Translations under genes and position numbers: made by a program
Assembly: GCF_025999835.1 (NCBI RefSeq)
Contig: NZ_AP025628.1
Coordinates: 1,860,001-1,924,000, forward strand
Direction: 5' to 3'
Origin: Caldinitratiruptor microaerophilus
GTDB lineage: Bacteria; Bacillota; Sulfobacillia; Symbiobacteriales; ZC4RG38
Length of the DNA stretch: 64,000 nucleotides
The notes under the pieces: generated by a model
What the model saw: the letters and a program-made list of their open reading frames with translations, nothing else
Told to the model about the DNA's origin: nothing
Database searches by the model: none
Shown here: piece after piece, positions 1 through 64,000 of the stretch
Layout of the letters: every line of letters starts with the position of its first letter
Numbering within the stretch: the stretch's first letter is position 1

Positions 1-726
1 CTGCTCGATCAGGCGGCCGGCGTGATCGCCCGGCGGATTCTTGAATATGCTTCCGGCGTTCGGCACCCCCGTTGGCTGGGTGGCCCGCCGGTGCTCCAGG
101 TACCGCCGCACCCGCTCCATGAGAGCGGCCGGATCGGCCGGCTCGAGCCGCATCTCCACCTCGGTGACGATGGCGCCGGTGTCGATGAGGCAGGACGTCC
201 GGTAGCCGAAGCCGAGGGCCGCCGGCTCCAGGACCTCCTCCCGGCCGTCGCGCCACATCACCCGGGCAGCGGTGACCACCTGGCTGAGGTCGCCGCCGTG
301 GGCGCCGGCGTTGATCACGAGGCCGGCTCCGACCGTCCCGGGGATGGCACAGGCGAACTCCAGTCCGCCGAGTCCCCGGCGGGCACACTCGAGCGCCAGG
401 CGAGGGAGGCTGTGGCCCCCGCCGGCCACCACGCGGTCGCCGTACAGGCGCCGGCGGGCGAGGTCCCCCCCCAGGACCACCACCACGCCGGGCACGCCCT
501 CGTCCGCGACCAGGAGGTTCGAGCCGTTGCCCAGAACCCGGAGCGGCAAGGACTCCTCCCGGGCGACGGACAGGAGGGCGGAGAGCTCCGCGGGGCTCTC
601 GACGGTGACGAAGAATTCGGCCGGACCGCCGATCCGGAACGTCGTGTGGCGCTGAAGCGGCTCCCCCTCCCGGAGGCGGCCCGGGTTGCGTAATAGCCTA
701 CGAATGCGTTCCGCGATGCGTGCCAT
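1..726 (-). CDS. murB: UDP-N-acetylenolpyruvoylglucosamine reductase (MurB), 3' end cut by the window
   Basis: FAD-dependent enzyme that reduces UDP-GlcNAc-enolpyruvate to UDP-MurNAc in the cytoplasm. Read on the minus strand from ATG at 726, the protein has the FAD-binding stretch LGNGSNLLVAD, then IPGTVGAGLVINAGAHGG, then the C-terminal GSIFKNPPGDHAGRLIEQ block with the catalytic Ser, after which the window ends. About 242 residues are present; roughly the last 50-60 are missing. It is in the same frame as murG and begins 39 bases after the murG stop; a GGGAGG lies about 12 bases before the ATG, slightly far. It is the last visible gene of the dcw operon. Placement of murB after murG is common in Bacillota. 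Confidence 0.93.
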   Translation of the reverse strand, partial: MARIAERIRRLLRNPGRLREGEPLQRHTTFRIGGPAEFFVTVESPAELSALLSVAREESLPLRVLGNGSNLLVADEGVPGVVVVLGGDLARRRLYGDRVVAGGGHSLPRLALECARRGLGGLEFACAIPGTVGAGLVINAGAHGGDLSQVVTAARVMWRDGREEVLEPAALGFGYRTSCLIDTGAIVTEVEMRLEPADPAALMERVRRYLEHRRATQPTGVPNAGSIFKNPPGDHAGRLIEQ

Positions 727-765
727 GCGCTCGTTCGCCCTCCCGCAGGCGGACCGCAGGTTAGC

Positions 766-1917
766 CTATTCGGGCGCCGGTCCGGAGGTCCGCACGCCCC
801 GACCCGCGACCTCCAGGACCCGCCGCGCGATCCGCTCCCCGGCATCCGGCATCGCCGCCGCGCGGAGGGCGCGCGCCATGCGGTCCCGGCGGGCGGGATC
901 GTCCAGCAGTTCCGTCAGCGCCCGGTACAGGCGCTCCGGGGCGAGCTCCGCCTCGCGGAACATCAGCACCCCGCCCCGCCGGGCCAGGGCCCGGGCGTTG
1001 TGCTCCTGGTGGCCGTGAGTGGCGTGCGGGAACGGGATCACGACCGCCGGCAGGCCGCGCGCGGCGATCTCGGCCATCGTGGTCGCGCCCGCGCGGGTGA
1101 CCGCCACGTCGGCTGCCGCCAGGGCCAGCGGCATCTCGTGGAGGTACGGCAGGAGCCGCAGCCGCGGCTCATCCTCCGGGGCCAGGCCCACCGAGCGGTA
1201 GAGGGCGTCGACCTCGTCCAACTGCCGGGCGCCGGTGACGTGGATGAGGTGGAATCGGGGGCGCTCCAGGAGCCGGGCAGCGACGGGCACCAGCGCCTGG
1301 TGGATCCCCCGGCCGCCCTGGCTTCCGCCGAAGGCCAGGACGACCTCCGCCCCCGCCGGCAGGCCGAGCGCCTCCCGGGCGGGCTCGCGCTGCGCTTCGA
1401 GGACGGCGCGGCGGACCGGGTTCCCGAACGCGACCAGGCGCGCGCCCGGGGGAAAGTGGCGGCGGGCCTCCGGGTAGGGGATGAAGACGACGCCGGCGAT
1501 CCGGCTGAAGAGGCGCACCGTGACTCCGGGGAAGGCGTTGCCCTCCCAGAGCGCGATGGGCACCCGCAGCATCCAGGCGGCCGCGAGCACGGGCCCGGAG
1601 ACGAACCCGCCCGTGGCCAGCACGGCGTGGGGCCGGAAGCGGCGCACGTGGCCCAGGGCCTGGAGGGTCCCCAGGCCTGTCCGCCACAGGCCCCGGAGAC
1701 GGCCCCGGAGGCCGATGCCCACGAGGGCCCCCGCGGACACGCCGGCGAACGGGAGCCCGGCCCGGCGAACGAGGTCCGCCTCCAGCCCCCTCTCCGATCC
1801 GACGTAGAGGAACTCCGCCTCCGGCTCGAGCCGGCGGATCTCGTCGGCGATGGTGAGCGCCGGGTAGATGTGCCCGCCTGTCCCACCGCCGGTCAGGAGA
1901 ATGCGTACGGACGACAA
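766..1917 (-). CDS. murG: UDP-GlcNAc:undecaprenyl-pyrophosphoryl-MurNAc-pentapeptide transferase (MurG)
   Basis: Adds GlcNAc to lipid I to make lipid II on the inner face of the membrane. The N-terminus has the family signature LLTGGGTGGHIYPAL, the C-terminal Rossmann half has FGGSQGGRGIH and the UDP-binding stretch TRAGATTMAEIAARGLP followed by HGHQEHNA. Length 383 residues fits the family. The reading frame is open far upstream in the shadow of ftsW; I place the start at TTG 1917 because GGAGG (1923-1927) lies five bases upstream and no ATG or GTG is suitably placed. The gene starts 11 bases after the ftsW stop, so its ribosome site abuts the end of ftsW and the two are probably translationally coupled. 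Confidence 0.95.
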   Translation of the reverse strand: MSSVRILLTGGGTGGHIYPALTIADEIRRLEPEAEFLYVGSERGLEADLVRRAGLPFAGVSAGALVGIGLRGRLRGLWRTGLGTLQALGHVRRFRPHAVLATGGFVSGPVLAAAWMLRVPIALWEGNAFPGVTVRLFSRIAGVVFIPYPEARRHFPPGARLVAFGNPVRRAVLEAQREPAREALGLPAGAEVVLAFGGSQGGRGIHQALVPVAARLLERPRFHLIHVTGARQLDEVDALYRSVGLAPEDEPRLRLLPYLHEMPLALAAADVAVTRAGATTMAEIAARGLPAVVIPFPHATHGHQEHNARALARRGGVLMFREAELAPERLYRALTELLDDPARRDRMARALRAAAMPDAGERIARRVLEVAGRGVRTSGPAPE

Positions 1918-1928
1918 TGTTGCCTCCG

Positions 1929-3029
1929 CTAGCGGACGGTGTATCGCGAAACCCCGAGCAGGATCCCCACCCCGGCGAGCGTCACCACCAGGGCGGATCC
2001 CCCGTAGCTGAGGAGGGGCAGGGGGATCCCGGTCGCGGGGATCGACGCGGTCACGACGGCCACGTTGATGATCGCCTGAAGGGTGATCATGCTCGTGACG
2101 CCCGTGGCCAGCAGGCAGGAGAACCGGTCCGGGGCCGAGGCGGCGATCCGGAGGCCCCGCCAGGCGAACAGCAGGAACAGCAGGATGACCAGGAGGCTGC
2201 CGAGAAACCCCAGCTCCTCGCCGATGATCGCGAAGATGTAGTCCGTGTGGGGTTCCGGCAGGTACCAGTACTTCTGCCGGCTGCGACCGAGGCCGACCCC
2301 GAAGAGGTGCCCGGAGCCCAGGGCGTACAGGCCCTGCAGCACCTGCCAGCTCTCCTTCAGGGGGTCGCGCGCGGGGTTGAGCCAGTTGAGGATGCGCGCC
2401 CGGCGGTAGTCGGCGCTGAAGGCGTAGTACGTGGCGGCCGCCGCCCCGGCGGCGAGGAGGCTTCCCAGGTGGAGGGGGCGAGCGCCGGCCGCGAAGAGCA
2501 TGACGTAGACGGTCGCCGCGATCGAGATGGCCGTGCCCAGGTCGGGCTCGAGCATGATGAGGACGAACACGACCCCCAGGATCGCCCCGGGGAGCAAGAG
2601 CTCGCGCAGGCTCTGCAGCCGCCCGACGCGCGCCAGGTAGTCGGCCATGAAGACCACGATGGCGAACTTCATGAACTCGGAGGGCTGGAAGGCCAGCGGC
2701 CCGACGCCGATCCAGCGCCGCACGTCGCCGCGACCCATGCCCACGCCCGGGATGAGCACCACCACCAGCAGGGCGATGCCCACCAGCAGGACGATCCGGG
2801 ACCAGCGGGCCCAGTGCCAGTAGTCGACCCGGGCCACCAGCCACATGACCGCCAGGCCGCCGATGGCGAAGAGGCTCTGTCGCTTCAGGTAGTTGAACGG
2901 GTCGCCCAGGTCGGCGGCGGCGCGGGCCACGCTGGCGCTGAAGACCATCACGATGCCGAGGAGGAGAAGCGCCCCCACCGCGAGGACGAGGCCGGCGTCC
3001 ACATCCCGGCGCTGCCTTTCGATGATCAA
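1929..3029 (-). CDS. ftsW: SEDS peptidoglycan glycosyltransferase FtsW/SpoVE
   Basis: Polytopic SEDS-family polymerase that uses lipid II to build septal glycan strands together with a class B PBP. The 366 residues show about ten hydrophobic segments, the early MVFSAS motif, a VDYWHWARWS loop and the C-terminal GIPLPLLSYGGSALV motif diagnostic of FtsW/RodA/SpoVE. It lies between mraY (22 bases upstream) and murG, the usual ftsW/spoVE slot, which argues against RodA. In spore formers this position can hold SpoVE, used for cortex synthesis; sequence alone does not decide between the two. The protein lacks the long cytoplasmic tail seen in some FtsW. Confidence 0.93.
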   Translation of the reverse strand: MIIERQRRDVDAGLVLAVGALLLLGIVMVFSASVARAAADLGDPFNYLKRQSLFAIGGLAVMWLVARVDYWHWARWSRIVLLVGIALLVVVLIPGVGMGRGDVRRWIGVGPLAFQPSEFMKFAIVVFMADYLARVGRLQSLRELLLPGAILGVVFVLIMLEPDLGTAISIAATVYVMLFAAGARPLHLGSLLAAGAAAATYYAFSADYRRARILNWLNPARDPLKESWQVLQGLYALGSGHLFGVGLGRSRQKYWYLPEPHTDYIFAIIGEELGFLGSLLVILLFLLFAWRGLRIAASAPDRFSCLLATGVTSMITLQAIINVAVVTASIPATGIPLPLLSYGGSALVVTLAGVGILLGVSRYTVR

Positions 3030-3051
3030 GCGGCCACCGCCTCCCGCCCCG

Positions 3052-4035
3052 TCACAGCATGGCTCCCAGCCCGATCCAGGCGAGGGCCACCCCCACCACC
3101 GAGGCGAGCCAGAGCCGCCGGACCACCGCCGGCTCGGGCCAGCCCACGAGCTCGAAGTGGTGGTGCAGGGGGCTCATCCGGAGGATACGCTTGCCGGTGA
3201 GGCGGAATGAGGCGACCTGCAGGATCACGGAGAGGGTCTCCACGACGTACAGGACGCCGGCCACCGGCAGGAGGAGCTCCGTCCGGGTCAGGACTGCCAG
3301 GGCAGCCAGGGCGCCGCCCAGGAACAGGGAGCCGACGTCCCCCATGAACACCCTGGCCGGGTGGCGGTTGTAATAGAGGAAGGCCAGGCTCCCGGCGGCC
3401 ACGGCGGCCGAGAGGATGGCCAGGCCCCCCTGGCCGCGGAGCAGGGCCACGACGGTGTAGAACCCGAAGACGGCCACGGCGCTCCCGGCGAGCAGGCCGT
3501 CGGCCCCGTCGGTCAGGTTCACCGCGTTGCCGGTGCCCACCACCACCAGCACGATCAGGAGGTAGTACCAGTTCCCCAGGGGAAGGGTGGTCCCCGTGAA
3601 GGGCACCCGCACGTCCGTGCCGAGGCCCAGGAGGTCCGCGGCCGCCCAGGCAAGGCCGGCGGCCAGCAGCACCTGGCCCACGAGCTTCTCCCGGGCCTTC
3701 AGGCCCAGGGGCCGGCGCAGGACCACCTTCAGGTAGTCGTCGGCCAGGCCGATGAGCCCGTGCCCCACCGCCACGGCCAGCGCGATCAGGACAGGGGCCA
3801 GGTGGCGCGGCTCCCGGGGCGCCAGGGCAAGGGTGAACAGGACGGCGGGGATCGCGAAGATGAGTCCGCCCATGACCGGGGTCCCGGCCTTCGCCAGGTG
3901 GGTCCGGGGCCCCTCCGCCCGCACGACCTGCCCCGCCTTGCGCCGCCGGAGAAGCGGGATGAGGACCTGTCCCGTGAGGAGCGCCAGGAGATAGGTGCCG
4001 GCGAGCGCCACCAGGAGGCGGGTGGAGAGGGTCAT
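3052..4035 (-). CDS. mraY: Phospho-MurNAc-pentapeptide translocase (MraY)
   Basis: Integral membrane enzyme that transfers phospho-MurNAc-pentapeptide to undecaprenyl phosphate to form lipid I. Visible family motifs are LADDYLK (catalytic Asp pair), GTGNAVNLTDGADGLL, a Mg-binding GDVGS and the histidine-rich loop SPLHHHFELVGWPE near the C-terminus. Length 327 is typical. The ATG overlaps the murF stop by four bases (ATGA), so translation is coupled. The next gene downstream is ftsW, only 22 bases away: murD, normally located between mraY and ftsW, is absent here. Confidence 0.96.
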   Translation of the reverse strand: MTLSTRLLVALAGTYLLALLTGQVLIPLLRRRKAGQVVRAEGPRTHLAKAGTPVMGGLIFAIPAVLFTLALAPREPRHLAPVLIALAVAVGHGLIGLADDYLKVVLRRPLGLKAREKLVGQVLLAAGLAWAAADLLGLGTDVRVPFTGTTLPLGNWYYLLIVLVVVGTGNAVNLTDGADGLLAGSAVAVFGFYTVVALLRGQGGLAILSAAVAAGSLAFLYYNRHPARVFMGDVGSLFLGGALAALAVLTRTELLLPVAGVLYVVETLSVILQVASFRLTGKRILRMSPLHHHFELVGWPEPAVVRRLWLASVVGVALAWIGLGAML

Positions 4036-5516
4036 GCCGCCGACCCCCCCGGCCCGGGCCCCCCGAACAGGAGCCGCAGGCGCTCCACGAACTCCTCCAT
4101 GCGCATCCCCCTCGAGCCCTTCACCAGCACGGTGTCGCCCGGTTGCACCAGGCCGGCCAGGGCCGCCAGGGCCGCCTGCCGGTCAACGAAGTGGTGCACC
4201 TCGGCGAGCCCTGCCTCCCGGGCCCCTTCGGCATATCCCCGGGCGAGCTCGCCCACCGCCACGAGCACGTCGGCGGCGGCCGCCGCCGCCTGCCCCACCT
4301 CCCGGTGAGCCGCGGCGGCCAGGGCGCCGAGCTCGAACATGTCGCCCAGGATGGCCGTCCGGCGGCCCTGCCCGGACCGGGCGAGCACCGCCAGGGCGGC
4401 CTTCACCGACGCCGGGGATGCGTTGTACGTGTCGTCGAGGATCCGGACGCCACCGGTCTCGACGAGCCGCATGCGGAACTCGCCCGGGTCGACGGTGGAA
4501 AGGCCCTCCGCCGCCTCTTCCAGGCTGAGGCCCATCACGAGGCCGGCCGCCAGCGCCGCCAGGGCGTCGAGGGCCACGTGCTCGCCGGGCACGGGGAGGT
4601 AGACCTGGGCCTGCCCGGCGTGGGAGCGCACCCGGAGCCGCTGCGCGCCCAACCCGCCGGGCGGGGGCGGCGCGGGTTCCGCCCCCTCCAGGGCGACGAA
4701 CTCCGTGCCCCGGGCGACCTTGCCGTAGTACACCACCCGTCGCGGGTGGGCCGCGGCCATCGCCGCCACCCGGGGGTCGTCCCCGTTCAGGATGGCCACC
4801 CCGTCCGCGGGGAGGGCCTGGACCAGCTCGGCCTTCGCCCGGGCGATGTTCTCGATGGTCCCCAGCAGCTCGAGGTGCACCGGCGCCACGCAGGTGACCA
4901 CGCCCACCTCCGGGCGGGCAATGCTGGCCAGGTAGGCGATCTGGCCGGGGCCCCGCATGGCCATCTCCAGCACGGCCGCCCCGTGCTCGGGGCCCAGCCC
5001 GTTCAGGATCGCCAGCGGCAGCCCCACCTCCGAGTTGAGGTTGCCCGGGTTGCGGAGAGTCCGGTAGCGGCGGGAGAGGACGGCCCACACGAGATCCTTC
5101 GTCGTGGTCTTGCCCACGCTGCCCGTCACGGCCGCCACGCGGACCGGGAACTGCTGGCGGTGCCGGGCCGCCGCGGACCCGAGCGCGAGGAGCGGGTCCG
5201 GCACGCGGATGAGGGCCATCCCCGGCGGCACCCCAGGCACGTCCCGCGCCACCAGGGCGCAGGCGGCGCCGGCCGCCGCGGCGGCGGGAACGTGGAGATG
5301 GCCGTCGGTGCGCGCCCCCGGCAGGGCCACGAAGCAGTCGCCCGGCTGCACCTGGCGGCTGTCATGCCGGAAGCCGGCTACCGGCGCGCCGGGGTCGCCC
5401 CGCAGCACCTCGCCTCCGACCCACCCGGCGATCTGCCCCACCGTCCACCGGGGGCTCGCCGGGGCGGGCCCGGGTGCCGCCGGGTCGCCGCCCACGGGCC
5501 CTCTCGGGGGGATCAC
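4032..5516 (-). CDS. murF: UDP-MurNAc-tripeptide:D-alanyl-D-alanine ligase (MurF)
   Basis: ATP-dependent Mur ligase that attaches D-Ala-D-Ala to UDP-MurNAc-tripeptide. The protein has the N-terminal MurF substrate domain (WTVGQIAGWVGGEV, DSRQVQPGDCFVAL), the P-loop VTGSVGKTTTKDL, the central EMAMRGPGQIAYL and the C-terminal DTYNASPASVKAAL with the usual MurF spacing. The frame is open far upstream under murE. I place the start at GTG 5516, which overlaps the murE stop by four bases (GTGA); GTG 5495 with an upstream GAGAGG is a realistic alternative. About 494 residues. The stop overlaps the mraY start, giving a tightly coupled murE-murF-mraY series. Confidence 0.93.
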   Translation of the reverse strand: MIPPRGPVGGDPAAPGPAPASPRWTVGQIAGWVGGEVLRGDPGAPVAGFRHDSRQVQPGDCFVALPGARTDGHLHVPAAAAAGAACALVARDVPGVPPGMALIRVPDPLLALGSAAARHRQQFPVRVAAVTGSVGKTTTKDLVWAVLSRRYRTLRNPGNLNSEVGLPLAILNGLGPEHGAAVLEMAMRGPGQIAYLASIARPEVGVVTCVAPVHLELLGTIENIARAKAELVQALPADGVAILNGDDPRVAAMAAAHPRRVVYYGKVARGTEFVALEGAEPAPPPPGGLGAQRLRVRSHAGQAQVYLPVPGEHVALDALAALAAGLVMGLSLEEAAEGLSTVDPGEFRMRLVETGGVRILDDTYNASPASVKAALAVLARSGQGRRTAILGDMFELGALAAAAHREVGQAAAAAADVLVAVGELARGYAEGAREAGLAEVHHFVDRQAALAALAGLVQPGDTVLVKGSRGMRMEEFVERLRLLFGGPGPGGSAA

Positions 5517-7003
5517 GCCGAACGCCCGGCCAGGCGCGCCTGGATCGCCCGGCGGGCTACCTCCCGGTCGTCGAAGGGGATCCGCCGGTCGCCGACGATC
5601 TGGTACGTCTCGTGTCCCTTCCCCGCGATGACGACCACGTCGCCGGGCCGGGCGATCTCCACCGCCCGGGCGATGGCCTCGGTGCGGTCGACCCGCACCT
5701 CGTGCCGGTCGCCCGCCGGGGCCACCTCCAGGAAGCCCTGCTCGACCTGGCGGACGATGGACTCCGGATCCTCCGTGCGCGGATTGTCGGAGGTGATCAC
5801 GGCGTAGTCGGCCAGCCGCGCGGCGATGCGCCCCATGGGGGCCCGCTTGGTGGGGTCGCGGTCCCCGCCCGCCCCGAACACCACGATGACGCGGCCGCGC
5901 GCGAACGCGCGCACGGCCCGGAGGACGTTCTCGAGCCCATCCGGCGTGTGGGCGTAGTCCACGAACACGCCGAAGGGCTGGCCGGCACGCACCGCCTCCA
6001 TGCGGCCGTCGACGCCGCCGGTCGCCTCGAGGGCCCCCTGGATCACGTCGAGCGGGATGCCCTCGACCACGGCGGTGGCCGCGGCGGCGAGGGAGTTGTA
6101 CACGTTGAAGAGCCCCGTGAACTGCAGGTGCAGGCGGGCGCTCCCGCCCGGCGTCACGAGGGTGTAGGCGGCGCCCTCCGGCTCGATCCGGATGTCCTCG
6201 GCCCGGACGTCCGCCCGCTCGCGCACGCCGTAGGTCAGCACCGGCACCCGGCACAGGGAGCGGTAATACGCCGAGGCCGGGTCGTCGGCACCCAGGACGG
6301 CCGCCTTCGGGCCGGGCTTGACGCCCTCGCCCAGGCGGCGGAACAGGATCCCCTTGGCCTCCCGGTAGGCGTCCATGTCGCCGTGGAAGTCCAGGTGGTC
6401 CTGGGTGAGGTTGGTGAAGACGCCGATGTCGAACTCGAGCTCGTCCGTGCGGTGCAGCGCCAGGGCGTGGGAGGAGACCTCCATCACCGCATGGTGCGCC
6501 CCGGCGTCCACCATCCGGGCCAGAAGCGCCTGCAGTTCCGGCGCCTCGGGCGTGGTGTGCACCACCGGCAGCGCCTCGTCCACCACCCAGTTCCGCACGG
6601 TGCCGATCAGGCCGGTCGGGTGGCCGGCCGCCTTCAGGATGGCCCGGATCAGGTGCGTGGTGGTGGTCTTGCCGTTCGTCCCCGTCACGCCGATGACCCG
6701 CAGGCGGCGGGAGGGGTGCCCGTGGAACCGGGCGGCGATCGCCGCCAGCGCCCGCCGGCTCGACGGCACCTCGAGCACGGCCACCCCCGCGGGCGCCGGG
6801 ACCGCCCGCTCGACCACCACGAGCGCGGCGCCGCGGGCCGCCGCCTCGCCCACGAAGTCGTGACCGTCGGCCCGCAGACCGCGGATGGCGACGAAGGCCG
6901 CCCCCGGCGTCACCTGCCGCGAGTCGGCGGTCACGCCCGTGACCTCCCGTGCGGGGTCGCCCTGCACGAGCCTGCCGAGATCCGCAACGTCCCCTACTTT
7001 CAC
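5513..7003 (-). CDS. murE: UDP-MurNAc-L-Ala-D-Glu:meso-diaminopimelate ligase (MurE)
   Basis: Adds the third peptide residue to UDP-MurNAc-dipeptide. P-loop GVTGTNGKTTTTHLI, the YREAKGILF motif carrying the carbamylated Lys, and the amino-acid selectivity motif SDNPRTEDP are all visible; DNPR is the meso-DAP signature, so the organism probably makes DAP-type peptidoglycan. The frame continues upstream to 7054, but GTG at 7003 follows a strong GGAGGGG (7009-7015) at five bases and gives the expected 496-residue length with the family N-terminus KVGDVADL. It is separated from the PBP gene upstream by about 130 bases. Confidence 0.95.
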   Translation of the reverse strand: MKVGDVADLGRLVQGDPAREVTGVTADSRQVTPGAAFVAIRGLRADGHDFVGEAAARGAALVVVERAVPAPAGVAVLEVPSSRRALAAIAARFHGHPSRRLRVIGVTGTNGKTTTTHLIRAILKAAGHPTGLIGTVRNWVVDEALPVVHTTPEAPELQALLARMVDAGAHHAVMEVSSHALALHRTDELEFDIGVFTNLTQDHLDFHGDMDAYREAKGILFRRLGEGVKPGPKAAVLGADDPASAYYRSLCRVPVLTYGVRERADVRAEDIRIEPEGAAYTLVTPGGSARLHLQFTGLFNVYNSLAAAATAVVEGIPLDVIQGALEATGGVDGRMEAVRAGQPFGVFVDYAHTPDGLENVLRAVRAFARGRVIVVFGAGGDRDPTKRAPMGRIAARLADYAVITSDNPRTEDPESIVRQVEQGFLEVAPAGDRHEVRVDRTEAIARAVEIARPGDVVVIAGKGHETYQIVGDRRIPFDDREVARRAIQARLAGRSA

Positions 7004-7134
7004 GCGCGCCCCTCCATGTTCCGGTTCCGCGCCGGAGGCACCCGGACGCCCCAACCTATTTTACAGTTCTGCCCTCCGCGCGGTAGGCGCATAACGCGCC
7101 CGTCAAAAGGAAAACGGGGCGAGGTGCAAACCCG
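7004..7134. other. Gap between PBP and murE
   Basis: This is the only sizeable break inside the dcw cluster. It carries the murE ribosome site, a short perfect hairpin (GGCGC, five-base loop, GCGCC at 7086-7100) and AT-rich patches, including a TAAAAT-like hexamer on the minus strand near 7060. It could hold a secondary promoter for murE onward, but I see no convincing -35 element at proper spacing. Confidence 0.35.
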
Positions 7135-9285
7135 TTACGTCGACGGACGGGACGCCGGGCCCGGCCCGGGTGCCGAGACCCGCGCGGGACCCGCAGGGGG
7201 TTCGAGCCAGATCCGGATTCTCGCCCGGCGGGGCACCGCGCTCCCCGCCGCCGGCTCCTGGCGCACCACGGTGCCGCTGCCCTCGGCGGTCACGTAGAGC
7301 TCCATGCCTGCCAGGAGGTCGGCCGCCTCCCGCAGGGTGCGGCCGCGGAGGTCCGGCACCCGGACCTCCCCGTCCCCGGGCGGCGGCAGCTCCGGCTCGG
7401 CGCGGGCCCGGAGGACGGTCCCCCGCGTCACGAGGGCGCCGGCCGGAGGGAACTGCCCGGTGACCAGGGCTCCGGAACCTTCCAGCAGGATGCCGAACCC
7501 GGCTTCGCCGGCCACCTTGCGGGCTTCTTCCGGTGACAGGTTGACGAGGTTGGGGACGGGGACGGGTGGAGAGGCCTCGGGGCCGCCCGGCGCGCGCTGG
7601 GGCGGGATGCTCAGGTAGCGCAGGATGTCGCCGATGATCTGGCTGAACACCGGCGCCGCCACCTGGCCGCCGTAGGTGAGACCCTCCGGCTCGTCGATCA
7701 TCACGAGCACGGAGACCTGGGGGTCCGGTACCGGCGCGAAGCCGGCGAACGAGGCGATGTAGCGGTCGAGCTTGCGCCCGCCCTCGAACTTCTCGGCCGT
7801 GCCGGTCTTCCCGGCCACGTTGTAGCCGGGCACGGCGGCCTGCCGGCCGGTGCCGTTCGTGACGACCTCCACCATGAGGCGCTGCACTTCCCGCGCGGTC
7901 TCCGGGGAGAGGATCTGGCGGCTGGCGGGCTGGAAGACCTCCGCAACCTGCCCGTCGGGGGTGCGGAACTCCTTCAGGAGGTGCGGCTGCACCCAGCGGC
8001 CGTCATTCGCGATGGCGTTGAGGGCCGCCAGCATCTGGATCGGCGTCACGGTGAGCGTCTGCCCGAAGGCCATGATCGCCAGGTCGAGGTCCGTGGCCCG
8101 GGCGAAGGGCGGACGCTGGCCCACGGTCTCCCCCGGCAGGTCGATCCCCGTGCGGCGGGTGAGGTTGAAGGCCTCGAGCCACTTGTAGAACTTCTCCCTG
8201 CCGAGCTTTAGGCCGATCGTGGCGAACCCCACGTTGGACGAGGTCCGCATCACGTCGGCCAGGGTGCCGGCGCCGAACCCCCGGAAGTTCCAGTTGCTGA
8301 TCGTCTCCCCCATCACCGTGATCCGCCCGCTGTCGTAAAAGGGCGTGGAAAGGGTGATCACCCCCTCCTCCAGGGCGGCGGCCGCGGTGACAGGCTTGAA
8401 GATCGAGCCCGGGGAGACCGCGTCGGTGACGAGCCACATCCGCCGGGTGGCGGGGTCGGAGGCGGCGAAGTGGTTCGGGTCGTACGCCGGGCGGCTGGCC
8501 ATGGCCAGGATCCCACCCGTCTTCACGTCCATCACGATGAGGGCCGCCCGCTTGGCGTGGGTCACGTCCACGGTGCGGTCGGCGGCCTCTTCCAGAATGA
8601 CCTGCAGGGCCTTGTCCAGGGTGAGCACCATGGTGAGACCGGGCTGCGGCGGGTCGATGGATGTCTGCCCGCCCGCGATCTCGAAGCCCCTGGCGTCCAC
8701 CTCGGTGCGAACCTGTCCGTTCTTGCCCCGCAGGTACTTGTCATAGTAGAGCTCGAGGCCCTCGAGCCCCTGCATGTCGATCCCCGCGAAACCGAGCACG
8801 TGCGCGGCGAGCGTCCCCTCGGGGTAGAGCCGTCGGGCCTCCGGCTCGAGGCCGACACCCGTGAGCTCGCCGCGCTCGATCATGCCCCGCACCGCCGCCG
8901 CCTCGGCTTCCGTGGGCCGGCGCTTGATGTACTCGTAGAAGGTGTTCTTGCGCAGCCGGGCGAGGATGTCCTCCGGTTTCATGCCGAGGATCGGCGCCAG
9001 GCGGGCCGCCACCGCCTCCGGGTTCTTCACCTCACGGGGACGGGCGTAGATGGCCTCGGCCGTCACCGTCTCCGCAAGGGGCCGGCCGAGCCGGTCGACG
9101 ATCGGGCCGCGGGGCGCCCGGATCCGCATCTCCCAGGCGCGGATCTCCTCGCCCATGCGGGCCAGCTCCTCGCCCCGCACGAACTGCCAGTACGCCAGGC
9201 GTCCCGTGAGCGCCGCCATGGCGCCGCTGTAGAGGCACAGGAGGAAGACGATGCGGCGGCGCGCCCGGGCCCCTGGTCCAGGCAC
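7135..9285 (-). CDS. Class B penicillin-binding protein with two PASTA domains (FtsI/SpoVD type)
   Basis: Transpeptidase that crosslinks septal or spore-cortex peptidoglycan. One N-terminal membrane anchor (about residues 13-32), a PBP dimerisation domain containing RAPRGPIVDRLGRPLAE, then the transpeptidase domain with the three active-site motifs: SIFK (Ser nucleophile), SSN, and KTGTAEKF. The C-terminus has two PASTA repeats (about residues 565-630 and 640-700), then a Pro-rich tail. The 716 residues match SpoVD/PBP2x rather than FtsI without PASTA. It sits between ftsL and murE, where Bacillus carries pbpB and spoVD. With only one such gene here, it may serve vegetative division, sporulation, or both; this is inference. 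Confidence 0.93.
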   Translation of the reverse strand: MPGPGARARRRIVFLLCLYSGAMAALTGRLAYWQFVRGEELARMGEEIRAWEMRIRAPRGPIVDRLGRPLAETVTAEAIYARPREVKNPEAVAARLAPILGMKPEDILARLRKNTFYEYIKRRPTEAEAAAVRGMIERGELTGVGLEPEARRLYPEGTLAAHVLGFAGIDMQGLEGLELYYDKYLRGKNGQVRTEVDARGFEIAGGQTSIDPPQPGLTMVLTLDKALQVILEEAADRTVDVTHAKRAALIVMDVKTGGILAMASRPAYDPNHFAASDPATRRMWLVTDAVSPGSIFKPVTAAAALEEGVITLSTPFYDSGRITVMGETISNWNFRGFGAGTLADVMRTSSNVGFATIGLKLGREKFYKWLEAFNLTRRTGIDLPGETVGQRPPFARATDLDLAIMAFGQTLTVTPIQMLAALNAIANDGRWVQPHLLKEFRTPDGQVAEVFQPASRQILSPETAREVQRLMVEVVTNGTGRQAAVPGYNVAGKTGTAEKFEGGRKLDRYIASFAGFAPVPDPQVSVLVMIDEPEGLTYGGQVAAPVFSQIIGDILRYLSIPPQRAPGGPEASPPVPVPNLVNLSPEEARKVAGEAGFGILLEGSGALVTGQFPPAGALVTRGTVLRARAEPELPPPGDGEVRVPDLRGRTLREAADLLAGMELYVTAEGSGTVVRQEPAAGSAVPRRARIRIWLEPPAGPARVSAPGPGPASRPST

Positions 9286-9303
9286 CCCAACCCCTCCTCC
9301 GCC

Positions 9304-9855
9304 CTACTGGCCCGAGACGGCTGCACCCGGAGCGCGGGCGACGCGGATGCTGCCGACGATCGCCTTGATCCGGCTCCACAGCCCCCCGGGGGCCGGCGCG
9401 GGATCCGGGGCCCGGGCCACCGCCGGGGAGCCGGCGCGCAGGACGCCGGGGTTCACGGCAACGACGCGGAGCTCCTGAGGCTTGACGAGCCCGAGGCGGC
9501 GGGCTTCCCGCTCGATCCGCTCCATGCTGCTCAGTTCGCTCACGACCGCGCGCAGGTTCCGGTTCTCCTGCTCCAGGCGGTCCGCCTCCGCGCGGAGGCC
9601 GCTGATCCGGGCGGATAGGCGCTGCGACTCGGCCTGGTAGCGTACGTACCAGACCCCCGCCCCCACCGCCGCGCACCACACGAGGGCCGCGGCAACCCAC
9701 ACGGCCACGCCGGGCATGGGCCGGGCCCGGCTCGCGTCCCGGACGTGCGGAGAGGCGCGCTCCGGGAGCTGGGGCGCCCGCACGGCCTCCGGCCCTCGCC
9801 CCGCCCAAGGGGCGCCGGACAGCCGCTCGATGCTCAGTTCTCTGGCTACCTGCAT
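9304..9855 (-). CDS. ftsL: FtsL-like division protein
   Basis: Bitopic membrane protein expected to join FtsB/DivIC in the divisome. It has a long N-terminal cytoplasmic tail of about 45 residues, one membrane segment (VAVWVAAALVWCAAVGAGVW), then a predicted coiled coil (SARISGLRAEADRLEQENRNLRAVV) and a motif ERIEREARRLGLVKPQELRVV that is typical of the FtsL/DivIC superfamily. The length, 183 residues, is larger than most FtsL because of an Ala/Pro-rich C-terminal extension. Position between rsmH and the PBP gene is the canonical ftsL slot. Sequence conservation of FtsL is weak, so the assignment depends on topology and context. Confidence 0.85.
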   Translation of the reverse strand: MQVARELSIERLSGAPWAGRGPEAVRAPQLPERASPHVRDASRARPMPGVAVWVAAALVWCAAVGAGVWYVRYQAESQRLSARISGLRAEADRLEQENRNLRAVVSELSSMERIEREARRLGLVKPQELRVVAVNPGVLRAGSPAVARAPDPAPAPGGLWSRIKAIVGSIRVARAPGAAVSGQ

Positions 9856-9876
9856 GGTATGACCCCCCCGCGCGGT

Positions 9877-10833
9877 TCAGACGGGCACACCCTCCGGGCC
9901 GAGCTTCTCGGCCACTCGGAGGCGGGCGCTGCGCGCCCTGGCGTTGCGACGGATCTCTTCCGGGCCCGGCAGGCGGGGTTGCCTTCCCACCGGCCGCAGC
10001 ACCGGCTTCTTGCCGCAGATGCAGACCGGCGTCCCGGGCGGGCACTCGCAACCCCGGGCCAGCCGGGCGATGAACTGCTTCACGATGCGGTCCTCCAGGG
10101 AGTGAAAGGCGATCGCCACCAGGCGGCCGCCGGGCCGGAGGACCCTCACGGCGGCCTCGAGCGCAGACTCGAGCTCGCCGAGTTCGTCGTTGACGGCGAT
10201 GCGGAGCGCCTGAAAGGTGCGGCGGGCCGGGTGTTGCGGCTCCCGCCGGGCAGGGGCCGGGATGGCCTCGCGGACCAGTTCGGCCAGCTGGAGGGTCGTC
10301 CGGATGGGGCGCCGCTCCCGCTCCGCCACGATCCGGCGGGCGATGCGGGCGGCGAACCGCTCCTCGCCGTACTCCCGGAGGATCCGGGCGAGTTCCTCCT
10401 CCGGGAGCCGGGCGACCAGGTCGGCCGCCGTGACGGGGGCGTCCGGGTCCATCCGCATGTCGAGTGGAGCCTCGTGGCGGTAGCTGAAGCCGCGGCCGGG
10501 ATCGTCCACCTGCGGGCTCGACACCCCCAGGTCGAAGAGCACGCCGTCCACGCCATCCAGACCTGCCTCCGCCACGACCTCGGCCAGGCGGGAGAACCGG
10601 GTGCGTACGAGCCGGACCCGATCGGCGTACGGCTGCAGGCGCTCACCGGCGGCCCGGAGGGCGGCGGGGTCGCGGTCGAGGGCTAGAAGCCGTCCGTCGG
10701 GACCCAGGCGGCGGGCGATGGCCTCGCTGTGCCCCCCGCCGCCCACGGTGCAGTCGACGTAGCGGCCTCCGGGGCGCACCGCCAGCGCCTCCAGGACCTC
10801 GGCCAGGAGGACGGGCTCGTGCTCGAACCCCAT
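9877..10833 (-). CDS. rsmH: 16S rRNA (cytosine(1402)-N4)-methyltransferase RsmH
   Basis: SAM-dependent methyltransferase (MraW) acting on C1402 in the decoding centre of 16S rRNA. It starts HEPVLLAEVLEAL, has the SAM-binding motif VDCTVGGGGHSEAI, LLALDRDP, and the family blocks FDLGVSSPQVDDPGRGFSY and AFHSLEDRIVKQF. Length 318 is standard. It follows mraZ by 27 bases and precedes ftsL by 21, the conserved start of the dcw operon. Confidence 0.97.
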   Translation of the reverse strand: MGFEHEPVLLAEVLEALAVRPGGRYVDCTVGGGGHSEAIARRLGPDGRLLALDRDPAALRAAGERLQPYADRVRLVRTRFSRLAEVVAEAGLDGVDGVLFDLGVSSPQVDDPGRGFSYRHEAPLDMRMDPDAPVTAADLVARLPEEELARILREYGEERFAARIARRIVAERERRPIRTTLQLAELVREAIPAPARREPQHPARRTFQALRIAVNDELGELESALEAAVRVLRPGGRLVAIAFHSLEDRIVKQFIARLARGCECPPGTPVCICGKKPVLRPVGRQPRLPGPEEIRRNARARSARLRVAEKLGPEGVPV

Positions 10834-10860
10834 GCCACCTCCACTCCCCCGCCGGCGGCC

Positions 10861-11286
10861 TCAGAAGTCGATGATCTTCTCGGCCAGCTCCTCGTACGAC
10901 TGGTCCGCCTTCGCCTGGTAGGCTTCCCACTCGCTGCGCGACCAGATCTCGACCCGGCTGGACACCCCGATGATCACCACGTCACGTTCCAGGCGGGCGT
11001 AGGAGCGGAGGTTCTCGGGGATGAGCACCCGCCCCTGGGCGTCGACCTCGAGCTCGGCGGCTCCGGAGAAGAAGAACCGCACGAAGGCCCGGGCGTCGGC
11101 CCGGGTGAAGGGGAGTTCCCGCAGCCGGGCCTCCAGGGACTGCCACTCTGCCATCGGGAAGACGAAGAGGCAGTTGTCCAGGCCCCGGGTGGCCACGAAC
11201 CGCTCGCCCAGCTCCTCCCGGAAGCGCGCCGGGATGATCAGGCGTCCCTTCGCGTCGATCGTGTGCTGGTACTCGCCCATGAACAT
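10861..11286 (-). CDS. mraZ: Transcriptional regulator MraZ
   Basis: First gene of the dcw operon; MraZ forms rings with AbrB-like folds and binds repeats in its own promoter. Both internal copies of the family motif are visible: [14 protein letters not shown] in the N-terminal half and [16 protein letters not shown] in the C-terminal half. Length 141 is normal. The ATG is preceded by GGGAGGTGAGCCGGG, a good ribosome site. Three direct repeats matching the known MraZ target occur about 100 bases upstream (11385-11413), so autoregulation of this operon is likely. Confidence 0.96.
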
Positions 11287-11384
11287 CCCGGCTCACCTCC
11301 CGGTCCGGAGAGGCCGAAAAACCCGGGAAGGTCGCCTCCGGCCGGAGCCGGCCCCCCAAGGTGACCGTTCGGGCTGCGTGGGGT

Positions 11385-11413
11385 TCCCCCACTATCCCCC
11401 ACTTTCCCCCACT
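11385..11413 (-). promoter_or_regulatory. MraZ-box array upstream of mraZ
   Basis: Three direct copies of AGTGGGGG lie on the minus strand with an exact ten-base period (plus-strand tccccc-act repeated three times). This matches the known MraZ recognition pattern of TGGG or GTGGG repeats separated by a short spacer near mraZ. The spacing puts all three on one DNA face. Binding by the mraZ product at 10861 is inference from the family. Confidence 0.82.
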
Positions 11414-11471
11414 CTGATGCCATCATTCTCCCTCAACCGGCCGACTCCTGCAAGGGCTCTGGCGGTAGAGC

Positions 11472-11506
11472 AAAAAATTTGCAGCGCCGGATATCTCCGG
11501 CGCTGC
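11472..11506 (-). terminator. Rho-independent terminator after the methyltransferase gene
   Basis: On the minus strand a perfect ten-base-pair stem (GCAGCGCCGG, six-base loop, CCGGCGCTGC) is followed by AAATTTTTT. It lies about 50 bases past the stop of the methyltransferase (11556), and separates that gene from the dcw operon promoter region. Confidence 0.85.
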
Positions 11507-11555
11507 CTGTTCGGCCCCCTCCGTATTCACCGGCTTGCCCCGGACTGCCGGCCAC

Positions 11556-12230
11556 CTACGGTCCCATCTCGCCAGCCGCGGCCGGGGGCACCTCGGCCGT
11601 GACGATCCAGACCCAGTCGTCCACCTGCTCCGCCCGGCAGCGGCAGCCCAGGCGCTCGAAGGTGCCGGTCAGGACCTCGACCGAGGTGTAGTACTCGCTG
11701 TCCAGCTCTTCCACGAGGTCCAGCCGTCCCCGGGCCAGGAGCAGTTCCCGGAACTCCTCCCGGGCCCGCCAGCTGGCGAAGGCGATGTCCCCGATCACCA
11801 CCCGGCCCCCCGGACGCACCACCCGGAGGAGTTCCCGGGCCGCGAGGGCCTTGGTCGGGTCGTCGAGGTGGTGCAGCGCGTAGGTGGAGACTGCCGCGGC
11901 CGCCACACCGTCCGGCAGCGGGATGTGCAGGAAGTGGCCGTCGAGAACCGGCACCCCCCGGAGCTTGCGGCGCGCCTCCCGCCGCATGCCCGCCGAAGGG
12001 TCCACCGCCACCACCCGGTAGCCGACCCGCTGAAGCTCCAGGCTCAGGTTCCCCGTGCCGGCGCCCACGTCGACGACCAGCGCCCGGGGCCGCGCCCGTA
12101 CCGCTCGCACCACCCGGGCCAGCACCTCGCGGTAGTTCTCGAACCCGTCCGCCCCGCCGAACACCGTCTGGTCGTACGTCGGCGCCCACCCGTCGAACAG
12201 GGCCATGAAGTCGGCGTGAGTGTATCGCAT
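11556..12230 (-). CDS. Class I SAM-dependent methyltransferase (YrrT-like)
   Basis: Small-molecule type methyltransferase of 224 residues. Motif I is VVDVGAGTGNLS (about residues 50-62), motif II VVAVDPS, then STYALHHLDD and a post-motif III VRPGGRVVIGDI. The overall layout, including the N-terminal FDGWAPTYDQTVFG, resembles YrrT/UbiE-like enzymes; in Bacillus YrrT is linked to S-adenosylhomocysteine recycling, but no such genes flank it here. The gene stands alone, with a terminator directly downstream, so its substrate cannot be inferred. Confidence 0.85.
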   Translation of the reverse strand: MRYTHADFMALFDGWAPTYDQTVFGGADGFENYREVLARVVRAVRARPRALVVDVGAGTGNLSLELQRVGYRVVAVDPSAGMRREARRKLRGVPVLDGHFLHIPLPDGVAAAAVSTYALHHLDDPTKALAARELLRVVRPGGRVVIGDIAFASWRAREEFRELLLARGRLDLVEELDSEYYTSVEVLTGTFERLGCRCRAEQVDDWVWIVTAEVPPAAAGEMGP

Positions 12231-12545
12231 CGGCGGCCTCCTCCCGGTGCGACCAGGGATGGGGGATGTAATTCCGTAAATCCGATCAGAATCACTGGCT
12301 TAGGTCGCATTGTAGTCTCCCCCGGTCACGCTGTCAATGGGCTCCGGGCCGTGCGGGCTCCGGACCCTGCGTGCTCCTGGCCCTGCGGCCGGCCGCGCTC
12401 CGGGCCCTACGGCCGGCCGGGCCTTCGGCTGCACCGCTGCGAGGCCGCCGCGGCACACTCCGGCCACTCGCGCAGCGGGGTGTGCGGGTCGCGCAGTCCC
12501 GCACACCCCGGTAGAGGTTCTGTAGGAACGGCGGCATCCCCCGGC
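12231..12545. other. Intergenic region between thiO and the methyltransferase, with hairpin and GC-rich repeats
   Basis: No gene is supported here. The left part holds the methyltransferase ribosome site and AT-richer DNA (about 12258-12315) that may contain its promoter. About 12340-12420 consists of imperfect repeats of GGGCTCCGG and GGCCGGCCG units. At 12477-12509 there is a perfect 12-base-pair inverted repeat (GGGGTGTGCGGG, nine-base loop, CCCGCACACCCC) just past the thiO stop. It has no T-run, so it may act as an RNA-stabilising or factor-dependent stop rather than an intrinsic terminator. Confidence 0.5.
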
Positions 12546-13694
12546 CTAACCGAACCGGTCCGGGGAGAAGGGCGTGAGGTCGATCTCCGGCCTGCGCCCC
12601 GCGCACAGGGCAGCCACCAGTCGACCGGTGAGGGGCCCCAGGAGGATCCCGTTGCGGAAGTGGCCGGTCGCCAGCACGAGCCCGGGACGGCCCTCCGGCC
12701 GGCCGATCACGGGGAGACCGTCCGGGGTGCCGGGGCGCAGCCCCACACGCCAGCCGATCACAGCGGCGGCTTCCAGGGCGGGCACGATGCGGCGCACCAC
12801 GCCGGCGAGGTGGGCCAGGCCCGCGGCGGTCGGCTCGGCACGCCACTCGCCGGGCTCCACGGTGGCCCCGACCAGGACCCGCCCGTCCCGCCGGGGCACG
12901 AGGTACGAGTGGTCGCTGTACACGGGGGTCCCCCGGCTGCGCCAGTCACCGCCGGCCCGGTCCGGCTCCGGATCGAGCACGAGGATCTGGCCCCGCACCG
13001 GCAACACCGGCACGTGCAGGTCCAGGAGCGCCGCCAGAGAGCCGCTCCAGGCGCCCGCCGCCAGCACGACCTCCCCGGCGGCCCGGTCCCCGGCATCGGT
13101 CCGGACCCCGGTGACCCGGGCGCCGTCCCGGAGGAACCCCGTCACCTGCACGCCGTTCAGCACCTCCACCCCGCGCCGGCGGCAGGCCGCCGCCAGGGCG
13201 AATGCGGCGTGCTCGGGCACCAGGAAGGCGTCCCGCTCCGCATAGAGGCCACCCAGGCAACGCTGGACGCCGGGTACGTAGGCCTCGACCTGCGCGGGCT
13301 CCCACCACGCCGCAGCGGCCCCGGCCTCGTTCTGCCACCGCACGGCGTCCCGGAGCCGCGCCGCTTCCCCGTCGGGGTCGCCGGCAGGCTCCGGCCCGGC
13401 CGGCGCCAGGGCCAGGATGCCGCCGCGCACGAGGCCGATGTCGACGCCTGTCTCCGCGAGGAGGTCGGCGGCCAGGCTCCCGTACAGGTCACGCGCTCTC
13501 AGGGCCATGTCGAACAGGGGCCCGGGGCCCGACGGCTCGAGCTGCGCAGCGAGCATCCCGGCGCTCGCCCCGGTGGCGCCGGCGCCTGGGCGCTGCCGTT
13601 CCACCAGCGTGACCCGGGCCCCTTCGCCGGCGAGGTAGTACGCGGCGCTGAGCCCCACGATCCCGCCCCCGACCACCACCACGTCAGCGGCCAT
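12546..13694 (-). CDS. thiO: Glycine oxidase ThiO
   Basis: FAD enzyme that oxidises glycine to the imine used by thiazole synthase. The N-terminus is a Rossmann FAD site VVVVGGGIVGLSAAYYLAGEGARVTLVERQ, and the C-terminus has the DAO-family block GLRPGTPDGLPVIG followed by GLVLATGHFRNGILLGPLTG typical of ThiO. Length 382. It begins at the base after the thiSG stop and is the last gene of a thiE-thiSG-thiO operon controlled by a TPP riboswitch; use of ThiO rather than ThiH indicates an aerobic or microaerobic thiazole route. Confidence 0.94.
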   Translation of the reverse strand: MAADVVVVGGGIVGLSAAYYLAGEGARVTLVERQRPGAGATGASAGMLAAQLEPSGPGPLFDMALRARDLYGSLAADLLAETGVDIGLVRGGILALAPAGPEPAGDPDGEAARLRDAVRWQNEAGAAAAWWEPAQVEAYVPGVQRCLGGLYAERDAFLVPEHAAFALAAACRRRGVEVLNGVQVTGFLRDGARVTGVRTDAGDRAAGEVVLAAGAWSGSLAALLDLHVPVLPVRGQILVLDPEPDRAGGDWRSRGTPVYSDHSYLVPRRDGRVLVGATVEPGEWRAEPTAAGLAHLAGVVRRIVPALEAAAVIGWRVGLRPGTPDGLPVIGRPEGRPGLVLATGHFRNGILLGPLTGRLVAALCAGRRPEIDLTPFSPDRFG

Positions 13695-14768
13695 TCACTC
13701 CACCTCCTCCGGGCGGCGCACCGGCGCCGGGTGGGCCGGACCCGCCGCCGCGCCCGCCCCGGCGAGGGGCACGCCGGCGGTCGGGCTGGAGGGGGACGCT
13801 CCCTCCAGACGGGGTATCCGCCCCGCCAGGAAGCCCTGCCGGCCAGCGATCACGGCCCAGCGCATGGCCTCGGCCATGAGGGCGGGCACGCGGGCCTTGG
13901 CGATGGCGGTGTTGATGAGAACCGCGGCCGCCCCCAGCTCCATCGCGTGGGCCGCGTCCGTGGGGCTGCCGATGCCGGCGTCGACGACCACCGGCACCTT
14001 CACCCGCTCGATCACCCGCCGGAGGGAGGTCCAGTCCACGAGCCCCTGCCCGGAGCCGATGAGCGAGGCCAGCGGCATGACGGCCGCCGCACCCGCCTCC
14101 TCGAGCCGGAGGCACGTGACGAGGTCGGCGGTGGTGTACGGGAGGACCACGAAACCTTCGTTGACGAGGATGCGGGTCGCCTCCAGGGTGCCGCTGAGAT
14201 CCGGCAGCAGGGTCTCCCGATCGCCGATGACCTCCAGCTTGATCCAGTTCGTGCCGGTGGCCTCACGGGCGAGGCGCGCCATCTTGACGGCGTCCTCCAC
14301 CGTGTAGGCGCCGGCCGTGTTGGGCAGGAGGTGGTAACGGCTCAGATCCAGGTGGGCCAGGATGTCCCCGCCGCGCGGGTCGGAGAAGTCCATGTAGCGG
14401 ATGGCGACCGTCACCATCTCGGTACCGCTCCGCTCCAGCGCGGCCTGCATGGTGGCGGCGTCCGGATACTTGCCGGTGCCCACGAAGAGGCGCGAGCGAA
14501 ACGTGCGCCCGGCGATCACCAGCGGGTCGCCGGCAGGGTCGTAGGGGTCCCGGCCTTCCCAAGGGCCCTGCCCCCCGCCGATCGCACGCACGATCTCCAC
14601 GTGCTCTCCCTCCCGCACCACGACGCTCGCCCAGCGGTCCCGGGTGACGACCTCGTCCCCGACCGCCACGGCGACCCGGCCGCTCTCGTGCCCCAGGCGT
14701 GCCAGGAGCTCCTCCACCGTGAGCGGGCCGGGGACCTCGATCTCCTTCCGGTTGACGACGATCCGCAT
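13695..14768 (-). CDS. thiSG: ThiS-ThiG fusion: sulfur carrier protein joined to thiazole synthase
   Basis: One continuous frame encodes ThiS (about residues 1-67: RIVVNRKEIEVPGPLTVEELLA, ending VRAIGGG) directly followed, after a short linker QGPWEGRDPYDPAGD, by ThiG (FRSRLFVGTGKYPD, LPNTAGAYT, IKLEVIGD, the Schiff-base Lys region and MPLASLIGSGQGL). ThiS donates sulfur as a C-terminal Gly-Gly thiocarboxylate, so here the diglycine is internal. Such bifunctional proteins are known in databases, but how the carrier is activated is not obvious. The C-terminus is an Ala/Pro-rich extension. Start chosen at ATG 14768 behind AGGAGGAGG; 357 residues. No thiF is in the window. Confidence 0.93.
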   Translation of the reverse strand: MRIVVNRKEIEVPGPLTVEELLARLGHESGRVAVAVGDEVVTRDRWASVVVREGEHVEIVRAIGGGQGPWEGRDPYDPAGDPLVIAGRTFRSRLFVGTGKYPDAATMQAALERSGTEMVTVAIRYMDFSDPRGGDILAHLDLSRYHLLPNTAGAYTVEDAVKMARLAREATGTNWIKLEVIGDRETLLPDLSGTLEATRILVNEGFVVLPYTTADLVTCLRLEEAGAAAVMPLASLIGSGQGLVDWTSLRRVIERVKVPVVVDAGIGSPTDAAHAMELGAAAVLINTAIAKARVPALMAEAMRWAVIAGRQGFLAGRIPRLEGASPSSPTAGVPLAGAGAAAGPAHPAPVRRPEEVE

Positions 14769-14857
14769 GCGCTCTCCCCCTCCTCCTCCTGTCGGAACTG
14801 CCCACGATCGAAGCGCCGGCCCGGGGCCGGACCGGCCGCGCCCGCCCCGGGGCTCGG

Positions 14858-15520
14858 TCACGGCCGCCTGCCAGGGGGCGGGAAGGGCACCCGGGGCCGT
14901 GCCGGAGACCCCTCGAGGGCCTCCCGCAGGGCGACCGCTGCCGCCCGCGGGTCGGCGGCGCCGAGCACGCCGGAGATCACCGCCACCCCGGCCACGCCGG
15001 TGGCTGCCACCTCCCGGGCGTTCTCCGCCGTGATCCCGCCGATGGCCAGGACGGGCACGGAGACCGACTCCACGACCCGGGCGAGTTCGTCGAGCCCCCG
15101 GGGAAGGCCACCGGGATGCGACCGGGTCGGGAAGACGCTGCCGAAGGTCACGTAGTCGGCCCCCACCTGAGCCGCCTGCACCGCTTCCTCCAGCGAGTGG
15201 ACGGACACGCCGACAAGGGTCCCGGGGGGGACCAGGCGGCGGGCGACCTCGGGCGGCAGGCTGCGCCGTGCCAGGTGCACCCCGGCGGCCCCCACCGCCA
15301 CGGCGACGTCGACCCGGTCGTTGACGAGGAGGCCGGCCCCGGCCTCATCGGCGAGCTCCTGCACCCGCCGCGCCAGGTCGTAGAGGTCGGCCGCCGGAGC
15401 CGCCTTGTCCCGCACCTGGACCCAGTCCACGCCCCCGGCGAGCGCTTCCCGGACGGCGCCCAGAAGGTCGGCCGCCGCCCCCCGGTCCGTGATGAGGTGA
15501 AACGCGAAACGCCCCGCCAC
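14858..15520 (-). CDS. thiE: Thiamine-phosphate synthase ThiE
   Basis: Couples HMP-pyrophosphate with thiazole phosphate to give thiamine phosphate. The 220-residue protein shows FHLITDR, VQVRDK, LVNDRVDVAVAVGAAGVHLARRSLPP, the pyrophosphate-site region GVSVHSLEEA, and GSVFPTRSHPG, AIGGITAEN: the full set of ThiE motifs. GTG start with GGAGGAG upstream. First gene of the thi operon, about 110 bases downstream of the TPP aptamer. Confidence 0.96.
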   Translation of the reverse strand: MAGRFAFHLITDRGAAADLLGAVREALAGGVDWVQVRDKAAPAADLYDLARRVQELADEAGAGLLVNDRVDVAVAVGAAGVHLARRSLPPEVARRLVPPGTLVGVSVHSLEEAVQAAQVGADYVTFGSVFPTRSHPGGLPRGLDELARVVESVSVPVLAIGGITAENAREVAATGVAGVAVISGVLGAADPRAAAVALREALEGSPARPRVPFPPPGRRP

Positions 15521-15565
15521 GCCTCACTCCTCCCTGGTGCACGGTCGGGGTGTGCGGGCGGGGAA

Positions 15566-15603
15566 CAGGAAAGCCGCCGCTGCCACGGCGGGCAGGCGGC
15601 GGC
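15566..15603 (-). terminator. Terminator-like hairpin, probable expression platform of the TPP riboswitch
   Basis: On the minus strand a stem of 12 pairs with one bulged C (GCCGCCGCCTGCC, loop, GGCAGCGGCGGC) is followed by TTTCCTGTT, between the aptamer and the thiE ribosome site. Its place suggests ligand-dependent early termination, although the T-tract is short. Confidence 0.5.
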
Positions 15604-15628
15604 AGACCAGTCCTCTGCACGCGAACGC

Positions 15629-15716
15629 GCTTCCCTACGCTGGCATTACCCAGGTCAGGTTCGCAGGGTACGGGGCCCGTGGCCCCGTTCTCAGCACGAA
15701 GCACCCCTAGCGCGCA
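15629..15716 (-). promoter_or_regulatory. TPP riboswitch (THI element)
   Basis: On the minus strand the conserved THI-box features occur in order: TAGGGGTGC, GCTGAGA, ACCCTGCGAACCTGA, CTGGGTAATGCCAGCGTAGGGAAG. The variable P3a arm is a short GC hairpin (GGGGCC-ACGG-GCCCC). It precedes thiE, so binding of thiamine pyrophosphate should shut down thiE-thiSG-thiO. Confidence 0.97.
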
Positions 15717-15984
15717 CTCTCTTTGCACAAGAGTTTAGCGTGAATCGGCGCGGCCGGCAATCGAACACAGGAACGTCTCCGGCCCTCACGCCTGGCCCCC
15801 CACTGGCACGACGTCATGGCGGCGATCGGCGTCTCCGGAGCGGCCTCAGAACGGCGTGTCCCGGCCGGCCAGTCCGGCGGGATGCCTTACCTGGCCCGTC
15901 CTGCACGTCTCGGACGGGAACCGTCGGTCCGTGGAGGGCAAGTCGTTCACTGCTCCGGAACCTTGTTGCGCCTCACGGGACGAC

Positions 15985-16033
15985 GTGCACTTCAGGAACC
16001 GCAGCGGTTCTCGTTGCGGTGCCTGAAGTGCAC
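15985..16033. repeat. 49-nt palindromic element, copy A
   Basis: Starts GTGCACTTCAGGAACC and ends GGTGCCTGAAGTGCAC; the arms pair almost perfectly around a central GCAGCGG/GCGG region. Flanking TCACGGG and CCCGTCA extend the symmetry with one mismatch after six-base internal loops. Same length and same outer arm as copy B 170 bases away. Confidence 0.75.
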
Positions 16034-16154
16034 TGCTCCCCCGTCACGACGTTCGAATGCGGAGGCAGCAGCGCATTCTTGACGTGTCTAGTTTACGTAA
16101 AGCTTGTGTTCTGTCGACAGAAATCGGCCGGTGGCGCGTTCACAGGGGCCCTGT

Positions 16155-16203
16155 GTGCACTTCAGGAACCACTACGCTCTTTCTAGCGGTTCCTGTACTG
16201 CAC
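16155..16203. repeat. 49-nt palindromic element, copy B
   Basis: Starts GTGCACTTCAGGAACC, identical over 16 bases to copy A, and ends GGTTCCTGTACTGCAC. The loop half differs from copy A but a complementary CTA/TAG pair near the centre is kept, as expected if structure rather than sequence is conserved. Confidence 0.75.
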
Positions 16204-16326
16204 ATCGACGCAATTTCTATCCAGATCCAGCAATAAATGGTACATACAGGCGGCGGGGGAGGATGACGGCCATGGAATTCGGCCTGTGGTGGACTGTCCC
16301 GGTGCCCGTGGCCCTCGTTCGGCAGG

Positions 16327-16611
16327 GTGAACAAGCAGTTCGAAGAAACCAACCGCCGCCTGGCCACGCTCGAACGCCTGGCAGAGAGCCTGGGCGCCGA
16401 GTTGGGCATCACCTGCAAGGAACACCGGCTCGTGTACGAGGCGGTGGCCCACAGAGACGAACGGCTGCGCGCCCACCTCGACGAGATGCAAAGGGTCCTG
16501 TCCGCCCGGGCGGACCGGTTCGACACGCGCCTCGGGCGCCTCGGACTGGGGCTGGCGTCCGTCGCCGCGGGGGCCGGCGAGGTGCCCCCGGGCGGGGCCA
16601 TCGGATCCTGA
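16327..16611 (+). CDS. Small coiled-coil protein of unknown function
   Basis: The only plus-strand candidate in this region. The 94 residues begin NKQFEETNRRLATLERLAESLG and continue as a charged helix with heptad spacing to about residue 75, then end in a Gly/Ala-rich tail. Similar small coiled-coil ORFs with NRRLATLE-type repeats are widespread in Bacillota and phages, without assigned function. Starts at GTG with no clear ribosome site. An in-frame start further upstream is not obvious, but a different frame beginning ATG 16264 (MTAMEFGLWW) abuts it, so the gene may have lost its N-terminus by frameshift. Composition is less biased than in the shadow frames. Confidence 0.5.
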   Translation: MNKQFEETNRRLATLERLAESLGAELGITCKEHRLVYEAVAHRDERLRAHLDEMQRVLSARADRFDTRLGRLGLGLASVAAGAGEVPPGGAIGS

Positions 16612-16670
16612 GGGCGGCCTGGCAGGTCCGGGGCGGATCGGCAGGGGCAGGGCCATGCGCCGGTAGGGGT

Positions 16671-17312
16671 TTACGTCGAAGGGGGGCCGACATCCGGCCT
16701 GCACCGGATGATCCCCTCGTCCGTCACCACGGCGTCGACCCGCTGGTCGCCGGGGCCTGCGGGAACGGCGTCGACCACCTGGAAGGCATAGGCGTACCCG
16801 ACCCGGGGGACGCCGGGCGGCAGGCAGGGGAGGAAGCGGTCGTAGAAGCCGCCGCCCTGGCCCAGGCGAGCGCCGGTGCGGTCGAACGCGACCCCGGGCA
16901 CCACGGCGAGGTCGACCTCACCGGGTGTCACCCAGGGCGCGTCGGGGCGGGGCTCGAGCAGGCCCATCGGTCCCGGGACGAGGTCCGCCGGCCCGCTGTA
17001 GAGGTGCAACGCCAGCCCGCGGCCCCCCGACCCGTACACCGGCGCCGGCCCGGGAGGCACCGCCCCCTGCCAGCGCACGACCCGGGGCAGGACCACGCGC
17101 TTGCCGTCCCCCAGCGCCCGGGCGATCACGTCCCGGGTTTCCGCCTCGCCCCGCACGGCGACGTAGAGGAGGACCGTGCGGGCACGGGCGAACTCGGGCA
17201 TCGCCAGGAGGTGCGCCTGGATGGCCGCATCGCGCCGGCGCCGCTCGTCCGCGGCGAGGGCCCCGCGCCGCTCCCGCAGGGCCCTCCGCAAGGCTGCCTT
17301 CTCCTCCCGCAT
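16671..17312 (-). CDS. 5-formyltetrahydrofolate cyclo-ligase
   Basis: Converts 5-formyl-THF to 5,10-methenyl-THF with ATP. The protein starts REEKAALRRALRERRGAL as in the family (YgfA/MthfS), has the conserved block LAVVPGVAFDRTGARLGQGGGFYDRFL that contains the ATP/substrate loop, and VDAVVTDEGII near the C-terminus. Length 213. It follows the ASCH-domain gene with only eight bases between, so they form an operon with the upstream biotin carboxylase. Confidence 0.93.
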   Translation of the reverse strand: MREEKAALRRALRERRGALAADERRRRDAAIQAHLLAMPEFARARTVLLYVAVRGEAETRDVIARALGDGKRVVLPRVVRWQGAVPPGPAPVYGSGGRGLALHLYSGPADLVPGPMGLLEPRPDAPWVTPGEVDLAVVPGVAFDRTGARLGQGGGFYDRFLPCLPPGVPRVGYAYAFQVVDAVPAGPGDQRVDAVVTDEGIIRCRPDVGPPST

Positions 17313-17320
17313 CGCCCGGG

Positions 17321-17671
17321 TCAGTCCGCGATCTCGGAGAACCGGACCAGCGACACGATGGTGTCGAGGTCGATCGGCGTGTTCTGATAGATCTGGCGCA
17401 GGAAGTCGACCACGTCCTGGGGGGTCCGCATCTCGGGGTTCTCGCTCTGGATCTCCTCGAGGGTGAGGTCGCGGATCGGCTTGACCGTCACCCGGTCGAT
17501 GACCGCGGTGAAGACCTTCTTCCGTTTCTTATACCGGTCCCCGTAGGTCACGAGGACCACGTCGCCCTCCTGGTACTTGTCCCGCTTGTCGCCCACGCGG
17601 ATGGTGCAGGTCTTGTCGCGGCTCACCAGGAACCCGTGGTATACGGACGAGTAGAAGTTCAGAGCCTTCAC
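17321..17671 (-). CDS. ASCH-domain protein
   Basis: 116-residue protein with an ASCH/PUA-like beta-barrel pattern: KALNFYSSVYHGFLVSRDKTCTIRVGDKRDKYQEGDVVLVTYGDRYKKRKKVFTAVIDRV is the core (about residues 2-62), followed by a helical tail with TLEEIQSENPEMRTPQDVVDFL. ASCH domains bind RNA or modified nucleosides; the exact role is unknown. GTG 17671 is preceded by AAAGGAGGGGG; longer frames to 17923 are shadows of accC. It is AT-richer in codon choice than its neighbours, consistent with Lys/Tyr/Ile content. Confidence 0.85.
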   Translation of the reverse strand: MKALNFYSSVYHGFLVSRDKTCTIRVGDKRDKYQEGDVVLVTYGDRYKKRKKVFTAVIDRVTVKPIRDLTLEEIQSENPEMRTPQDVVDFLRQIYQNTPIDLDTIVSLVRFSEIAD

Positions 17672-17753
17672 CGGGTTCCCCCTCCTTTCGCTCCGGCCGA
17701 CGTGCCGCGGCACCGTTCTCTTCGCCCGCCTGACCGCACGGTCCTGCGCCGGG

Positions 17754-19103
17754 TCACTTGAGCTGCAGGAACTGCTCCAGCCACTCGGTGTGGAAGCGGC
17801 CCTCGCGGAACTCCGGCGAGGCCAGGATGCGCTGGTGCAGGGGGATGCTGGTCCGGATCCCCTCGATGCGGAACTCGCCCAGCGCCCGCTCCATCCGGGC
17901 GATCGCCTCGGACCGGTCTTCACCCCAGACGATGAGCTTGCCCACCAGCGAGTCGTAGTGCGGCATCACCTTGAAGCCCGGGTACAGCATCCCGTCGACC
18001 CGCGTCCACGGCCCGCCCGGGGGCTCGTAGGCCGTGACGGTCCCGGTGGACGGGAGCAGCCGGTTGTCGGGGTCCTCGGCGGTGATCCGGCACTCGATGG
18101 CCGCGCCGCGCAGCTGCACGTCCTCCTGGGATAGCCGGAGCCGCTGGCCGGCCGCGACGCGGATCTGCTCCTTGACGAGGTCGACCGAGGTGATCATCTC
18201 GGTGACCGGATGCTCGACCTGGATCCGGGTGTTCATCTCGATGAAGTAGAACTGCCCGGTACTTTCGTCGTAAAGGAACTCGACCGTGCCGGCGTTCGAG
18301 TACCCCACCGCCCGCGCCGCGGCCACCCCCGCCTGGCGGATCCGCTCCCGCACTTCGGGCGAGAGGGTGGGCGCCGGCGCCTCCTCGAGGATCTTCTGCC
18401 GCCGCCGCTGCAGCGAGCACTCGCGCTCGCCCAGGTGGATGATGTTGCCGTGGGCGTCGCCGAGCACCTGGACCTCGATGTGCCGCGCGACCTCGACGTA
18501 CTTCTCGATGTAGACGTCGGTGGTACCGAAGGCCGCACCGGCCTCGCTGGCGGCCCGCTCCATCGCCTGCGCCAGTTCTTCGGCGCTGCGGGCGATGCGG
18601 ATCCCCCGCCCCCCGCCGCCCCCCGCCGCCTTGACGAGCACCGGGAAGCCGATCTGGCGGGCGACGGCCAGGGCGTCGTCCACCGACCTCACCGTCCCCT
18701 CCGACCCCGGCACCACCGGCACGCCCGCCTTGCGCATGAGCTCACGGGCCTGGTTCTTGTCCCCCATCTGCCGGATGGCGTCGGGCCGCGGGCCGATGAA
18801 CGTGAGGCCCCACTTCTCGCAGGCCTCCGCGAAGAACGCGTTCTCCGCGAGGAACCCGTAGCCGGGGTGCACGGCGTCCGCGCCGGTGGCCTGGGCGGCG
18901 GTGATGATGGCCGGCACGCTCAGGTAGCTCTCCCGGGAGGGAGCGGGGCCGATGTACTGCGCCTCGTCGGCAAGCTTCACGTGCAGCGCGTCGCGGTCGG
19001 CCTCCGAATAGACGGCCACCGTGCGAATCCCCAGCTCGCGGCAGGCCCGGATCACCCGCACGGCGATCTCGCCACGGTTGGCCACGAGGACCTTCTGGAA
19101 CAC
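17754..19103 (-). CDS. accC: Biotin carboxylase subunit of an acyl-CoA carboxylase (AccC-like)
   Basis: ATP-grasp enzyme that carboxylates biotin on the BCCP. Features: FQKVLVANRGEIAVRVIRACRELG at the N-terminus, HPGYGFLAEN, the glycine loop KAAGGGGGRGIRIA, HIEVQVLGD, and EMNTRIQVEHPVTE with catalytic residues. Length 449. Its partners, BCCP (22682) and carboxyltransferase (23237), are on the same strand but separated by otsA and an MFS gene. No other biotin carboxylase is visible, so this probably completes the propionyl-CoA or acetyl-CoA carboxylase; which substrate cannot be told from the sequence. Confidence 0.95.
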   Translation of the reverse strand: MFQKVLVANRGEIAVRVIRACRELGIRTVAVYSEADRDALHVKLADEAQYIGPAPSRESYLSVPAIITAAQATGADAVHPGYGFLAENAFFAEACEKWGLTFIGPRPDAIRQMGDKNQARELMRKAGVPVVPGSEGTVRSVDDALAVARQIGFPVLVKAAGGGGGRGIRIARSAEELAQAMERAASEAGAAFGTTDVYIEKYVEVARHIEVQVLGDAHGNIIHLGERECSLQRRRQKILEEAPAPTLSPEVRERIRQAGVAAARAVGYSNAGTVEFLYDESTGQFYFIEMNTRIQVEHPVTEMITSVDLVKEQIRVAAGQRLRLSQEDVQLRGAAIECRITAEDPDNRLLPSTGTVTAYEPPGGPWTRVDGMLYPGFKVMPHYDSLVGKLIVWGEDRSEAIARMERALGEFRIEGIRTSIPLHQRILASPEFREGRFHTEWLEQFLQLK

Positions 19104-19141
19104 GTCTCATCCTCCTGCGCCGGCGCGGATCTCCCCGCGGC

Positions 19142-19354
19142 CTACCAGCCACGCCGCAGGGGCTGAAGCCTCGACAGGTGCTGCTGCATGCGGCCGGCCA
19201 CCGCCCAGTTGCCTGCGCCGGCCGCCGGTCCGGCCACGGGTCGGACCGAACGAATGGCCACGCGGCCCGGCTCGGTGTCCAGCACCGCCGCCACGGCGGC
19301 CGTGATGGCCACGAGCACGGGCAGGGGGACACCGGCCACCGTCTCCTCGTGCAT
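19142..19354 (-). CDS. Small hydrophobic-start protein encoded next to biotin carboxylase
   Basis: 70 residues, MHEETVAGVPLPVLVAITAAVAAVLD then RVAIRSVRP and NWAVAGRMQQHLSRL. The hydrophobic helix followed by an arginine-rich RSVRP and a W-x(2)-AGR motif recalls small proteins that lie beside acyl-CoA carboxylase/decarboxylase subunits in Bacillota. I infer an accessory or assembly role like the small subunits of those complexes. Strong ribosome site (GGAGGGG, four bases from ATG) and position 38 bases before accC support a real gene. Confidence 0.6.
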   Translation of the reverse strand: MHEETVAGVPLPVLVAITAAVAAVLDTEPGRVAIRSVRPVAGPAAGAGNWAVAGRMQQHLSRLQPLRRGW

Positions 19355-19415
19355 GCGACCCCTCCAGCGCGGATCCCTGCCGCTCCCCGTGTCTACGCGT
19401 CTAATTAAAGCACGG

Positions 19416-19441
19416 GCAGGCCCCCCCAGGGAAGGGCCTGC
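19416..19441 (-). terminator. Hairpin between otsA and the small accC-linked gene
   Basis: Perfect eight-base-pair stem (GCAGGCCC / GGGCCTGC) with a ten-base loop, then CCGTGCTTTAATT on the minus strand. It lies 40 bases past the otsA stop. The T-tract is delayed, so it is a possible rather than strong intrinsic terminator. Confidence 0.5.
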
Positions 19442-19483
19442 TTACGATTTGCTGTTAACACTAGATGATAGAGAACTCCGGCA

Positions 19484-20941
19484 TCACCCGGCGGCGTGCA
19501 AGGTGGCCGTCCCCGGCTCACCGACCCGCAGCAGCGAGCGCACCTGGTCCCACCACCAGCGCAGGTCGTGCTCGCGCACACGCCGCCGGAGCGCCTCCAT
19601 GCGCCGCCCCTTCTCGGCCGGGTCCATCGCGAGGGCACGGAAGATCCCGGCCGCCAGGTCGTTCACCTCGTAGGGGTTGGCCAGCACCGCTTCCGGGAGC
19701 TGGGCCGCCGCCCCGGCGAAGGGGCTCAGCACCAGCACCCCGGCCCCGTCGACCCGGGACGCGACGTACTCCTTGGCGACCAGGTTCAGCCCGTCCCGGA
19801 GCGGGGTGACCAGGGCCGCGTCGGCCGCCAGGTAGTGCGCCACGAGTTCCTCCCGGGAGAAGGGCCGTACCACGTAGCGCACCGGAACCTGCCAGCCGTC
19901 GCCGTGGAGGCCGTTCAGCCGCCCGACCGCCTCCTCCACGCGCCGCCGCACCTCCTGGTACTCGGGCACCTCCGAGCGGCTCGGCACCCCGACCTGGATG
20001 AAGGTGACCTTGCCGCGGTACTCCGGGTGCGCGTCGAGGAACGCGCCGAACGCCGCCAGGCGCTCGGGGATCCCCTTCGTGTAGTCCAGCCGGTCCACCC
20101 CCAGCAGGATGTGGGGGGTACCGAGGGCGGCGCGGATGGCCTCGGCCCGCCGCCGGACGGCAGGCCGGCGGGCCGTCCCGTCGAAGGCGTCCCAGTCGAC
20201 CCCGATCGGCAGCACCTGCACGCGAATGACCCGGCCCTGGTACAGGACGGCGCCCTGTTCCTCGTCCACCTCGGCCCCCGGGAGGGCCCGCACCGTCCTC
20301 AGGAAGTTGCGGGCATAGTCGGCGGTGTGGAAGCCGATGGCGTCGCTGCCCAGGAGTCCGGCCAGAATGTCCCGGGCCCAGGGCAGGACGAGGAACGCCT
20401 CGGGTGGCGGGAACGGGATGTGCCAGAAGAAGGCGATCGGGACATCGGGCCGCGCTTCGCGCACGAAGGCCGGCACGAGGGTCAGGTGGTAGTCGTGCAC
20501 CCAGACGAGCCGGCCGGGGGCCGCGTTCTCGAGCGCCGCCCGGGCGAAGCGGCGATTCACGGCGCGGTACGCTTCCCAGTGCTCCGCCCGGACCACCGCG
20601 CGGCCGACGAAGAGGTGGGACAGCGGCCAGAGGCACGAGTTGGCGAAGCCGTGGTAGTAGCCCCGGTACTCCGCCGCCGTGAGGAGCACCTCGTGGATCC
20701 GGTAACGCGGCGCCTCCCGCGGAACGGCCAGGTTCACAGGCAGTTCGCCGGGCGCTGCCGTCCGACCACCCCAGCCGATCCACACGCCGCCTTCGGCCAG
20801 GAGCACGGGCTCGACCGCGGTCACGAGTCCGCCGACGGCCCGGCGCAGTTCCGCTCCGCCCGGCGCCGGCCGAATGGTGTACGGGAGGCGGTTGGCCACC
20901 ACCACGACTCCTGACGGCGCCGGACCCGTGCTGTGTTCCAC
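19484..20941 (-). CDS. otsA: Alpha,alpha-trehalose-6-phosphate synthase (OtsA)
   Basis: GT20 glycosyltransferase that joins UDP-glucose (or another NDP-glucose) and glucose-6-phosphate. N-terminal loop [37 protein letters not shown]; catalytic core [43 protein letters not shown] and [18 protein letters not shown] are all present. The upstream frame to 21169 is non-coding shadow; GTG 20941 follows AAGGGGGGGG and gives 485 residues. No trehalose-phosphatase (otsB) lies nearby. Confidence 0.94.
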
Positions 20942-21032
20942 CGAGCGACCCCCCCCTTCACAGCGGCGACGGGTGCGCAGGCATCCCGGATGTTCCACCT
21001 GCCTGCTGCTCATTCTACCACATCCAGCAACA

Positions 21033-21070
21033 GCCAACAACCCATGCAAACTCCGTAAGGTTGTTGGCTT
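21033..21070. repeat. Inverted repeat between MFS gene and otsA
   Basis: Perfect 11-base arms AGCCAACAACC and GGTTGTTGGCT around a 16-base loop. It lies after the MFS stop (21162) and about 90 bases before the otsA start, in DNA richer in A and T than the genes. Could be a terminator without T-run or an operator for otsA. Confidence 0.5.
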
Positions 21071-21161
21071 GGCGCGGGATGCCGGAAAGTCCGTGAGGGC
21101 CGAGGACGGCGAAGGGCCCGTCCACTGGACAGGCCCTGACCGGAAACCATGGCAGCGACGG

Positions 21162-22616
21162 TTAACCACGAGCTTCTCCCCGCCGCCCGTCGCCCTCGGT
21201 GTCCGGGCGGAGCAACGAAAGGAGTGCGCCGGCGGCCGCCAGGCCCACCGCCACCAGGACGGTGGCGCGGAAGGCGGCCAGGAACGCCCCGCCCGGGTCC
21301 GCCCCTGCGGCCAAGAGCCGCCCCCGGAGGAAGGCGAAGAGGCTTCCTGCCAGCGCCACGCCTGTCACCATGCCAACGTTGCGGGCTGCTGCCAGCAGGC
21401 CGGAGGCGACGCCCTGCCGGTCGCGAGGCGCCGCGCCGAGGATCGCGCTGTTGTTCGGCGCCGTGAAGAGGCCGGAGCCGAGTCCGACGAGCCCCAGACG
21501 GGCCATGAGATCGCCGGGAGAGGTCTGGATTCCGGCCCGGGCCATGAGCCACAGGCCGGCCCCCAGCGCCGCCATCCCCGCGGTGGCCGGCAGGCGGGAG
21601 CCGACCCGGTCCGAAAGCCAGCCGCTGGCGGCCGCCACGGCCACCATCGCCACGGGCTGGGCGGTCATGACGGCCCCCGCCTGCTGCGGGCTGAGGCCGC
21701 GCAGCCCCTGCAGGTAGAACGGGAGCAGGAAGGTCAACATGAAGACCACCGTGTACTGGAGATACGCCGCGGCCACCCCGCCGGCGAACGCGGGCCGGCC
21801 CAGGAGCCACAGCGGCATCATGGGGTCGGCTGCCCGGCGCTCCTGCACCACGAAGAGCGCGAGCAGAAGACCTCCGCCGGCGAGCAGGACGGTGACCGCG
21901 GGGCTGCGCCAGCCCCACGTCTCCCCGCGGCTGAGCGCCAGCAAGATGGCCGTGAGGCCGGCCGCCAGGAGCCCCGCCCCGGGCAGGTCGAACCGCTGGC
22001 GGACCCTCCGGCCGCCGTCCTTCAGCACGGCCAGGGCGAGCAGGCCGCCCGCCGCCGATACCGGCACGCCCACCAGGAACACCCAGTGCCAGCCGAACCG
22101 CCCGGCGATCCAGCCGCCCAGGCTCGGCCCGACGGTGAGCCCGGCGTAGGTCAGGGTCGCCTGCAGGCCGAGCGCCCGACCCCGCTCGGCCGCGGGGAAG
22201 CTGGTCGCGATGAGGGCGGGGGCGATCGCCATGAGCATCGACGCCCCCACTCCCTGCAGGGCGCGCGCGGCGACCAGCGCGCCGAGGTCCGGGGCAAGGC
22301 CGGAGAGGAGAGAGCCAGCCCCGAACACGGCGTACCCGGCGCTGTAAACGCCCTTGTACCCCCACATGTCGCCGAGGCGGCCGAACGCCAGCAGGAGGGA
22401 GGAGATCGCGAGCAGGTAGGCGGTCACGACCCAGCTCACGTCCCCGATGGTCGCCCCGTAGTGACGCTGGATCAGGGGGATGGCGATGTTGACCACGCTG
22501 CCGTCGAGGGCGGACATGAAGGTGCCGACCCCGACGACGCCGAGGACGAACCACTTCTCGCCCGCGCCGGCCGGCCGCCGGGCCGCCGGATCACCGGGCG
22601 CCGGTGTCTCCCGCAC
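21162..22616 (-). CDS. MFS multidrug efflux transporter, DHA2 (14-TM) type
   Basis: 484-residue polytopic protein with about 14 hydrophobic segments. Motif D1 of the EmrB/QacA family is seen in SALDGSVVNIAIPLIQ, motif A in GRLGDMWGYKGVY, motif C in LTYAGLTVGPSLGGWIAGRFGWHWVFLVGVP. Proton-driven drug export is the family function; the true substrate is unknown. It lies 65 bases downstream of the BCCP gene on the same strand and may be the last gene of the methylmalonyl-CoA operon, though no functional link is evident. Confidence 0.9.
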   Translation of the reverse strand: MRETPAPGDPAARRPAGAGEKWFVLGVVGVGTFMSALDGSVVNIAIPLIQRHYGATIGDVSWVVTAYLLAISSLLLAFGRLGDMWGYKGVYSAGYAVFGAGSLLSGLAPDLGALVAARALQGVGASMLMAIAPALIATSFPAAERGRALGLQATLTYAGLTVGPSLGGWIAGRFGWHWVFLVGVPVSAAGGLLALAVLKDGGRRVRQRFDLPGAGLLAAGLTAILLALSRGETWGWRSPAVTVLLAGGGLLLALFVVQERRAADPMMPLWLLGRPAFAGGVAAAYLQYTVVFMLTFLLPFYLQGLRGLSPQQAGAVMTAQPVAMVAVAAASGWLSDRVGSRLPATAGMAALGAGLWLMARAGIQTSPGDLMARLGLVGLGSGLFTAPNNSAILGAAPRDRQGVASGLLAAARNVGMVTGVALAGSLFAFLRGRLLAAGADPGGAFLAAFRATVLVAVGLAAAGALLSLLRPDTEGDGRRGEARG

Positions 22617-22681
22617 GCTGCCGCGCCTCCTCCCGCGTCCCCGTGGGGGCGGGACCGGGCCGGCCGCCCGCGGCGCAGCGG

Positions 22682-23170
22682 TCAGCCGATCACCACGAGG
22701 GCATCGCCCAGCCCGACGGTGACACCCTTCTCCACCAGGATCTCCCGGACGGTGCCGTCGCGCGGCGCTGTGATGTCGTTCTCCATCTTCATCGCCTCGA
22801 GCACGGCGACCACGTCGCCGGCCCGGACGGCCTGGCCCACCTGGCAGCGCACCGCCACGATGGTCCCGGGCAGGGGCGCGCGCACGACCTCTCCGCCGGC
22901 GGTGGGTTCCCGGGAGGGGGCCCGCCGGGGCTCGGCCGGAGCGGCTTGCGCCGCGGGCGACGGGGCCGGCACCGGGTGGACGGGCGGCGGAGCGGGGGGC
23001 GGGGCGGGTGGCGCCGGCGGTGCGGCCTGGGGAGCAGGGGACTGGGGGAGAGCCGCCGGCCAGGCCGGCGCGGCGGCGGGCACCGCCGCAGGGTTCGCCG
23101 CGGCGCCGACCTCCTCCACCTCAACCAGGTACGTGACCCCGCCGATCGTGACGCGGAACTTGCGGGTCAT
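22682..23170 (-). CDS. Biotin carboxyl carrier protein (BCCP) of acyl-CoA carboxylase
   Basis: 162 residues: an N-terminal segment KFRVTIGGVTYLVEVEEV as in oxaloacetate/propionyl-CoA carboxylase carriers, a long Ala/Pro linker (about residues 25-88), then a biotinyl domain APLPGTIVAVRCQVGQAVRAGDVVAVLEAMKMENDITAP with biotin on the Lys of EAMKMEN. Located just after the carboxyltransferase gene with 66 bases between. It would swing between AccC (17754) and the carboxyltransferase (23237). Confidence 0.94.
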   Translation of the reverse strand: MTRKFRVTIGGVTYLVEVEEVGAAANPAAVPAAAPAWPAALPQSPAPQAAPPAPPAPPPAPPPVHPVPAPSPAAQAAPAEPRRAPSREPTAGGEVVRAPLPGTIVAVRCQVGQAVRAGDVVAVLEAMKMENDITAPRDGTVREILVEKGVTVGLGDALVVIG

Positions 23171-23236
23171 GCTGGGCGATCCCTCGCTTGATCGTTCGAA
23201 CTGACGACAGGGCCCGGTGCGCCGCCCACTCCGGCG

Positions 23237-24784
23237 TCAGACGGGGAAGTTCCCGTGCTTGCGGGCGGGCCGCGACTCCCGCTTGGTTCCCAGCGCCGCC
23301 AGCGCCCGGGCGAGCACAGGGCGGGTGGCCTGCGGCTCGATCACCGCCTCCACGTAGCCCCGGGCGGCGGCCATGTAGGGGGTGTTGAAGCGCTCCCGGT
23401 AGGCGGCGGTCCACTCCCGCAGGGCCCGGGCCGGATCCCCCTCGTCCGGGGACGGCTTGAAGAGGATGCGCGCCGCGCCGTCGGCGCCCATCACGGCGAT
23501 CTCCGCCGTGGGCCAGGCCACCGTGAAGTCGGCCCCCAGCGACTGCGAGCACATCGCCAGGTAGGCACCGCCGTACGCCTTGCGCAGGACCACGGTGAGC
23601 TTGGGGACGGTCGCCTCGGAGTACGCGTACAGGAGCTTCGCCCCGTGCCGGATGATCCCGCCGTGCTCCTGCGCCGTCCCCGGCAGGTAGCCGGGGGTGT
23701 CGACGAAGGTGATGAGCGGGATGTTGAACGCGTCACAGAACCGGATGAACCGGGCCGCCTTGTCGGAGGCATTAATGTCGATGGTCCCGGCCAGCACCCG
23801 GGGCTGGTTGGCCACGATGCCCACCGTGCGCCCGCCCAGCCGGCCGAAGCCGACCACCATGTTCATCGCCCACTGGGGCTGGACCTCGAAGAAGTCGCCG
23901 CCGTCCAGGACGGGCCGGATCACGTCGCGGACGTCGTAGGGCTTGTTCGGGTCGACCGGCACCACGTCGGCCAGAGCCGACTCCTCCCGGTCGACCGGGT
24001 CGCCGGTGTCCAGGGCCGGCGGGTCCTCCATGTTGTTGGAGGGCAGGAAGCTGAGGAGGCGGCGCACCAGGGCCAGCGTGGACGGCTCGTCCGCCGCCGA
24101 GAAGTGCGCCACCCCCGACCGGGTCATGTGTGCGGCGGCCCCGCCAAGGGCCTCGAAGGTCACGTCCTCGCCGGTGACGGACTTGATCACCTCCGGCCCC
24201 GTGATGAACATGTACGAACCGCCCTCGACCATGAAGACGAAGTCCGTGAGGCCGGGGGAGTACACGGCGCCGCCGGCGCACGGCCCCATGATGACGGACA
24301 GCTGCGGGATCACCCCGGAGGCCAGGGTGTTGCGGTAGAAGATCTTCCCGTACCCGTTCAGGGCGTCGACGCCCTCCTGGATGCGGGCGCCGCCCGAATC
24401 GTTGATGCCGACGAAGGGTGCGCCGGCCTTGAGGGCCATCTCGAGCACCTTCACGATCTTGTCCGCGTGCTTCTCGCCCAGGCTCCCGCCCTGCACGGTG
24501 AAGTCCTGCGAGTAGGCGAACACCGTGCGGCCGTCCACCAGCCCCCAGCCGGTGACCACGCCGTCGGCCGGGATCTCCTTGCGGTCGAGGCCGAACTCGG
24601 TGCCGCGGTGCTTGACGAAGAGGTCGATCTCCGTGAACGTGCCCGGGTCGAACAAGAGCTCCAGCCGCTCACGGGCGGTGAGCTTGCCCTGTTCCCGGCG
24701 TTTCTGGATGGCCTTCTCCCCGCCCCCCTGCCGGAGGCGCTCCGTTTCCTCCCGCAGGCGGCGGATCTTTTCCTGCATGCTCAA
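23237..24784 (-). CDS. Acyl-CoA carboxylase carboxyltransferase subunit (PccB/MmdA type)
   Basis: Transfers carboxyl from biotin to an acyl-CoA, most likely propionyl-CoA. 515 residues with the two crotonase-like halves: GKLTARERLELLFDPGTF at the N-terminus, GGSLGEKHADKI, the oxyanion-hole segments GINDSGGARIQEGVDAL and MGPCAGGAVYSPGLTDF, then FVDTPGYLPGTAQEHGGIIRHGAKLLYAY and YGGAYLAMCS in the second half. It overlaps the epimerase gene by four bases (ATGA). Lack of membrane partners (OadB/MmdB) argues for carboxylation rather than a sodium-pump decarboxylase. Confidence 0.94.
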   Translation of the reverse strand: MSMQEKIRRLREETERLRQGGGEKAIQKRREQGKLTARERLELLFDPGTFTEIDLFVKHRGTEFGLDRKEIPADGVVTGWGLVDGRTVFAYSQDFTVQGGSLGEKHADKIVKVLEMALKAGAPFVGINDSGGARIQEGVDALNGYGKIFYRNTLASGVIPQLSVIMGPCAGGAVYSPGLTDFVFMVEGGSYMFITGPEVIKSVTGEDVTFEALGGAAAHMTRSGVAHFSAADEPSTLALVRRLLSFLPSNNMEDPPALDTGDPVDREESALADVVPVDPNKPYDVRDVIRPVLDGGDFFEVQPQWAMNMVVGFGRLGGRTVGIVANQPRVLAGTIDINASDKAARFIRFCDAFNIPLITFVDTPGYLPGTAQEHGGIIRHGAKLLYAYSEATVPKLTVVLRKAYGGAYLAMCSQSLGADFTVAWPTAEIAVMGADGAARILFKPSPDEGDPARALREWTAAYRERFNTPYMAAARGYVEAVIEPQATRPVLARALAALGTKRESRPARKHGNFPV

Positions 24785-25197
24785 CGACGATCCTCCCGCG
24801 GCTTCTCTACCAGCTCCACGAGCACCCCGTAGGCGGAGCGGGGGTGGGCGAACACCACCCGGGTCCCACCCGCCCCCGGGCGCGGCTCGTCCGACAGGAA
24901 CTCCAATCCGGCGGCCCGGCCCCGGGCCATGGCCTCCTCGATGTCATCCACCGCGAAGGCCACGTGGTGGATGCCCTCCCCGCGCTTCTCGATCGAGCGG
25001 GCCACCGGCCCGGCCGGGTCGGTCGACTGCAGCAGCTCGATGTGCGTCTCCCCGGCCGCGAAGAAGGCGGTGCGCACCTTCTCCGTGGGCACCTCCTCGA
25101 TCCGCTCCAGGTGGAGGCCGAGGGCATCCCGCCACACCCGGATCGCCGCCTCCAGGTCCCGGACGGCGATGCCCAGGTGATCCACTTTCTCGATCAT
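24781..25197 (-). CDS. mce: Methylmalonyl-CoA epimerase
   Basis: Interconverts (S)- and (R)-methylmalonyl-CoA. Vicinal-oxygen-chelate protein of 138 residues starting EKVDHLGIAVRDLEAAIRVW with the first metal His, HIELLQST with the second metal ligand, EGIHHVAFAVDDI, and a C-terminal SAYGVLVELVEK carrying the final Glu. It sits between the mutase small subunit (28 bases) and carboxyltransferase (overlap), the standard methylmalonyl pathway order. Confidence 0.95.
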   Translation of the reverse strand: MIEKVDHLGIAVRDLEAAIRVWRDALGLHLERIEEVPTEKVRTAFFAAGETHIELLQSTDPAGPVARSIEKRGEGIHHVAFAVDDIEEAMARGRAAGLEFLSDEPRPGAGGTRVVFAHPRSAYGVLVELVEKPREDRR

Positions 25198-25225
25198 AGC
25201 AGACCTCTCCCGTTGGCACCAGCTA

Positions 25226-25651
25226 CTAGGAACTGACCGCAGCCGACCGGGACGCGTACCACCGGCGCACGAACTCGATGGCGACCGAGGTCGGGGTGCC
25301 GGGGGTGAAGATCTCGGCGATGCCGGCGGCCTTCAGCCGGGGGATGTCGTCGTGGGGGATCACGCCCCCGCCGATCACCAGGACGTCGCCGAGCCCTCGC
25401 GCCCGGAGGGCCTCCACCACGCGTGGGAACAGGGTGTTGTGCGCCCCGGAGAGGCTGGAGAGGGCGACGACGTCGACGTCCTCCTGCAGGGCCGCCTCGG
25501 CGATCTGCTCCGGGCTCTGGCGCAAGCCGGAGTAGACCACCTCGAAGCCGGCGTCGCGGAACGCCCGCGCGATCACCTTGGCGCCCCGGTCGTGGCCGTC
25601 GAGGCCTGGCTTGGCGACCAACACGCGGATGCGGGGGGTCGTGGCGTCCAT
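25226..25651 (-). CDS. Methylmalonyl-CoA mutase, B12-binding small subunit
   Basis: Cobalamin-binding chain of 141 residues. [18 protein letters not shown] contains the DxHxxG motif whose His replaces the benzimidazole ligand of cobalamin; [12 protein letters not shown] and [13 protein letters not shown] complete the B12 fold. It pairs with the large subunit at 25682, 30 bases upstream; such split mutases occur in many Bacillota and archaea. Confidence 0.94.
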
Positions 25652-25681
25652 GGGTGCTGGCCCCTTTCGGTGCGAGTCGTC

Positions 25682-27352
25682 TCAGATCGTCTCCGGCGGC
25701 CGGTACTCGCCGAAGACCGACCGCAGCGTGTCGCAGATCTCGCCCAGGGTACAGTAGGCCTTCACGGCCTCGAAGATGGGGGGCATGAGGTTGTCGTCGC
25801 CCTCGGCCGCGCGGCGCAGGGCCTCCAGGCGGGTGTGGACCACCGCCGCGTCGCGGCTCCGGCGCACCCGCTCGAGCTTCTCCTTCTGCCGTTCAGCCAC
25901 GGCGGGGTCGACCTTCAGGAGATCCTCCGGCGGAGGCTCGTTGATCTGGAAGCGGTTGACCCCGACCACCACCCGCTGCCCGGACTCCACCTCGCGCTGG
26001 TAGCGGTAGGCCGCCTCCTGGATCTCGCGCTGCACGAACCCGGCCTCGATCGCGGCCACGGCGCCGCCCATCGCGTCGATCCGGTCGATGTAGGCCCGGG
26101 CCTGGCGCTCGATCTCGTTCGTGAGGTGTTCCACGTAATAGGAACCGGCCAGCGGGTCGATCGTCTCCGTGACCCCGCTCTCGTAGGCCAGGATCTGCTG
26201 GGTCCGCAGGGCGATCCGCACCGACTTCTCCGTGGGCAGGGCGAGCGCCTCGTCGAAGGAGTTCGTGTGCAGGGACTGCGTCCCGCCCAGGATCGCCGCG
26301 AGCGCCTGCACCGTCACCCGCACGATGTTGTTCTCGGGCTGCTGGGCGGTGAGCGTCGAGCCGCCCGTCTGCGTGTGGAAGCGCAGCATCCAGGAGCGGG
26401 GGTCCTTCGCCCCGAACCGCTCCCGCATGATGCGGGCCCAGAGGCGGCGGGCGGCACGGAACTTGGCGATCTCCTCGAAGAAGTCGTTGTGCGCGTTGAA
26501 GAAGAAGGAGAGCCGGGGGGCGAAGGTGTCCACGTCCAGCCCCCTCTCCAGCGCCGCCTGCACGTAGGCGATCCCGTTGGCGAGGGTGAAGGCGACCTCC
26601 TGCACCGCCGTGGACCCGGCCTCCCGGATGTGGTAGCCGGAGATGGAGATGGTGTTCCAGTTGGGGATGTTCTCGGCACACCAGGCGAAGATGTCCGTGA
26701 TGAGCCGCATGGAGGGCCGCGGGGGGAAGATGTAGGTCCCCCGGGCGGCGTACTCCTTCAGGATGTCGTTCTGCACCGTGCCGCCGATCCTGTCCAGCGG
26801 CACCCCCTGCTTCTCCGCCACGGCGGCGTACATCGCCAGCAGCACGGAGGCCGGGGCGTTGATGGTCATCGAGGTCGTGACCCGGTCGAGCGGGATGCCG
26901 TCCAGGAGGATCTCCATGTCGAGGAGCGAGTCGATCGCCACCCCGACCTTGCCGACCTCCCCCTCGGCCCAGGGGCTGTCCGAGTCATAGCCGATCTGGG
27001 TCGGCAGGTCGAAGGCGACCGAGAGGCCGGTCTGCCCCTGCTCGAGGAGGTAGTGGAACCGGCGGTTGGTCTCCTCCGCCGACCCGAAGCCGGCGTACTG
27101 GCGCATGGTCCAGTGCCGCCCGCGGTACATGGTCGGCTGCACGCCGCGGGTGAAGGGGTACTCGCCAGGAAAGCCCAGGTCCCGCAGGTAGTCCACCGGC
27201 ACGTCGGCGGGCGTGTACAGCCGCTCCACGGGAAGACCGGACTGGGTGGCGAACTGTTCCTGACGTTCGGGGGAGCGCCGGAGGGCCTTGCCGACCGTCT
27301 CCCGCTCCCAGCGCTCCTTCTGCCGGCGGATGTCGTCGTGTTCGCCGGCCAT
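25682..27352 (-). CDS. Methylmalonyl-CoA mutase, catalytic large subunit
   Basis: Isomerises (R)-methylmalonyl-CoA to succinyl-CoA by radical chemistry. 556 residues: [38 protein letters not shown], then [57 protein letters not shown] and [21 protein letters not shown], all canonical. Start at ATG 27352 with GGGGAGGGAGAGGCG upstream; the frame continuing to 28114 is shadow. The MeaB chaperone is not in the window. Confidence 0.96.
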
Positions 27353-27366
27353 CGCCTCTCCCTCCC

Positions 27367-28014
27367 CTACCGCCTGTCCTTGCGCTGCTGCCCGGCGGAC
27401 CCCGCCGGCTCCGGGCTCAGCACCACGCCCAGGAACTGGTAGACCGCCTCCTCGACGCCGGGCGGCGGCGCCTTGCCTTCCCAGAGGTTCCAGCGCCGGT
27501 TGACGAACTCGGCCGCGCCGATGAGACACCACGCCAGGGTCTCCGGGTCGAGCGCCCGGACCTGGCCGCGCGCCTGGGCCTCGGCCAGCACGCGGCTGTA
27601 CCCCCGGGCGATCGACTCGTGGTACTCCCGCGCCAGGGCCGGGTCCACGATCTCCGCCTGGGCCAGGAGCCGGTACAGGCTCCGGTGGCGGCCCGACCAC
27701 CGGAAGAACGCCGTGAAGGCCCGCTTCTCCGCCTCCACCCGGTCGCCGGCGCCCGCCGCGGCCGCGGCGGTCTCCCGGCGCAGTTCCCGGCTGAGGCTGC
27801 GTACCACTTCCCGGAAGATGGCGAGCTTTCCGGGAAAGTAGAAGTAAAAGGTGCCGAGCCCCACGCCGGCGCGCCGGGTGATGTCGGAGACGCTGGCGCC
27901 GTGAAAGCCCTTCTCGGCAAAGACCTCCTCGGCCGCCGCCAGCAGGCGGGCGAGGGTTCGCTCGCCCCGGGGGGTCCGGGGCTGAGCGGTCGATTCCGCC
28001 AAGGCGGCGCTCAC
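27367..28014 (-). CDS. TetR-family transcriptional regulator
   Basis: 215 residues with the N-terminal helix-turn-helix [51 protein letters not shown] characteristic of TetR proteins; the ligand domain is not recognisable by eye. GTG start. It lies 14 bases upstream of the mutase gene and 12 bases downstream of carbamate kinase 1, in the same direction, so it likely controls the methylmalonyl-CoA operon. The close packing also means this operon could be read through from the allH-carbamate kinase genes. Confidence 0.9.
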
Positions 28015-28026
28015 CTTCCGCCTTCG

Positions 28027-29082
28027 TCACCGTCCGGGCCTGTTGCCGGATTCGGCCCGGGGGCTCGAAGTCGATGATCGATTCGAGTCTCCGATTTCGA
28101 CATACGCTTGCCACATCCCTTCAGGGACCTGAGCCGCCGCGGCATCCGGAATCACCTGGGTGCCGCTGTACCCCTCGACCCCCGCCAGCGCCTCGTCCAG
28201 CGCGGCGACGACGGCGCGCTCGCCACCCGCCCGCACGAAGGCGATCGCCCCTTCCACCTTGGCCCGCATGCTCCCGTCGGCGAAGTGCCCTTCCCGGAGG
28301 TACGCTTCGAGCTCCGACGCCGTCACCCGGTCCAGCGGCTGCTGCTCCGCCGTGCCGTAGCGCAGGTAGACGCGGGGGACGTCGGTGAGGATGGCGAGGA
28401 GGTCGGCGCCCAGCTCCGTCGCCAGCCGCTGGGCGGTCAGGTCCTTGTCGATCACCGCCTCCACCCCCCGGAGCCCGTCCGGCCCCTCGGCCACCGGCAC
28501 TCCGCCCCCGCCCGCCGCAATGACCACCACGCCAAGGCCGACCAGCGCCCGGATGGCGTCGAGCTCGACCACGCGCCGGGGGGCGGGCGAGGGCACCACC
28601 CGCCGCCAGCCCCGGCCTGCGTCCTCGCGCATCACCCACCCTTTGGCCTGCATGAGCGCTCGGGCCTCGTGTTCCGCGTAGAAGGGTCCGACGGGTTTCG
28701 TGGGATTCCGGAAGGCCGGGTCGTGCGGATCGACGACGACCTGCGTCACGACGGTCACCACCGGGCGTGGCACACCGTGAGCCTGGAGCGCCACCCCGAG
28801 CTCCCGCTGCAGCAGGTACCCGATCTGGCCCTGGGACTGTGCCCCGCACACGTCCAGAGGCATGGCGGGAACCCGGTCCCGGGCCGCTTCGTTCTGGATC
28901 AGGATGTTGCCCACCTGAGGGCCGTTGCCGTGAGTCACCACCACCCGGTGGCCCCTTTCCACCACCCGGGCGATCTGGCGGCACGCCGTGCGGACGTTCT
29001 CGGCCTGCTCCTCCGCCGTCCCCGTCTGCCCATGCCGCAGGATGGCGTTGCCCCCAAGCGCGATGACGACCGTCTTCCCCAT
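28027..29082 (-). CDS. Carbamate kinase 1
   Basis: Transfers phosphate from carbamoyl phosphate to ADP, leaving carbamate that decays to ammonia and CO2. The full family signature is present: [58 protein letters not shown] and [14 protein letters not shown]. After the usual C-terminal end (GTQVIP) there are about 38 extra residues that I do not recognise; total 351. ATG 29082 has GGTGAGG upstream. It immediately follows the allH homologue, consistent with disposal of carbamoyl phosphate made by oxamate carbamoyltransferase. This copy keeps all expected residues, unlike carbamate kinase 2 (31978). Confidence 0.93.
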
Positions 29083-29087
29083 CGCCC

Positions 29088-29959
29088 TCACCTTTCGACA
29101 CCACGTCCAGGGCAAGCAGGACGCCCAGAGCCCAGTCGGAGCCCGAGGTCGCTCCGTGGCGGAGGACAGAGGCGAGCGCCTCCGCCCGGCCTTCTGCGGC
29201 TCCGCCCAGCAGGGCGTCCACGAGCCGCACGCCGTCCGCCGCCGCCACCCCGCGGGCGGCCCAGCGGAGGAAGTGCGCGGACAGCGCCGTCGTCCGGCGG
29301 CGCTCGAGGGCTTCCTCGATCGCCCGCCGCAGGACGGCGGCGGCCGGGTGACCGCTGCGCCCCAGGGCGAACACGAGCCCCGCCAGGAAATCGTCTCCGC
29401 TCGGGGTGAGCCCGGGTCCCAGCCCCACCAGGGCCTCGACGGCGCGCGCCAGCCCGGCCGGCGCCGCTGTACCCGCGGTTCCCTGAAGGGCCGTGCGGAG
29501 GGCCTCCACCCGCGCCGCCGCCGCGCTCGCCAGCCTTCCCTCCCACCGCGTCCTGCAGCAGTCCCCCAGCCCCCACGGACGGCCCGCCGCCGGGAGGGAA
29601 GCGGCCAGCCAGGCCGCCGCCTCCCGCAGCTGCGCCTCAGAGGCACAGGCGGGCGGCGGCGGCGGCGCCCAGTCGAGGGCCTGCCCCCACGCCACGCACG
29701 CGCCCTCGGGACCGACGAGAACGCCGCCCTCGCACCGGACGGTGTCGCCGGGCTCCCACCCGGGGACGGGCGGCGATCCGGTGTCGGCGAGGACGACGAG
29801 CCCTGGTCCGTCACCGATCTCCGGCGCGACGAGGCCGACCAGCTCGTCGCCGAACCGGAGGTTGACCGCCCGGCGGTGAGCACTGAGAACGGTTCCCGCA
29901 CGGCCGGAGGCCAGAACTGCCCGCACCGGGGCGTGGAGCGTCGCTGCTTGCCACCGCAT
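29088..29959 (-). CDS. allH: DUF2877 protein, probable oxamate carbamoyltransferase subunit AllH, apparently frameshifted at its 3' end
   Basis: From 29959 the frame encodes a DUF2877 (E. coli YlbF/AllH) protein: GTVLSAHRRAVNLRFGDELVGL, then VGLGPGLTPSGDDFLAGLVFALG, the family hallmark, then TALSAHFLRWAARG and HGATSGSDWALGVLLALDVV. Homology ends near residue 290, where a stop would be expected. Instead the frame stays open to 28121, overlapping carbamate kinase 1 in another frame. A -1 shift at TCGAAAGGTGAG would reach TGA at 29088, six bases before the kinase ATG. I give the end there, so the length is not a multiple of three. In E. coli AllF, AllG and AllH together form oxamate carbamoyltransferase. 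Confidence 0.75.
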
Positions 29960-30012
29960 CGTATCCCCATGGTAGCGGACGGAACCCGCGCGAATCGTCG
30001 TGGAACCATCAC

Positions 30013-30037
30013 AAAAGCGGGGCCCGCCCAGCCCCGC
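30013..30037 (-). terminator. Rho-independent terminator after pucR
   Basis: On the minus strand GCGGGGC, seven-base loop, GCCCCGC, then TTTTG. It lies about 40 bases past the pucR stop and separates it from allH. Confidence 0.75.
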
Positions 30038-30074
30038 CGGTTGTCAGGTTTCGTGCGCGCCGCCGCCCCTCCGT

Positions 30075-31754
30075 CTAGGCCAGGGAGCCCACCGCAGGCG
30101 ACGGAACGAGCCCACGCAGGCGCGCCGCGTGCAAGGCTAGCTGGAGGTGGAGCCGGCTCTCCGCGTCCTCCAGGTCCATGCCCGTGATCTGCTGGATGCG
30201 CTCCAGGCGGTACAGCACCGTGTTGTAGTGGGCGTAGAGCTGTGCGGCAACGCGGCGGACGTTGCCCTTGTTGGCGAAGAAGGCTTCCAGCGTGCGCACG
30301 AGATCCGTGCGGTGGGCCAGGTCGTACTCGACCAGACGGCGGATGCTGGACAGGAAACGCTCCATCTCGTCCGACGGGCCGATCATGTCCAGGATCGGGA
30401 ACACGCCCAGGTCGTCGACGTGCGCAACCCGGCCAGGCCCCCACACCCGCTCGGCGATCGCCGCCGCCCGCCGCGCCTCGAGGAAGCTGCGCCTCACCCC
30501 TTCCACGCCCCGCTGGACGCTCCCGACCCCGATGCTCAGTCGGAGCAACCGGCCGAACGGCCGCACTTGCTCCAGGAGGTGCCGGGCGAACCCCATGGCC
30601 TCCGCCCGGCCATCCCCCCTGCCACTCGGCCGCCTGAGGACGACCGTGTGGAGCTCGACCTCCCCGGTCAGCGCCTCCGCGCCGGCAAGCCGGCACACTG
30701 CCTCGTAGAGCTGGTCTGCCGCGGCCTGTGCCGCCGCGGCCTCCTGGGGGGAATGGACGGAGGCGGGCTCCGCCTTGACGGCCACGACGTAGTACGGCGC
30801 GGCGAGGTCCAGGCCGTAGAGCCGCGCCCGCTGCATCAGCGCGGCCTCGGACCGTATCTCGGGGGCGAAGAGCGCCGCGAGGAACTCGCTGCGGTACCGG
30901 CGCTCCACCTCCAGCAGGGTCCGCCGGTTGGTGAACTCCAGGGCCACCACCGTGGCCGCCGAGTCCAGCGTGATCAGGTCAAGTTCGCCCACCGGCCGGC
31001 CGGCTTCCCAGACCACGATTTCTCCGTGCGCTCGGCTCCCGACCACCACCGGGGTGACCACGCGGCTGAAGGTCCGACCCTGCCAGCGCACGACCTCGTG
31101 CCGGTGCAGCGTCTCGCCCGCAGACAGGAGGTACTCGCTCTGGCTGGCCTCCCGGGCGCTCTGGCGCTCCAGTTCCTCCGCCTCGTCCCCCGCCAGGGTC
31201 CCGGGCGCCCAGGCCAGGACCTGCCGGGCGGCGTCGAGGATGGCCACCGGGTTCCCGAGCAGCCCCGAGAGGCTGAGAGCCAGCGACTCCAGCCCGCGCC
31301 CCTCGAGAACCGCCTTCATCATCTCCCGGTGCGTCTCGTGCTGCCGGCTGAGCACGGTGGCCTGGCGGCTCACGATCTTGGCGAAGATCGGCTGCATCAC
31401 CTCCGAGAAGGGAACGTCGGGCGGCAGGACGATCAGCGGGAGGGCGAGCTCGGTGGCACTCAGGAGCATCTCGGAGGGGAGTTCCCGCACGTAGGACTGC
31501 TTCACCGCCAGCGCGGCGGCGCCGAGGCGGTTCACCTGGCCCACCAGGTCGATCTGCGCGGCGCGGTCTTCGCGGATGGCGTACAGCGCCGTGATGAGGA
31601 AGTCCCCTGCCTTGACGAAGCGCAGGGCATCGGGCGCTTCCAGCACCCCCACCGAGCGGACCGCGCGCTCCATCCCGCCGGTCCCCGCCAGCACCCGGGC
31701 CCCCGGAATGAGTTCCACCGCCTCCCGAACCGTGATGGCTCCCAGGTGCTCCAC
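30075..31754 (-). CDS. PucR-family transcriptional regulator
   Basis: 559 residues with the three-part PucR layout: an N-terminal purine-catabolism regulator domain (TVREAVELIPGARVLAGTGGMERAVRSVGVLEAPD, then FLITALYAI), a central GGDEF-like region, and the C-terminal PucR helix-turn-helix LVRTLEAFFANKGNVRRVAAQLYAHYNTVLYRLERIQQITGMDLED. In Bacillus PucR activates purine/allantoin genes. It sits inside the oxamate carbamoyltransferase cluster and has a perfect inverted repeat 33 bases upstream of its GTG start, so it probably regulates itself and the neighbours. Confidence 0.95.
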   Translation of the reverse strand: MEHLGAITVREAVELIPGARVLAGTGGMERAVRSVGVLEAPDALRFVKAGDFLITALYAIREDRAAQIDLVGQVNRLGAAALAVKQSYVRELPSEMLLSATELALPLIVLPPDVPFSEVMQPIFAKIVSRQATVLSRQHETHREMMKAVLEGRGLESLALSLSGLLGNPVAILDAARQVLAWAPGTLAGDEAEELERQSAREASQSEYLLSAGETLHRHEVVRWQGRTFSRVVTPVVVGSRAHGEIVVWEAGRPVGELDLITLDSAATVVALEFTNRRTLLEVERRYRSEFLAALFAPEIRSEAALMQRARLYGLDLAAPYYVVAVKAEPASVHSPQEAAAAQAAADQLYEAVCRLAGAEALTGEVELHTVVLRRPSGRGDGRAEAMGFARHLLEQVRPFGRLLRLSIGVGSVQRGVEGVRRSFLEARRAAAIAERVWGPGRVAHVDDLGVFPILDMIGPSDEMERFLSSIRRLVEYDLAHRTDLVRTLEAFFANKGNVRRVAAQLYAHYNTVLYRLERIQQITGMDLEDAESRLHLQLALHAARLRGLVPSPAVGSLA

Positions 31755-31786
31755 GGCGGTCCCTCCCTTGTGGAAACATCACATCT

Positions 31787-31812
31787 CGGAAGTTTCGGCG
31801 CGTAAACTTCCG
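31787..31812. promoter_or_regulatory. Inverted repeat, probable PucR operator
   Basis: Perfect palindrome with nine-base arms CGGAAGTTT and AAACTTCCG and an eight-base spacer, two helical turns across, in the leader between pucR and the carbamate kinase 2 gene. Its size suits a dimeric helix-turn-helix regulator. A similar half-site, GAACTTCC, occurs upstream of the Mo-hydroxylase operon at 42520. Confidence 0.65.
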
Positions 31813-31977
31813 TTACATGGTCCATGCAAGTCTTAGGGTGGGTTTCGCCGCGCTCACCCCAGGCTCCTGTCACCCTGTCAGCTTGTGAACTTTTGCCTTA
31901 TCCCCGCGCCTCCCGGTCGTAAGGTCGCATCAGCGCCCGAGGTGCCGCCGCGCCCCGGTAGGCACGGACGGCCAGCA

Positions 31978-32928
31978 TCACGGCTCGATGACCGTACCTC
32001 CTTCGCCGGCGAGGGCCCTGCCCAGCGTGGAGAGGTCCGTGATGAGGGCAGGACGCTGCCGGCGCTCGGCGAAGCGGGCCGCCGCCTCCACCTTGACGCC
32101 GATGCTGCCGTACGGTAGATCCCCGCTCGCCACGAGGCCGCGGGCCTCGGCGACGGTGAGCCGCCTCAGGCCGGTCTCGCCATCCTGCCCCCAGCGCGCG
32201 ATCACATGGGGGACGCCCGTAAGGAAGACGAGCATGTCCGCCGCGATCTCGACGGCCAGGAGGCTGGCGGCCAGGTCCTTCTCCACCACGGCCTCCACCC
32301 CCCGGACGCGGCCGTCGGGTGCGCGCACCACGGGGACTCCCCCACCTCCCGCGGCGATGACCACACAACCGGCATCCAGAAGGGACTTCACCTGCGGGCT
32401 CTCACACACGGTTCGGGGCTCCGGCGACGGCACCACGTGCCGCCACCCCCGCGCATCGCGCTGCAGCACGTACCCGCGCCGCGTCAGTTCGCTGGCCTTG
32501 GCGGCGGAGTAGACGGGGCCGACCACCTTGGTGGGGGCATGGAACGCCGGGTCCGCCGGATCCACCAGTACCCGGGTCAGGAGGCAGACGACGGGCCGCC
32601 GGATTCCCGCCCGGTAGAGGGCAGTGTCGAGGGTGTTCTGGATCAGGAGGCCGATCTGCCCCTGGCTCTCGGCGCCGCAGACATCGAGCGGCATGGGCGG
32701 GGCGAGAGCCCGGGCCTCCTCGTTCTGGAGCACGATGTTCCCCACCTGGGGCCCGTTCCCGTGGGTGACCACGAGCCGGTGACCGGCAGCCACGAGCTGC
32801 GCCAGCTGCCGTCCGGTGGCTTCCAGGTTCTCCGCCTGCTCCGCGGCGCTCCCGCGCTGCCCCGGCCGCAGGATCGTGCCGCTCCCGAGCGTGACCACGA
32901 TCGTCATTCCGCCCTGAATGGCTGCCAT
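31978..32928 (-). CDS. Carbamate kinase 2, divergent N-terminal loop
   Basis: 316-residue carbamate kinase paralogue. It keeps [40 protein letters not shown] and YGSIGVKVEAAARF, but the usual LGGNA phosphate loop at the N-terminus is replaced by VVTLGSGTILRPG. The change affects the nucleotide/phosphate site, so activity may be altered. It lies 31 bases after the allG (DUF1116) stop at the end of the long cox-permease-cyclase-allF-allG-kinase series. Possibly it is the native partner of this operon while carbamate kinase 1 serves allH, or it is a structural or regulatory paralogue. Confidence 0.9.
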   Translation of the reverse strand: MAAIQGGMTIVVTLGSGTILRPGQRGSAAEQAENLEATGRQLAQLVAAGHRLVVTHGNGPQVGNIVLQNEEARALAPPMPLDVCGAESQGQIGLLIQNTLDTALYRAGIRRPVVCLLTRVLVDPADPAFHAPTKVVGPVYSAAKASELTRRGYVLQRDARGWRHVVPSPEPRTVCESPQVKSLLDAGCVVIAAGGGGVPVVRAPDGRVRGVEAVVEKDLAASLLAVEIAADMLVFLTGVPHVIARWGQDGETGLRRLTVAEARGLVASGDLPYGSIGVKVEAAARFAERRQRPALITDLSTLGRALAGEGGTVIEP

Positions 32929-32959
32929 CGCTCCTCCCGGCTTGGCGAAGCGCTGCGGA

Positions 32960-34360
32960 TTACCCGTCGAAGGCGTCGGCGAGGGCCAGAAGGGCGTCGG
33001 CGAAGATGTTGGCGGGCGGATTCACGAGACCGGCTCCCACCTGCCCGACCCCGGGGTCCTTGTGCGCGATGCCGGTGTTGATGCTCGGCAGGATGCCGGT
33101 CTCGACGACGCGGCGGACGTCGATGCCTGTGGGCGTGCCGCGGAAGTTGAAGTACGGGATCTGGTAGTACCGGTTCTCCGCCAGCGTGATCTCGTACATC
33201 TTCCGGGTCAGCTCGATGGCCAGGTCCACGGTGCCGCCCACGAACTGGACGATGGCCGGCGCCGCCGCCATGGCGAACCCGCCGATTCCTGCGGTCTCGG
33301 TGATCACCGAGTCGCCGATGTCCGGGCTGGCGTCCGCCTCGGTGAAGCCGGGGAAGTAAAGGCCCCGGACCTTCTGAGCCGGGCCGGTGAACCACCGCCC
33401 GGGCAGCCCCGAGACCTGCAGCCCGAACTCGTAACCGTTGCGGGACATGCACGTGACCACGGTCGAGTCCCGGACGCCTCGCGCCGCGTCGAGGGTGGCC
33501 TTGGCGGCCGCCATGGAAAGGTTCACGAACCAGACCTCGTTGTGGCCGATGAAATCCAGCACCCGGGCTACCCGGTCGGGGCCCAGCGGCCCCCGAACGG
33601 CGTACGGGGCCACCTCCCGCAAGAACAGCGATCCGGCGGCCTTGTTCCGGTTGTGGCACTCGTCGCCCATGTGCAGCGCCTGGGCGATCAGGCTCCGGAG
33701 GTCGAGGCCCCCCATCTCCCGGACCGCGTGCCGCAGGGTCTCGGCCACGTCCGTGTTGATCCAGCGGAGCTTGTCGAGCACGTCCGGAGCGTAGGCCCCC
33801 ATCCGGAGAACCCTGCCGTACCCTTCGTTCAGATTGGCGAACGCCCGGTTGCCGTAGGCCTTGTTCTCGACCACGAACACCGCGCTGGAGTACGACGTGA
33901 CCCCGGCCATCGGTCCCACGGCGCCGACGTCGTTGTTGGAGCGGAAGGTGATCGCCCCCGAGGCAGCCAGCTCGGCTGCCTCCTCCGGCGTCCGGGCGAG
34001 CCCCTCGAGCATCAGGGCCCCCATGACGGCCCCCCGCTGGGGGCCTGCCATCGTCTCCCAGCGGTTGGGCGGCCCCGAGTGGAGGATGGTGGTCCGGGTC
34101 ATCCCGGGGATGACCTCGCCGGCCGTGGCAACGTCGACCCACACCGGGTGACCGCTGAGAATGATCTCGAGGGCCCTGGCGTTCGCAGCCTCCACCCTGG
34201 GGTGGCTGAGCTTCTCCAGCGCGGCGACGAGGCGCGGGTCGCCGCCCGCCGGCGGCTGCCAGTCCAGCTGGGTGACGGCGATCCCCTGAGCCCTCAGGCT
34301 GTCGGCGAAGTGGGCGGTTCCCACGTTCAGGACGTGCAGGGGCTGACGCAAGAGGCTCAT
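32960..34360 (-). CDS. allG: DUF1116 protein, probable oxamate carbamoyltransferase subunit AllG
   Basis: 466 residues starting SLLRQPLHVLNVGTAHFADSLRAQGIAVTQLDWQPPAGG, followed by NARALEIILSGHPVWVDV, GMTRTTILHSGPP, FRSNNDVGAVGPMAGV, and NRYYQIPYFNFRGTPTGIDVRRVVETGILPSINTGIAHKDPGVGQVGAG, the characteristic C-terminus of DUF1116/YlbE. In E. coli this protein (AllG) works with FdrA and YlbF to convert oxalurate and phosphate to oxamate and carbamoyl phosphate. ATG 34360 has GGAGG 11 bases upstream; the frame further up is shadow of fdrA. Eight bases separate it from fdrA. Confidence 0.92.
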   Translation of the reverse strand: MSLLRQPLHVLNVGTAHFADSLRAQGIAVTQLDWQPPAGGDPRLVAALEKLSHPRVEAANARALEIILSGHPVWVDVATAGEVIPGMTRTTILHSGPPNRWETMAGPQRGAVMGALMLEGLARTPEEAAELAASGAITFRSNNDVGAVGPMAGVTSYSSAVFVVENKAYGNRAFANLNEGYGRVLRMGAYAPDVLDKLRWINTDVAETLRHAVREMGGLDLRSLIAQALHMGDECHNRNKAAGSLFLREVAPYAVRGPLGPDRVARVLDFIGHNEVWFVNLSMAAAKATLDAARGVRDSTVVTCMSRNGYEFGLQVSGLPGRWFTGPAQKVRGLYFPGFTEADASPDIGDSVITETAGIGGFAMAAAPAIVQFVGGTVDLAIELTRKMYEITLAENRYYQIPYFNFRGTPTGIDVRRVVETGILPSINTGIAHKDPGVGQVGAGLVNPPANIFADALLALADAFDG

Positions 34361-34368
34361 CGTGGACC

Positions 34369-35862
34369 CTACCTCCCCTCCAGGCTGGCGGCAACGGTCA
34401 GGGCGGCGAGGCGCGCCGTGGGCAGGACCACCGCGCCCGCCGCACGGAGCCGCTCCTCCTGTTCCGACCGCCGCTGGGGGTCGGCTTCCGTCGCCGTGAC
34501 CGACGCCACCACCGCGACGCCCCCGGCGACGGCCGCTGCGATCTCGTCCGCCAGTGCCCCCGCCGGGTCGGGGTGTGCCCCGTGGCCCGCGACGATGTCG
34601 AGGAGGATGACGGCCGTCTCGGGGTCGGCGGCCTCGGCCCGGAGCCGCTGCCTGCGGACGGTGGGATCGATCATGGGGTGTGCGCGTCCCACCGTGAAGG
34701 TATCGTCTCCCAGGTCCAGGAGCGTGTGGCCGCGGCTGCGGTCCACGCCGCCCCGGCGCTCGGCCACCGGGTGCACGTTGCAGAGGACCGGCCCCACCCG
34801 CGCTTCCAGCACGGCGAGCGCCTGGTCGCACAGCGAACCGCCGGAGAAGAGGCCGCGGACGTAACGCCGGCCGGGGCGGACCGGGAGGGCGGGCAGCGGC
34901 CCACCGTAGCCGATCTGCGCCTCCAGTTCGGCGACCGGCCGCCCGGTGGCGAGGGAGACCGCCTGCACGGCGGCCTCGTCGATGGACAGGGCCCCCTCGC
35001 CGCCCAGGAAGCAGGTCACGACCGGCTTGGAGATCGCCCCTATGTCGGCGGCGAGCCGCTGTGCCACGGCCGGAGCCGGCGGCTTGGAGAGGACCACGAT
35101 GACCGCCGTCTCCGGATCCTCCGCCAGGAGGCGCAGGCCGTCCCGCATCATGAGACCGCCCACCTCGGCGGTCAGGTCCCGGCCCCCCGTGCCGAGGAGG
35201 TGGGAGATGCCGCTTCCCAGCCGGTCGATGAGGACGCTGAGTTCCTGGGAGCCCGTCCCGGACGCCGCCACGATGCCGATCGGACCCCGCCGCACGGCGT
35301 TGGCGAAGCCGAGCCCCACCCCACCCACGATCGCCGTCCCGCAGTCCGGGCCCATGAGGAGCAGGCCCTTCTCGTGGGCCAGGCGCTTGAGGGCCACCTC
35401 GGTCTCGAGGGGGACATTGTCGCTGTACAGCATCACGTGGAGGCCGTGTTCCAGCGCCTTGCGGGCCTCCCGCCCGGCGTAGGCGCCCGGCACCGAGATG
35501 AAGGCGAGGTTCGCGCCCGGGGCCTGGCTGAGCGCGGCGGTCAGCGTCCGCGGCAGAGCGCCCCCCGACCCACGATCGCCCCCTCCGGAGCCCTTCCGGA
35601 GGAGGACCTCCGCCTGCTCCAGCGCGGCCGCCAGCGCCTCGTCGGTCTCCGCGTCGACGGCGATGACCAGGTCCGTTTCCCTGGCTGCCCGGGCAGAGTC
35701 CGTGAGGAGCCCGACCTGCTCCAGGATCTCCTTGTTCATCTCCGTGGCCATGGCGACCACGGCCTCCCGCACGCCCGGGAGTTCCATGAGCTTCTGGGAG
35801 ATGGACATGAGGGCGACCGAGTCGTGGTACGTGTTCGGCTTGACGACGGTCTGGACCGGCAC
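34369..35862 (-). CDS. allF: FdrA-family protein, probable oxamate carbamoyltransferase subunit AllF
   Basis: 497-residue relative of succinyl-CoA synthetase alpha. It begins VVKPNTYHDSVALMSISQKLMELPGVREAVVAMATEMNKEIL as FdrA proteins do; the acyl-CoA-synthetase-like core is GPDCGTAIVGGVGLGFAN, GPIGIVAASGTGSQELSVLIDRLGSGISHLLGTGGRD, LGGEG, and the C-terminal part resembles the ligase half. E. coli FdrA (AllF) is required for oxamate carbamoyltransferase. GTG 35862 has AAAGGA upstream and yields a family-like start; the open frame to 36372 is shadow of the cyclase gene. Confidence 0.92.
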   Translation of the reverse strand: MPVQTVVKPNTYHDSVALMSISQKLMELPGVREAVVAMATEMNKEILEQVGLLTDSARAARETDLVIAVDAETDEALAAALEQAEVLLRKGSGGGDRGSGGALPRTLTAALSQAPGANLAFISVPGAYAGREARKALEHGLHVMLYSDNVPLETEVALKRLAHEKGLLLMGPDCGTAIVGGVGLGFANAVRRGPIGIVAASGTGSQELSVLIDRLGSGISHLLGTGGRDLTAEVGGLMMRDGLRLLAEDPETAVIVVLSKPPAPAVAQRLAADIGAISKPVVTCFLGGEGALSIDEAAVQAVSLATGRPVAELEAQIGYGGPLPALPVRPGRRYVRGLFSGGSLCDQALAVLEARVGPVLCNVHPVAERRGGVDRSRGHTLLDLGDDTFTVGRAHPMIDPTVRRQRLRAEAADPETAVILLDIVAGHGAHPDPAGALADEIAAAVAGGVAVVASVTATEADPQRRSEQEERLRAAGAVVLPTARLAALTVAASLEGR

Positions 35863-35951
35863 GGCGTCACATCCTTTCGAGCACCCCGGAGTCGCCGGAG
35901 CGAGAAGCGGAGGGGGGTGGCCCCTCCGCTCCCCCGGCTGAGACGGCCCGG

Positions 35952-36779
35952 CTACCTGGCGGGGACGAACGCCAGCATGCGGCACCACGCCGCCTCGCCG
36001 CCCCGGAAGCGGAACGGGAAGCAGCCCACCCACACCCGCTGGTCGAGGATCTCGTCGATCTCGCCGCCGATGTTCTCCACGTGGAACACGCCGTGCGGGA
36101 AGAGCTTGGTGTGGGTCATCTGGTACCATTCCTGGGGGAACACCTCGTCCAGGTCCTTGACGCCCAGGTGCTTGCGCACGGTCTCCGCCACGTCCGGCCG
36201 CACCTGCCGGACCACGGTGTCGAACGGATGGTCGGTGGACATGGCGTCGATGGCGATCCAGCGGATCCCGCGGTCGAGCACCCACTGGACGAACTCCTTC
36301 TTCGGCCCGGGCTGGTTCAGGAAGTAGCGGGGGAGGTCCGGCTTGGCCTCGCCGCACTTCGTCGGGCACCACTGCTCGTTGTAGTAGCGGTGGAAGCCGG
36401 TGTGGATGAGGAGGATGTCACCCTTCTCGATCCGGATGCCCGTCTTCTTCTCCCACGCCTCGAAGTGCTCGGGCCCGTACAGGTCGTAGTCGCCGACGCC
36501 CATCTTTTCGAGGTCGACGACGACGGCCGGACCGAACAGATGCTGGACCGGGATGCCCGCCACGTCAGGACCGGGGTCGTAGAAGTGCCAGGGGCTGTCC
36601 AGGTGCGTGGAGAGGTGGATCGTCGACGAGATGTGCTGCGCGTTCACCCCCTCGAAGGCGATCCGCTTGACCCACTTGACGGTGGGACCCTCGTACCGGG
36701 CGAAGGCCGGCGAGTTGGAGCTGAAATCCTGGGACAGGTCGAGCACGCGGACGTTGCTGAGATCGAGGAACTGGTTCAT
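35952..36779 (-). CDS. Cyclase-family metal-dependent hydrolase (PF04199; KynB/isatin-hydrolase-like)
   Basis: 275 residues. The metal-binding motif HxSTHxDSPWHF appears as IHLSTHLDSPWHFYDPG, followed by LFGPAVVVDLEKMG, IEKGDILLIHTGF, and AIDAMSTDHPF, where further His/Asp ligands are expected. Members hydrolyse cyclic amides or N-formyl groups (kynurenine formamidase, isatin hydrolase). In this cluster, between the NCS2 permease and fdrA, a ring-opening of a cyclic ureide to oxalurate is an attractive but untested role. Gap to fdrA is 89 bases. Confidence 0.88.
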   Translation of the reverse strand: MNQFLDLSNVRVLDLSQDFSSNSPAFARYEGPTVKWVKRIAFEGVNAQHISSTIHLSTHLDSPWHFYDPGPDVAGIPVQHLFGPAVVVDLEKMGVGDYDLYGPEHFEAWEKKTGIRIEKGDILLIHTGFHRYYNEQWCPTKCGEAKPDLPRYFLNQPGPKKEFVQWVLDRGIRWIAIDAMSTDHPFDTVVRQVRPDVAETVRKHLGVKDLDEVFPQEWYQMTHTKLFPHGVFHVENIGGEIDEILDQRVWVGCFPFRFRGGEAAWCRMLAFVPAR

Positions 36780-36813
36780 GCGCCCTTCCTCCCTTACCTA
36801 CCGGCAACGGCTG

Positions 36814-38148
36814 TCAGTCGTGCGCTTCCACGGCCGGCTCGGCGTGCGCCCCGGGCCGGGCACCGGCAGACCGGCGGTCGAATGCGAGGAAGACGAGGTT
36901 CAGGAGGATGCCGACCACGGCGGCGGTGGCAATCGACGGCAGCTTCATTCCCCAGATCGGGATGTTGCCGCCCTCCATGGCAGCGCCGCCGAGCCCGATC
37001 ACGAGGATGATCGCCCCGATGGCGAGCTGGCGCGGGTCGAAGAGGTCCACCTTCTCCTCCTGCATGAGCGCCACGCCCTGCATGGCGATGACCCCGAAGA
37101 GGTAGATCGCCAGGCCGCCGGTGACGAAGATCGGCAGGGTGGAGATGAGGGCCGAGAGCTTGGCCACGAACCCGAGCGCCATGGCGATGACCCCTGCGGC
37201 TGCCAGCACGGGGGTAGAGTAGTTCCGGGTGATGGCCATGAGGCTGTTGTTCTCGCCGTAGTTGGTCCCCGACGACGCCCCGAAGAAGCCGTTGATCATG
37301 TCGGACAGCCCGTCCAGGACGAGGTTGAGCCCGATCAGCCGCTTGACCTCGAGCCGTGGCCGGCCCAGCTCGTCGGCCAGCTTGTCGATGTACAGGCTGA
37401 TCTGGTACAGGTGCGCCGTGCTCTCCGGGATGGTGGCGATGGCGATGGGCGCGATGGCCAGGACCGCCTGCCAGGCCCCGGGGGCCGTGAAGGCGGGGAA
37501 CTGGAACTTCGGCATGGCGAACAGGGGCGCCTCGAGCACGGGCTTGAAGTCGACCAGCCCGGCCGCCAGGGACACCAGGTACCCCACGGCCGCCCCCAGG
37601 AGCACGGGCAACATGCCGAGGAGCCCCTTGCCCCGCAGGTATACCGAGAACAGCACGGTGGCCACCAGCGTCAGGAGCGCGATCGTCCAGTTCTGCGACG
37701 CCATGTCGAGAGCCGCCTTGGCCAGGGCCACCCCGATCACGATCGCCACCGAGCCCGTGATCGCCGGCGGCAGCACGCGGTCGAGGGCCTGCTTGCCCAC
37801 CCTCTGGATGATCAGTCCGGCCAGGATGTTCACCAGCCCGGTGGCCACGATGCCCACCTGCGCGACGCGGTGGCCGCCCCAGGACGCGCCGACCACGGCG
37901 ACCACGGGGGCGATGTAGGCGAAGCTGCCTCCGTAGTACAGCGGAATCCGGCCGCCCGACCCCACGACAGCGACGATGGTGGCCAGACCCGACGTGAACA
38001 GGGTGACGCCGACGTCGAACTTGGTGAGGATCGCCACCAGCACGGTGGCAGGGAACATGGTGAGCACGTGCTGGAATCCAAGGCTGACAAGCGCCCCGAA
38101 TGGGGGTCGATCCTGCGGCAGGTATCCGATCACCCGGCCCGCTGTCAT
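36814..38148 (-). CDS. NCS2 nucleobase permease (UraA/RutG-like)
   Basis: 444-residue polytopic permease of the xanthine/uracil family: PFGALVSLGFQHVLTMFPATVLVAI at the N-terminus, two half-TM regions (GGSFAYIAPVVAVV and GASSGTNYGENNSLMAITRNYSTPV), and LPIFVTGGLAIYLFGVIAMQG. The TNYGEN...MAITR stretch is closer to uracil/pyrimidine carriers (UraA, RutG) than to xanthine carriers (PbuX, XanQ), so the substrate may be a pyrimidine or other small ring. ATG shares one base with the coxL-type stop (TAATG), so it is co-translated with the Mo-hydroxylase. Confidence 0.93.
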   Translation of the reverse strand: MTAGRVIGYLPQDRPPFGALVSLGFQHVLTMFPATVLVAILTKFDVGVTLFTSGLATIVAVVGSGGRIPLYYGGSFAYIAPVVAVVGASWGGHRVAQVGIVATGLVNILAGLIIQRVGKQALDRVLPPAITGSVAIVIGVALAKAALDMASQNWTIALLTLVATVLFSVYLRGKGLLGMLPVLLGAAVGYLVSLAAGLVDFKPVLEAPLFAMPKFQFPAFTAPGAWQAVLAIAPIAIATIPESTAHLYQISLYIDKLADELGRPRLEVKRLIGLNLVLDGLSDMINGFFGASSGTNYGENNSLMAITRNYSTPVLAAAGVIAMALGFVAKLSALISTLPIFVTGGLAIYLFGVIAMQGVALMQEEKVDLFDPRQLAIGAIILVIGLGGAAMEGGNIPIWGMKLPSIATAAVVGILLNLVFLAFDRRSAGARPGAHAEPAVEAHD

Positions 38149-40526
38149 TAAGTTTGCCTCCCTTCCCTCGGTGATGTCTCGTTTCCGACCTCTTCTCCGG
38201 CTGCAGGCGGCGTCCCACCTCCTTTCCGGATCATGTCCCAGAGCCGCGCCGGGCTCAGGGGCATCTCGGTCACCCGCACCCCGAAGGGACGCAGCGCGTC
38301 CTCCAGGGCCTGGGCGAAGACCGCCGCCACGGGGATGACCCCGGCTTCGCCGGCCCCCTTGATCCCGAGCGGGTTGAGCGGAGAAGGAGTCTCGATGTGG
38401 TCGGTCTCGATGTGGGGCACCTCGCTGGCAGTGGGCAGGAGGTAGTCCATGAAGGTCGAGGTCAGCAGCTGGGCGTTCTCGTCGAAGACCAGCTTCTCGT
38501 AGAACACGCCGCCGATCCCCTGCGCCACCCCCCCGTGGATCTGCCCCTCGACGATCATCGGGTTGATCACGGTTCCGCAGTCGTGCACCACGCAGTACCG
38601 CAGGACCCGGATCTGCGCCGTCTCCGGGTCGACCTCCACCACGGCCGCGTGGCCGCCGCTCGGGAAGGTCGACTGCTGGGGGCTGAAGTAGCGGGTCGCC
38701 TCCAGCCCCGGCTCGCCGAACTGCAACGTGCCCCGCAGCGGGTTGGCCCGGAAGGCCACCTCGCCGAGGGAGAGGGAGCGAGCCGGCGCCCCCTTCACCC
38801 GGGCCCGGCCATCGGCCAGCTCGATGTCGTCCGGGCTGCATTCGAGGAGGCGGGCGGCGACCTGGCGGGCCTTGTCGGCGACGGCCTGCGCGGCCAGGTG
38901 GGCGGCGTTGCCCACCACCACGGCCGCCCGGGACGCGAAGGTGCCGATCCCCCACCCCATGGCTGCCGTGTCCCCGGTCACCACGTGGACGTCCTCCACC
39001 CGCACGCCGAGCTGGTCGGCCACCACCTGCGCGAACGAGGTGAAGTGCCCCTGTCCCTGGGTCCCCACGCCCGTGGCGACGAGCACCTTCCCGGAGGGCT
39101 CCACCTGGACCCGTACCCCTTCGTAGGGGCCCGGGCCGGAGCCCTCCACGTAGAACGCCATCCCGACCCCTACGTACCGGCCCTGGCGGCGGGCCTCCTC
39201 CTGCTCCCGCCGGACGCGGTCCAGGTCGAGGAGGCGCACCAGCGTGTCGGCCAGGAGCGGGTAATTGCCGCTGTCGTAGCGCGTCGGGGCCCAGTCCTGG
39301 TAGATCAGGCCGGTGTCCCACGGGAACTCGTCGGGCTGGATGAAGTTCTTGCGCCGCACCGCCAGCGGGTCCATCCCGAGCGCCTCGGCGATGCGGTCCA
39401 TCATCCGCTCCATGACGAACACCCCATGCGGGCGCCCGGCCCCGCGGTAGGGGGTGACCGTCGGCTTGTTGGTGTACACCACCGTGCCTTCCACCCGGTA
39501 GTTGCGCAGGCGGTACGGACCCGGCAGCGTGGTAAGGGTGATGATCGGCACCTGGATCCCGTACGGCGTGTAGGCGCCGCTGTCGTGGACGAACCGCGTG
39601 TACAGGCCGAGCAGCGTCCCGTCCCGGCTGACCGCGACCTCCACCTCGTGGACCTGCTCCCGCTCCTGGGTGGTGGCCACGAAGTTCTCGCGCCGGTCCT
39701 CGATCCACTTGACCGGCCGCCGGAGCTTCATGGCCGCGAACAGCACGAGGACCTCCTCGGGGTAGAACATCATGACCTTCGGCCCGAAGCCGCCGCCGAC
39801 GTCCGGGGCGATGACCCGCAGCTTCATCTGCGGGAGCCCGAACCAGCCGGCCAGCCCGTTCCGCAACGCGACCGGCGCCTGCGTGCTCACGTACATCGTG
39901 TAACCGTCGCCTTCTGGGATCGCCACGATGCCGCGGGTCTCCATCGAGGCCGCCGTTCCCCGGTCGATGCGGAGGCGCTCGGTCAGCACGAGGTCCGCCC
40001 GGGCCCGGGCGGCGTCGTAGTCGCCCACGTTGCGGACGATCCGGGCGGCGACGTTGTCGGGCATGTCGTCGTGGACGCGGGGCGCGGCCGGGTCCAGCGC
40101 CTGCAACAGGTCGTGCACGGCCGGCAGGGGCTCGTAGTCGACCTCCACCGCTTCGGCGGCGTCCTCGGCCAGGTAACGGTCCTGCGCCACCACGAAGGCC
40201 ACCGCCTCGCCCAGGTGGCGCACCTTGTCCTTCACGAGGGCGGACTGAGTCCGGCCGTGAACGAGGTCGTCGTGGGGGATGAGGAGCGGGAGCGGCCCGT
40301 TCAGCGGCCCGAGGTCGTCCGCCATGTACACGGCCACCACGCCGGGCATCTGCCGGGCGCGCGCCACGTCGATCCGCCGGATGCGGGCGTGCGCGTACGG
40401 GCTGCGGACCACGGCGGCGTGGAGCATGTCCGGCCGCGAGATGTCGTCCACGTACACGCCGCGCCCGGTGAGCAGACGCAGGTCCTCGTTGCGCCGGATG
40501 GGCTGCCCGAAGTAGCGCGTGCTCAC
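38148..40526 (-). CDS. Molybdenum hydroxylase large subunit (xanthine dehydrogenase/CoxL family, form II)
   Basis: 792-residue molybdopterin-binding catalytic chain. N-terminal RRNEDLRLLTGRGVYVDDI, then APDVGGGFGPK, TPYRGAGRPHGVFVMER, GTQGQGHFTSFAQV and the catalytic Glu in GIKGAGEAGVIP. The loop reads YRGAGR, not the CSFR of genuine form I CO dehydrogenase, so the substrate is an organic molecule (purine, pyrimidine, N-heterocycle or aldehyde). It overlaps coxS by four bases and leads straight into a nucleobase permease and the oxamate carbamoyltransferase genes. Confidence 0.94.
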   Translation of the reverse strand: MSTRYFGQPIRRNEDLRLLTGRGVYVDDISRPDMLHAAVVRSPYAHARIRRIDVARARQMPGVVAVYMADDLGPLNGPLPLLIPHDDLVHGRTQSALVKDKVRHLGEAVAFVVAQDRYLAEDAAEAVEVDYEPLPAVHDLLQALDPAAPRVHDDMPDNVAARIVRNVGDYDAARARADLVLTERLRIDRGTAASMETRGIVAIPEGDGYTMYVSTQAPVALRNGLAGWFGLPQMKLRVIAPDVGGGFGPKVMMFYPEEVLVLFAAMKLRRPVKWIEDRRENFVATTQEREQVHEVEVAVSRDGTLLGLYTRFVHDSGAYTPYGIQVPIITLTTLPGPYRLRNYRVEGTVVYTNKPTVTPYRGAGRPHGVFVMERMMDRIAEALGMDPLAVRRKNFIQPDEFPWDTGLIYQDWAPTRYDSGNYPLLADTLVRLLDLDRVRREQEEARRQGRYVGVGMAFYVEGSGPGPYEGVRVQVEPSGKVLVATGVGTQGQGHFTSFAQVVADQLGVRVEDVHVVTGDTAAMGWGIGTFASRAAVVVGNAAHLAAQAVADKARQVAARLLECSPDDIELADGRARVKGAPARSLSLGEVAFRANPLRGTLQFGEPGLEATRYFSPQQSTFPSGGHAAVVEVDPETAQIRVLRYCVVHDCGTVINPMIVEGQIHGGVAQGIGGVFYEKLVFDENAQLLTSTFMDYLLPTASEVPHIETDHIETPSPLNPLGIKGAGEAGVIPVAAVFAQALEDALRPFGVRVTEMPLSPARLWDMIRKGGGTPPAAGEEVGNETSPREGRQT

Positions 40527-41014
40527 TTGCGCTCCCCTCCCTCCGGCATCCGCGACGCGGCGTCACGTACCGCCGCGACGATGTTCTGGTACCCCGTGCA
40601 CCGGCAGAGGTTGCCGCTGAGGAGTTCCCGGATCTCCTCCTCGCTCTCCGGAAGCGGATGCTCGGCCAGGTAGCCGGCGACGGTCACGACGAAGCCAGGG
40701 GTGCAGAACCCGCACTGAAGCGCATGGTGCTCCCGGAACGCCTCCTGGACGGGGTGCAGCCGGTCGCCGTCGGCAAGCCCCTCGACGGTCGTCACCGAGT
40801 GGCCGTCCACCTGCACGGCGAACAGGAGGCAGGAGCGCACCGGCTTGCCGTCCAGGAGCACCGTGCACGCCCCGCACACGCCGTGCTCGCAACCCACGTG
40901 GGTCCCGGTGAGCCCGAGGTGGTGGCGCAGGAAGTCGCTCAGGAGAAGGCGCGGCTCCACCTCGCGCTCGTACTCCTGGCCGTTCACCCGCACCCGGATC
41001 GTCCGCGTGCTCAC
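40523..41014 (-). CDS. Molybdenum hydroxylase [2Fe-2S] small subunit (CoxS-like)
   Basis: 163 residues with two iron-sulfur cluster sites: the plant-ferredoxin type GCEHGVCGACTVLLDG...SC near residues 41-63 and the helical site CGFCTPGF ... NLCRCTGYQNI near 101-145. It shuttles electrons from Mo to FAD. ATGA overlaps on both sides (with coxL- and coxM-type genes) show a tightly coupled operon. Confidence 0.96.
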   Translation of the reverse strand: MSTRTIRVRVNGQEYEREVEPRLLLSDFLRHHLGLTGTHVGCEHGVCGACTVLLDGKPVRSCLLFAVQVDGHSVTTVEGLADGDRLHPVQEAFREHHALQCGFCTPGFVVTVAGYLAEHPLPESEEEIRELLSGNLCRCTGYQNIVAAVRDAASRMPEGGERK

Positions 41015-41892
41015 GCCTCCGCCCCCCTCTGCGCCTGGCGAACGGCAAGACGGAGGGCACGGCGGGTCAGGACGTCCGACAGGTGCCGGCGGTACTCCGC
41101 CGTGGCGTGGATGTCCGACTCCGGCTCCACGGCCTCCCGCACTTTCCGGCCGGCCTCCGCGAAGACCTTCTCACCGGGCCGCTCGCCCTGCAGCACCGCC
41201 TCCGCCCCCCGCGCCCGGATCGGGGTCGTCCCCACCCCGGTCAGGGCGATCCGCGCCTCCCGGACGGCCCCGTCTCCGCCCATGTCGACGACGCAGGCCA
41301 CGCCCACGATGGCGAAGTCGCCACTGCGGCGCGCCATCTCCACGAAGGCGTACCCGGCCGTCTCCGGCAGCCGGGGCAGCCGCACCTCCACGAGGATTTC
41401 GCCGGGCTCGATGCACGTGGTGTAATACATGACGAAGAAGTCGTCCGGGCCGACCTCCCGCACGCCCCCGGTGCCGGCGATGCGGAACCGGCCGTCCAGG
41501 CAGGCCCAGACCGCCGGCAGCTCGGCGGCCGGATCGGCGTGAGCCAGGCTCCCGCCGACCGTCCCCCGGTTGCGGATCTGGACGTGCCCCACGTGCCGAA
41601 CGGCCTCCCGCAGGAGCGGCTGCCAGTCGGCCACCAAGGGCGAGTGCTCGACCTCGGCGTGGCGGGTCATGGCGCCGATGGCGAGCATGTCGCCATCCGA
41701 CCGGATGTACGCCAGCTCCGGGATGCGGTTCAGGTCCACCAGCAGCCGGGGCGCAGTCAGCCGCATGTTGAGCGCCGGCACGAGGCTCTGCCCGCCCGCC
41801 AGCACCTTCGCGTCCTCGCCGTGCTGCCGCAGCAGGGCCAGCGCCTCCGGGAGGGTGCGAGGGTCCTCGTAGTCAAACCGCGGGGGCTTCAT
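41011..41892 (-). CDS. Molybdenum hydroxylase FAD-binding medium subunit (CoxM-like)
   Basis: 293 residues. FAD-contact motifs AGGQSLVPALNMRL (about residue 32) and NRGTVGGSLAHADPAAELPA (about residue 108) are both present, followed by the CO-dehydrogenase flavoprotein C-terminal domain. Electrons leave the complex through this subunit. Located between the CoxG-like gene (21 bases upstream) and coxS. Confidence 0.95.
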   Translation of the reverse strand: MKPPRFDYEDPRTLPEALALLRQHGEDAKVLAGGQSLVPALNMRLTAPRLLVDLNRIPELAYIRSDGDMLAIGAMTRHAEVEHSPLVADWQPLLREAVRHVGHVQIRNRGTVGGSLAHADPAAELPAVWACLDGRFRIAGTGGVREVGPDDFFVMYYTTCIEPGEILVEVRLPRLPETAGYAFVEMARRSGDFAIVGVACVVDMGGDGAVREARIALTGVGTTPIRARGAEAVLQGERPGEKVFAEAGRKVREAVEPESDIHATAEYRRHLSDVLTRRALRLAVRQAQRGAEA

Positions 41893-41913
41893 CCGCCCTT
41901 CCTCCCTCCTTCC

Positions 41914-42399
41914 TCACCCCACCGCGCCGGTACCGGATGTCCCACCGCCCTGACCGGCGCGAGCCCGGGCTTCCCGCTCGAGGCGGGCGAAGAAGTCCCC
42001 GACGAGGTGGCGCGCCGCTCCGCCGAGGACCCGCTGCCCCACCATGGCCACGGGGCCGCCCACCTGGATCTGCCATTCGTAGTGCAGCGCCGTCCCGCCG
42101 TCCGACGGCTGCAGGCGGATCGTGCCGCTCACCTGGACGAAGCCGCCCGCCCCGTTGCCCCCGATCTCCAGACACATCCACTCCGGCCGCTTCCGGTCGG
42201 CGACCCGGAGCGTCCCCCGGTAGGTTCCCTTGATGCCCGCCAGCCCCACTCTGAGGTCTGCCCGGTAGAGATCCTCCGACTCGCGCACCAGCCGCTCACA
42301 GCCCGGGAGCGCGCGGGCGAGGGCGGAAGCGTCGTTCAGCAGCTCCCAGATCTCCTCGGGGGAGGCAGGAAGGGTGATGTCGCCCGACAACTCGTACAC
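41914..42399 (-). CDS. CoxG/SRPBCC-family protein
   Basis: 161 residues: YELSGDITLPASPEEIWELLNDASALARALPGCERL then VADRKRPEWMCLEIGGNGAGGFVQVSGTIRLQPSDGGTALHYEW, the classical carbon monoxide dehydrogenase subunit G (CoxG) pattern. CoxG proteins help dock Mo-hydroxylases at the membrane. It is the first gene of the Mo-hydroxylase operon and ends in a disordered Gly-rich tail. Confidence 0.93.
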   Translation of the reverse strand: MYELSGDITLPASPEEIWELLNDASALARALPGCERLVRESEDLYRADLRVGLAGIKGTYRGTLRVADRKRPEWMCLEIGGNGAGGFVQVSGTIRLQPSDGGTALHYEWQIQVGGPVAMVGQRVLGGAARHLVGDFFARLEREARARAGQGGGTSGTGAVG

Positions 42400-42654
42400 T
42401 TCTGGTTATCCCCCTGCTTCGAGCGCTGCGGTCGTCGTGGGCAGCCGCAGTGGCCGGCCTCCCGTGCGCCGTGCGATACGCCACGGGGATTCGAGCACGT
42501 CCGAGACGATGCCTTTGGTGAACTTCCCTAAATTCGTTCGCCACGGCCCGGAAATCGGTTGGAGAGTTCTGTGGGCTCGCGCGAAGGGCGCGGCCCCGTC
42601 CCCACGGAAAGGACGGTGCCGGCTCACAACCTGGCGAGAGGCAGGGGGATTGAG
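42400..42654. promoter_or_regulatory. Divergent promoter region between the Mo-hydroxylase operon and the SDR-CaiB genes
   Basis: About 255 bases between two genes that diverge, so promoters for both directions must be here. GGTGAAC (42517-42523) and GTTCGCC (42536-42542) form an inverted repeat with one mismatch, and the included GAACTTCC matches seven of eight bases of the arm of the palindrome in front of pucR. AT-rich CCCTAAATTCG lies in its centre. I could not assign -35/-10 pairs with confidence. Confidence 0.5.
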
Positions 42655-43350
42655 ATGGAACGGGTCGTTCTCATCACGGGAGCATGCGGCGGGCTCGGAA
42701 AGGCCCTGGCGGGCGCCTTCCTGGCGGCGGGCGACCGGGTCGTCGCGGTGTGCCGGTCAGAAGAGCGCCTGTCCGCCCTCCGCGCCGCACTGGCATCGGA
42801 CCGGCTCGAGGCAATCCCCGCCGACGTCACCGACGAGGCTGCTGTCGACGCCCTGTTCCGGCAGGTGCTGGACCGGCACGGGCGCCTCGACGTGCTGGTG
42901 CACGGCGCCGGGGAGTTCGCCCTCGGCGCGGTGGAGGAGAGCCCGGTGGCGGTGTTCGACGCCCTCCTGGCGGCCAACGCCCGGTCGACGTTCCTGCTGA
43001 CCCGTGCGGCCGCGCGCGTGATGAAGCGAAACGGGAAGGGCCGCATCATCCACGTATCGGCAAGACAGGCCCTGCGCGGTGAGGCGCTCTTCGGCCCCTT
43101 CTCCGCCAGCAAGTCGGCGATGGACCGCATCACGGAAGCAGCAGCGGCCGAGTTGCGGGACGACGGGATCACGGTCAACGCGGTGCTGCCGGCCACCATC
43201 GACACGCCGAAGAACCGCCAGGCGATGCCCGAGGCGGACACCGGCCGGTGGATCGATCCCGAGGACGTGGCCCGGGTGGTCCTCTTCCTCGCCTCCGACG
43301 ACGCCAGGGCGGTCACCGGCGCCCTGATCCCGATCCACGGCCGGCAGTGA
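42655..43350 (+). CDS. Short-chain dehydrogenase/reductase-like protein with Tyr-to-Phe at the catalytic site
   Basis: 231-residue SDR fold: RVVLITGACGGLGKALAGAF (cofactor glycine motif), DVTDEAAVDAL, VHGAGEFALG (in place of NNAG), IIHVSARQAL and GPFSASKSAMDRI. The position of the proton-donating Tyr in YxxxK is Phe (FSASK), so normal oxidoreductase activity is doubtful. C-terminal VNAVLPATIDTPKNRQAMP and ALIPIHGRQ are typical of the family. ATG 42655 is preceded by GGCAGGGGG. Divergent from the Mo-hydroxylase operon and followed by the CaiB gene. Confidence 0.88.
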   Translation: MERVVLITGACGGLGKALAGAFLAAGDRVVAVCRSEERLSALRAALASDRLEAIPADVTDEAAVDALFRQVLDRHGRLDVLVHGAGEFALGAVEESPVAVFDALLAANARSTFLLTRAAARVMKRNGKGRIIHVSARQALRGEALFGPFSASKSAMDRITEAAAAELRDDGITVNAVLPATIDTPKNRQAMPEADTGRWIDPEDVARVVLFLASDDARAVTGALIPIHGRQ

Positions 43351-43485
43351 GGGATCGGGCTCCACGACGCCGCCGGCACCGGACCGCGACCCCGGGAGGG
43401 GCCGGACCGGAGAACGGCGAAGTCCTCTGAGCCGGCCGCCGCCCCGCCGGACGGCCGGGAAGGCGATCCTGGAGGTGCCCGCACG

Positions 43486-44673
43486 GTGCAGCAGGCGCTC
43501 GCAGGCATCAAGGTCCTCGACCTCTCCCGCATCCTCACGGGCCCCTTCGCCTCCATGCTGCTGGCGGACCTCGGGGCCGAGGTCGTCAAGGTGGAGACCC
43601 CGGGCACCGGCGACGACACCCGTCAGTGGGGCCCGCCCTTCGTGGCGGGCGAGAGCACGTACTTTCTCAGCGTCAACCGGAACAAGAAGAGCCTGACCCT
43701 GAACCTCAAGCACCCCCGGGGGCAGGAGGTCTTCCTCCGCCTGGTCCGCTGGGCGGACGTCCTGATCGAGAACTTCCGGCCCGGCACCATGGAGCGCCTG
43801 GGCCTGGGGTACGAGGTCCTGCAGGAGCACAACCCGCGCCTGGTCTACTGTGCGGTCTCCGGCTTCGGCCTCACCGGCCCGTACCGCGACAAGCCGGGGT
43901 ACGACGTGCTCGCGCAGGCCATGGGAGGCATGATGGCCGTCACCGGCGAGGAAGGGCGCCCGCCCGTGAAGGCCGGCATGTCCATCGCCGACATCGGCGC
44001 GGGCATGTACGCTGCCTTCGGCATCCTCGCCGCCCTGTGGGCGCGCGAGCGCACCGGCCGGGGGCAGAAGGTGGAGACGTCCCTCCTGGAGACCATCGTC
44101 TCCTGGCAGACCTACTTCGCGACGGCCTTCTGGGCGACGGGCCAGGAGCCCCGCAAGACCGGGTCGGTCCACCCCAGCATCGTCCCCTACCAGGCGCTCA
44201 AGGCCCGAGACCAGTACATGATCGTCGCGGTGGGCAACGACGCCCTCTGGCAGAAGTTCTGCGAGGCCATCGGCCGCCCCGACCTGGCCGCCGACCCGCG
44301 CTTCGCCACGAACAAGGACCGGGTGGTCAACCGGGAGGTCCTGATCCCGCTCCTCGAGGAGATCCTCGGCACCGCGCCGGCCGCGCACTGGATCGAGCGG
44401 CTCGAGGCGGTGGGCGTCCCCGCGGGGCCGATCTACTCCCTCGCCCAGGTCTGGTCCGATCCCCAGGTCCTGCACCGGGAGATGGCCGTGGAGGTCGACC
44501 ACCCCCGTGCGGGCCGCATCAAGGTGCCCGGCATCCCCATCAAGTTCTCGGCGACGCCGGGCGCCGTGCGGACCCCGCCGCCGCTTCTCGGCGAGCACAC
44601 GGACGAGGTCCTGCGGGCGCTCGGGTACTCGAACGAAGAGATCGCCCGGATGCGGGAGGAGAAGGCGATCTGA
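43486..44673 (+). CDS. CaiB/BaiF family acyl-CoA transferase
   Basis: Class III CoA-transferase of 395 residues. LAGIKVLDLSRILTGPFASMLLADLGAEVVKVE, FLSVNRNKKSLTLNLKHPRG, DVLIENFRPGTMERLGLGYE, SGFGLTGPYRDKPGYD, and the catalytic Asp in KAGMSIADIGAGMYAAFGILAAL are all seen. Donor and acceptor acids cannot be told from sequence. GTG start after GGAGGTGCCCGCACG. Lies 135 bases after the SDR gene; the pair may be transcribed together. A strong terminator follows. Confidence 0.94.
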   Translation: MQQALAGIKVLDLSRILTGPFASMLLADLGAEVVKVETPGTGDDTRQWGPPFVAGESTYFLSVNRNKKSLTLNLKHPRGQEVFLRLVRWADVLIENFRPGTMERLGLGYEVLQEHNPRLVYCAVSGFGLTGPYRDKPGYDVLAQAMGGMMAVTGEEGRPPVKAGMSIADIGAGMYAAFGILAALWARERTGRGQKVETSLLETIVSWQTYFATAFWATGQEPRKTGSVHPSIVPYQALKARDQYMIVAVGNDALWQKFCEAIGRPDLAADPRFATNKDRVVNREVLIPLLEEILGTAPAAHWIERLEAVGVPAGPIYSLAQVWSDPQVLHREMAVEVDHPRAGRIKVPGIPIKFSATPGAVRTPPPLLGEHTDEVLRALGYSNEEIARMREEKAI

Positions 44674-44700
44674 CGGCGATCGGGCGTGCGCGCGGAAAGA

Positions 44701-44740
44701 GGTCCGGGGGACTTGCCGGTCCCTCGGACCCCTTCTTTCT
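44701..44740 (+). terminator. Terminator after the CaiB-family gene
   Basis: Twelve-base-pair stem GGTCCGGGGGAC / GTCCCTCGGACC with one G-U pair and a six-base loop, followed by the pyrimidine tract CCTTCTTTCT. It lies 27 bases past the caiB-type stop. Four copies of TGCCGGTC follow or lie in the loop (44714-44773). Confidence 0.75.
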
Positions 44741-44788
44741 GCCGGTCGTTTCTGCCGGTCAAGCTGCCGGTCGGACCGGAGGCGGGCC

Positions 44789-46096
44789 TCAGAGCCAGCC
44801 GCGCGCCGCCATGGCGTCGGCCAGCCGCTTGAGCGCCACCATGTACGCGGCCCGACGCATCGAGACCCCCCGCTGCGCGTGCACCTTGTACACGGTGTTG
44901 AATGCCCGGACCATCATGTCCTCGAGACGCGCCTCGACCTCGTCCTCCGGCCAGTAGAAGTTCTGGAGGTTCTGCACCCACTCGAAGTACGACACGGTGA
45001 CCCCGCCGGCGTTGGCCAGGATGTCCGGGATCACGAACGTGCCGCGCTGGACCAAGGCCTCCGACGCCTCGGGGGTCGTGGGGCCGTTGGCTGCCTCGCA
45101 CACGATGCGCGCCGACACCTGGTCGACATTCGCCATGGTGATCTGGTTCTCGAGGGCGGCAGGTACCAGGATGTCGACCGGGAGGTAGAGAACCTCGTCG
45201 GACCCGATGGGATCGGTGCCCGGCAGCCCGACCACGCTCCCGTAGCGGCGGGTGTGCTCGATGGCCGCCTCGACGTCGATCCCGTCCCGGCGGTGTACGC
45301 CCCCCCGGACGTCCGAGATCGCGACGACCCGCACGCCGAGTTCCTGCAGGTAGCGCGCCGTGTGCGAGCCCACGTTGCCGAACCCCTGGATGGCCGCCGT
45401 CGCCCCCCGGAGGTCCAGCCCGAGGCGATCCGCGGCCTCCCGGATGGTGATGACCACCCCCCGGCCGGTGGCGCCCGTGCGGCCGGCGGACCCGCCCAGC
45501 ACCTCCGGCTTGCCGGTGATCAGCGCGGGCGTGACGACCCCCCTCAGGGACGAGTACTCGTCCAGCATCCAGCCCATGATCTCGGCGTTCGTGTTGACGT
45601 CCGGCGCCGGGATGTCGCGCTCCGGACCCACGAACCCGGCCACGGCCCGGATGTATCCTCGTGCCAGGCCTTCCAGTTCCGAGCGGGACAGGGTCCGGGG
45701 CTCGCACACGACGCCGCCCTTGGCCCCTCCGTACGGAAGGCCGAGGACGGCGCACTTCATCGTCATCCACATCGACAGGGCCTTGACCTCGTCAAGGGTG
45801 ACGGCCGGGTGGAACCGGACGCCGCCCTTGGTGGGCCCGACCACGTCCGTGTGCTGGCTCCGGTAGCCGGTGAAGGTGCGAACCTCGCCGCTGTCCATGC
45901 GTACCGGGATGTTCACCACGAGCACCCGGGCCGGTTCCTTGAGGTACTCGTACACGGCCGGCGGCAGGCCGAGGTCCTCGCAGGCAGCCCGGATGAGCCG
46001 CTGCACCGCCTCCAGGGGACTCTGCGCCTCCCGGACGGCGGCTTTGGCGGGAGCGACCGCACCGGGATCCGACCGGAACTCACGCACCGTGCTCAT
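44789..46096 (-). CDS. gdhA: NAD(P)-specific glutamate dehydrogenase
   Basis: 435-residue hexameric-type glutamate dehydrogenase linking glutamate and 2-oxoglutarate/ammonia. Substrate lysines lie in GPTKGGVRFHP and LPYGGAKGGVV; catalytic Asp region PAPDVNTNAEIMGWM; NAD-binding IQGFGNVGSHTARYLQELGVRVVAISDVRGGVH; and CEAANGPTTPEASE, IPDILANAGGVTVSYFEWVQN. Coenzyme preference not deduced. It lies just downstream of yajC, where secD is normally found. It could assimilate or release ammonia generated by the nearby carbamate kinases. Confidence 0.96.
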   Translation of the reverse strand: MSTVREFRSDPGAVAPAKAAVREAQSPLEAVQRLIRAACEDLGLPPAVYEYLKEPARVLVVNIPVRMDSGEVRTFTGYRSQHTDVVGPTKGGVRFHPAVTLDEVKALSMWMTMKCAVLGLPYGGAKGGVVCEPRTLSRSELEGLARGYIRAVAGFVGPERDIPAPDVNTNAEIMGWMLDEYSSLRGVVTPALITGKPEVLGGSAGRTGATGRGVVITIREAADRLGLDLRGATAAIQGFGNVGSHTARYLQELGVRVVAISDVRGGVHRRDGIDVEAAIEHTRRYGSVVGLPGTDPIGSDEVLYLPVDILVPAALENQITMANVDQVSARIVCEAANGPTTPEASEALVQRGTFVIPDILANAGGVTVSYFEWVQNLQNFYWPEDEVEARLEDMMVRAFNTVYKVHAQRGVSMRRAAYMVALKRLADAMAARGWL

Positions 46097-46113
46097 CGCA
46101 GAATGCGCCTCGC

Positions 46114-46410
46114 TTACGCGTTTTCACCCGATTTATCGTCCTTCTGCGCGCCGCGGACCGCGCCGATGGCGGACCGCTGGACGGTGATGTCCACCCCGTC
46201 GGCCACGCGCAGGGTGATGGTTTCCGGATCCAGGTCCAGGATGGTGCCGTGGATCCCCCCGATCGTGATGACCCGGTCCCCCTTTCTCAAGCTATTCAGC
46301 ATCTCCTGCCGTTTCTTTGCCTGGACCTGCTGGGGACGGATCATGAGGAACCATAGGAGCGCAAAGAGCGCGATCGGCAGCAATAAGTTGAACAACTGCG
46401 GATTTTGCAA
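46114..46410 (-). CDS. yajC: Preprotein translocase subunit YajC
   Basis: Small membrane protein of the SecDF-YajC complex. One transmembrane helix, FNLLLPIALFALLWFLMIRPQQ, followed by KKRQEMLNSLRKGDRVITIGGIHGTILDLDPETITLRVADGVDITVQRSAIGAV, which is the complete YajC pattern. The open frame begins at 46479, but TTG 46410 behind GGAGG gives 98 residues and the familiar QNPQLFN start. Its usual downstream partners secD/secF are missing; gdhA follows instead. Confidence 0.92.
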   Translation of the reverse strand: MQNPQLFNLLLPIALFALLWFLMIRPQQVQAKKRQEMLNSLRKGDRVITIGGIHGTILDLDPETITLRVADGVDITVQRSAIGAVRGAQKDDKSGENA

Positions 46411-46539
46411 AGAGCACCCGCCTCCATTCGCCCGGCCGTCCGCCGCCGCGCCGCCTGGTTCGAGCGGCGTTCCTCTCATTCGACAACTTCGCCGTCGGAC
46501 CTCCGATTCCTGGCGGAGCCCGAAGGCCCACCCGATCTT

Positions 46540-47043
46540 TCACCCCGCCGCCGTGCCGCCGCCCGCACCCTCGGTCGCCTGCTCCTGCCAGTACACGAGC
46601 TCCTCGACCACCGCGAAGCCCAGCCGCGCCCCCAGACGGCGGGCCGCCTCGCTGCGGGCGGGAATGACGGCGGAGAGCCGCCCCACCCCGCGCAGGAACG
46701 CCCAGCCCCGCAGGCGCTCGACCAGGGCGGTGCCGATCCCCTGGCGGCGCCGGCGCGGCTCCACGTAGACATCGCCCACGAACACGAAGGGCTCGCCGTC
46801 GAAGAGGGGGGGCGGTTCCTGCAGCGTGGCCGTGGCATAGCCGGCGAACTGCCCGTCCTCCTCGGCCACCACCGTGAAGGCGGCCGGGTACCCGAGCAGG
46901 CTCTCCATGCTCGCGCGCACCTGCTCGGCGTGATTCGCCGCCAGCCGCTGGCCGGACAGGGCCGCCCGCTCCGCGGCGTAAGCCAGGCACAGGGGGAGAA
47001 GCCGCTCCAGATCCTCCATCCGTGCTGCCCGGTACTCGATCAC
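46540..47043 (-). CDS. GNAT-family N-acetyltransferase
   Basis: 167 residues: IEYRAARMEDLERLLPLCLAYAAERAAL, then FTVVAEEDGQFAGYATATLQ, and the acetyl-CoA loop VEPRRRRQGIGTALVERLRGWAFLRG (Q/RxxGxG motif), followed by ARLGFAVVEELVYWQ. The acceptor is unknown. GTG start after GAGGTGG. It sits between the QueT gene and yajC, on the same strand. Confidence 0.88.
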   Translation of the reverse strand: MIEYRAARMEDLERLLPLCLAYAAERAALSGQRLAANHAEQVRASMESLLGYPAAFTVVAEEDGQFAGYATATLQEPPPLFDGEPFVFVGDVYVEPRRRRQGIGTALVERLRGWAFLRGVGRLSAVIPARSEAARRLGARLGFAVVEELVYWQEQATEGAGGGTAAG

Positions 47044-47105
47044 GGTGCCACCTCGCTTCGGACCACGTGTAAAGGACGGGGGGCGTGCAGGGCCGGGCCG
47101 CGGCC

Positions 47106-47573
47106 CTAGCGGGCCGGCCACGTGCGCAGCACCGGGCGCAGCGCCAGCACCAGCGGCACCCCGACCCCGTACACGGCAGCCAGCTCCCCCGCCCCGACGC
47201 TCAGGGCCGTGGGGAGGTAGGGCACGTCCAGCAGCACGCTCAGGTAGGCCCCCACGATGAGCCCGTTCAGGACGACCGGCGGCAGACCGGCCAGCCACAC
47301 GGACCGGCGCAGCCGCCACGTGAGGTAGGCGGCCAGGCCGGTGACCGCGCTCCCCCCGAAGATGTCGACGGGCCCCAGGCCGCCGAAGAGGAAGTTCGCC
47401 AGCATGCAGCCGGCCCACAGGCCCGGGATGGTCTCCGGCCACAGCACGGGCAGCAGCACGAGCCCCTCGGACAGGCGCAGCTGAACCGGCCCGAAGGAGA
47501 TGGGAGCCAGAACCCCGGTCACGGCCACGTAGAAGGCCGCCACCAGGGCGGCCCTGCTGACCTTCCGCCACAT
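47106..47573 (-). CDS. queT: QueT-family transporter, queuosine precursor ECF S-component
   Basis: 155-residue membrane protein with about five hydrophobic segments. ALVAAFYVAVTGVLAPISFGPVQLRLSEGLVLLPVLWPETIPGLWAGCMLANFLFGGLGPVDIFGGSAVTGLAAYLTWRL matches the QueT family almost throughout. QueT captures preQ0/preQ1 for an energy-coupling-factor transporter. Adjacent tgt and queA agree with this job. The energising EcfA/EcfT parts are not in the window. A perfect 13-base palindrome is 40 bases upstream. Confidence 0.92.
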   Translation of the reverse strand: MWRKVSRAALVAAFYVAVTGVLAPISFGPVQLRLSEGLVLLPVLWPETIPGLWAGCMLANFLFGGLGPVDIFGGSAVTGLAAYLTWRLRRSVWLAGLPPVVLNGLIVGAYLSVLLDVPYLPTALSVGAGELAAVYGVGVPLVLALRPVLRTWPAR

Positions 47574-47613
47574 GCCCTTCGACTCCCCGCGCTGGAAATC
47601 CCGGGCGCACCAT

Positions 47614-47626
47614 GGTTATCATAACC
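47614..47626. promoter_or_regulatory. Palindrome upstream of queT
   Basis: GGTTATCATAACC, perfect dyad with one central base, in the 115-base tgt-queT gap. On the minus strand it contains TATGAT, a fair -10 hexamer, so it may be an operator over a queT promoter. A preQ1 aptamer is not recognisable here. Confidence 0.4.
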
Positions 47627-47687
47627 CGAACCGGGCGGGAAATCCAGGGAGTGAGGGGCACAGGGAGGGAGGGCAACCCCGCGCTGC

Positions 47688-48890
<1,203 letters not shown>

Positions 48891-49916
48891 TCAGAGAATG
48901 AGCATGGCGTCGCCGAAGCTGAAGAACCGGTAGCCCAGCCGCACCGCCTCTCGGTAGGCCGCGAGGATGCGCTCCCGACCCGCGAGGGCGGAAACCAGCA
49001 TCAGCAGGGTCGACCGGGGCAGGTGGAAGTTGGTCACCAGGGCGTCCGTGGCCTTGAACCGGTAGCCCGGGTAGATGAAGATGTCCGTCCAACCCGACCC
49101 CGGCCGGATCACGCCGGCCTCGTCGGCCACCGTCTCCAGGGTGCGGAGGGCCGTGGTCCCCACCGGGATGATGCGACCTCCCCGCGCCCGCGCCGCGTTC
49201 AGGCGGGCGGCGGCCTCCTCCGTCACCCGGTAGTACTCGGCGTGCATGACGTGCTCCTCGACGTCCTCCACCTGCACCGGCCGGAAGGTCCCGAGGCCCA
49301 CGTGCAGGGTCAGGTAGACGATCTCCACCCCGAGGCCGGCGATCTCCTCCAGGAGGCGCGGGGTGAAGTGCAGGCCGGCCGTCGGTGCGGCGGCCGAGCC
49401 GGGGTCGCGGGCGTAGACGGTCTGGTAGCGCCCGGGGTCCTCCAGCTCTGTCCGGATGTACGGGGGGAGGGGCACCCGTCCGAGTTCCTCCAGCACGTCC
49501 TCGAACCGGCCCTCGTACGTGAAGCGCACGGCTCGCCCGCCGGCCGGGGTGAGCCCCTGCACCTCCGCCCGCAGGCGCCCGCCGCCGAAGAGGAGGCGCT
49601 GCCCCGGGCGCGCCTTCCGCCCGGGTCGCACGAGGGTTTCCCACGTGTCCGGGCCGGTGGGGTGCAGGAGCAGCACCTCCACCCGCCCGCCCGTGCCCTC
49701 CCGCTCGCCGATCAGCCGGGCGGGGATCACCCGGGTGTCGTTCAGCACCAGGGCGTCCCCCGCCCGCAGGTAGCGGGGCAGGTCCCGGAAGATCCGGTGC
49801 TCCAGCTCCCCGCTGTCGCGGTGCAGGACCATGAGGCGGGAGGCGTCCCGGGGCTCGATGGGCGTCTGCGCGATCCGCTCCGGAGGCAGCTCGAAGTCGA
49901 AATCCGCGACCTTCAA
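48891..49916 (-). CDS. queA: S-adenosylmethionine:tRNA ribosyltransferase-isomerase (QueA)
   Basis: Makes epoxyqueuosine by transferring the ribosyl part of SAM to preQ1-tRNA. 341 residues: [79 protein letters not shown] and [15 protein letters not shown] are all typical. It follows spoIID by 36 bases and heads the queA-tgt-queT group. Confidence 0.97.
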
Positions 49917-49952
49917 CTGCAGGCCTCCCGCTCATCCGTGGGCGCGTCTCGT

Positions 49953-51470
49953 TCAGGGGCCGCCGTAGGCGGCGACCTCGACCCCGGTGAAATAGTATTG
50001 GATGATCTCCACGTAAGTCTTTCCCGCCAGCGCCAGGGCCCGGGCCCCCCACTGGGACAACCCCACCCCGTGCCCGTACCCGCCACCGGCCGCCCGCAGC
50101 GTGACCGGGACTTCGCCCCCGCCCCCCAGCGCCACGAACCCGCCCTCCGGCACGGCCGCGTAACGCTCCGCCGTGCCGGAGGGCCCAGAGGCGGCCGCCT
50201 CCGCCGCTCCGGCCAGCACGAGGCCCCCGGCGCTCGCCTCGCGGAGGGCGCCTGCCGCCCCCAGGACGATGAGCCGCTCCGCCGCCGCGTACCCGCGGGC
50301 AGGGGTACCGGGAGCGGTCCGCTCGACGGTGAGCTCCCGTGGGTTGGACGGCAGGCCGAGGGCCCAGCGCATCTGCGACCCGGTCACCTGCGCGCTCCCC
50401 CGGGTCCCCCAGACCCGCCAGTGGCTCCAGCGGCCACCGGAGCCCCGCGTACCGGCAGGCTCGACCCCGAGGATCTCGCCGACGTCCACCTGGTAGCCGT
50501 CGCGAAGCGCGGCACCGAGGCGCCCCGCGTCGACGACCACCTCCCAGCGATAGCGAGGGGCGTCCTGGTCGAAGTCCGGCACCCCGCGCAGGTACGGCAG
50601 CGGCCTGCCGCCGGTGAACACGACCTCGTTGTCCTCGGTGTGCCCGCCCGACTGGGCGTGGAACAGCGCTGCGATAAGCCGGCCCTGGTACAGGATCACC
50701 TGGCCCCGGGTCGCAAGGGCCGCCGCGTCCGCCTCCGGCTCTTCGACGTCCATGCCCCCGTACAGCTGGCTGGAGGTGTCCGCCGTGACGTCGAAGCCCT
50801 CGGCCCGGAAGCGCGCTTCCTCGCGCGCCTTCAGGGCGAAGGTGCGCGACACCACCGCCTGCGCCTTCAGCGCCTCCGGCGGGAACGACCGGACCGGCAT
50901 CTCCCGGGGCAGGACGCCGCGCAGGTAGTCCTCGACCCCCACGACGTTCACGACGGATAGCCGGCCCCCGGCCGCGCTGGGAAGCACCTCGGCCTCACCG
51001 CGGTAGCGCCGCCCTTCGTAGACGATGGCCCCGCCATCGGAGGCGCCTGTGCCGGCGGGCACCGCGCGCACCGGGCCCGGCAAGAGGTGCGCGCCGCCAT
51101 CCGGGGGCTCCACGCGCACGGCCACCGCCGGCCCGCCCGGCGGCCCCACGGCGCCGGGCACGGGCTCGGCCCGGAAGCGCACCGGCTGACCCGGCCCCGC
51201 CCGGGCGATCTCCCGGCCCGACGGGTCGAGGACGACGAGTCCGCCGGTGCCCCGCAGCTCCGCCCCCAGCAGCGCCCGCCCGATGCCGACCCGCACCGCC
51301 GGTCCCCCGAGGCTGCCCGCAGGGGCGACGTCGCCGGGCGCCGCCGGCGCCCGGGGCGACTCCGCCCGGGCGCGCGGGGCGGGCACGCCCGCCACCGCCA
51401 GGAAGCCCAGGGCGAGGGCTCCCAGGGCCGCAACGAGCCGGCGATCAGTCCTCCTCTTGCCGACTCTCAC
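49953..51470 (-). CDS. SpoIID/LytB-domain protein (stage II sporulation protein D-like)
   Basis: Peptidoglycan lytic transglycosylase of the type needed for engulfment. 505 residues: a signal/anchor helix (LVAALGALALGFLAVAGVPA), a long variable section, then VNVVGVEDYLRGVLPREMPVRSFPPEALKAQAVVSRTFAL and DVTADTSSQLYGGMDVEEPEADAAALATRGQVILYQGRLIAALFHAQSGGHTEDNE, which are the catalytic and zinc-associated SpoIID blocks, and at the C-terminus GGGYGHGVGLSQWGARALALAGKTYVEIIQYYFTGVEV. Start at GTG 51470 behind GGGAGG; it overlaps the rsgI-like gene by 26 bases. Larger than Bacillus SpoIID (about 340) because of the extra N-terminal part and an insertion near residues 395-450. Confidence 0.92.
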   Translation of the reverse strand: MRVGKRRTDRRLVAALGALALGFLAVAGVPAPRARAESPRAPAAPGDVAPAGSLGGPAVRVGIGRALLGAELRGTGGLVVLDPSGREIARAGPGQPVRFRAEPVPGAVGPPGGPAVAVRVEPPDGGAHLLPGPVRAVPAGTGASDGGAIVYEGRRYRGEAEVLPSAAGGRLSVVNVVGVEDYLRGVLPREMPVRSFPPEALKAQAVVSRTFALKAREEARFRAEGFDVTADTSSQLYGGMDVEEPEADAAALATRGQVILYQGRLIAALFHAQSGGHTEDNEVVFTGGRPLPYLRGVPDFDQDAPRYRWEVVVDAGRLGAALRDGYQVDVGEILGVEPAGTRGSGGRWSHWRVWGTRGSAQVTGSQMRWALGLPSNPRELTVERTAPGTPARGYAAAERLIVLGAAGALREASAGGLVLAGAAEAAASGPSGTAERYAAVPEGGFVALGGGGEVPVTLRAAGGGYGHGVGLSQWGARALALAGKTYVEIIQYYFTGVEVAAYGGP

Positions 51471-52851
51471 CTTCACCCTCCCGGTTGCCGTCCGGATCCG
51501 ACGCGTCCTCTTCCCCTCGGTCCCGGCGCAACGGCCACCCGCTGCCCTCGTTCCGGTTGCGCGAGAGGGGCCAGAGCGAACGTAGCCGGTCCTCCGTCCG
51601 GATCCTGTCTTCCAGCCAGGGGAACAGCCCGGCTCCGGCGGAGCGGCGGTCCCCCCGCTCGTCCTTCCGCTCGTCTTTCCCGGGACGGTCCGCCCCCCGC
51701 TCTCCCCTCTCGCGGCCCCCGTCGCGGCCGTCCTCCCCGGGCTCGGGGGCCCCCCGGCCGCGCCCGTCGGGCCCCTGCCGGTCCTCCCCCTCCGGCCGGC
51801 GCCCCGGTTCGCGACGGCCGCCCGGCTCGTTGTCCTTCTCTTTCTTCCTGTCTTCGCCCTTCTCGTCCCGTCCGGGCTCCTCATGCGCACCGTCCCGGTC
51901 ACCGCCCGGGCGCGGGCCTGGGAGTCCCGGCGCGCCGTCACGCCCCGGCCCCGAGTTGTGCTCCCCCTTGTCCTCCTTTCCGCCGCGAGCGTCCTTGTCC
52001 TTCCCCGGCGGCAAGGCCGGCGGCGGGTTCTCGGGCGAGCGCCCGGGGAAGAGCCCCTTTTCTGCCTGACGCCCGCGGATCCGCTCCACGACGGTTTGGA
52101 GGGAACCCGCGCCGAACCGGCGGATGAGGTCGCCCGGCCGCAGGTCGCGGAGCTCCTCCGGCCGCAGGGTCTGGCCGGGACGCTGCGCCCGCAGTTCCTC
52201 GTAGAGCATGTACTTCCCGGGCGAGATGCCGAGCGCCTCCGCCTTCTCCCGCTCGGAAGGGTCGGCCTGCAGGGTCTGCACCTGTGCGACCCCGCGGTGG
52301 GACCGGATGACCTCCTCGGCGGCACGGTACAGGTCGTCGTGCAGGCCCTCGAGGGCCGGCGCAGCCGGACCGGAGGGAGCGGCGGGCGAGATCGTGATGA
52401 GGACCATCGCATCGCCGTCGTCGGGCTGCAAGAAGCCCAACCGGAACGCCGCCTCGGTGATGGCCTCCACCACCTCGGGCGCCGGACGCCCCCGGTACCG
52501 GAGAAGTGCCAGCACCCGCTCGCCATCGGCGTTCAGGGCCCGGGCGGAGCGCACCCGCTCCCCGGCGGTGACCCAGAGTTCGATGCTCGGGTTGATGTCG
52601 ACGGCCACCAGGGCGACGGCCGGCAGCGGGACGACGAAGGGCCGCACGATGGCGACGGCCAGCAGCAGCACGGCTGCGGCCGCGGCGGCCCACCACGCCG
52701 CCCTGGGGCCGGCGTGGTGGGCGGCGTCGGGGAAGGTGACCTCCTCACCGATCGCGGCGGGCCGGCTCAGCCGCACGTGGCGGAACTGCCCGTCCGGCGT
52801 GAGGACGATGCCCCTCCGCCCGTCCAGCCGGAGAAGCACCCCCTTGCCCAC
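51445..52851 (-). CDS. RsgI-type anti-sigma factor with long disordered tail
   Basis: 468-residue membrane anti-sigma factor. Residues 1-45 are the RsgI N-terminal domain (GVLLRLDGRRGIVLTPDGQFRHVRL), then one membrane helix (WWAAAAAAVLLLAVAIVRPFVV), then the periplasmic RsgI domain opening AVDINPSIELWVTAGERV and continuing to about residue 250. The last 190 residues are extremely rich in Gly, Arg, Glu, Asp and Pro with no hydrophobic core. Directly downstream of the sigI-like gene by 27 bases. In clostridia RsgI tails carry carbohydrate sensors; this one carries none that I recognise. Confidence 0.9.
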   Translation of the reverse strand: MGKGVLLRLDGRRGIVLTPDGQFRHVRLSRPAAIGEEVTFPDAAHHAGPRAAWWAAAAAAVLLLAVAIVRPFVVPLPAVALVAVDINPSIELWVTAGERVRSARALNADGERVLALLRYRGRPAPEVVEAITEAAFRLGFLQPDDGDAMVLITISPAAPSGPAAPALEGLHDDLYRAAEEVIRSHRGVAQVQTLQADPSEREKAEALGISPGKYMLYEELRAQRPGQTLRPEELRDLRPGDLIRRFGAGSLQTVVERIRGRQAEKGLFPGRSPENPPPALPPGKDKDARGGKEDKGEHNSGPGRDGAPGLPGPRPGGDRDGAHEEPGRDEKGEDRKKEKDNEPGGRREPGRRPEGEDRQGPDGRGRGAPEPGEDGRDGGRERGERGADRPGKDERKDERGDRRSAGAGLFPWLEDRIRTEDRLRSLWPLSRNRNEGSGWPLRRDRGEEDASDPDGNREGEGESRQEED

Positions 52852-52878
52852 GGCCGCGACCCCCTTTCCCCGGGCCCG

Positions 52879-53688
52879 TCACGAACCCCGGCCGTCCGGA
52901 TCGCTGCCGGCCGGTACGAGCGCGGGGCGGATGTAGCTCCGGAGGTAGTCGTACTCTTCGAGGAGGATGATCGCCACCGCCACGATGTACCGCCGCTGGC
53001 GCTCCAGGGTCTTGCGGCTCACCGGGGCGCGCCCGGCGAGTTGCCGGAGGGGCAACTCCTTGCGCAGGAGCAGGTGCTCCCGCAAGTCCGGGTCCTCGGC
53101 CAGCAGCCGGGCGCAGGCGATGGCCCGCTGGCGGGCGTCCTCGTGCCGGGGCGACTCGCGCACCAGGTCCTCGAAGCGGATCCCGAACTCGAGCAGTCGC
53201 CGGCTGAGGCGCTCGATCTCCTCCCGCCGCTCGGCCGCCTCCTCGTCCGCCCGGTGCTGGAGGACCGCCGCCCGCTCGTCGACCCCGGGGAGGGAGGACT
53301 CCTCCTCGCCCGGCGGCGCGAGGCTCGACAGCGGTACCTCGGGGCGCCGCCGGGCACGGCGCAGGTGGTCGATGAGCCGGCGCCGGATCACGACCTCGGC
53401 GAACGTGAGGAACGAGGTTCCGCGCCCCGGCGTGTACCGGTCGATCGCCTCGTCCAGGGCCATGAGGCCGACGCTCACTTCCTCGTCCCGGCCGGCCTGC
53501 AGGTACCGCCCCGTGACCTGTGCCCCGACGCGCAGCACCAGGGGCGTGTACTGCCGAAGCACCTGCTCCCGGGCCGCGGGGTCGCCGGCCCGCGCCCGTT
53601 CGATGGGGTCGTCCTGCGGCGGGGAGGGGCCGCCGCGGCCGCCCAGTAGGGCCCACAGCCCCGCGAGGAAGCCGGGCAAGGCCGTCAC
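52879..53688 (-). CDS. sigI: RNA polymerase sigma factor SigI-like
   Basis: 269 residues. Region 2 reads ERARAGDPAAREQVLRQYTPLVLRVGAQVTGRYLQAGRDEEVSVGLMALDEAIDRYTPGRGTSFLTFAEVVIRRRLIDHLRRARRR, the SigI pattern, and the C-terminal ELPLRQLAGRAPVSRKTLERQRRYIVAVAIILLEEYDYLRSYI is the diagnostic SigI DNA-binding tail. It pairs with the RsgI-like protein. In Bacillus SigI responds to heat and wall stress; here linkage to spoIID suggests involvement with the envelope or sporulation. Confidence 0.93.
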   Translation of the reverse strand: MTALPGFLAGLWALLGGRGGPSPPQDDPIERARAGDPAAREQVLRQYTPLVLRVGAQVTGRYLQAGRDEEVSVGLMALDEAIDRYTPGRGTSFLTFAEVVIRRRLIDHLRRARRRPEVPLSSLAPPGEEESSLPGVDERAAVLQHRADEEAAERREEIERLSRRLLEFGIRFEDLVRESPRHEDARQRAIACARLLAEDPDLREHLLLRKELPLRQLAGRAPVSRKTLERQRRYIVAVAIILLEEYDYLRSYIRPALVPAGSDPDGRGS

Positions 53689-53746
53689 CCGCCTTCGGTA
53701 AACTCTTCGCCGGAGTCGGGACCGGATCTGGGGGTCGCGCGGCGCG

Positions 53747-53989
53747 TCAGCGCAGCCGGCCCACGATCCAGAAGAGAAGGCTCAGGATCACGCTGAGGAG
53801 GATGCTGGTCATGAGGGGGAAGTAGAACGTGAAGTTGCCACGCTGCACCACGATGTCCCCGGGCAGCCGCCCCAGGCTGAGCAGACGGCCCCCGTAGGTG
53901 AAGGCCAGGCCGAGGACGAACAGGAAGCCCCCCATCCACATCATGAGACGCCCGACCGGCTCCACGCCCCTCGCACCTCCGCCCGTCAT
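53747..53989 (-). CDS. DUF2905 small membrane protein
   Basis: 80 residues with two membrane helices, MMWMGGFLFVLGLAFTYGGRLLSLGRLPGDIVVQRGNFTFYFPLMTSILLSVILSLLFWIVGRL. The LGRLPGDI-x(5)-NFTFYFP block defines DUF2905. Function unknown; members commonly follow ruvB in Clostridia, and here the ATG overlaps the ruvB stop by one base (TGATG). An internal ATG at residue 16 is an alternative start. Confidence 0.92.
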   Translation of the reverse strand: MTGGGARGVEPVGRLMMWMGGFLFVLGLAFTYGGRLLSLGRLPGDIVVQRGNFTFYFPLMTSILLSVILSLLFWIVGRLR

Positions 53990-55035
53990 CAGAAGAGACG
54001 CTGCTGCTCAGGCCCATCGGCCTCAGGGTACGGTATTCCCAGATACTCGTAGGCCGCCCGGGTGGCCACCCGGCCCCGGGGAGTCCGCTGCAGGAAGCCC
54101 ATCTGCATGAGGTAGGGCTCGTACACGTCCTCGATGGTCTCCGGCTCCTCGCTGGTGGCGGCGGCCAGCGTCTCCAGACCGACCGGCCCGCCGCCGTACC
54201 GCTCGACGATCACCCGCAAGAGCCGCCGGTCCACGTGGTCGAGCCCCAGGCGGTCGACCTGCATGAGCTCGAGCCCGGCCTCGGCCACCTCCCGGGTGAT
54301 CCGGCCGTCCGCCCGGACCTCGGCGTAGTCCCGCAGCCGGCGGAGGAGGCGGTTGGCCACCCGTGGCGTGCCCCGCGCCCGGCGGGCGATCTCCAGGGCC
54401 CCCCCGGGATCGAGCGGCACCCCGAGGATCCGCGCGGACCGGTTCAGGATCTGCACGAGCTCCGGGACCTCGTAAAACTGCAGCTGCGCCACCACCCCGA
54501 AGCGGTCGCGGAGCGGGGACGTGAGCGCCCCGTACCGCGTCGTGGCCCCGACCAGGGTGAAGCGCGGCAGGTCGAGCCGCAGCGTCCGGGCCGAGGGACC
54601 CTTGCCCAGCACGAGGTCCAGGGCGAAGTCCTCCATTGCCGGGTAGAGTGTCTCCTCGACGGCCCGGCTCAGGCGGTGGATCTCGTCGATGAACAGCACG
54701 TCGCGGTCCTCGAGGTTGGTCAGGATCGCTGCCAGGTCGCCGCCGTGCGTGAGAGCGGGGCCCGAGGTCGTGCGGATGTTCACCCCCAGCTCGCTGGCGA
54801 TGATGTGGGCGAGCGTGGTCTTCCCCAGGCCGGGCGGCCCGTACAGGAGGACGTGGTCGAGCGGCTCCGACCGGGCCAGGGCCGCCTGGATGTAGATCGT
54901 GAGCTCCTCCTTGACCCGCTCCTGGCCCGGATAGTCCCGCAGGCGGGTGGGGCGCAGGGACCGGTCGTACAGGGCGTCGTCGCCCTGGCCCTGCGCCGAT
55001 ACCAGGCGCTCGCCCTCCACCGCGTTCCCCCCCAT
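53989..55035 (-). CDS. ruvB: Holliday junction branch migration ATPase RuvB
   Basis: AAA+ motor of the RuvAB complex. 348 residues: [24 protein letters not shown], Walker [16 protein letters not shown], Walker [12 protein letters not shown], sensor 1 [18 protein letters not shown], arginine finger region, and [46 protein letters not shown] 55035 has no good ribosome site; GTG 55020, after GGGGGGGAACGCG, is a plausible alternative. A run of heptamer repeats precedes the gene. Confidence 0.96.
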
Positions 55036-55066
55036 ACGGTCCGCGCGTGTTCACGGCACGTGCGCA

Positions 55067-55108
55067 CACTCACAACTCACAATTCACCACTCACCACTCA
55101 CAACTCAC
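55067..55108. repeat. Heptanucleotide tandem repeat between ruvA and ruvB
   Basis: Six consecutive units of the pattern (C/A)A(C/T)TCAC, exact period seven, followed by a degenerate CGCTCGC. The last codons and TGA stop of ruvA lie inside the array, so slippage would change the ruvA C-terminus and the ruvA-ruvB spacing. Confidence 0.85.
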
Positions 55109-55733
55109 CGCTCGCAGCTCCTCCGCCCAGCCACCGCAGCGCCAGACGGACGAGGGCGGCGGCCTCCGCCCCGTCGCCGGCCTGCGGCCGGATGGCCTCC
55201 AGGGCGCGCAGCGCCTCGGGACGCGGGTAGCCGAGCGCCGCCAGCGCCTCCGCCGCGTCCGCCCAGGCCTGCGCCGCCGGGTGCGCCGGCGCGGCCGGAC
55301 CCGGTCCGCCATCCGCCGCGGGCCGCGCGCTGCCGCTCAGGCGCTCGCGCAGTTCGAGCACCAGGCGCTGCGCGAGCTTGCGGCCCACCTGCGGGAGGCG
55401 GGTCAGGAAGGCCGTGTCTTCGAGCACGATCGCCCGCCGCACCTCGTCCGGCGAGGCCGCCGAGAGGATCGCCAGGGCCACCTTCGGACCGATCCCGCTC
55501 ACCGTGAGGAGCGCCTCGAAGAGCTCCAGCTCGCCCTGGGTGAGGAAGCCGAACAGCGTCAGGCTGTCCTCCCGCACCTGCAGCGAGGTGTAGAGGAGCA
55601 CCTCCCGGCCGGCGCCCGGCAGCCGCTCCCGGGTGGAGGCCGGTACCAGCACCCGGTATCCCACCCCGGCGACGTCCACCACCACGTGGTCGGCCCCCGC
55701 CCGAACCAGCCGGCCCTGAAGGTGGGCGATCAT
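55098..55733 (-). CDS. ruvA: Holliday junction DNA helicase subunit RuvA
   Basis: Tetrameric junction-binding protein, 211 residues. [38 protein letters not shown] (OB domain), [43 protein letters not shown] (first helix-hairpin-helix), [17 protein letters not shown] (second), then a flexible linker and domain [25 protein letters not shown] 55733 overlaps the ruvC stop by four bases. The C-terminus ends inside the heptamer repeat. Confidence 0.96.
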
Positions 55734-56245
55734 CCGCTTCGTTGCCTCCCCAGTCCCTGCCGGACTCGCTCCTCGAGCGGCCACGACTGGAGCGCGCACA
55801 GGGCCACGGCGAGGGCGTCCGCCACGTCGTCCGGCCGGGGCTCGTCGCCGAGCCCCAGGAGGACGCGGACCATGGCCTGGACCTGGGTCTTGTCCGCCCG
55901 CCCCCAGCCGCTCACGGACTGCTTGACCTGCATCGGCGTGTACTCGGCGACCGGGACGCCGGACTGGGCCGCGGCGAGCAGGGCCACGCCACGGGCCTGG
56001 CCCACGCTCAGGGCGGTGGTGACGTTGCGGCCGAAGAAGAGTTCCTCCACCGCGACCAGATCCGGTTTCCAGTCGTGCAACAGACGGGACAGCCCGGTGT
56101 GAAGGGCCAGGAGGCGGAGATGCGGAGGCTCCCCCGCCGGCGTCTCGATGCTCCCGAAAGCGAGCGCCCGGGGCCCGCGGCTCCCGGACTCCACCACGCC
56201 GTAACCAAGCCTCGCCGTGCCGGGGTCGACTCCCAGAACCCGCAG
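55730..56245 (-). CDS. ruvC: Holliday junction resolvase RuvC, probable CTG start
   Basis: Endonuclease that cleaves the RuvAB-bound junction. The catalytic N-terminus [17 protein letters not shown] (first Asp), VEELFFGRN (Glu), and C-terminal [17 protein letters not shown] (Asp pair) are all present. No ATG, GTG or TTG lies in frame before the essential VDPGT motif until well upstream; CTG at 56245, eight bases after GGGGAGG, matches the family start M-R-V-L-G-V-D-P-G exactly. A GTG start at 56197 would delete the first catalytic Asp. 171 residues with CTG. Overlaps ruvA. Confidence 0.92.
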
Positions 56246-56361
56246 CCGCGCCGCCTCCCCGCGCCCGGTGTCCCTTCTGGAATTACGCTACGCCCGGGGC
56301 GGGTTCCTGCCCGGGCGCGCCTGTGTTCGGGGCGCGGGCGAGAGACATCCACGAGGCGGGT

Positions 56362-56916
56362 TCAGGAGGCGTCGGACTCCAGGAAGGCCCGGACCGCCTC
56401 GTCGCCTTCCACGTCGACGCCCTGCTCCAGCCGGTGCCGGTCGACGGGCGGCAACCGGTCGGCGGCGATGCCGGTGCGGGAAAGCACCGGCCCCAGATGG
56501 CCCGCGCGGCCGTAGTAGACGACCACCTCGCCCCCCTCCAGCCGCACGTGCCGCCACGGCTCGGGCAGGTCCTGACGCAGCACCACCCGGTCGGGGGAGA
56601 ACGACTCGACCTGCCACTGCGGGTAGTAGAGCGTCAGGTCCTGCCGGCGCATCCCCACGAGCGCGGCGGGCGCGGGCTCCTCGGACTCCTCCGTCCGGCC
56701 CGACGGGAAGTACACCTTGCGGTACAGGACCGTCGCCCCGGCCCGGATGGCAGGGGCGGCCGTCTCCTGGACCAGCGCGGCCCGGCCGGGGAGGGTCCGC
56801 CGGGGTACGGGCGGCCTCGGCCCGCGCACGAGTGCCAGCGACCAGCCGGCCAGGAAGACCAGGAGGCCCAGGCCGAGCAGGAGCCAGCGCCGGCGAGGGA
56901 TGGATAGACGCTGCAC
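56362..56916 (-). CDS. BofC-like protein (sigma-K checkpoint regulator family)
   Basis: 184 residues with an N-terminal membrane anchor (WLLLGLGLLVFLAGWSLALV) and an extracytoplasmic part. The C-terminal domain, GGEVVVYYGRAGHLGPVLSRTGIAADRLPPVDRHRLEQGVDVEGDEAVRAFLESDAS, matches the BofC C-terminal domain. In Bacillus BofC acts in the forespore to restrain SpoIVB signalling. Start at GTG 56916 with GGGAGGGG; the frame above it is shadow. bofC-ruvC adjacency is common in Bacillota. Confidence 0.85.
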   Translation of the reverse strand: MQRLSIPRRRWLLLGLGLLVFLAGWSLALVRGPRPPVPRRTLPGRAALVQETAAPAIRAGATVLYRKVYFPSGRTEESEEPAPAALVGMRRQDLTLYYPQWQVESFSPDRVVLRQDLPEPWRHVRLEGGEVVVYYGRAGHLGPVLSRTGIAADRLPPVDRHRLEQGVDVEGDEAVRAFLESDAS

Positions 56917-56977
56917 CCGATCCCCTCCCGGTGACAGAAAGAAGTACCGCCCCGAGTTTCGCCCGGGACGGCACCGC

Positions 56978-57487
56978 TTATTCACGCTCCGGGAGCCAGC
57001 GGAGGTCCACCCACTCCCCGGCGAGGTCGGCCACACGCCACGGCAGCTCGGCGACCTCGCCGTCCGTGATGCGGAAGGCCTTCACCTCCGGTTCCTGTCC
57101 GGCCATGGAGACGATCACGTAAGCGGCCTCCGGGTAGCGGGCCATGGCCACGTCGGTGCGAGAAGGGTACGCGACCGTGGTCGGGTGCGAGTGGTAGATC
57201 GCCACGAGCTCTTCCTGGCCCGCCAGCACGCCCTGCATCGCCACGTGCTGGTCCGCGGGGTCGATCTGGTAGCGGATCGCAGGCTGGGCATGCACGTTGC
57301 GCAGGGCGTAGGCGCGGCGGGCGACACCCCCCTTGCCCGTCATGATCCCGCACGCTTCCTTCGGCCACTCCTCCCGGCAGTGCGCGACCATCCGCTCGTA
57401 CAGGATCCGGGGTACCGTCAGGGTAGCAAAGCGGGAAGGCACGGCTCTCGCCACGCTTCGAAAGAGGATCGGGCTTCCCAGCCCCAT
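56978..57487 (-). CDS. JAMM (Mov34/M67) metallopeptidase, copy 1
   Basis: 169 residues with a full JAMM zinc site: EACG (general-base Glu) near residue 44 and AIYHSHPTTVAYPSRTDVAMA (HxHP-x7-S-x2-D). Bacterial M67 enzymes cleave after a Gly-Gly of beta-grasp sulfur carriers or remove C-terminal extensions from them. It is one of two tandem copies; identity between the two by eye is moderate and restricted mainly to the catalytic blocks. The N-terminal 20 residues may be non-native; several starts are possible. Confidence 0.9.
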   Translation of the reverse strand: MGLGSPILFRSVARAVPSRFATLTVPRILYERMVAHCREEWPKEACGIMTGKGGVARRAYALRNVHAQPAIRYQIDPADQHVAMQGVLAGQEELVAIYHSHPTTVAYPSRTDVAMARYPEAAYVIVSMAGQEPEVKAFRITDGEVAELPWRVADLAGEWVDLRWLPERE

Positions 57488-57533
57488 CCGTAAGTTATGT
57501 CAACGCTGCCGAACGGGTGACCGCGCCTTCCCG

Positions 57534-58001
57534 CTAGCGCAGGTCGAGCCATTCCCCGTCCGGCAGGTCCAGCTTCCGGTACGGCACCGGGGCCGGGTCG
57601 CGCCCGGCGGCGAGCCGGTAGGCGCGGGCGTCGGGGGGATGTGACGCCAGCGAGACGATGAAGAGGAACGCCGGGCCCCCGGCCGGGCCGCGGGCCTGCC
57701 ACACCTCCGCCAGCGCCAGGTCCCGGGGCGACGGGTACGCCACCGAGTCCGGGTGCGAGTGGTAGAGGGCGATCCACTCCTCATCGCCGGCCTCCACCGG
57801 ACGGAGGGCGACCAGCGCGTCCACGGGGTCGACCCGGAAACGGCGGACGGGGTCGGGGTGGGCGTTGCGCACGGCCACGGCCCTGCGCACGACCCCCTGC
57901 CGGCCCGTGAGAAAGCCGACGGCCTCGTGCGGCCGCTCCGCCAGGCAGTGGGCCAGCACGAGGTCGTACAGACGGCGGGGGATCGCCAGGAGGGTGTCCA
58001 T
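57534..58001 (-). CDS. JAMM (Mov34/M67) metallopeptidase, copy 2
   Basis: 155 residues starting LLAIPRRLYDLVLAHCLAERPHEAVGFLTG with the Glu, then ALYHSHPDSVAYPSPRDLALA with the two His, Ser and Asp of the JAMM motif. The C-terminus ends DLPDGEWLDLR, parallel to AGEWVDLRWL in copy 1, which suggests duplication. It starts three bases after the yebC stop, so it is translated with it. A ubiquitin-like/sulfur-carrier substrate is expected from the family; none is directly adjacent, but cysK lies 1.6 kb upstream and a ThiS-ThiG fusion elsewhere. Confidence 0.91.
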   Translation of the reverse strand: MDTLLAIPRRLYDLVLAHCLAERPHEAVGFLTGRQGVVRRAVAVRNAHPDPVRRFRVDPVDALVALRPVEAGDEEWIALYHSHPDSVAYPSPRDLALAEVWQARGPAGGPAFLFIVSLASHPPDARAYRLAAGRDPAPVPYRKLDLPDGEWLDLR

Positions 58002-58003
58002 CG

Positions 58004-58759
58004 CTAGCCCTCGAGGGCGGCGAGTTCGCCCTCGGGGATGTCGAAGTTCGCGTAGACGTTCTGCACGTCGTCGTTCTGGTCGAGCACCTCGAGGAGGCGC
58101 AGGAGCCTCCTGGCGGTCTCGCCGCTCACCTCCACGGTGGTGACGGGCACCCGCTGCACCTTGCCTTCCTCGACCTTCACCCCGGCCCGCTCCAGCGCCC
58201 GCAGGACGCCGTCCAGGTCGTCCGGGGCGGTGGTGATCTCGAAGGCGTCGTCCTCGGCCCGCAGGTCCTCGGCGCCGGCGTCCAGGACGACGGCCAGGAG
58301 GTCGTCCTCCGTGATGTCGTTCTCGGCCCGGTTCACCCGGATCACGCCCTTGCGGGCGAACATCCAGGCCACCGACCCTGACTCCCCCAGGCTCCCGCCG
58401 TGCTTGTTGAAGATGCTGCGGATGTCGGCGGCGGTGCGGTTCCGGTTGTCCGTCAGGATCTCCATCAGGATGGCGACCCCGCCGGGCCCGTAGCCTTCGT
58501 AGACGACCTCCTCGTACGCGGAGCCCCCGGCCTGGCCGGTGGCGCGGGCGATCAGCCGCTCGATGTTCTCGACCGGCATGTTGGCCTCTCGCGCCTTCTC
58601 GATCGCCACCTTCAGGCGCAGGTTCGCGTCCGGGTTCCCTCCGCCCGCCCGGGCGGCGCTGAGGATGTCCTTCGCCAGGCGCGAGAAAAGACGGCCGCGT
58701 TCGGCGTCGTTCTTCGCCTTAGTCCGCTTGATCTGAGCCCACTTCGAATGTCCCGACAT
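58004..58759 (-). CDS. YebC/PmpR family protein
   Basis: 251 residues: SGHSKWAQIKRTKAKNDAERGRLFSRLAKDILSAARAGGGNPDANLRLKVAIEKAREANMPVENIERLI is the invariant N-terminus, followed by YEGYGPGGVAILMEILTDNRNRTAADIRSIFNKHGGSLGESGSVAWMF. Described as a transcription regulator; some members act on the ribosome to relieve stalling at proline runs. Frequently adjacent to ruvC in bacteria, as here with the JAMM and bofC genes between. Confidence 0.97.
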   Translation of the reverse strand: MSGHSKWAQIKRTKAKNDAERGRLFSRLAKDILSAARAGGGNPDANLRLKVAIEKAREANMPVENIERLIARATGQAGGSAYEEVVYEGYGPGGVAILMEILTDNRNRTAADIRSIFNKHGGSLGESGSVAWMFARKGVIRVNRAENDITEDDLLAVVLDAGAEDLRAEDDAFEITTAPDDLDGVLRALERAGVKVEEGKVQRVPVTTVEVSGETARRLLRLLEVLDQNDDVQNVYANFDIPEGELAALEG

Positions 58760-58822
58760 GGCCCTTGACTCCCCCCGGCCGGCAGGCGCCGGAGCCCGGG
58801 CCGCGCCTGCCGCTGGGGCGGG

Positions 58823-59554
58823 CTACGCCGGGCCCACGGGCGGAAGCTGCCGCTTGTGTTCGCTTTCGCGGTGCATGGCCTCGACCCGCTCCTTCAGCTC
58901 CGGGGAGCCCTCCCCGGTCAGCAGGTACCGGTCGAGGTCCGCATAGCGGATCCCCATCTGGCCCTCGTCCGTCTGGCCGGGCCACAGCCCTGCCGTGGGG
59001 GTGCGGTCCACGATCTCCGGGGGCACGCCCAGGTGCCGGGCCAGCTCGCGCACCTGGCCCTTGACGAGCGAGCCGATCGGGAGGAGGTCCACCCCGCCGT
59101 CGCCGTACTTGGTGAAGTACCCCACGTAGAGTTCGTCGCGATTGCCGGTGCCTGCGACCAGGTACCGCCGGAGCGCCGCGTGGAAGTAAAGCGCGGCCAT
59201 GCGGAGGCGGGGCTTCAGGTTGGCCAGCGCGAGCCGGCGCACCTCCGTCCCCTCGCCCTCCGGGCTCATCACCGCCACAAGGGCATCGTACGCGTGGGAG
59301 AGGTCGACCGTCAACACTTCGATTCCCAGCGGCTCCGCCGCCAGACGGGCGAAGCGGGCGTCCGCCGGGTCCGAGTGGCAGGGCATGACGAGCCCCAGCA
59401 CCCGCTCCCGGCCCACCGCCCGCACCGCGAGCGCGGCCACGGTGGCCGAGTCCACCCCGCCGGACAGCCCGACCACCAGCCCCCGCGCTCCGGCCCGGCG
59501 GACCTCGTCCGCCATCCAGCCCGAGATCCGCTCCGCCACCGCCGCCGCGTCCAT
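58823..59554 (-). CDS. nadE: NH3-dependent NAD synthetase NadE
   Basis: Amidates nicotinate adenine dinucleotide. 243 residues with the ATP-pyrophosphatase P-loop VGLSGGVDSATVAALA, then GTGNRDELYVGYFTKYGDGGVDLLPIGSLVKGQVRELARHLGVPPEI and TPTAGLWPGQTDEGQMG. The glutaminase domain is absent, so ammonia is the nitrogen donor. Located about 60 bases upstream of yebC. Confidence 0.95.
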   Translation of the reverse strand: MDAAAVAERISGWMADEVRRAGARGLVVGLSGGVDSATVAALAVRAVGRERVLGLVMPCHSDPADARFARLAAEPLGIEVLTVDLSHAYDALVAVMSPEGEGTEVRRLALANLKPRLRMAALYFHAALRRYLVAGTGNRDELYVGYFTKYGDGGVDLLPIGSLVKGQVRELARHLGVPPEIVDRTPTAGLWPGQTDEGQMGIRYADLDRYLLTGEGSPELKERVEAMHRESEHKRQLPPVGPA

Positions 59555-59650
59555 GAACCTCGCCTCCCGGGCCTATTATTTCACGGTGGGGCGCGGCGGG
59601 CAACCAATTGTCAACTTCCCTGTCACAAGGCGGAGGACCACCCGGCGCGC

Positions 59651-60601
59651 CTACTCCTCCTCCGCCCACAGCACCGAGCTCAGGTACCGCTCGCCGGTGT
59701 CCGGGAGCACCACGACGATCTGCTTGCCCCGGTTCTCCGGCCGCTTCGCCACCTGCACGGCCGCCCAGGCCGCGGCGCCCGAGGAGATGCCGCAGAAGAT
59801 GCCCTCCTCCCGGGTCAGCCGTCGCGCCATCTGGATGGCATCCTCGTTGGTGACCCGGATGACCTCGTCGACGACTTCCATGTTGAGCGTGTCGGGCTTG
59901 AATCCGGCACCGATGCCCTGGATCCTGTGCGGGCCGGGCTGGCCCCCGGACAGGACGGGCGAGTCCGCCGGCTCGACCGCGACCACGCGGAAGCCGGGCT
60001 TGCGGGCCTTGATGACCTCGCCCACCCCGGTGACCGTCCCGCCGGTGCCGACGCCGCCGACGAAGATGTCCACCCGGCCGTCCGTGTCCCGCCAGATCTC
60101 CTCGGCGGTCGTGCGCCGGTGGATCTCCGGGTTGGCCGGATTCTCGAACTGCTGCGGCATCCAGGCACCCGGATTCGCCTCCAGGATCTCCTGGGCCTTC
60201 CGGATGGCACCCTTCATGCCCTCCGCCCCGGGGGTCAGGACGACCTCGGCGCCGAACGCCCGCAGGATCCGGCGCCGCTCCAGGCTCACCGTGTCCGGCA
60301 TGGTGACGATGAGCCGGTAGCCCTTGGCCGCGGCCATGAAGGCAAGGCCGATGCCGGTGTTGCCCGAGGTCGGCTCCACGATCAGCGTCTGGCCCGGACG
60401 GATGCGACCCTCGCGCTCGGCCGCCTCGACCATCGAGAAGGCGATCCGGTCCTTGACGCTGCTCGCCGGGTTGAAGAACTCGAGCTTGGCCAGCACCTCC
60501 GCCCCCGCGCCGTCCGTCACCCGGTTCAGGCGCACCAGGGGCGTGTTGCCGATCAGCTCCCAGATGTTACTGGCCACCTTCGGCCGCGTCCCGATGCTCA
60601 C
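59651..60601 (-). CDS. cysK: Cysteine synthase A (O-acetylserine sulfhydrylase)
   Basis: PLP enzyme making cysteine from O-acetylserine and sulfide. 316 residues: [17 protein letters not shown], the PLP-lysine in [16 protein letters not shown], the substrate loop [35 protein letters not shown] and [20 protein letters not shown] start after AAGGAGGAG. A good promoter lies just upstream. Distance to nadE is about 96 bases. Confidence 0.96.
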
Positions 60602-60654
60602 GTACGCTCCTCCTTGGGAACAGGAAAATTTCCGCCTGGAATCACGGTGTCTTC

Positions 60655-60683
60655 ATTGTAACAGACACGGCCGGGGCCGTCAG
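60655..60683 (-). promoter_or_regulatory. Sigma-A-like promoter of cysK
   Basis: On the minus strand CTGACG, exactly 17 bases, then TACAAT. The -10 ends about 50 bases before the cysK start. A palindrome-like CAGG-aaaattt-CCTG sequence (60622-60639) follows it and might bind a regulator. Confidence 0.65.
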
Positions 60684-60732
60684 GGGGAGGTTCGCCCGGC
60701 GAGACCGGAGGCGGACCCGACCCGTGCGCGCC

Positions 60733-60760
60733 AGCGGCCGCCCCCGGGGCGGGGCGGCCG
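60733..60760. other. GC hairpin in the cysK-upstream gap
   Basis: Eleven-base arms GCGGCCGCCCC and GGGGCGGCCGC around a six-base CGGGGC. It follows the stop of the small ORF at 60782 on the minus strand. No T-run, so not a typical intrinsic terminator. Confidence 0.5.
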
Positions 60761-60781
60761 CCGGCCTTCGTACGTACCCTG

Positions 60782-61033
60782 CTACACCCAGGCTGGATAC
60801 GCTGCGATTCCGGGCACTCCGGCGACGGTCGGGTAGGCGGAAGGCACGGTGGCGACGGTCGTCACCGGCACGGCGTATTCGTAGACCCGGTACACCGTCG
60901 CGTTCGCCGCCGGGTAGTTCACTCCGCCCGGGACGATGAAGTTGTCGTTGGCCCCCGCCTGAGCCCCGATGAACGGGGAGAAGGCGGGCACGACGCCCGT
61001 CCCGTCCGGGAAACCGAAGAACCCAAACAACAT
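60782..61033 (-). CDS. Small protein of unknown function, Ala/Val/Pro/Tyr-rich
   Basis: 83 residues: MLFGFFGFPDGTGVVPAFSP, then GANDNFIVPGGVNYPAANATVYRVYEYAVPV and a Pro/Ala/Tyr-rich end. No family recognised. It lacks charged residues and has many Tyr and Pro, which is reminiscent of small spore-coat or exosporium proteins, and it lies beside the sporulation gene yunB. AAGGGGG upstream of the ATG and the gap between two genes on the same strand support coding, but compositional evidence is moderate. Confidence 0.5.
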   Translation of the reverse strand: MLFGFFGFPDGTGVVPAFSPFIGAQAGANDNFIVPGGVNYPAANATVYRVYEYAVPVTTVATVPSAYPTVAGVPGIAAYPAWV

Positions 61034-61092
61034 CCGAGGGCACCCCCTTGGAGGTGAGCCCGCCCTTTCGGCTGTTTCCCCCCGGCCTCAGT

Positions 61093-61776
61093 CTATGGGG
61101 CGCCGGCGCGCGGGGTTACGGTCGACGGCGGCGCGAGGGTGCCGCCGAGCCAGAAGCTCTCGGGCACCTTCCCGGTGATGACCGTCTCGGCCAGGGGTAG
61201 TTCGGAGGTGACGGTCACCTCGCGGGTGACGAGCGGGATCACGACCCGCACGCGCGCGGTGAGCGCGAGGCTGACCACGTGCCGGGTCTGGTTGATCCCG
61301 GCCGCCTCGAACCGGTTGCGCACGTCCGCCGTGACGGCGCCCACGGGGACGAAGCGGACGGGCACCCCCGGCCCGAGTCCCGCGAGGAACGGGCTTCCGA
61401 AAAGGTCGCCCACCGGCAGGCGGAACGTCCGCTGCCCGATCCGCGCCAGCTCCGCCTGCAGCGCCCGCACGGCCCGGGCGGCGATCTCGTTCACCAGCGG
61501 GGTGTTGGTCTGGAGCACGGTGACGTTGCCCTGGGCGTCCGTCTCGTAGCGGACCAGGTCGGCGTACGACACCCCGCGCACGACCTGCCCGACCACCACC
61601 CGGTTCACCGCGTCCATGGCGATGGCCTGGGCCTGCATGTCCCCGACCGCCCGGATCACCGGATCGGCGACCCGGCCCCCGAGCCGGGCCAGGCCCCAGA
61701 GCACCGCTGCCGCCAGGAGCGCTCGCGCCGCCGGCCCCACCCGGGCCGCAAGCCGGCGCCGCCGGAAGCCCCGCAT
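61093..61776 (-). CDS. yunB: Sporulation protein YunB
   Basis: 227 residues with an N-terminal membrane helix (ARALLAAAVLWGLARLGGRV). The family pattern is clear: AMDAVNRVVVGQVVRGVSYADLVRYETDAQGNVTVLQTNTPLVNEIAARAVRALQAELARI, then LPVGDLFGSPFLAGLGPGVPVRFVPVGAVTADVRNRFEAAGINQTRHVVSLALTARVRVVIPLV and AETVITGKVPESFW. YunB is a sigma-E-dependent mother-cell protein in Bacillus of unclear biochemical role. Supports the view that the organism forms endospores. Confidence 0.92.
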   Translation of the reverse strand: MRGFRRRRLAARVGPAARALLAAAVLWGLARLGGRVADPVIRAVGDMQAQAIAMDAVNRVVVGQVVRGVSYADLVRYETDAQGNVTVLQTNTPLVNEIAARAVRALQAELARIGQRTFRLPVGDLFGSPFLAGLGPGVPVRFVPVGAVTADVRNRFEAAGINQTRHVVSLALTARVRVVIPLVTREVTVTSELPLAETVITGKVPESFWLGGTLAPPSTVTPRAGAP

Positions 61777-61856
61777 GCGCCTCCGCCCCTACCCTTCCGG
61801 TGGCAGCCAGGATATGCGCGCGCGGTCCCGAACGTTCCTGCCGGACGGGGCGCGGG

Positions 61857-63089
61857 TCAGCGCAGGACCACCCGGCCGTACCGCCGCTTTCCCGCCCGCA
61901 CGACGAGCCCGTCGCGCACGGGCACGGGGGCGAGGGGGTCGGCGGCGCGCTCGCCGTCGAGGGTCACCCCACCCTGCTCGACCAGGCGCCGGGCCTCCGA
62001 CGACGACTGCGCCAGGCCGAGGAGGACGAGGAGGCGGAAGAGCGGGAGGGTGCCCCCGGGCTCGAGGTCCTGCCGCCCCAGCGGCAGCTCCGGCAGATCG
62101 CCGGGAAGCTCCCGGCGCTGGAACACCGTGCGGAAGTGCTCCTCCGCCTGGCGGGCGGCCTCCTCGCCGTGGTACAGACGGACGATCTCCCGGGCCAGCT
62201 CCATCTTGAAGTCGCGGGGGTTGGCGCCGGCCGCCATCGCCGCCTCGATCTCCCGGACCCGGCTGACGGGTACCTCCGTGAAGTACGTCAGGTACCGGAC
62301 GATGAGGGTGTCCGGGATGGACATGGTCTTCCCGTACATGTCCTCGGGACTGTCATTCAGGCCGATGTAGTTCCCGAGGCTCTTGGACATCTTCTCGACC
62401 CCGTCGAGCCCCTCGACGATGGGGGTCATCAGGCACACCTGCGGCTCCTGCCCCGCCTCGCGCTGGAGCTCGCGGCCCACCAGCAGGTTGAACCGCTGGT
62501 CCGTGCCCCCCAGTTCCACGTCGGCGCGCACGGCCACCGAGTCGGTCCCCTGCATGAGCGGGTAGAAGAACTCGTGGAGAAAAATGGGACGCCCCTCGGC
62601 GTAACGTTTTCCGAAGTCCTCCCGTTCCAGCATGCGGGCGACGGTCATCGTCGAGGCCAGCCGGATCACGTCCGCGAAGGTGAGGCCCGCCAGCCACTCG
62701 CTGTTGTACCGGACCTCCGTGCGCTCGATGTCCAGCCCCACCCGCCGGGCCTGCTCCAGGTAGGTGGCCGCGTTCGCCCGGGTCTCCTCCTGGGTGAGCT
62801 GGGGACGGGCCTCGTTGCGGCCGGTCGGGTCGCCCACCGTGGCCGTGTAGTCGCCGATGATCAGCACGGCCTGGTGGCCCAGGTCCTGGAACGCCTTCAG
62901 CTTGCGCAGCGGCACCGTGTGGCCCAGCGTCAGCTCCCGACCGGTGGGGTCGATGCCCAGCTTGACCCGGAGCGGCCGGCCGGTGCGGTAGGACTCCGCC
63001 AGCTTGCGCTCGAGCTCCTCGCGGCTCACCAGGTCCGCGACGCCGCGCAGGAGGTACTCCAGCTGCTCGTGGACGGGGCGAAACGGCAT
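61857..63089 (-). CDS. tyrS: Tyrosyl-tRNA synthetase
   Basis: Class I aminoacyl-tRNA synthetase of 410 residues. LRVKLGIDPTGRELTLGHTVPLRKL holds the HIGH-equivalent, DVELGGTDQRFNLLVGR the tyrosine/ATP pocket, EKMSKSLGNYIGL the KMSKS loop; the C-terminal S4 domain is AQSSSEARRLVEQGGVTLDGE. ATG 63089 is preceded by AAGGAGGAG; the upstream frame is shadow of the PBP gene. It has its own promoter and a structured leader. Confidence 0.96.
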   Translation of the reverse strand: MPFRPVHEQLEYLLRGVADLVSREELERKLAESYRTGRPLRVKLGIDPTGRELTLGHTVPLRKLKAFQDLGHQAVLIIGDYTATVGDPTGRNEARPQLTQEETRANAATYLEQARRVGLDIERTEVRYNSEWLAGLTFADVIRLASTMTVARMLEREDFGKRYAEGRPIFLHEFFYPLMQGTDSVAVRADVELGGTDQRFNLLVGRELQREAGQEPQVCLMTPIVEGLDGVEKMSKSLGNYIGLNDSPEDMYGKTMSIPDTLIVRYLTYFTEVPVSRVREIEAAMAAGANPRDFKMELAREIVRLYHGEEAARQAEEHFRTVFQRRELPGDLPELPLGRQDLEPGGTLPLFRLLVLLGLAQSSSEARRLVEQGGVTLDGERAADPLAPVPVRDGLVVRAGKRRYGRVVLR

Positions 63090-63123
63090 CCGAGTGCTCC
63101 TCCTTCGGCGGGATCCGGAGGTC

Positions 63124-63177
63124 ATAGAGAAAGCCCGCCCCGCGGCGGGCGCTCTGGCAGGGCCAGGGGCCCCTGGC
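63124..63177 (-). promoter_or_regulatory. tyrS leader with two hairpins, possible attenuator
   Basis: Transcribed leader holds a perfect 16-base palindrome GCCAGGGGCCCCTGGC (63162-63177) and then a terminator-like hairpin GCCCGCC-GCGG-GGCGGGC followed by TTTCTCT (63124-63150). The leader is too short for a T-box and lacks the T-box antiterminator sequence. It may attenuate tyrS by another mechanism or be a read-through terminator. Confidence 0.5.
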
Positions 63178-63196
63178 TGTTCTTGACTTGGCCTAG

Positions 63197-63226
63197 ATTT
63201 TAGCATAGTCTCGGAGCGGCCCGCAA
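63197..63226 (-). promoter_or_regulatory. Sigma-A-like promoter of tyrS
   Basis: TTGCGG, 18 bases, TAAAAT on the minus strand, about 110 bases upstream of the tyrS ATG. It is in AT-rich DNA between divergent tyrS and the PBP1 gene. Confidence 0.65.
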
Positions 63227-63302
63227 ATGTTGTTCCGTCCCCCGGAACAGGACGCGGCCCGCGCGGGGCGAATCTCCATGACCATGGAGGTGCATCGGCC
63301 CG

Positions 63303-64000
63303 ATGCCCACGAAGCCCGGCTCCCCGGGCGCCCGTCCCCGGCGCAGGAGGCCCCGGCGCCGCTTCTGGCGGTGGGTCGGGTACCTGTTCGTGTTCTTCTT
63401 CCTGGCGCTGATCGGCGGGACGGGCTACGCCGCCATGTACGTCCTGGAGCAGTACCGCGCCCTGCCCGCGGCCGGGCGGGTGGACCCGGAGCGCATGGTA
63501 GGGCCCCTGTCGACGATCATCTATGACCGCAACGGCAAGGAGCTGGCCGTCCTCACCGGCAAGGAGAACGAGAACCGCATCTACGTACCCCTCAAGGACA
63601 TCCCCCGGCACGTGCAGGATGCCTTCATCGCCATCGAGGACGCCCGGTTCTGGCAGCACCGCGGCTTCGACCCCAGGCGCCTCGTGGCGGCGGCCTGGAT
63701 CGACCTCAAGTACCTGGTCACCGGCAAGGGGGATATCCAGGGCGCCAGCACGATCACCCAGCAGTTCGTCAAGAACGCGTACAACCTGGACCGCGGGCGG
63801 AAGCTCTCCCGCAAGGTCCAGGAGCTCCTCCTCGCGATCCAGCTGGAGCGCAGCCTCTCAAAGGAAGAGATCCTCGAAGGTTACCTGAACGAGATCTACT
63901 TCGGCTATAACTTCTACGGCATCGGGGCGGCCGCCAAGGAGTACTTCGGCAAGCACCCGAAGGACCTCACGATCGCCGAGGCCGCCATGCTCGCCGGCAT
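63303..64000 (+). CDS. Class A penicillin-binding protein (PBP1A-like), 3' part beyond the window
   Basis: Begins at ATG 63303 with an Arg-rich cytoplasmic start (PRRRRPRRRFWRW), one membrane helix (VGYLFVFFFLALIGGTGYAAMYV), then the GT51 glycosyltransferase domain: YVPLKDIPRHVQDAFIAIEDARFWQHRGFDPRRLVAAAW with the catalytic Glu in EDARFWQHRG, GASTITQQFVKNAY, EILEGYLNEIYFGYNFYGIGAAAKEYFGK. 232 codons are visible; the transpeptidase domain lies outside. GGAGG occurs 12 bases before the ATG, rather far. Divergent from tyrS. Confidence 0.93.
   Translation, partial: MPTKPGSPGARPRRRRPRRRFWRWVGYLFVFFFLALIGGTGYAAMYVLEQYRALPAAGRVDPERMVGPLSTIIYDRNGKELAVLTGKENENRIYVPLKDIPRHVQDAFIAIEDARFWQHRGFDPRRLVAAAWIDLKYLVTGKGDIQGASTITQQFVKNAYNLDRGRKLSRKVQELLLAIQLERSLSKEEILEGYLNEIYFGYNFYGIGAAAKEYFGKHPKDLTIAEAAMLAG

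Follow-up and report, generated by a model that had tools for sequence, protein, structure and literature searches.

The window, a 64,000-nucleotide stretch of the genome of the hot-spring bacterium Caldinitratiruptor microaerophilus, carries a gene module on its minus strand between positions 28027 and 42399. All genes named there by a first-pass annotation were found, and profile matches confirmed their identity, strand and order: CoxG-M-S-L (form II), NCS2 permease, PF04199 cyclase (Cyc), AllF, AllG, carbamate kinase, PucR, AllH and a second carbamate kinase. The extent given in that annotation held for the listed genes but was incomplete, since a family III CoA-transferase on the plus strand also belongs to the cluster. 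Membership of an SDR-family dehydrogenase is doubtful. The features are as follows.

41914–42399, minus strand: CoxG-like protein (PF06240, Pfam 88.9 bits), probably a Mo-hydroxylase assembly or membrane-anchoring protein
41011–41892, minus strand: CoxM, FAD subunit of the Mo hydroxylase (PF00941, PF03450)
40523–41014, minus strand: CoxS, [2Fe-2S] subunit (PF01799, PF00111)
38148–40526, minus strand: CoxL form II, Mo subunit (PYRGAGR, PF20256, PF02738)
36814–38148, minus strand: NCS2 permease, uracil (UraA) type
35952–36779, minus strand: Cyc, metal-dependent cyclase (PF04199)
34369–35862, minus strand: AllF (FdrA), acylurea transcarbamylase subunit (NCBIfam PRK06091, 456 bits, cut-off 433)
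32960–34360, minus strand: AllG (DUF1116) subunit (PF06545, 293.8 bits, contig positions 1893308–1893952)
31978–32907, minus strand: carbamate kinase 1, divergent (TIGR00746, 336 bits, below the cut-off of 358)
30075–31754, minus strand: PucR-type regulator (PF07905, PF13556)
29088–29959, minus strand: AllH (formerly DUF2877) subunit (PF11392, 90.6 bits)
28027–29082, minus strand: carbamate kinase 2, canonical (TIGR00746, 423.7 bits, above cut-off)
42559–43350, plus strand: SDR-family dehydrogenase, divergent from CoxG (PF00106/PF13561)
43486–44673, plus strand: CoA-transferase family III (PF02515, 490.6 bits)
23237–27352, directly downstream of the cluster: methylmalonyl-CoA mutase (large and small subunits), epimerase and carboxyltransferase

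The reading frames of CoxM/CoxS, CoxS/CoxL and CoxL/NCS2 overlap or are tightly packed, as expected of one operon. The same gene set recurs in many genomes, in other phyla and with differing gene orders, which indicates that the module is more than a chance grouping. AllF, AllG and AllH are encoded together with carbamate kinase, so that an E. coli AllFGHK-type gene set is present; the divergent carbamate kinase 1 carries SGT in its first loop where GGN is expected (alignment to 1e19). The CoxMSL proteins share the subunit make-up of aerobic CO dehydrogenase. However, the active-site motif of CoxL is the form II motif PYRGAGR and not the AYXCSFR (form I) of CO dehydrogenase; therefore, CO dehydrogenase activity is not expected and this identity was ruled out. 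PDB matches of CoxL include quinoline 2-oxidoreductase and 6-hydroxypseudooxynicotine dehydrogenase. When 22 Cyc-linked CoxL proteins were compared with the three paralogues of the genome, 21 matched the window CoxL best; all 23 Cyc-linked CoA-transferases likewise matched the window CoA-transferase best among seven paralogues.

The permease matched UraA (3qe7) with E=1e-60, compared to only 3e-5 for uric acid-xanthine permease; its scores against the uracil permease models PRK10720 (289 bits) and TIGR00801 (250 bits) were both under cut-off. Of the eight residues that we take, from the UraA structure, to bind uracil, seven are identical (A31, F73, E241, H245, Y288, G289 and E290), and Y342 is replaced by F. 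Judged by its sequence, the permease is thus of the uracil type with the UraA binding residues conserved. Cyc displays both the fold and the HxxTHxDxPxH metal-site motif of the PF04199/isatin hydrolase family, with conserved residues H55, T58, H59, D61, H65, H184 and E235. The top fold matches of its AF2 model (pLDDT 92.7) were isatin hydrolases (4m8d, 5nmp, 5nna), which bears out the isatin-hydrolase-like character ascribed to it before. These enzymes hydrolytically open a cyclic amide, and we propose a reaction of the same kind for Cyc; however, identity is only about 20%, and the genomic context and the proposed substrate differ.

The first-pass annotation had reported no uricase, allantoinase or ureidoglycolate dehydrogenase, and had regarded co-regulated allantoin genes elsewhere as evidence against its proposal. 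When the search was extended genome-wide, neither uricase nor allantoinase was found, the sole full-length AllB-like match being a dihydroorotase, while two PF02615 dehydrogenases, both unlinked to the cluster, did not reach the AllD cut-off. An allantoin route from genes elsewhere was thus rejected for uricase and allantoinase.

Eighty loci with close Cyc relatives, spread over Bacillota, Chloroflexi, Actinomycetota, archaea and further groups, were inspected, along with a wider set of 112 Cyc loci. A Mo hydroxylase or AllFG gene was in view at 72 of the 80. In the wider set, CoA-transferase III occurred at 29 loci and MmdA/OAD-beta or a malonyl-CoA synthase-like ligase at 20. Cytosine deaminase-like genes were seen at 13 Cyc loci (one of these, when tested, scored above its NCBIfam cut-off). 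The best family of a Cyc-adjacent ligase was malonyl-CoA synthase (PRK07514), below cut-off. Carboxydothermus islandicus displayed a nearly full set in a single run: PucR-AllF-AllG-CoA-transferase-Cyc-CK-CN_hydrolase-MmdA-BCCP-OADb-CoxM-CoxS-CoxL-NCS2. Sixty Bacillota AllG loci, 32 with Cyc and 28 without, were then compared. Mo hydroxylase was present at 25/32 versus 3/28 and CN_hydrolase at 15/32 versus 0/28, whereas an AllB homologue (0/32 versus 5/28) and the AtzD/barbiturase family (0/32 versus 7/28) were confined to loci without Cyc; the Fisher tests on these associations ignore relatedness, and an independent-pairs test (Cyc versus Mo hydroxylase, CN_hydrolase, AtzD and CoA-transferase) had only two pairs and no power. 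The AtzD/barbiturase family behaves as if it filled the same slot as Cyc. Taken with the uracil-type permease, the recurrent Cyc partners (cytosine deaminase, CN-hydrolase, CoA-transferase III, malonyl-CoA synthase-like ligase and MmdA/biotin/OAD-beta decarboxylase) indicate pyrimidine and malonate rather than oxalurate.

In our judgment, the module probably constitutes an energy-conserving oxidative pyrimidine degradation pathway leading from uracil (or thymine) via barbiturate and ureidomalonate to malonamate and carbamoyl phosphate. Gene content, conservation, orthology, predicted fold and permease binding residues were computed here, and from these we infer the substrates and reactions of the Mo hydroxylase, the cyclase, AllFGH and the CoA-transferase. 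Uracil (or thymine) would be imported by the UraA-type permease, and form II CoxMSL, a proposed uracil/thymine C6-hydroxylase, would convert uracil to barbiturate. Cyc, the proposed ring-opening hydrolase of barbiturate, would release ureidomalonate (3-oxo-3-ureidopropanoate), which AllFGH would split with phosphate into malonamate and carbamoyl phosphate, and carbamate kinase would turn the latter into ATP, CO2 and NH3. An amidase would convert malonamate to malonate. The CoA-transferase, which we suggest converts malonate (or methylmalonate) to its CoA ester, would then provide malonyl-CoA for decarboxylation to acetyl-CoA, a step that a Na+-pumping biotin decarboxylase may perform in several relatives. 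In the window, no CN_hydrolase, cytosine deaminase or decarboxylase with OAD-beta adjoins the module; one aliphatic amidase and six PF01425 amidases are encoded elsewhere in the genome. Besides this, several findings count against the reading: in three Chloroflexi loci, an AtzD-family ring opener stands beside Cyc; near Cyc in the closest relative (G399), neither a CoA-transferase nor a mutase gene was found; Cyc is accompanied by two different Mo-hydroxylase subfamilies; and the nearest characterized relatives of the Cyc-linked CoA-transferases include YfdE, an acetyl-CoA:oxalate CoA-transferase (42 to 44% identity). The energy logic put forward in the first-pass annotation, in which a ring is oxidized by the Mo enzyme and opened by the cyclase to an acylurea that yields ATP through AllFGH and carbamate kinase without allantoin genes, is supported. 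Of its aside that the ring might be a purine or pyrimidine, the pyrimidine is favored, with barbiturate to ureidomalonate fitting better than parabanate to oxalurate.

The window copy might be specialized for thymine, so that 5-methylbarbiturate would give methylmalonate, methylmalonyl-CoA and, via the adjacent mutase and epimerase, succinyl-CoA; this would be a special case of the pyrimidine pathway, and the two are not mutually exclusive. Such a specialization is suggested by the methylmalonyl-CoA mutase genes directly downstream and by mutase genes near Cyc in two archaeal loci (L129 and L150), but we consider it unlikely: a TetR gene stands between the cluster and the mutase genes, mutase, epimerase and carboxyltransferase are also the usual propionyl-CoA gene set, and no mutase gene lies near Cyc in same-class relatives, including G399. 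The idea that the mutase is a constant component of the module was rejected.

It is rather improbable that the pyrimidine-to-malonate route is right with its roles shifted, Cyc acting downstream (e.g., on malonamate or ureidomalonate) and the ring being opened otherwise. Linear amides are also cleaved by cyclase-fold enzymes such as kynurenine formamidase, and three Chloroflexi loci (L117, L118 and L120) have an AtzD-family ring opener beside Cyc, two of them with an amidase as well; there, Cyc may be redundant or perform another step. The specificity residues of the L118 enzyme are mixed, partly Bar-like (Asn195, Lys325) and partly cyanuric-like (Gly345, Gly346). However, the top folds for Cyc are ring-opening enzymes, Cyc loci often include a CN_hydrolase of their own that would handle the amide step, and Cyc and the AtzD family never occurred together in the Bacillota AllFGH loci surveyed. 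The window cluster holds no other ring opener, and AtzD/TrzD/Bar-family barbiturase (PF09663) was absent from the window genome and from four class relatives with the module (G399, G094, G055 and G008) in a search whose positive control worked in G113 and G013.

The first-pass annotation had favored a parabanate or hydantoin ring with oxalurate as the acylurea: the Mo enzyme would make parabanate, a five-membered dicarbonyl ureide, which Cyc would open to oxalurate for the same AllFGH reaction as in E. coli, giving oxamate and carbamoyl phosphate. Oxalurate and oxamate are indeed the substrates of E. coli AllFGH (PMC11326118). Isatin is likewise a five-membered 1,2-dicarbonyl ring, the likeness to YfdE would suit an oxalate branch, and CN_hydrolase could use oxamate. 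The uracil-type permease and the cytosine deaminase, malonyl-CoA synthase-like ligase and biotin decarboxylase partners nevertheless make this route quite improbable. In the AllG tree, the entries nearest to the window AllG, which sits on a long branch, were all Cyc-linked, and E. coli AllG fell on a separate branch. An oxalate branch was rejected after searches with the E. coli genes oxc, frc and yfdE: oxalyl-CoA decarboxylase is essentially absent near Cyc, with one weak (27%) match among the 112 loci. Parabanate is not known to have a biological source.

A cyanurate- or biuret-type route, with AllFGH phosphorolyzing carboxybiuret or biuret from an s-triazine, can hardly apply, since the three loci at which a Moorella-type cyanuric acid hydrolase adjoins AllG (L056, L058 and L067) lack Cyc and the AtzD family is missing from the window genome, even though AllFGHK is paired with biuret hydrolase in nitrifiers (PMC12625717).

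The proposed pyrimidine pathway resembles the E. coli allFGHK oxamic transcarbamylase and catabolic carbamate kinase (PMC11326118, PMC9843812) in its AllF, AllG, AllH and linked carbamate kinase and in how energy is drawn from an acylurea, first as carbamoyl phosphate and then as ATP. In contrast to that system, the window module lacks allantoin genes, is linked to a Mo hydroxylase, uracil-type permease, cyclase and CoA-transferase, has an AllG outside the E. coli branch and would act on ureidomalonate instead of oxalurate. AllFGHK without allantoin genes, tied to other ureide hydrolases, is also known from ammonia-oxidizing archaea and comammox bacteria; a cyclase, a Mo hydroxylase or malonyl-CoA genes are not described in the passages of that report that were consulted (PMC12625717). 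The known oxidative pathway of Rhodococcus/Nocardia (barbiturase Bar, ureidomalonase) runs from uracil via barbiturate and ureidomalonate to malonate and urea; the literature treats it as uncommon and associates it with the AtzD/Bar family (PMC3758960). The proposed intermediates are shared, but the ring would be opened by a PF04199 enzyme, unrelated to PF09663; the acylurea would be phosphorolyzed, with recovery of ATP, where the known route hydrolyzes it to urea; and malonate would proceed to a CoA ester. Literature searches (barbiturase/ureidomalonate; uracil oxidation/malonyl-CoA), with subscription journals mostly outside their scope, returned no description of the module.

On balance, we lean toward a widespread, undescribed and energy-conserving pyrimidine pathway in bacteria and archaea, with PF04199 as a second, unrelated barbiturase family, AllFGH as ureidomalonate phosphorylase/transcarbamylase and malonate processed via malonyl-CoA. 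If so, the oxidative pyrimidine route would span many phyla, anaerobes and archaea included, and would keep energy as ATP, and probably also as a sodium gradient in some lineages, whereas urea is set free in the known route. Candidate genes for converting uracil to barbiturate could then be named, a conserved PF04199 subfamily would gain a function, and AllFGH, recently identified as a transcarbamylase, would gain a second substrate. As a transcarbamylase family, AllFGH would act on acylureas in general, and the adjoining ring opener would set which of them (oxalurate, ureidomalonate or carboxybiuret/biuret) is used. A conserved 242-residue neighbor of AllF matched only GNAT, at a subthreshold score.

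The window (G000:C1:1860001-1924000) belongs to a single-contig genome of 3,599,694 bp from Caldinitratiruptor microaerophilus JCM16183, a thermophilic, microaerophilic and nitrate-reducing relative of Symbiobacterium (PMC9933637). The genes, order and minus-strand orientation described by the first-pass annotation were all borne out: CoxG, CoxM, CoxS, CoxL, NCS2 permease, PF04199 cyclase (Cyc), AllF, AllG, carbamate kinase 1, PucR, AllH and carbamate kinase 2. The cluster extends past CoxG by two divergent plus-strand genes, listed here with the kinases.

42559-43350, plus strand: SDR gene, divergent from CoxG
43486-44673, plus strand: family III CoA-transferase, on the divergent side of CoxG
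31978-32907, minus strand: carbamate kinase 1, first loop SGT versus GGN of carbamate kinases, score below the arcC cut-off
28027-29082, minus strand: carbamate kinase 2, canonical

Carbamate kinase 1 may be altered or degenerate. The genome encodes seven family III CoA-transferases, and the copy at 43486-44673 was the top match among them for all 23 of the 23 Cyc-adjacent CoA-transferases of other organisms. Directly downstream of the module, behind a TetR gene, lie both methylmalonyl-CoA mutase subunits, an epimerase and an MmdA/PCCB-like carboxyltransferase (23237-27352); this adjacency is not kept in same-class relatives.

Cyc keeps the H55, T58, H59, D61, H65, H184, E235 pattern. The structures nearest to its AlphaFold2 model (mean pLDDT, 92.7) were isatin hydrolases (E about 4e-17), followed by other PF04199 enzymes and kynurenine formamidases. 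Since isatin hydrolase opens a cyclic amide, the natural inference is that Cyc is a ring opener. The permease matched UraA at E=1e-60 and the uric acid-xanthine permease at only 3e-5. Among the UraA binding residues, A31, F73, E241, H245, Y288, G289 and E290 are identical, while Y342 is replaced by Phe; the match and the kept residues favor import of uracil or thymine. CoxL carries the PYRGAGR motif, which agrees with its earlier assignment to form II, and CO dehydrogenase activity is therefore not expected of it. N-heterocycle hydroxylases are among its PDB relatives, and of the three paralogues in the genome it was the best match for 21 of 22 CoxL sequences linked to Cyc. At three other loci (L038, L045 and L046), the cluster is adjoined by Mo-hydroxylase maturation genes, among them XdhC and YqeC, of a type that accompanies selenium-dependent Mo hydroxylases.

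A single CH2 separates ureidomalonate from oxalurate, so AllFGH, a three-subunit acylurea transcarbamylase, would be predicted to convert ureidomalonate and phosphate to malonamate and carbamoyl phosphate. Known oxidative chemistry leads from uracil via barbiturate and ureidomalonate to malonate and urea (PMC3758960), and AllFGH interconverts oxalurate plus phosphate and oxamate plus carbamoyl phosphate (PMC11326118). Carbamate kinase would then yield ATP from carbamoyl phosphate, an amidase would free malonate, a CoA-transferase would form malonyl-CoA, and decarboxylation would give acetyl-CoA; we infer every substrate in this pathway. Candidates in the genome for the amide step are one aliphatic amidase (above cut-off) and six PF01425 amidases.

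Beyond the window's own genes, recurrent Cyc neighbors were a CN_hydrolase (amidase), a family III CoA-transferase (29/112 Cyc loci), MmdA with biotin carrier and Na+-decarboxylase beta subunit, an AMP-ligase (best family, malonyl-CoA synthase) and cytosine deaminase, one copy of which scored above the curated cut-off. Genes forming or decarboxylating malonyl-CoA occurred at 20 of the 112, and Carboxydothermus islandicus (L138) has nearly all partners in one run. These partners point to conversion of cytosine to uracil as the first part of the route and of malonate to acetyl-CoA as the last. Five haloarchaeal loci (L154, L155, L170, L176 and L179) combine Cyc with CoxMSL, NCS2 permease, and CoA-transferase and/or cytosine deaminase, with AllFGH absent from view; some also carry a hydantoinase-like gene and IclR regulators, which hints at a hydrolytic variant.

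The first-pass annotation had proposed oxalurate as the AllFGH substrate, an activity proven for the E. coli enzyme, and the CoA-transferases do resemble YfdE, an acetyl-CoA:oxalate CoA-transferase. However, the uracil-type permease, the cytosine deaminase and the malonyl-CoA genes argue against this route, as does the near absence of oxalyl-CoA decarboxylase (the E. coli query gave one weak match, at 27% identity, across the 112 loci). In addition, E. coli AllG falls with L060, a locus that contains AllC, and apart from Cyc-linked AllG. We therefore do not favor oxalurate and prefer the route through ureidomalonate. The reported lack of uricase and allantoinase held genome-wide: no uricase was found, the AllB-like protein is a dihydroorotase, and no hydantoinase-like protein matched better than that protein. 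Two PF02615 dehydrogenases are unlinked to the module and fall short of the cut-off for AllD, the ureidoglycolate dehydrogenase. Both the oxidative pyrimidine pathway and AllFGHK without allantoin genes are already known, the latter from nitrifiers (PMC12625717). We propose as new the combination of a PF04199 ring opener with phosphorolytic energy recovery feeding malonyl-CoA, which was not found in the literature searched.

Within the phylum, 60 of the 399 genomes have AllG; 32 of the 60 loci examined had Cyc and 28 did not. Mo hydroxylase accompanied 25/32 versus 3/28 and CN_hydrolase 15/32 versus 0/28, counts whose Fisher values ignore kinship; a test on phylogenetically independent pairs had just two pairs to compare. 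Taxonomic breadth is the stronger support for conservation: a GTDB genome scan with the Cyc alignment recovered loci in Chloroflexota, Armatimonadetes-labelled bacteria, Actinomycetota, Bacillota, Halanaerobiales, Verrucomicrobiota, Lentisphaerota, Nitrososphaerota and haloarchaea. At 72 of 80 Cyc loci, a gene for a Mo hydroxylase or for AllFG was in view, in varying order and strand. A protein of about 242 residues (L146:6181-6909; L061:12179-12907), weakly GNAT-like and with no Pfam family above cut-off, occurred in 14 of 80 Cyc loci (first cluster), and a similar one in five Bacillota loci.

Among the sampled AllFGH loci, a PF09663 (AtzD/TrzD/barbiturase) gene was found at 0/32 with Cyc versus 7/28 without (Fisher p=0.003, ignoring kinship). 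At three of these seven (L056, L058 and L067), the gene matches the cyanuric acid hydrolase of Moorella thermoacetica and directly adjoins AllG, as follows for one of them.

L058:8010-9113: Moorella-type cyanuric acid hydrolase gene, directly adjoining AllG

This arrangement suggests that the ring-opened product is phosphorolysed for ATP. PF09663 may thus be a non-homologous stand-in for Cyc. AllFGH is thus accompanied by two unrelated ring-opening amidases with acylurea products, carboxybiuret for cyanuric acid hydrolase and, as proposed, ureidomalonate for Cyc; the allantoin context of E. coli AllFGH is a third setting. PF09663 was absent from the window genome and from four relatives of the same class that have the module, while two positive controls scored. 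In three Chloroflexi loci (L117, L118 and L120), Cyc occurs alongside a PF09663 gene whose signature mixes barbiturase and cyanuric features, and Cyc may therefore play a different or redundant part in these loci. A PF01425-type amidase adjoins the AtzD-family gene in L118 (both genes, 14638-17552) and L120; L117 has the AtzD-family gene only. At loci L073, L078 and L082, AllG is present in tandem copies, together with a cytosine-deaminase-like gene and an AtzD-family gene whose ASAG motif is unusual.

Follow-up and report, generated by a model that had tools for sequence, protein, structure and literature searches.

The question raised by this locus of Caldinitratiruptor microaerophilus is which ring is opened by the cyclase-family hydrolase encoded between a nucleobase permease and fdrA. 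A preliminary description of the 64,000-nucleotide stretch of DNA that was analysed as a whole (the window) had proposed that the enzyme hydrolyses parabanic acid. We favour, at a probability of about 0.6, a ring-opening amidohydrolase of oxidative pyrimidine degradation that converts barbiturate to ureidomalonate and feeds an AllFGH-like transcarbamoylase. The genes of the cluster follow one another on the minus strand from the CoxG-like gene through the FAD, [2Fe-2S] and molybdopterin subunits, the NCS2 permease and the cyclase to FdrA, AllG, carbamate kinase, PucR, AllH and a second carbamate kinase, and just upstream the other strand encodes a CaiB-type CoA transferase and an SDR:

41914..42399, minus strand, CoxG-like protein of the molybdenum hydroxylase (profile match)
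41011..41892, minus strand, molybdenum hydroxylase FAD subunit (profile match)
40523..41014, minus strand, molybdenum hydroxylase [2Fe-2S] subunit (profile matches)
38148..40526, minus strand, molybdenum hydroxylase large subunit (PYRGAGRP and GAGEAG motifs, without the CODH motif YRCSFR)
36814..38148, minus strand, NCS2 nucleobase permease (best NCBIfam model, uracil permease)
35952..36779, minus strand, PF04199 cyclase-family metal hydrolase, the proposed barbiturate ring-opening enzyme (profile, motif and fold)
34369..35862, minus strand, FdrA/AllF-like subunit, GTG start, 497 aa (profile matches)
32960..34360, minus strand, AllG (PF06545, 291.4 bits)
31978..32928, minus strand, carbamate kinase 1 (profile matches)
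30075..31754, minus strand, PucR-family regulator (profile match)
29084..29959, minus strand, AllH (PF11392, 92.7 bits)
28027..29082, minus strand, carbamate kinase 2, coding end approximate (sequence; relatives 55-59% identical)
43486..44673, plus strand, CaiB-family CoA transferase (homologues 56-59% identical)

The cyclase gene starts with an ATG at 36779, has the purine-rich AGGGAGGAAGG upstream and encodes 275 amino acids, and its GC content by codon position (0.64/0.38/0.96) is strongly that of a real high-GC gene. It lies 34 nt from the NCS2 permease gene on one side and about 90 nt from fdrA on the other, in agreement with the placement given in the preliminary description, and the metal motif claimed there to be complete, HLSTHLDSPWHF, is indeed intact at residues 55-66. 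The protein belongs to PF04199 by its profile score (124.6 bits, cut-off 23.1), and residues H55, H59, D61, H65, H223 and E235 are invariant across 45 relatives, so that its catalytic machinery appears complete. The nearest solved structures by sequence are kynurenine formamidases and isatin hydrolases (E 1e-7 to 1e-5). Structure prediction had been suggested as a check. In a Foldseek search with the predicted model, the PF04199-type folds of isatin hydrolase A and KynB were retrieved, the former as the best match with E 4.5e-13 at about 20% identity, although the metal loop (residues 52-69) was modelled by AlphaFold at low confidence. Three further PF04199 proteins encoded in the same genome are 19-25% identical to the cyclase. 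The cyclase stop codon is separated from the fdrA start by a long GC-rich hairpin (window 35862-35951, minus strand), which is followed by no T run and folds modestly better than shuffled sequences (z -1.55).

Among the neighbouring genes, the NCS2 permease scored 289 bits with the model for uracil permease, short of the cut-off of 477, and is 78-80% identical to the permeases of three related loci (L025-L027), two of which, L026 and L027, contain codBA. The large subunit of the molybdenum hydroxylase matches strongly the NCBIfam model 'CODH group 5', an assignment that was set aside because the YRCSFR motif is absent. The AllG (PF06545) and AllH (PF11392) domains by which an oxamate transcarbamylase AllFGH is recognized are both present, AllH being separated from AllFG by a carbamate kinase and the PucR regulator. 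FdrA, scored minus its first 19 residues, reached 429 bits with the subfamily model NF004760 (cut-off 433). In the FdrA model, the last 50 residues (506-554) correspond to the N terminus of AllG (residues 3-51; window 32963-35862, minus strand), which indicates that the AllF/AllG boundary is shifted with respect to the NCBIfam FdrA model. A homologue of the CaiB-family protein sits immediately after the cyclase in five other loci (L006 and L011-L014). After the cluster, the minus strand (window 17757-28114) carries genes for a methylmalonyl-CoA mutase, an mmdA-like carboxyltransferase, a biotin carboxylase and a TetR regulator; these genes may have a role in (methyl)malonyl-CoA metabolism or may be an ordinary propionate module.

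An orthologue scan with one genome per species revealed 20 orthologous loci in Bacillota, Armatimonadota, Acidobacteriota and Chloroflexota, with cyclases 56-79% identical to that of the window, and most of these loci have FdrA, AllG and the molybdenum hydroxylase. AllG was also present in all 11 genomes with close cyclase orthologues tested in a separate scan. When 399 genomes of the window's phylum were searched for AllG and with the cyclase profile, AllG was found in 60 of them. Of the 40 genomes that matched the cyclase profile strongly, 39 have AllG, vs 21 of the 359 others (Fisher p about 1.5e-37, a value that overstates independence because the sampled genomes are related). The co-occurrence is nearly all-or-none, the 39 genomes with both genes span 21 family groups, and in the AllG loci of the phylum the cyclase is usually close to AllG and on the same strand; phylogenetic correction on the AllG tree reduced the data to 3-7 independent contrasts, a number too small to reach significance. 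These counts support well the earlier idea of a ring-opening hydrolase feeding AllFGH.

Some loci depart from this arrangement. Thermomicrobium-type loci (L021, L022 and L023, at about 9050-10801) carry two tandem cyclases after the molybdenum hydroxylase genes, 39% and 56% identical to that of the window, and two genomes (G186, C28:25678-27309; G351, C12:32655-34286) encode two cyclase domains fused in a single open frame of ~560 residues. On the Rhodococcus ruber plasmid pmega_2 (L124, L128), a 35% identical cyclase relative adjoins a nitrilase-type hydrolase and Rieske dioxygenases, and the plasmid also bears two DUF1116 (AllG) genes.

The partner genes were compared in 62 AllG loci of the phylum, 34 of them cyclase-positive and 28 cyclase-negative. 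The molybdenum hydroxylase was present in 27/34 cyclase-positive vs 5/28 cyclase-negative loci, a uracil-type permease in 17/34 vs 1/28, and a CN-hydrolase or amidase in 16/34 vs 0/28, although the last count is biased because some reference proteins came from cyclase-positive clusters. AllB/AllC showed the opposite distribution (0/34 vs 5/28), and an allantoin route was therefore discarded. CoA transferase genes and malonyl-type carboxyltransferase/decarboxylase genes were each found in 8 cyclase-positive vs 2 cyclase-negative loci (p 0.097 in both cases, a trend only). The steady partners of the cyclase are the molybdenum hydroxylase, the uracil-type permease and AllF/AllG. Other genes of the related clusters have more specific assignments. 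In L026, of the window's class, a cytosine permease (405, cut-off 326) and a cytosine deaminase (566, cut-off 483) are encoded within the cluster; L027, of the same class, has codB/codA homologues 92-97% identical to these, and CodA appears again in the Armatimonadota locus L006 (505, cut-off 483), CodA being absent from the window's own genome. In two Acidobacteriota the first gene of the cluster encodes a ligase that matches malonyl-CoA synthetases best in the PDB (365 and 256 bits, vs 204 bits with oxalate-CoA ligase), and this gene row also has an Amidase-family protein; such a malonyl-CoA ligase was seen in relatives only. Clostridial clusters combine mmdA and OadB, i.e. a Na+-type (methyl)malonyl-CoA decarboxylase set, with the CoA transferase and the cyclase, and in the clostridial locus L043 OadG-like and biotin-carrier-like ORFs adjoin these two genes. 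From these partners we infer that the pathway involves pyrimidines and malonate.

If cyclase-negative AllFG clusters held another ring-opening enzyme, it might be expected in the same place. The AtzD/barbiturase family was found in 10 of the 45 AllG genomes searched, and 8 of these 10 genes lie within about 4 kb of AllG, every one in a cyclase-negative locus (Fisher p 0.0009); in four loci (L116-L118 and L120) the gene is placed between AllG and the NCS2 permease. Conversely, no PF09663 protein was detected in the window genome or in 11 cyclase genomes. Because an AtzD-family enzyme takes the place of the cyclase, the gene slot appears to be meant for a hydrolase of six-membered cyclic imides, but the two enzymes need not have a common substrate. 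Displacement of the identical reaction was in fact rejected, since 6 of the 7 AtzD-family proteins tested exceed the cut-off of the cyanuric acid hydrolase equivalog model (NF052395); the displacement is one of role and may not extend to the substrate. The cyanuric acid hydrolase near AllG in the cyclase-negative loci L116-L120 suggests that biuret is what the AllFGH-like complexes encoded there phosphorolyse, with carbamoyl phosphate and urea as products.

From the genes, their intact motifs and their conserved linkage we infer every substrate and reaction of the pathway proposed here. Uracil would be imported by the NCS2 permease, with CodB/CodA supplying it from cytosine in relatives, and would be oxidized at C6 to barbiturate by the molybdenum hydroxylase. 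The C6 of uracil is an sp2 C-H beside a nitrogen, a position that molybdenum hydroxylases usually attack; parabanate formation from hydantoin would require the oxidation of an sp3 carbon. The cyclase, with a divalent metal that is probably Mn2+, would then open barbiturate to ureidomalonate (N-carbamoyl-malonamate), a metal-bound water activated by histidines hydrolysing the ring. Ureidomalonate would be phosphorolysed by the AllFGH-like transcarbamoylase to carbamoyl phosphate, from which carbamate kinase would make ATP, and malonamate, which an amidase would convert to malonate and a CoA transferase or ligase would channel to malonyl-CoA. Oxalurate is N-carbamoyl-oxamate and is one carbon shorter than ureidomalonate; the reaction of E. 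coli AllFGH would therefore be extended by a single CH2.

Parabanic acid, the substrate put forward in the preliminary description, would be opened to oxalurate, from which AllFGH would release oxamate and carbamoyl phosphate by phosphorolysis. In E. coli the oxamate transcarbamylase activity of AllFGH is proven (PMC11326118), and parabanic acid is stated to have once induced this activity in a Streptococcus (Tigier and Grisolia 1965, as cited in PMC11326118). The CoA transferases of the clusters have CoA:oxalate transferase among their best matches and score well with its model but below its cut-off, and two Ldh_2 (AllD-like) genes outside the cluster make a source of oxalurate possible genome-wide. 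However, an obvious parabanate-producing gene is present in none of the clusters, oxalyl-CoA decarboxylase exceeded its cut-off in none of the 12 genomes that encode both cyclase and CoA transferase (the E. coli control was positive), and the genes found instead were those of malonyl-type ligase and decarboxylase sets as well as codBA. Moreover, E. coli AllG groups in the AllG tree with an AllC-bearing locus, apart from the cyclase loci, and parabanate self-hydrolyses at neutral pH (PMC5703782). Together with the lack of AllB/AllC from the 34 cyclase-positive loci, these data did not support parabanic acid as the substrate, and we regard it as unlikely. The preliminary description was right in placing no tryptophan degradation genes nearby: tryptophan 2,3-dioxygenase is absent genome-wide, with control genomes positive, and a role in tryptophan degradation was accordingly dismissed. 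Although isatin hydrolase A and KynB are the nearest solved folds and have metal ligands in common with the cyclase, the latter reaches only 38.9 bits with the kynurenine formamidase model TIGR03035 (cut-off 223.05) and lacks the isatin signatures GLQC/GLAS and W/FxW, so that we give next to no weight to either of these two activities.

A possible but distinctly less probable choice is that the molybdenum enzyme provides the cyclase with a different cyclic ureide, for instance 5-methylbarbiturate (from thymine, and yielding methylmalonamate) or a ring derived from a purine, and that barbiturate is a secondary substrate. The methylmalonyl-CoA mutase and mmdA-like carboxyltransferase genes beside the window cluster would fit it, as would the haloarchaeal relatives of the cyclase (~41% identical), which are accompanied by genes for molybdenum hydroxylase, CoA transferase, a purine-type permease and a hydantoinase-like protein, with no AllFG. 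Against it, codBA and uracil-type permeases occur in the bacterial clusters, and the methylmalonyl-CoA genes may, as noted, serve propionate. These haloarchaeal relatives nevertheless indicate that substrates may differ within the subfamily, and they are the main caution for the barbiturate reading. Their clusters on haloarchaeal plasmids (L122, L126 and L127) combine the cyclase with molybdenum hydroxylase and CoxG-like genes and all have a CocE/NonD hydrolase nearby, L122 and L127 also carrying CaiB CoA transferase and hydantoinase-like genes, and possibly represent a parallel pathway. As for cyanuric acid, its hydrolase fills the equivalent slot in other AllFG clusters, and the cyclase could by displacement convert cyanurate to biuret for phosphorolysis by the AllFGH-like enzyme; yet cyanurate requires no oxidation, a molybdenum hydroxylase accompanies most cyclases, and the malonyl-CoA genes would be left without a role, which makes this option very improbable.

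Barbiturase and oxidative pyrimidine degradation are already known (PMC3758960), and a PF04199 barbiturase and ureidomalonate phosphorolysis would be new. In the open-licence literature we found no link of a cyclase to ureidomalonate, barbiturase, uracil dehydrogenase or AllFGH, and no such pathway described. We consider the chances roughly even that a second, non-homologous barbiturase (PF04199) and AllFGH-like ureidomalonate phosphorolysis constitute a widespread, energy-conserving oxidative pyrimidine route spanning Bacillota, Chloroflexota, Armatimonadota and Acidobacteriota. In that case, a second barbiturase type would have been overlooked, and a pathway thought to be rare (AtzD/Bar homologues occur in about 3% of the genomes surveyed, as cited in PMC3758960) would be more widespread, including presumed anaerobes and thermophiles, with energy conserved via carbamoyl phosphate in place of urea release. 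There would also be a gene candidate for uracil dehydrogenase, and AllFGH enzymes would form a general class with N-carbamoyl amides as substrates (oxalurate, ureidomalonate and biuret). Three poorly assigned functions, i.e. the PF04199 clade, the molybdenum hydroxylase and the non-allantoin AllFGH, would become directly testable enzymes.

Compared with known systems, the cyclase would act like the Bar/AtzD-TrzD family (PF09663) in turning barbiturate into ureidomalonate during oxidative pyrimidine catabolism (PMC3758960), and a member of this family occupies its slot in other AllFG clusters. Nevertheless, the PF04199 metal hydrolase fold is unrelated to the AtzD 'Toblerone' fold, and a domain search of the cyclase returned PF04199 and no PF09663, so it is not a member of the AtzD/TrzD barbiturase family; in the known Bar pathway ureidomalonase acts next, whereas phosphorolysis is proposed for the window cluster. 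Isatin hydrolase (PMC6117287) resembles the cyclase in its fold, its H-H-D metal site and its catalytic histidines, at the low identity of the fold match, and it hydrolyses a cyclic amide, as the cyclase would. Where isatin hydrolases have their GLQC/GLAS signature (PMC6117287), the cyclase has HVEN with the invariant Glu235, and it contains no aromatic W/FxW pocket motif. KynB has the metal motif and a Glu in common with the cyclase, whose HxEN resembles the I(L/I)E motif, but the cyclase falls far under the KynB family cut-off and belongs to a genome without tryptophan dioxygenase. A precedent within the family is the dihydrophloroglucinol cyclohydrolase DPGC (PMC10470551), described as a PF04199-type Mn2+ enzyme of an anaerobic catabolic cluster, which opens the ring of a six-membered cyclic 1,3-dicarbonyl, as the cyclase would. 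DPGC breaks a C-C bond of a carbocycle, unlike the reaction proposed here, and no homologues of phloroglucinol reductase or triacetate lyase were noticed in the window cluster. Finally, the window cluster shares with E. coli AllFGHK (PMC11326118) AllF, AllG, AllH and carbamate kinase, and would share the phosphorolysis of an N-carbamoyl amide; AllB, AllC, AllD and AllE do not adjoin it, and the molybdenum hydroxylase and the cyclase would supply the substrate instead.
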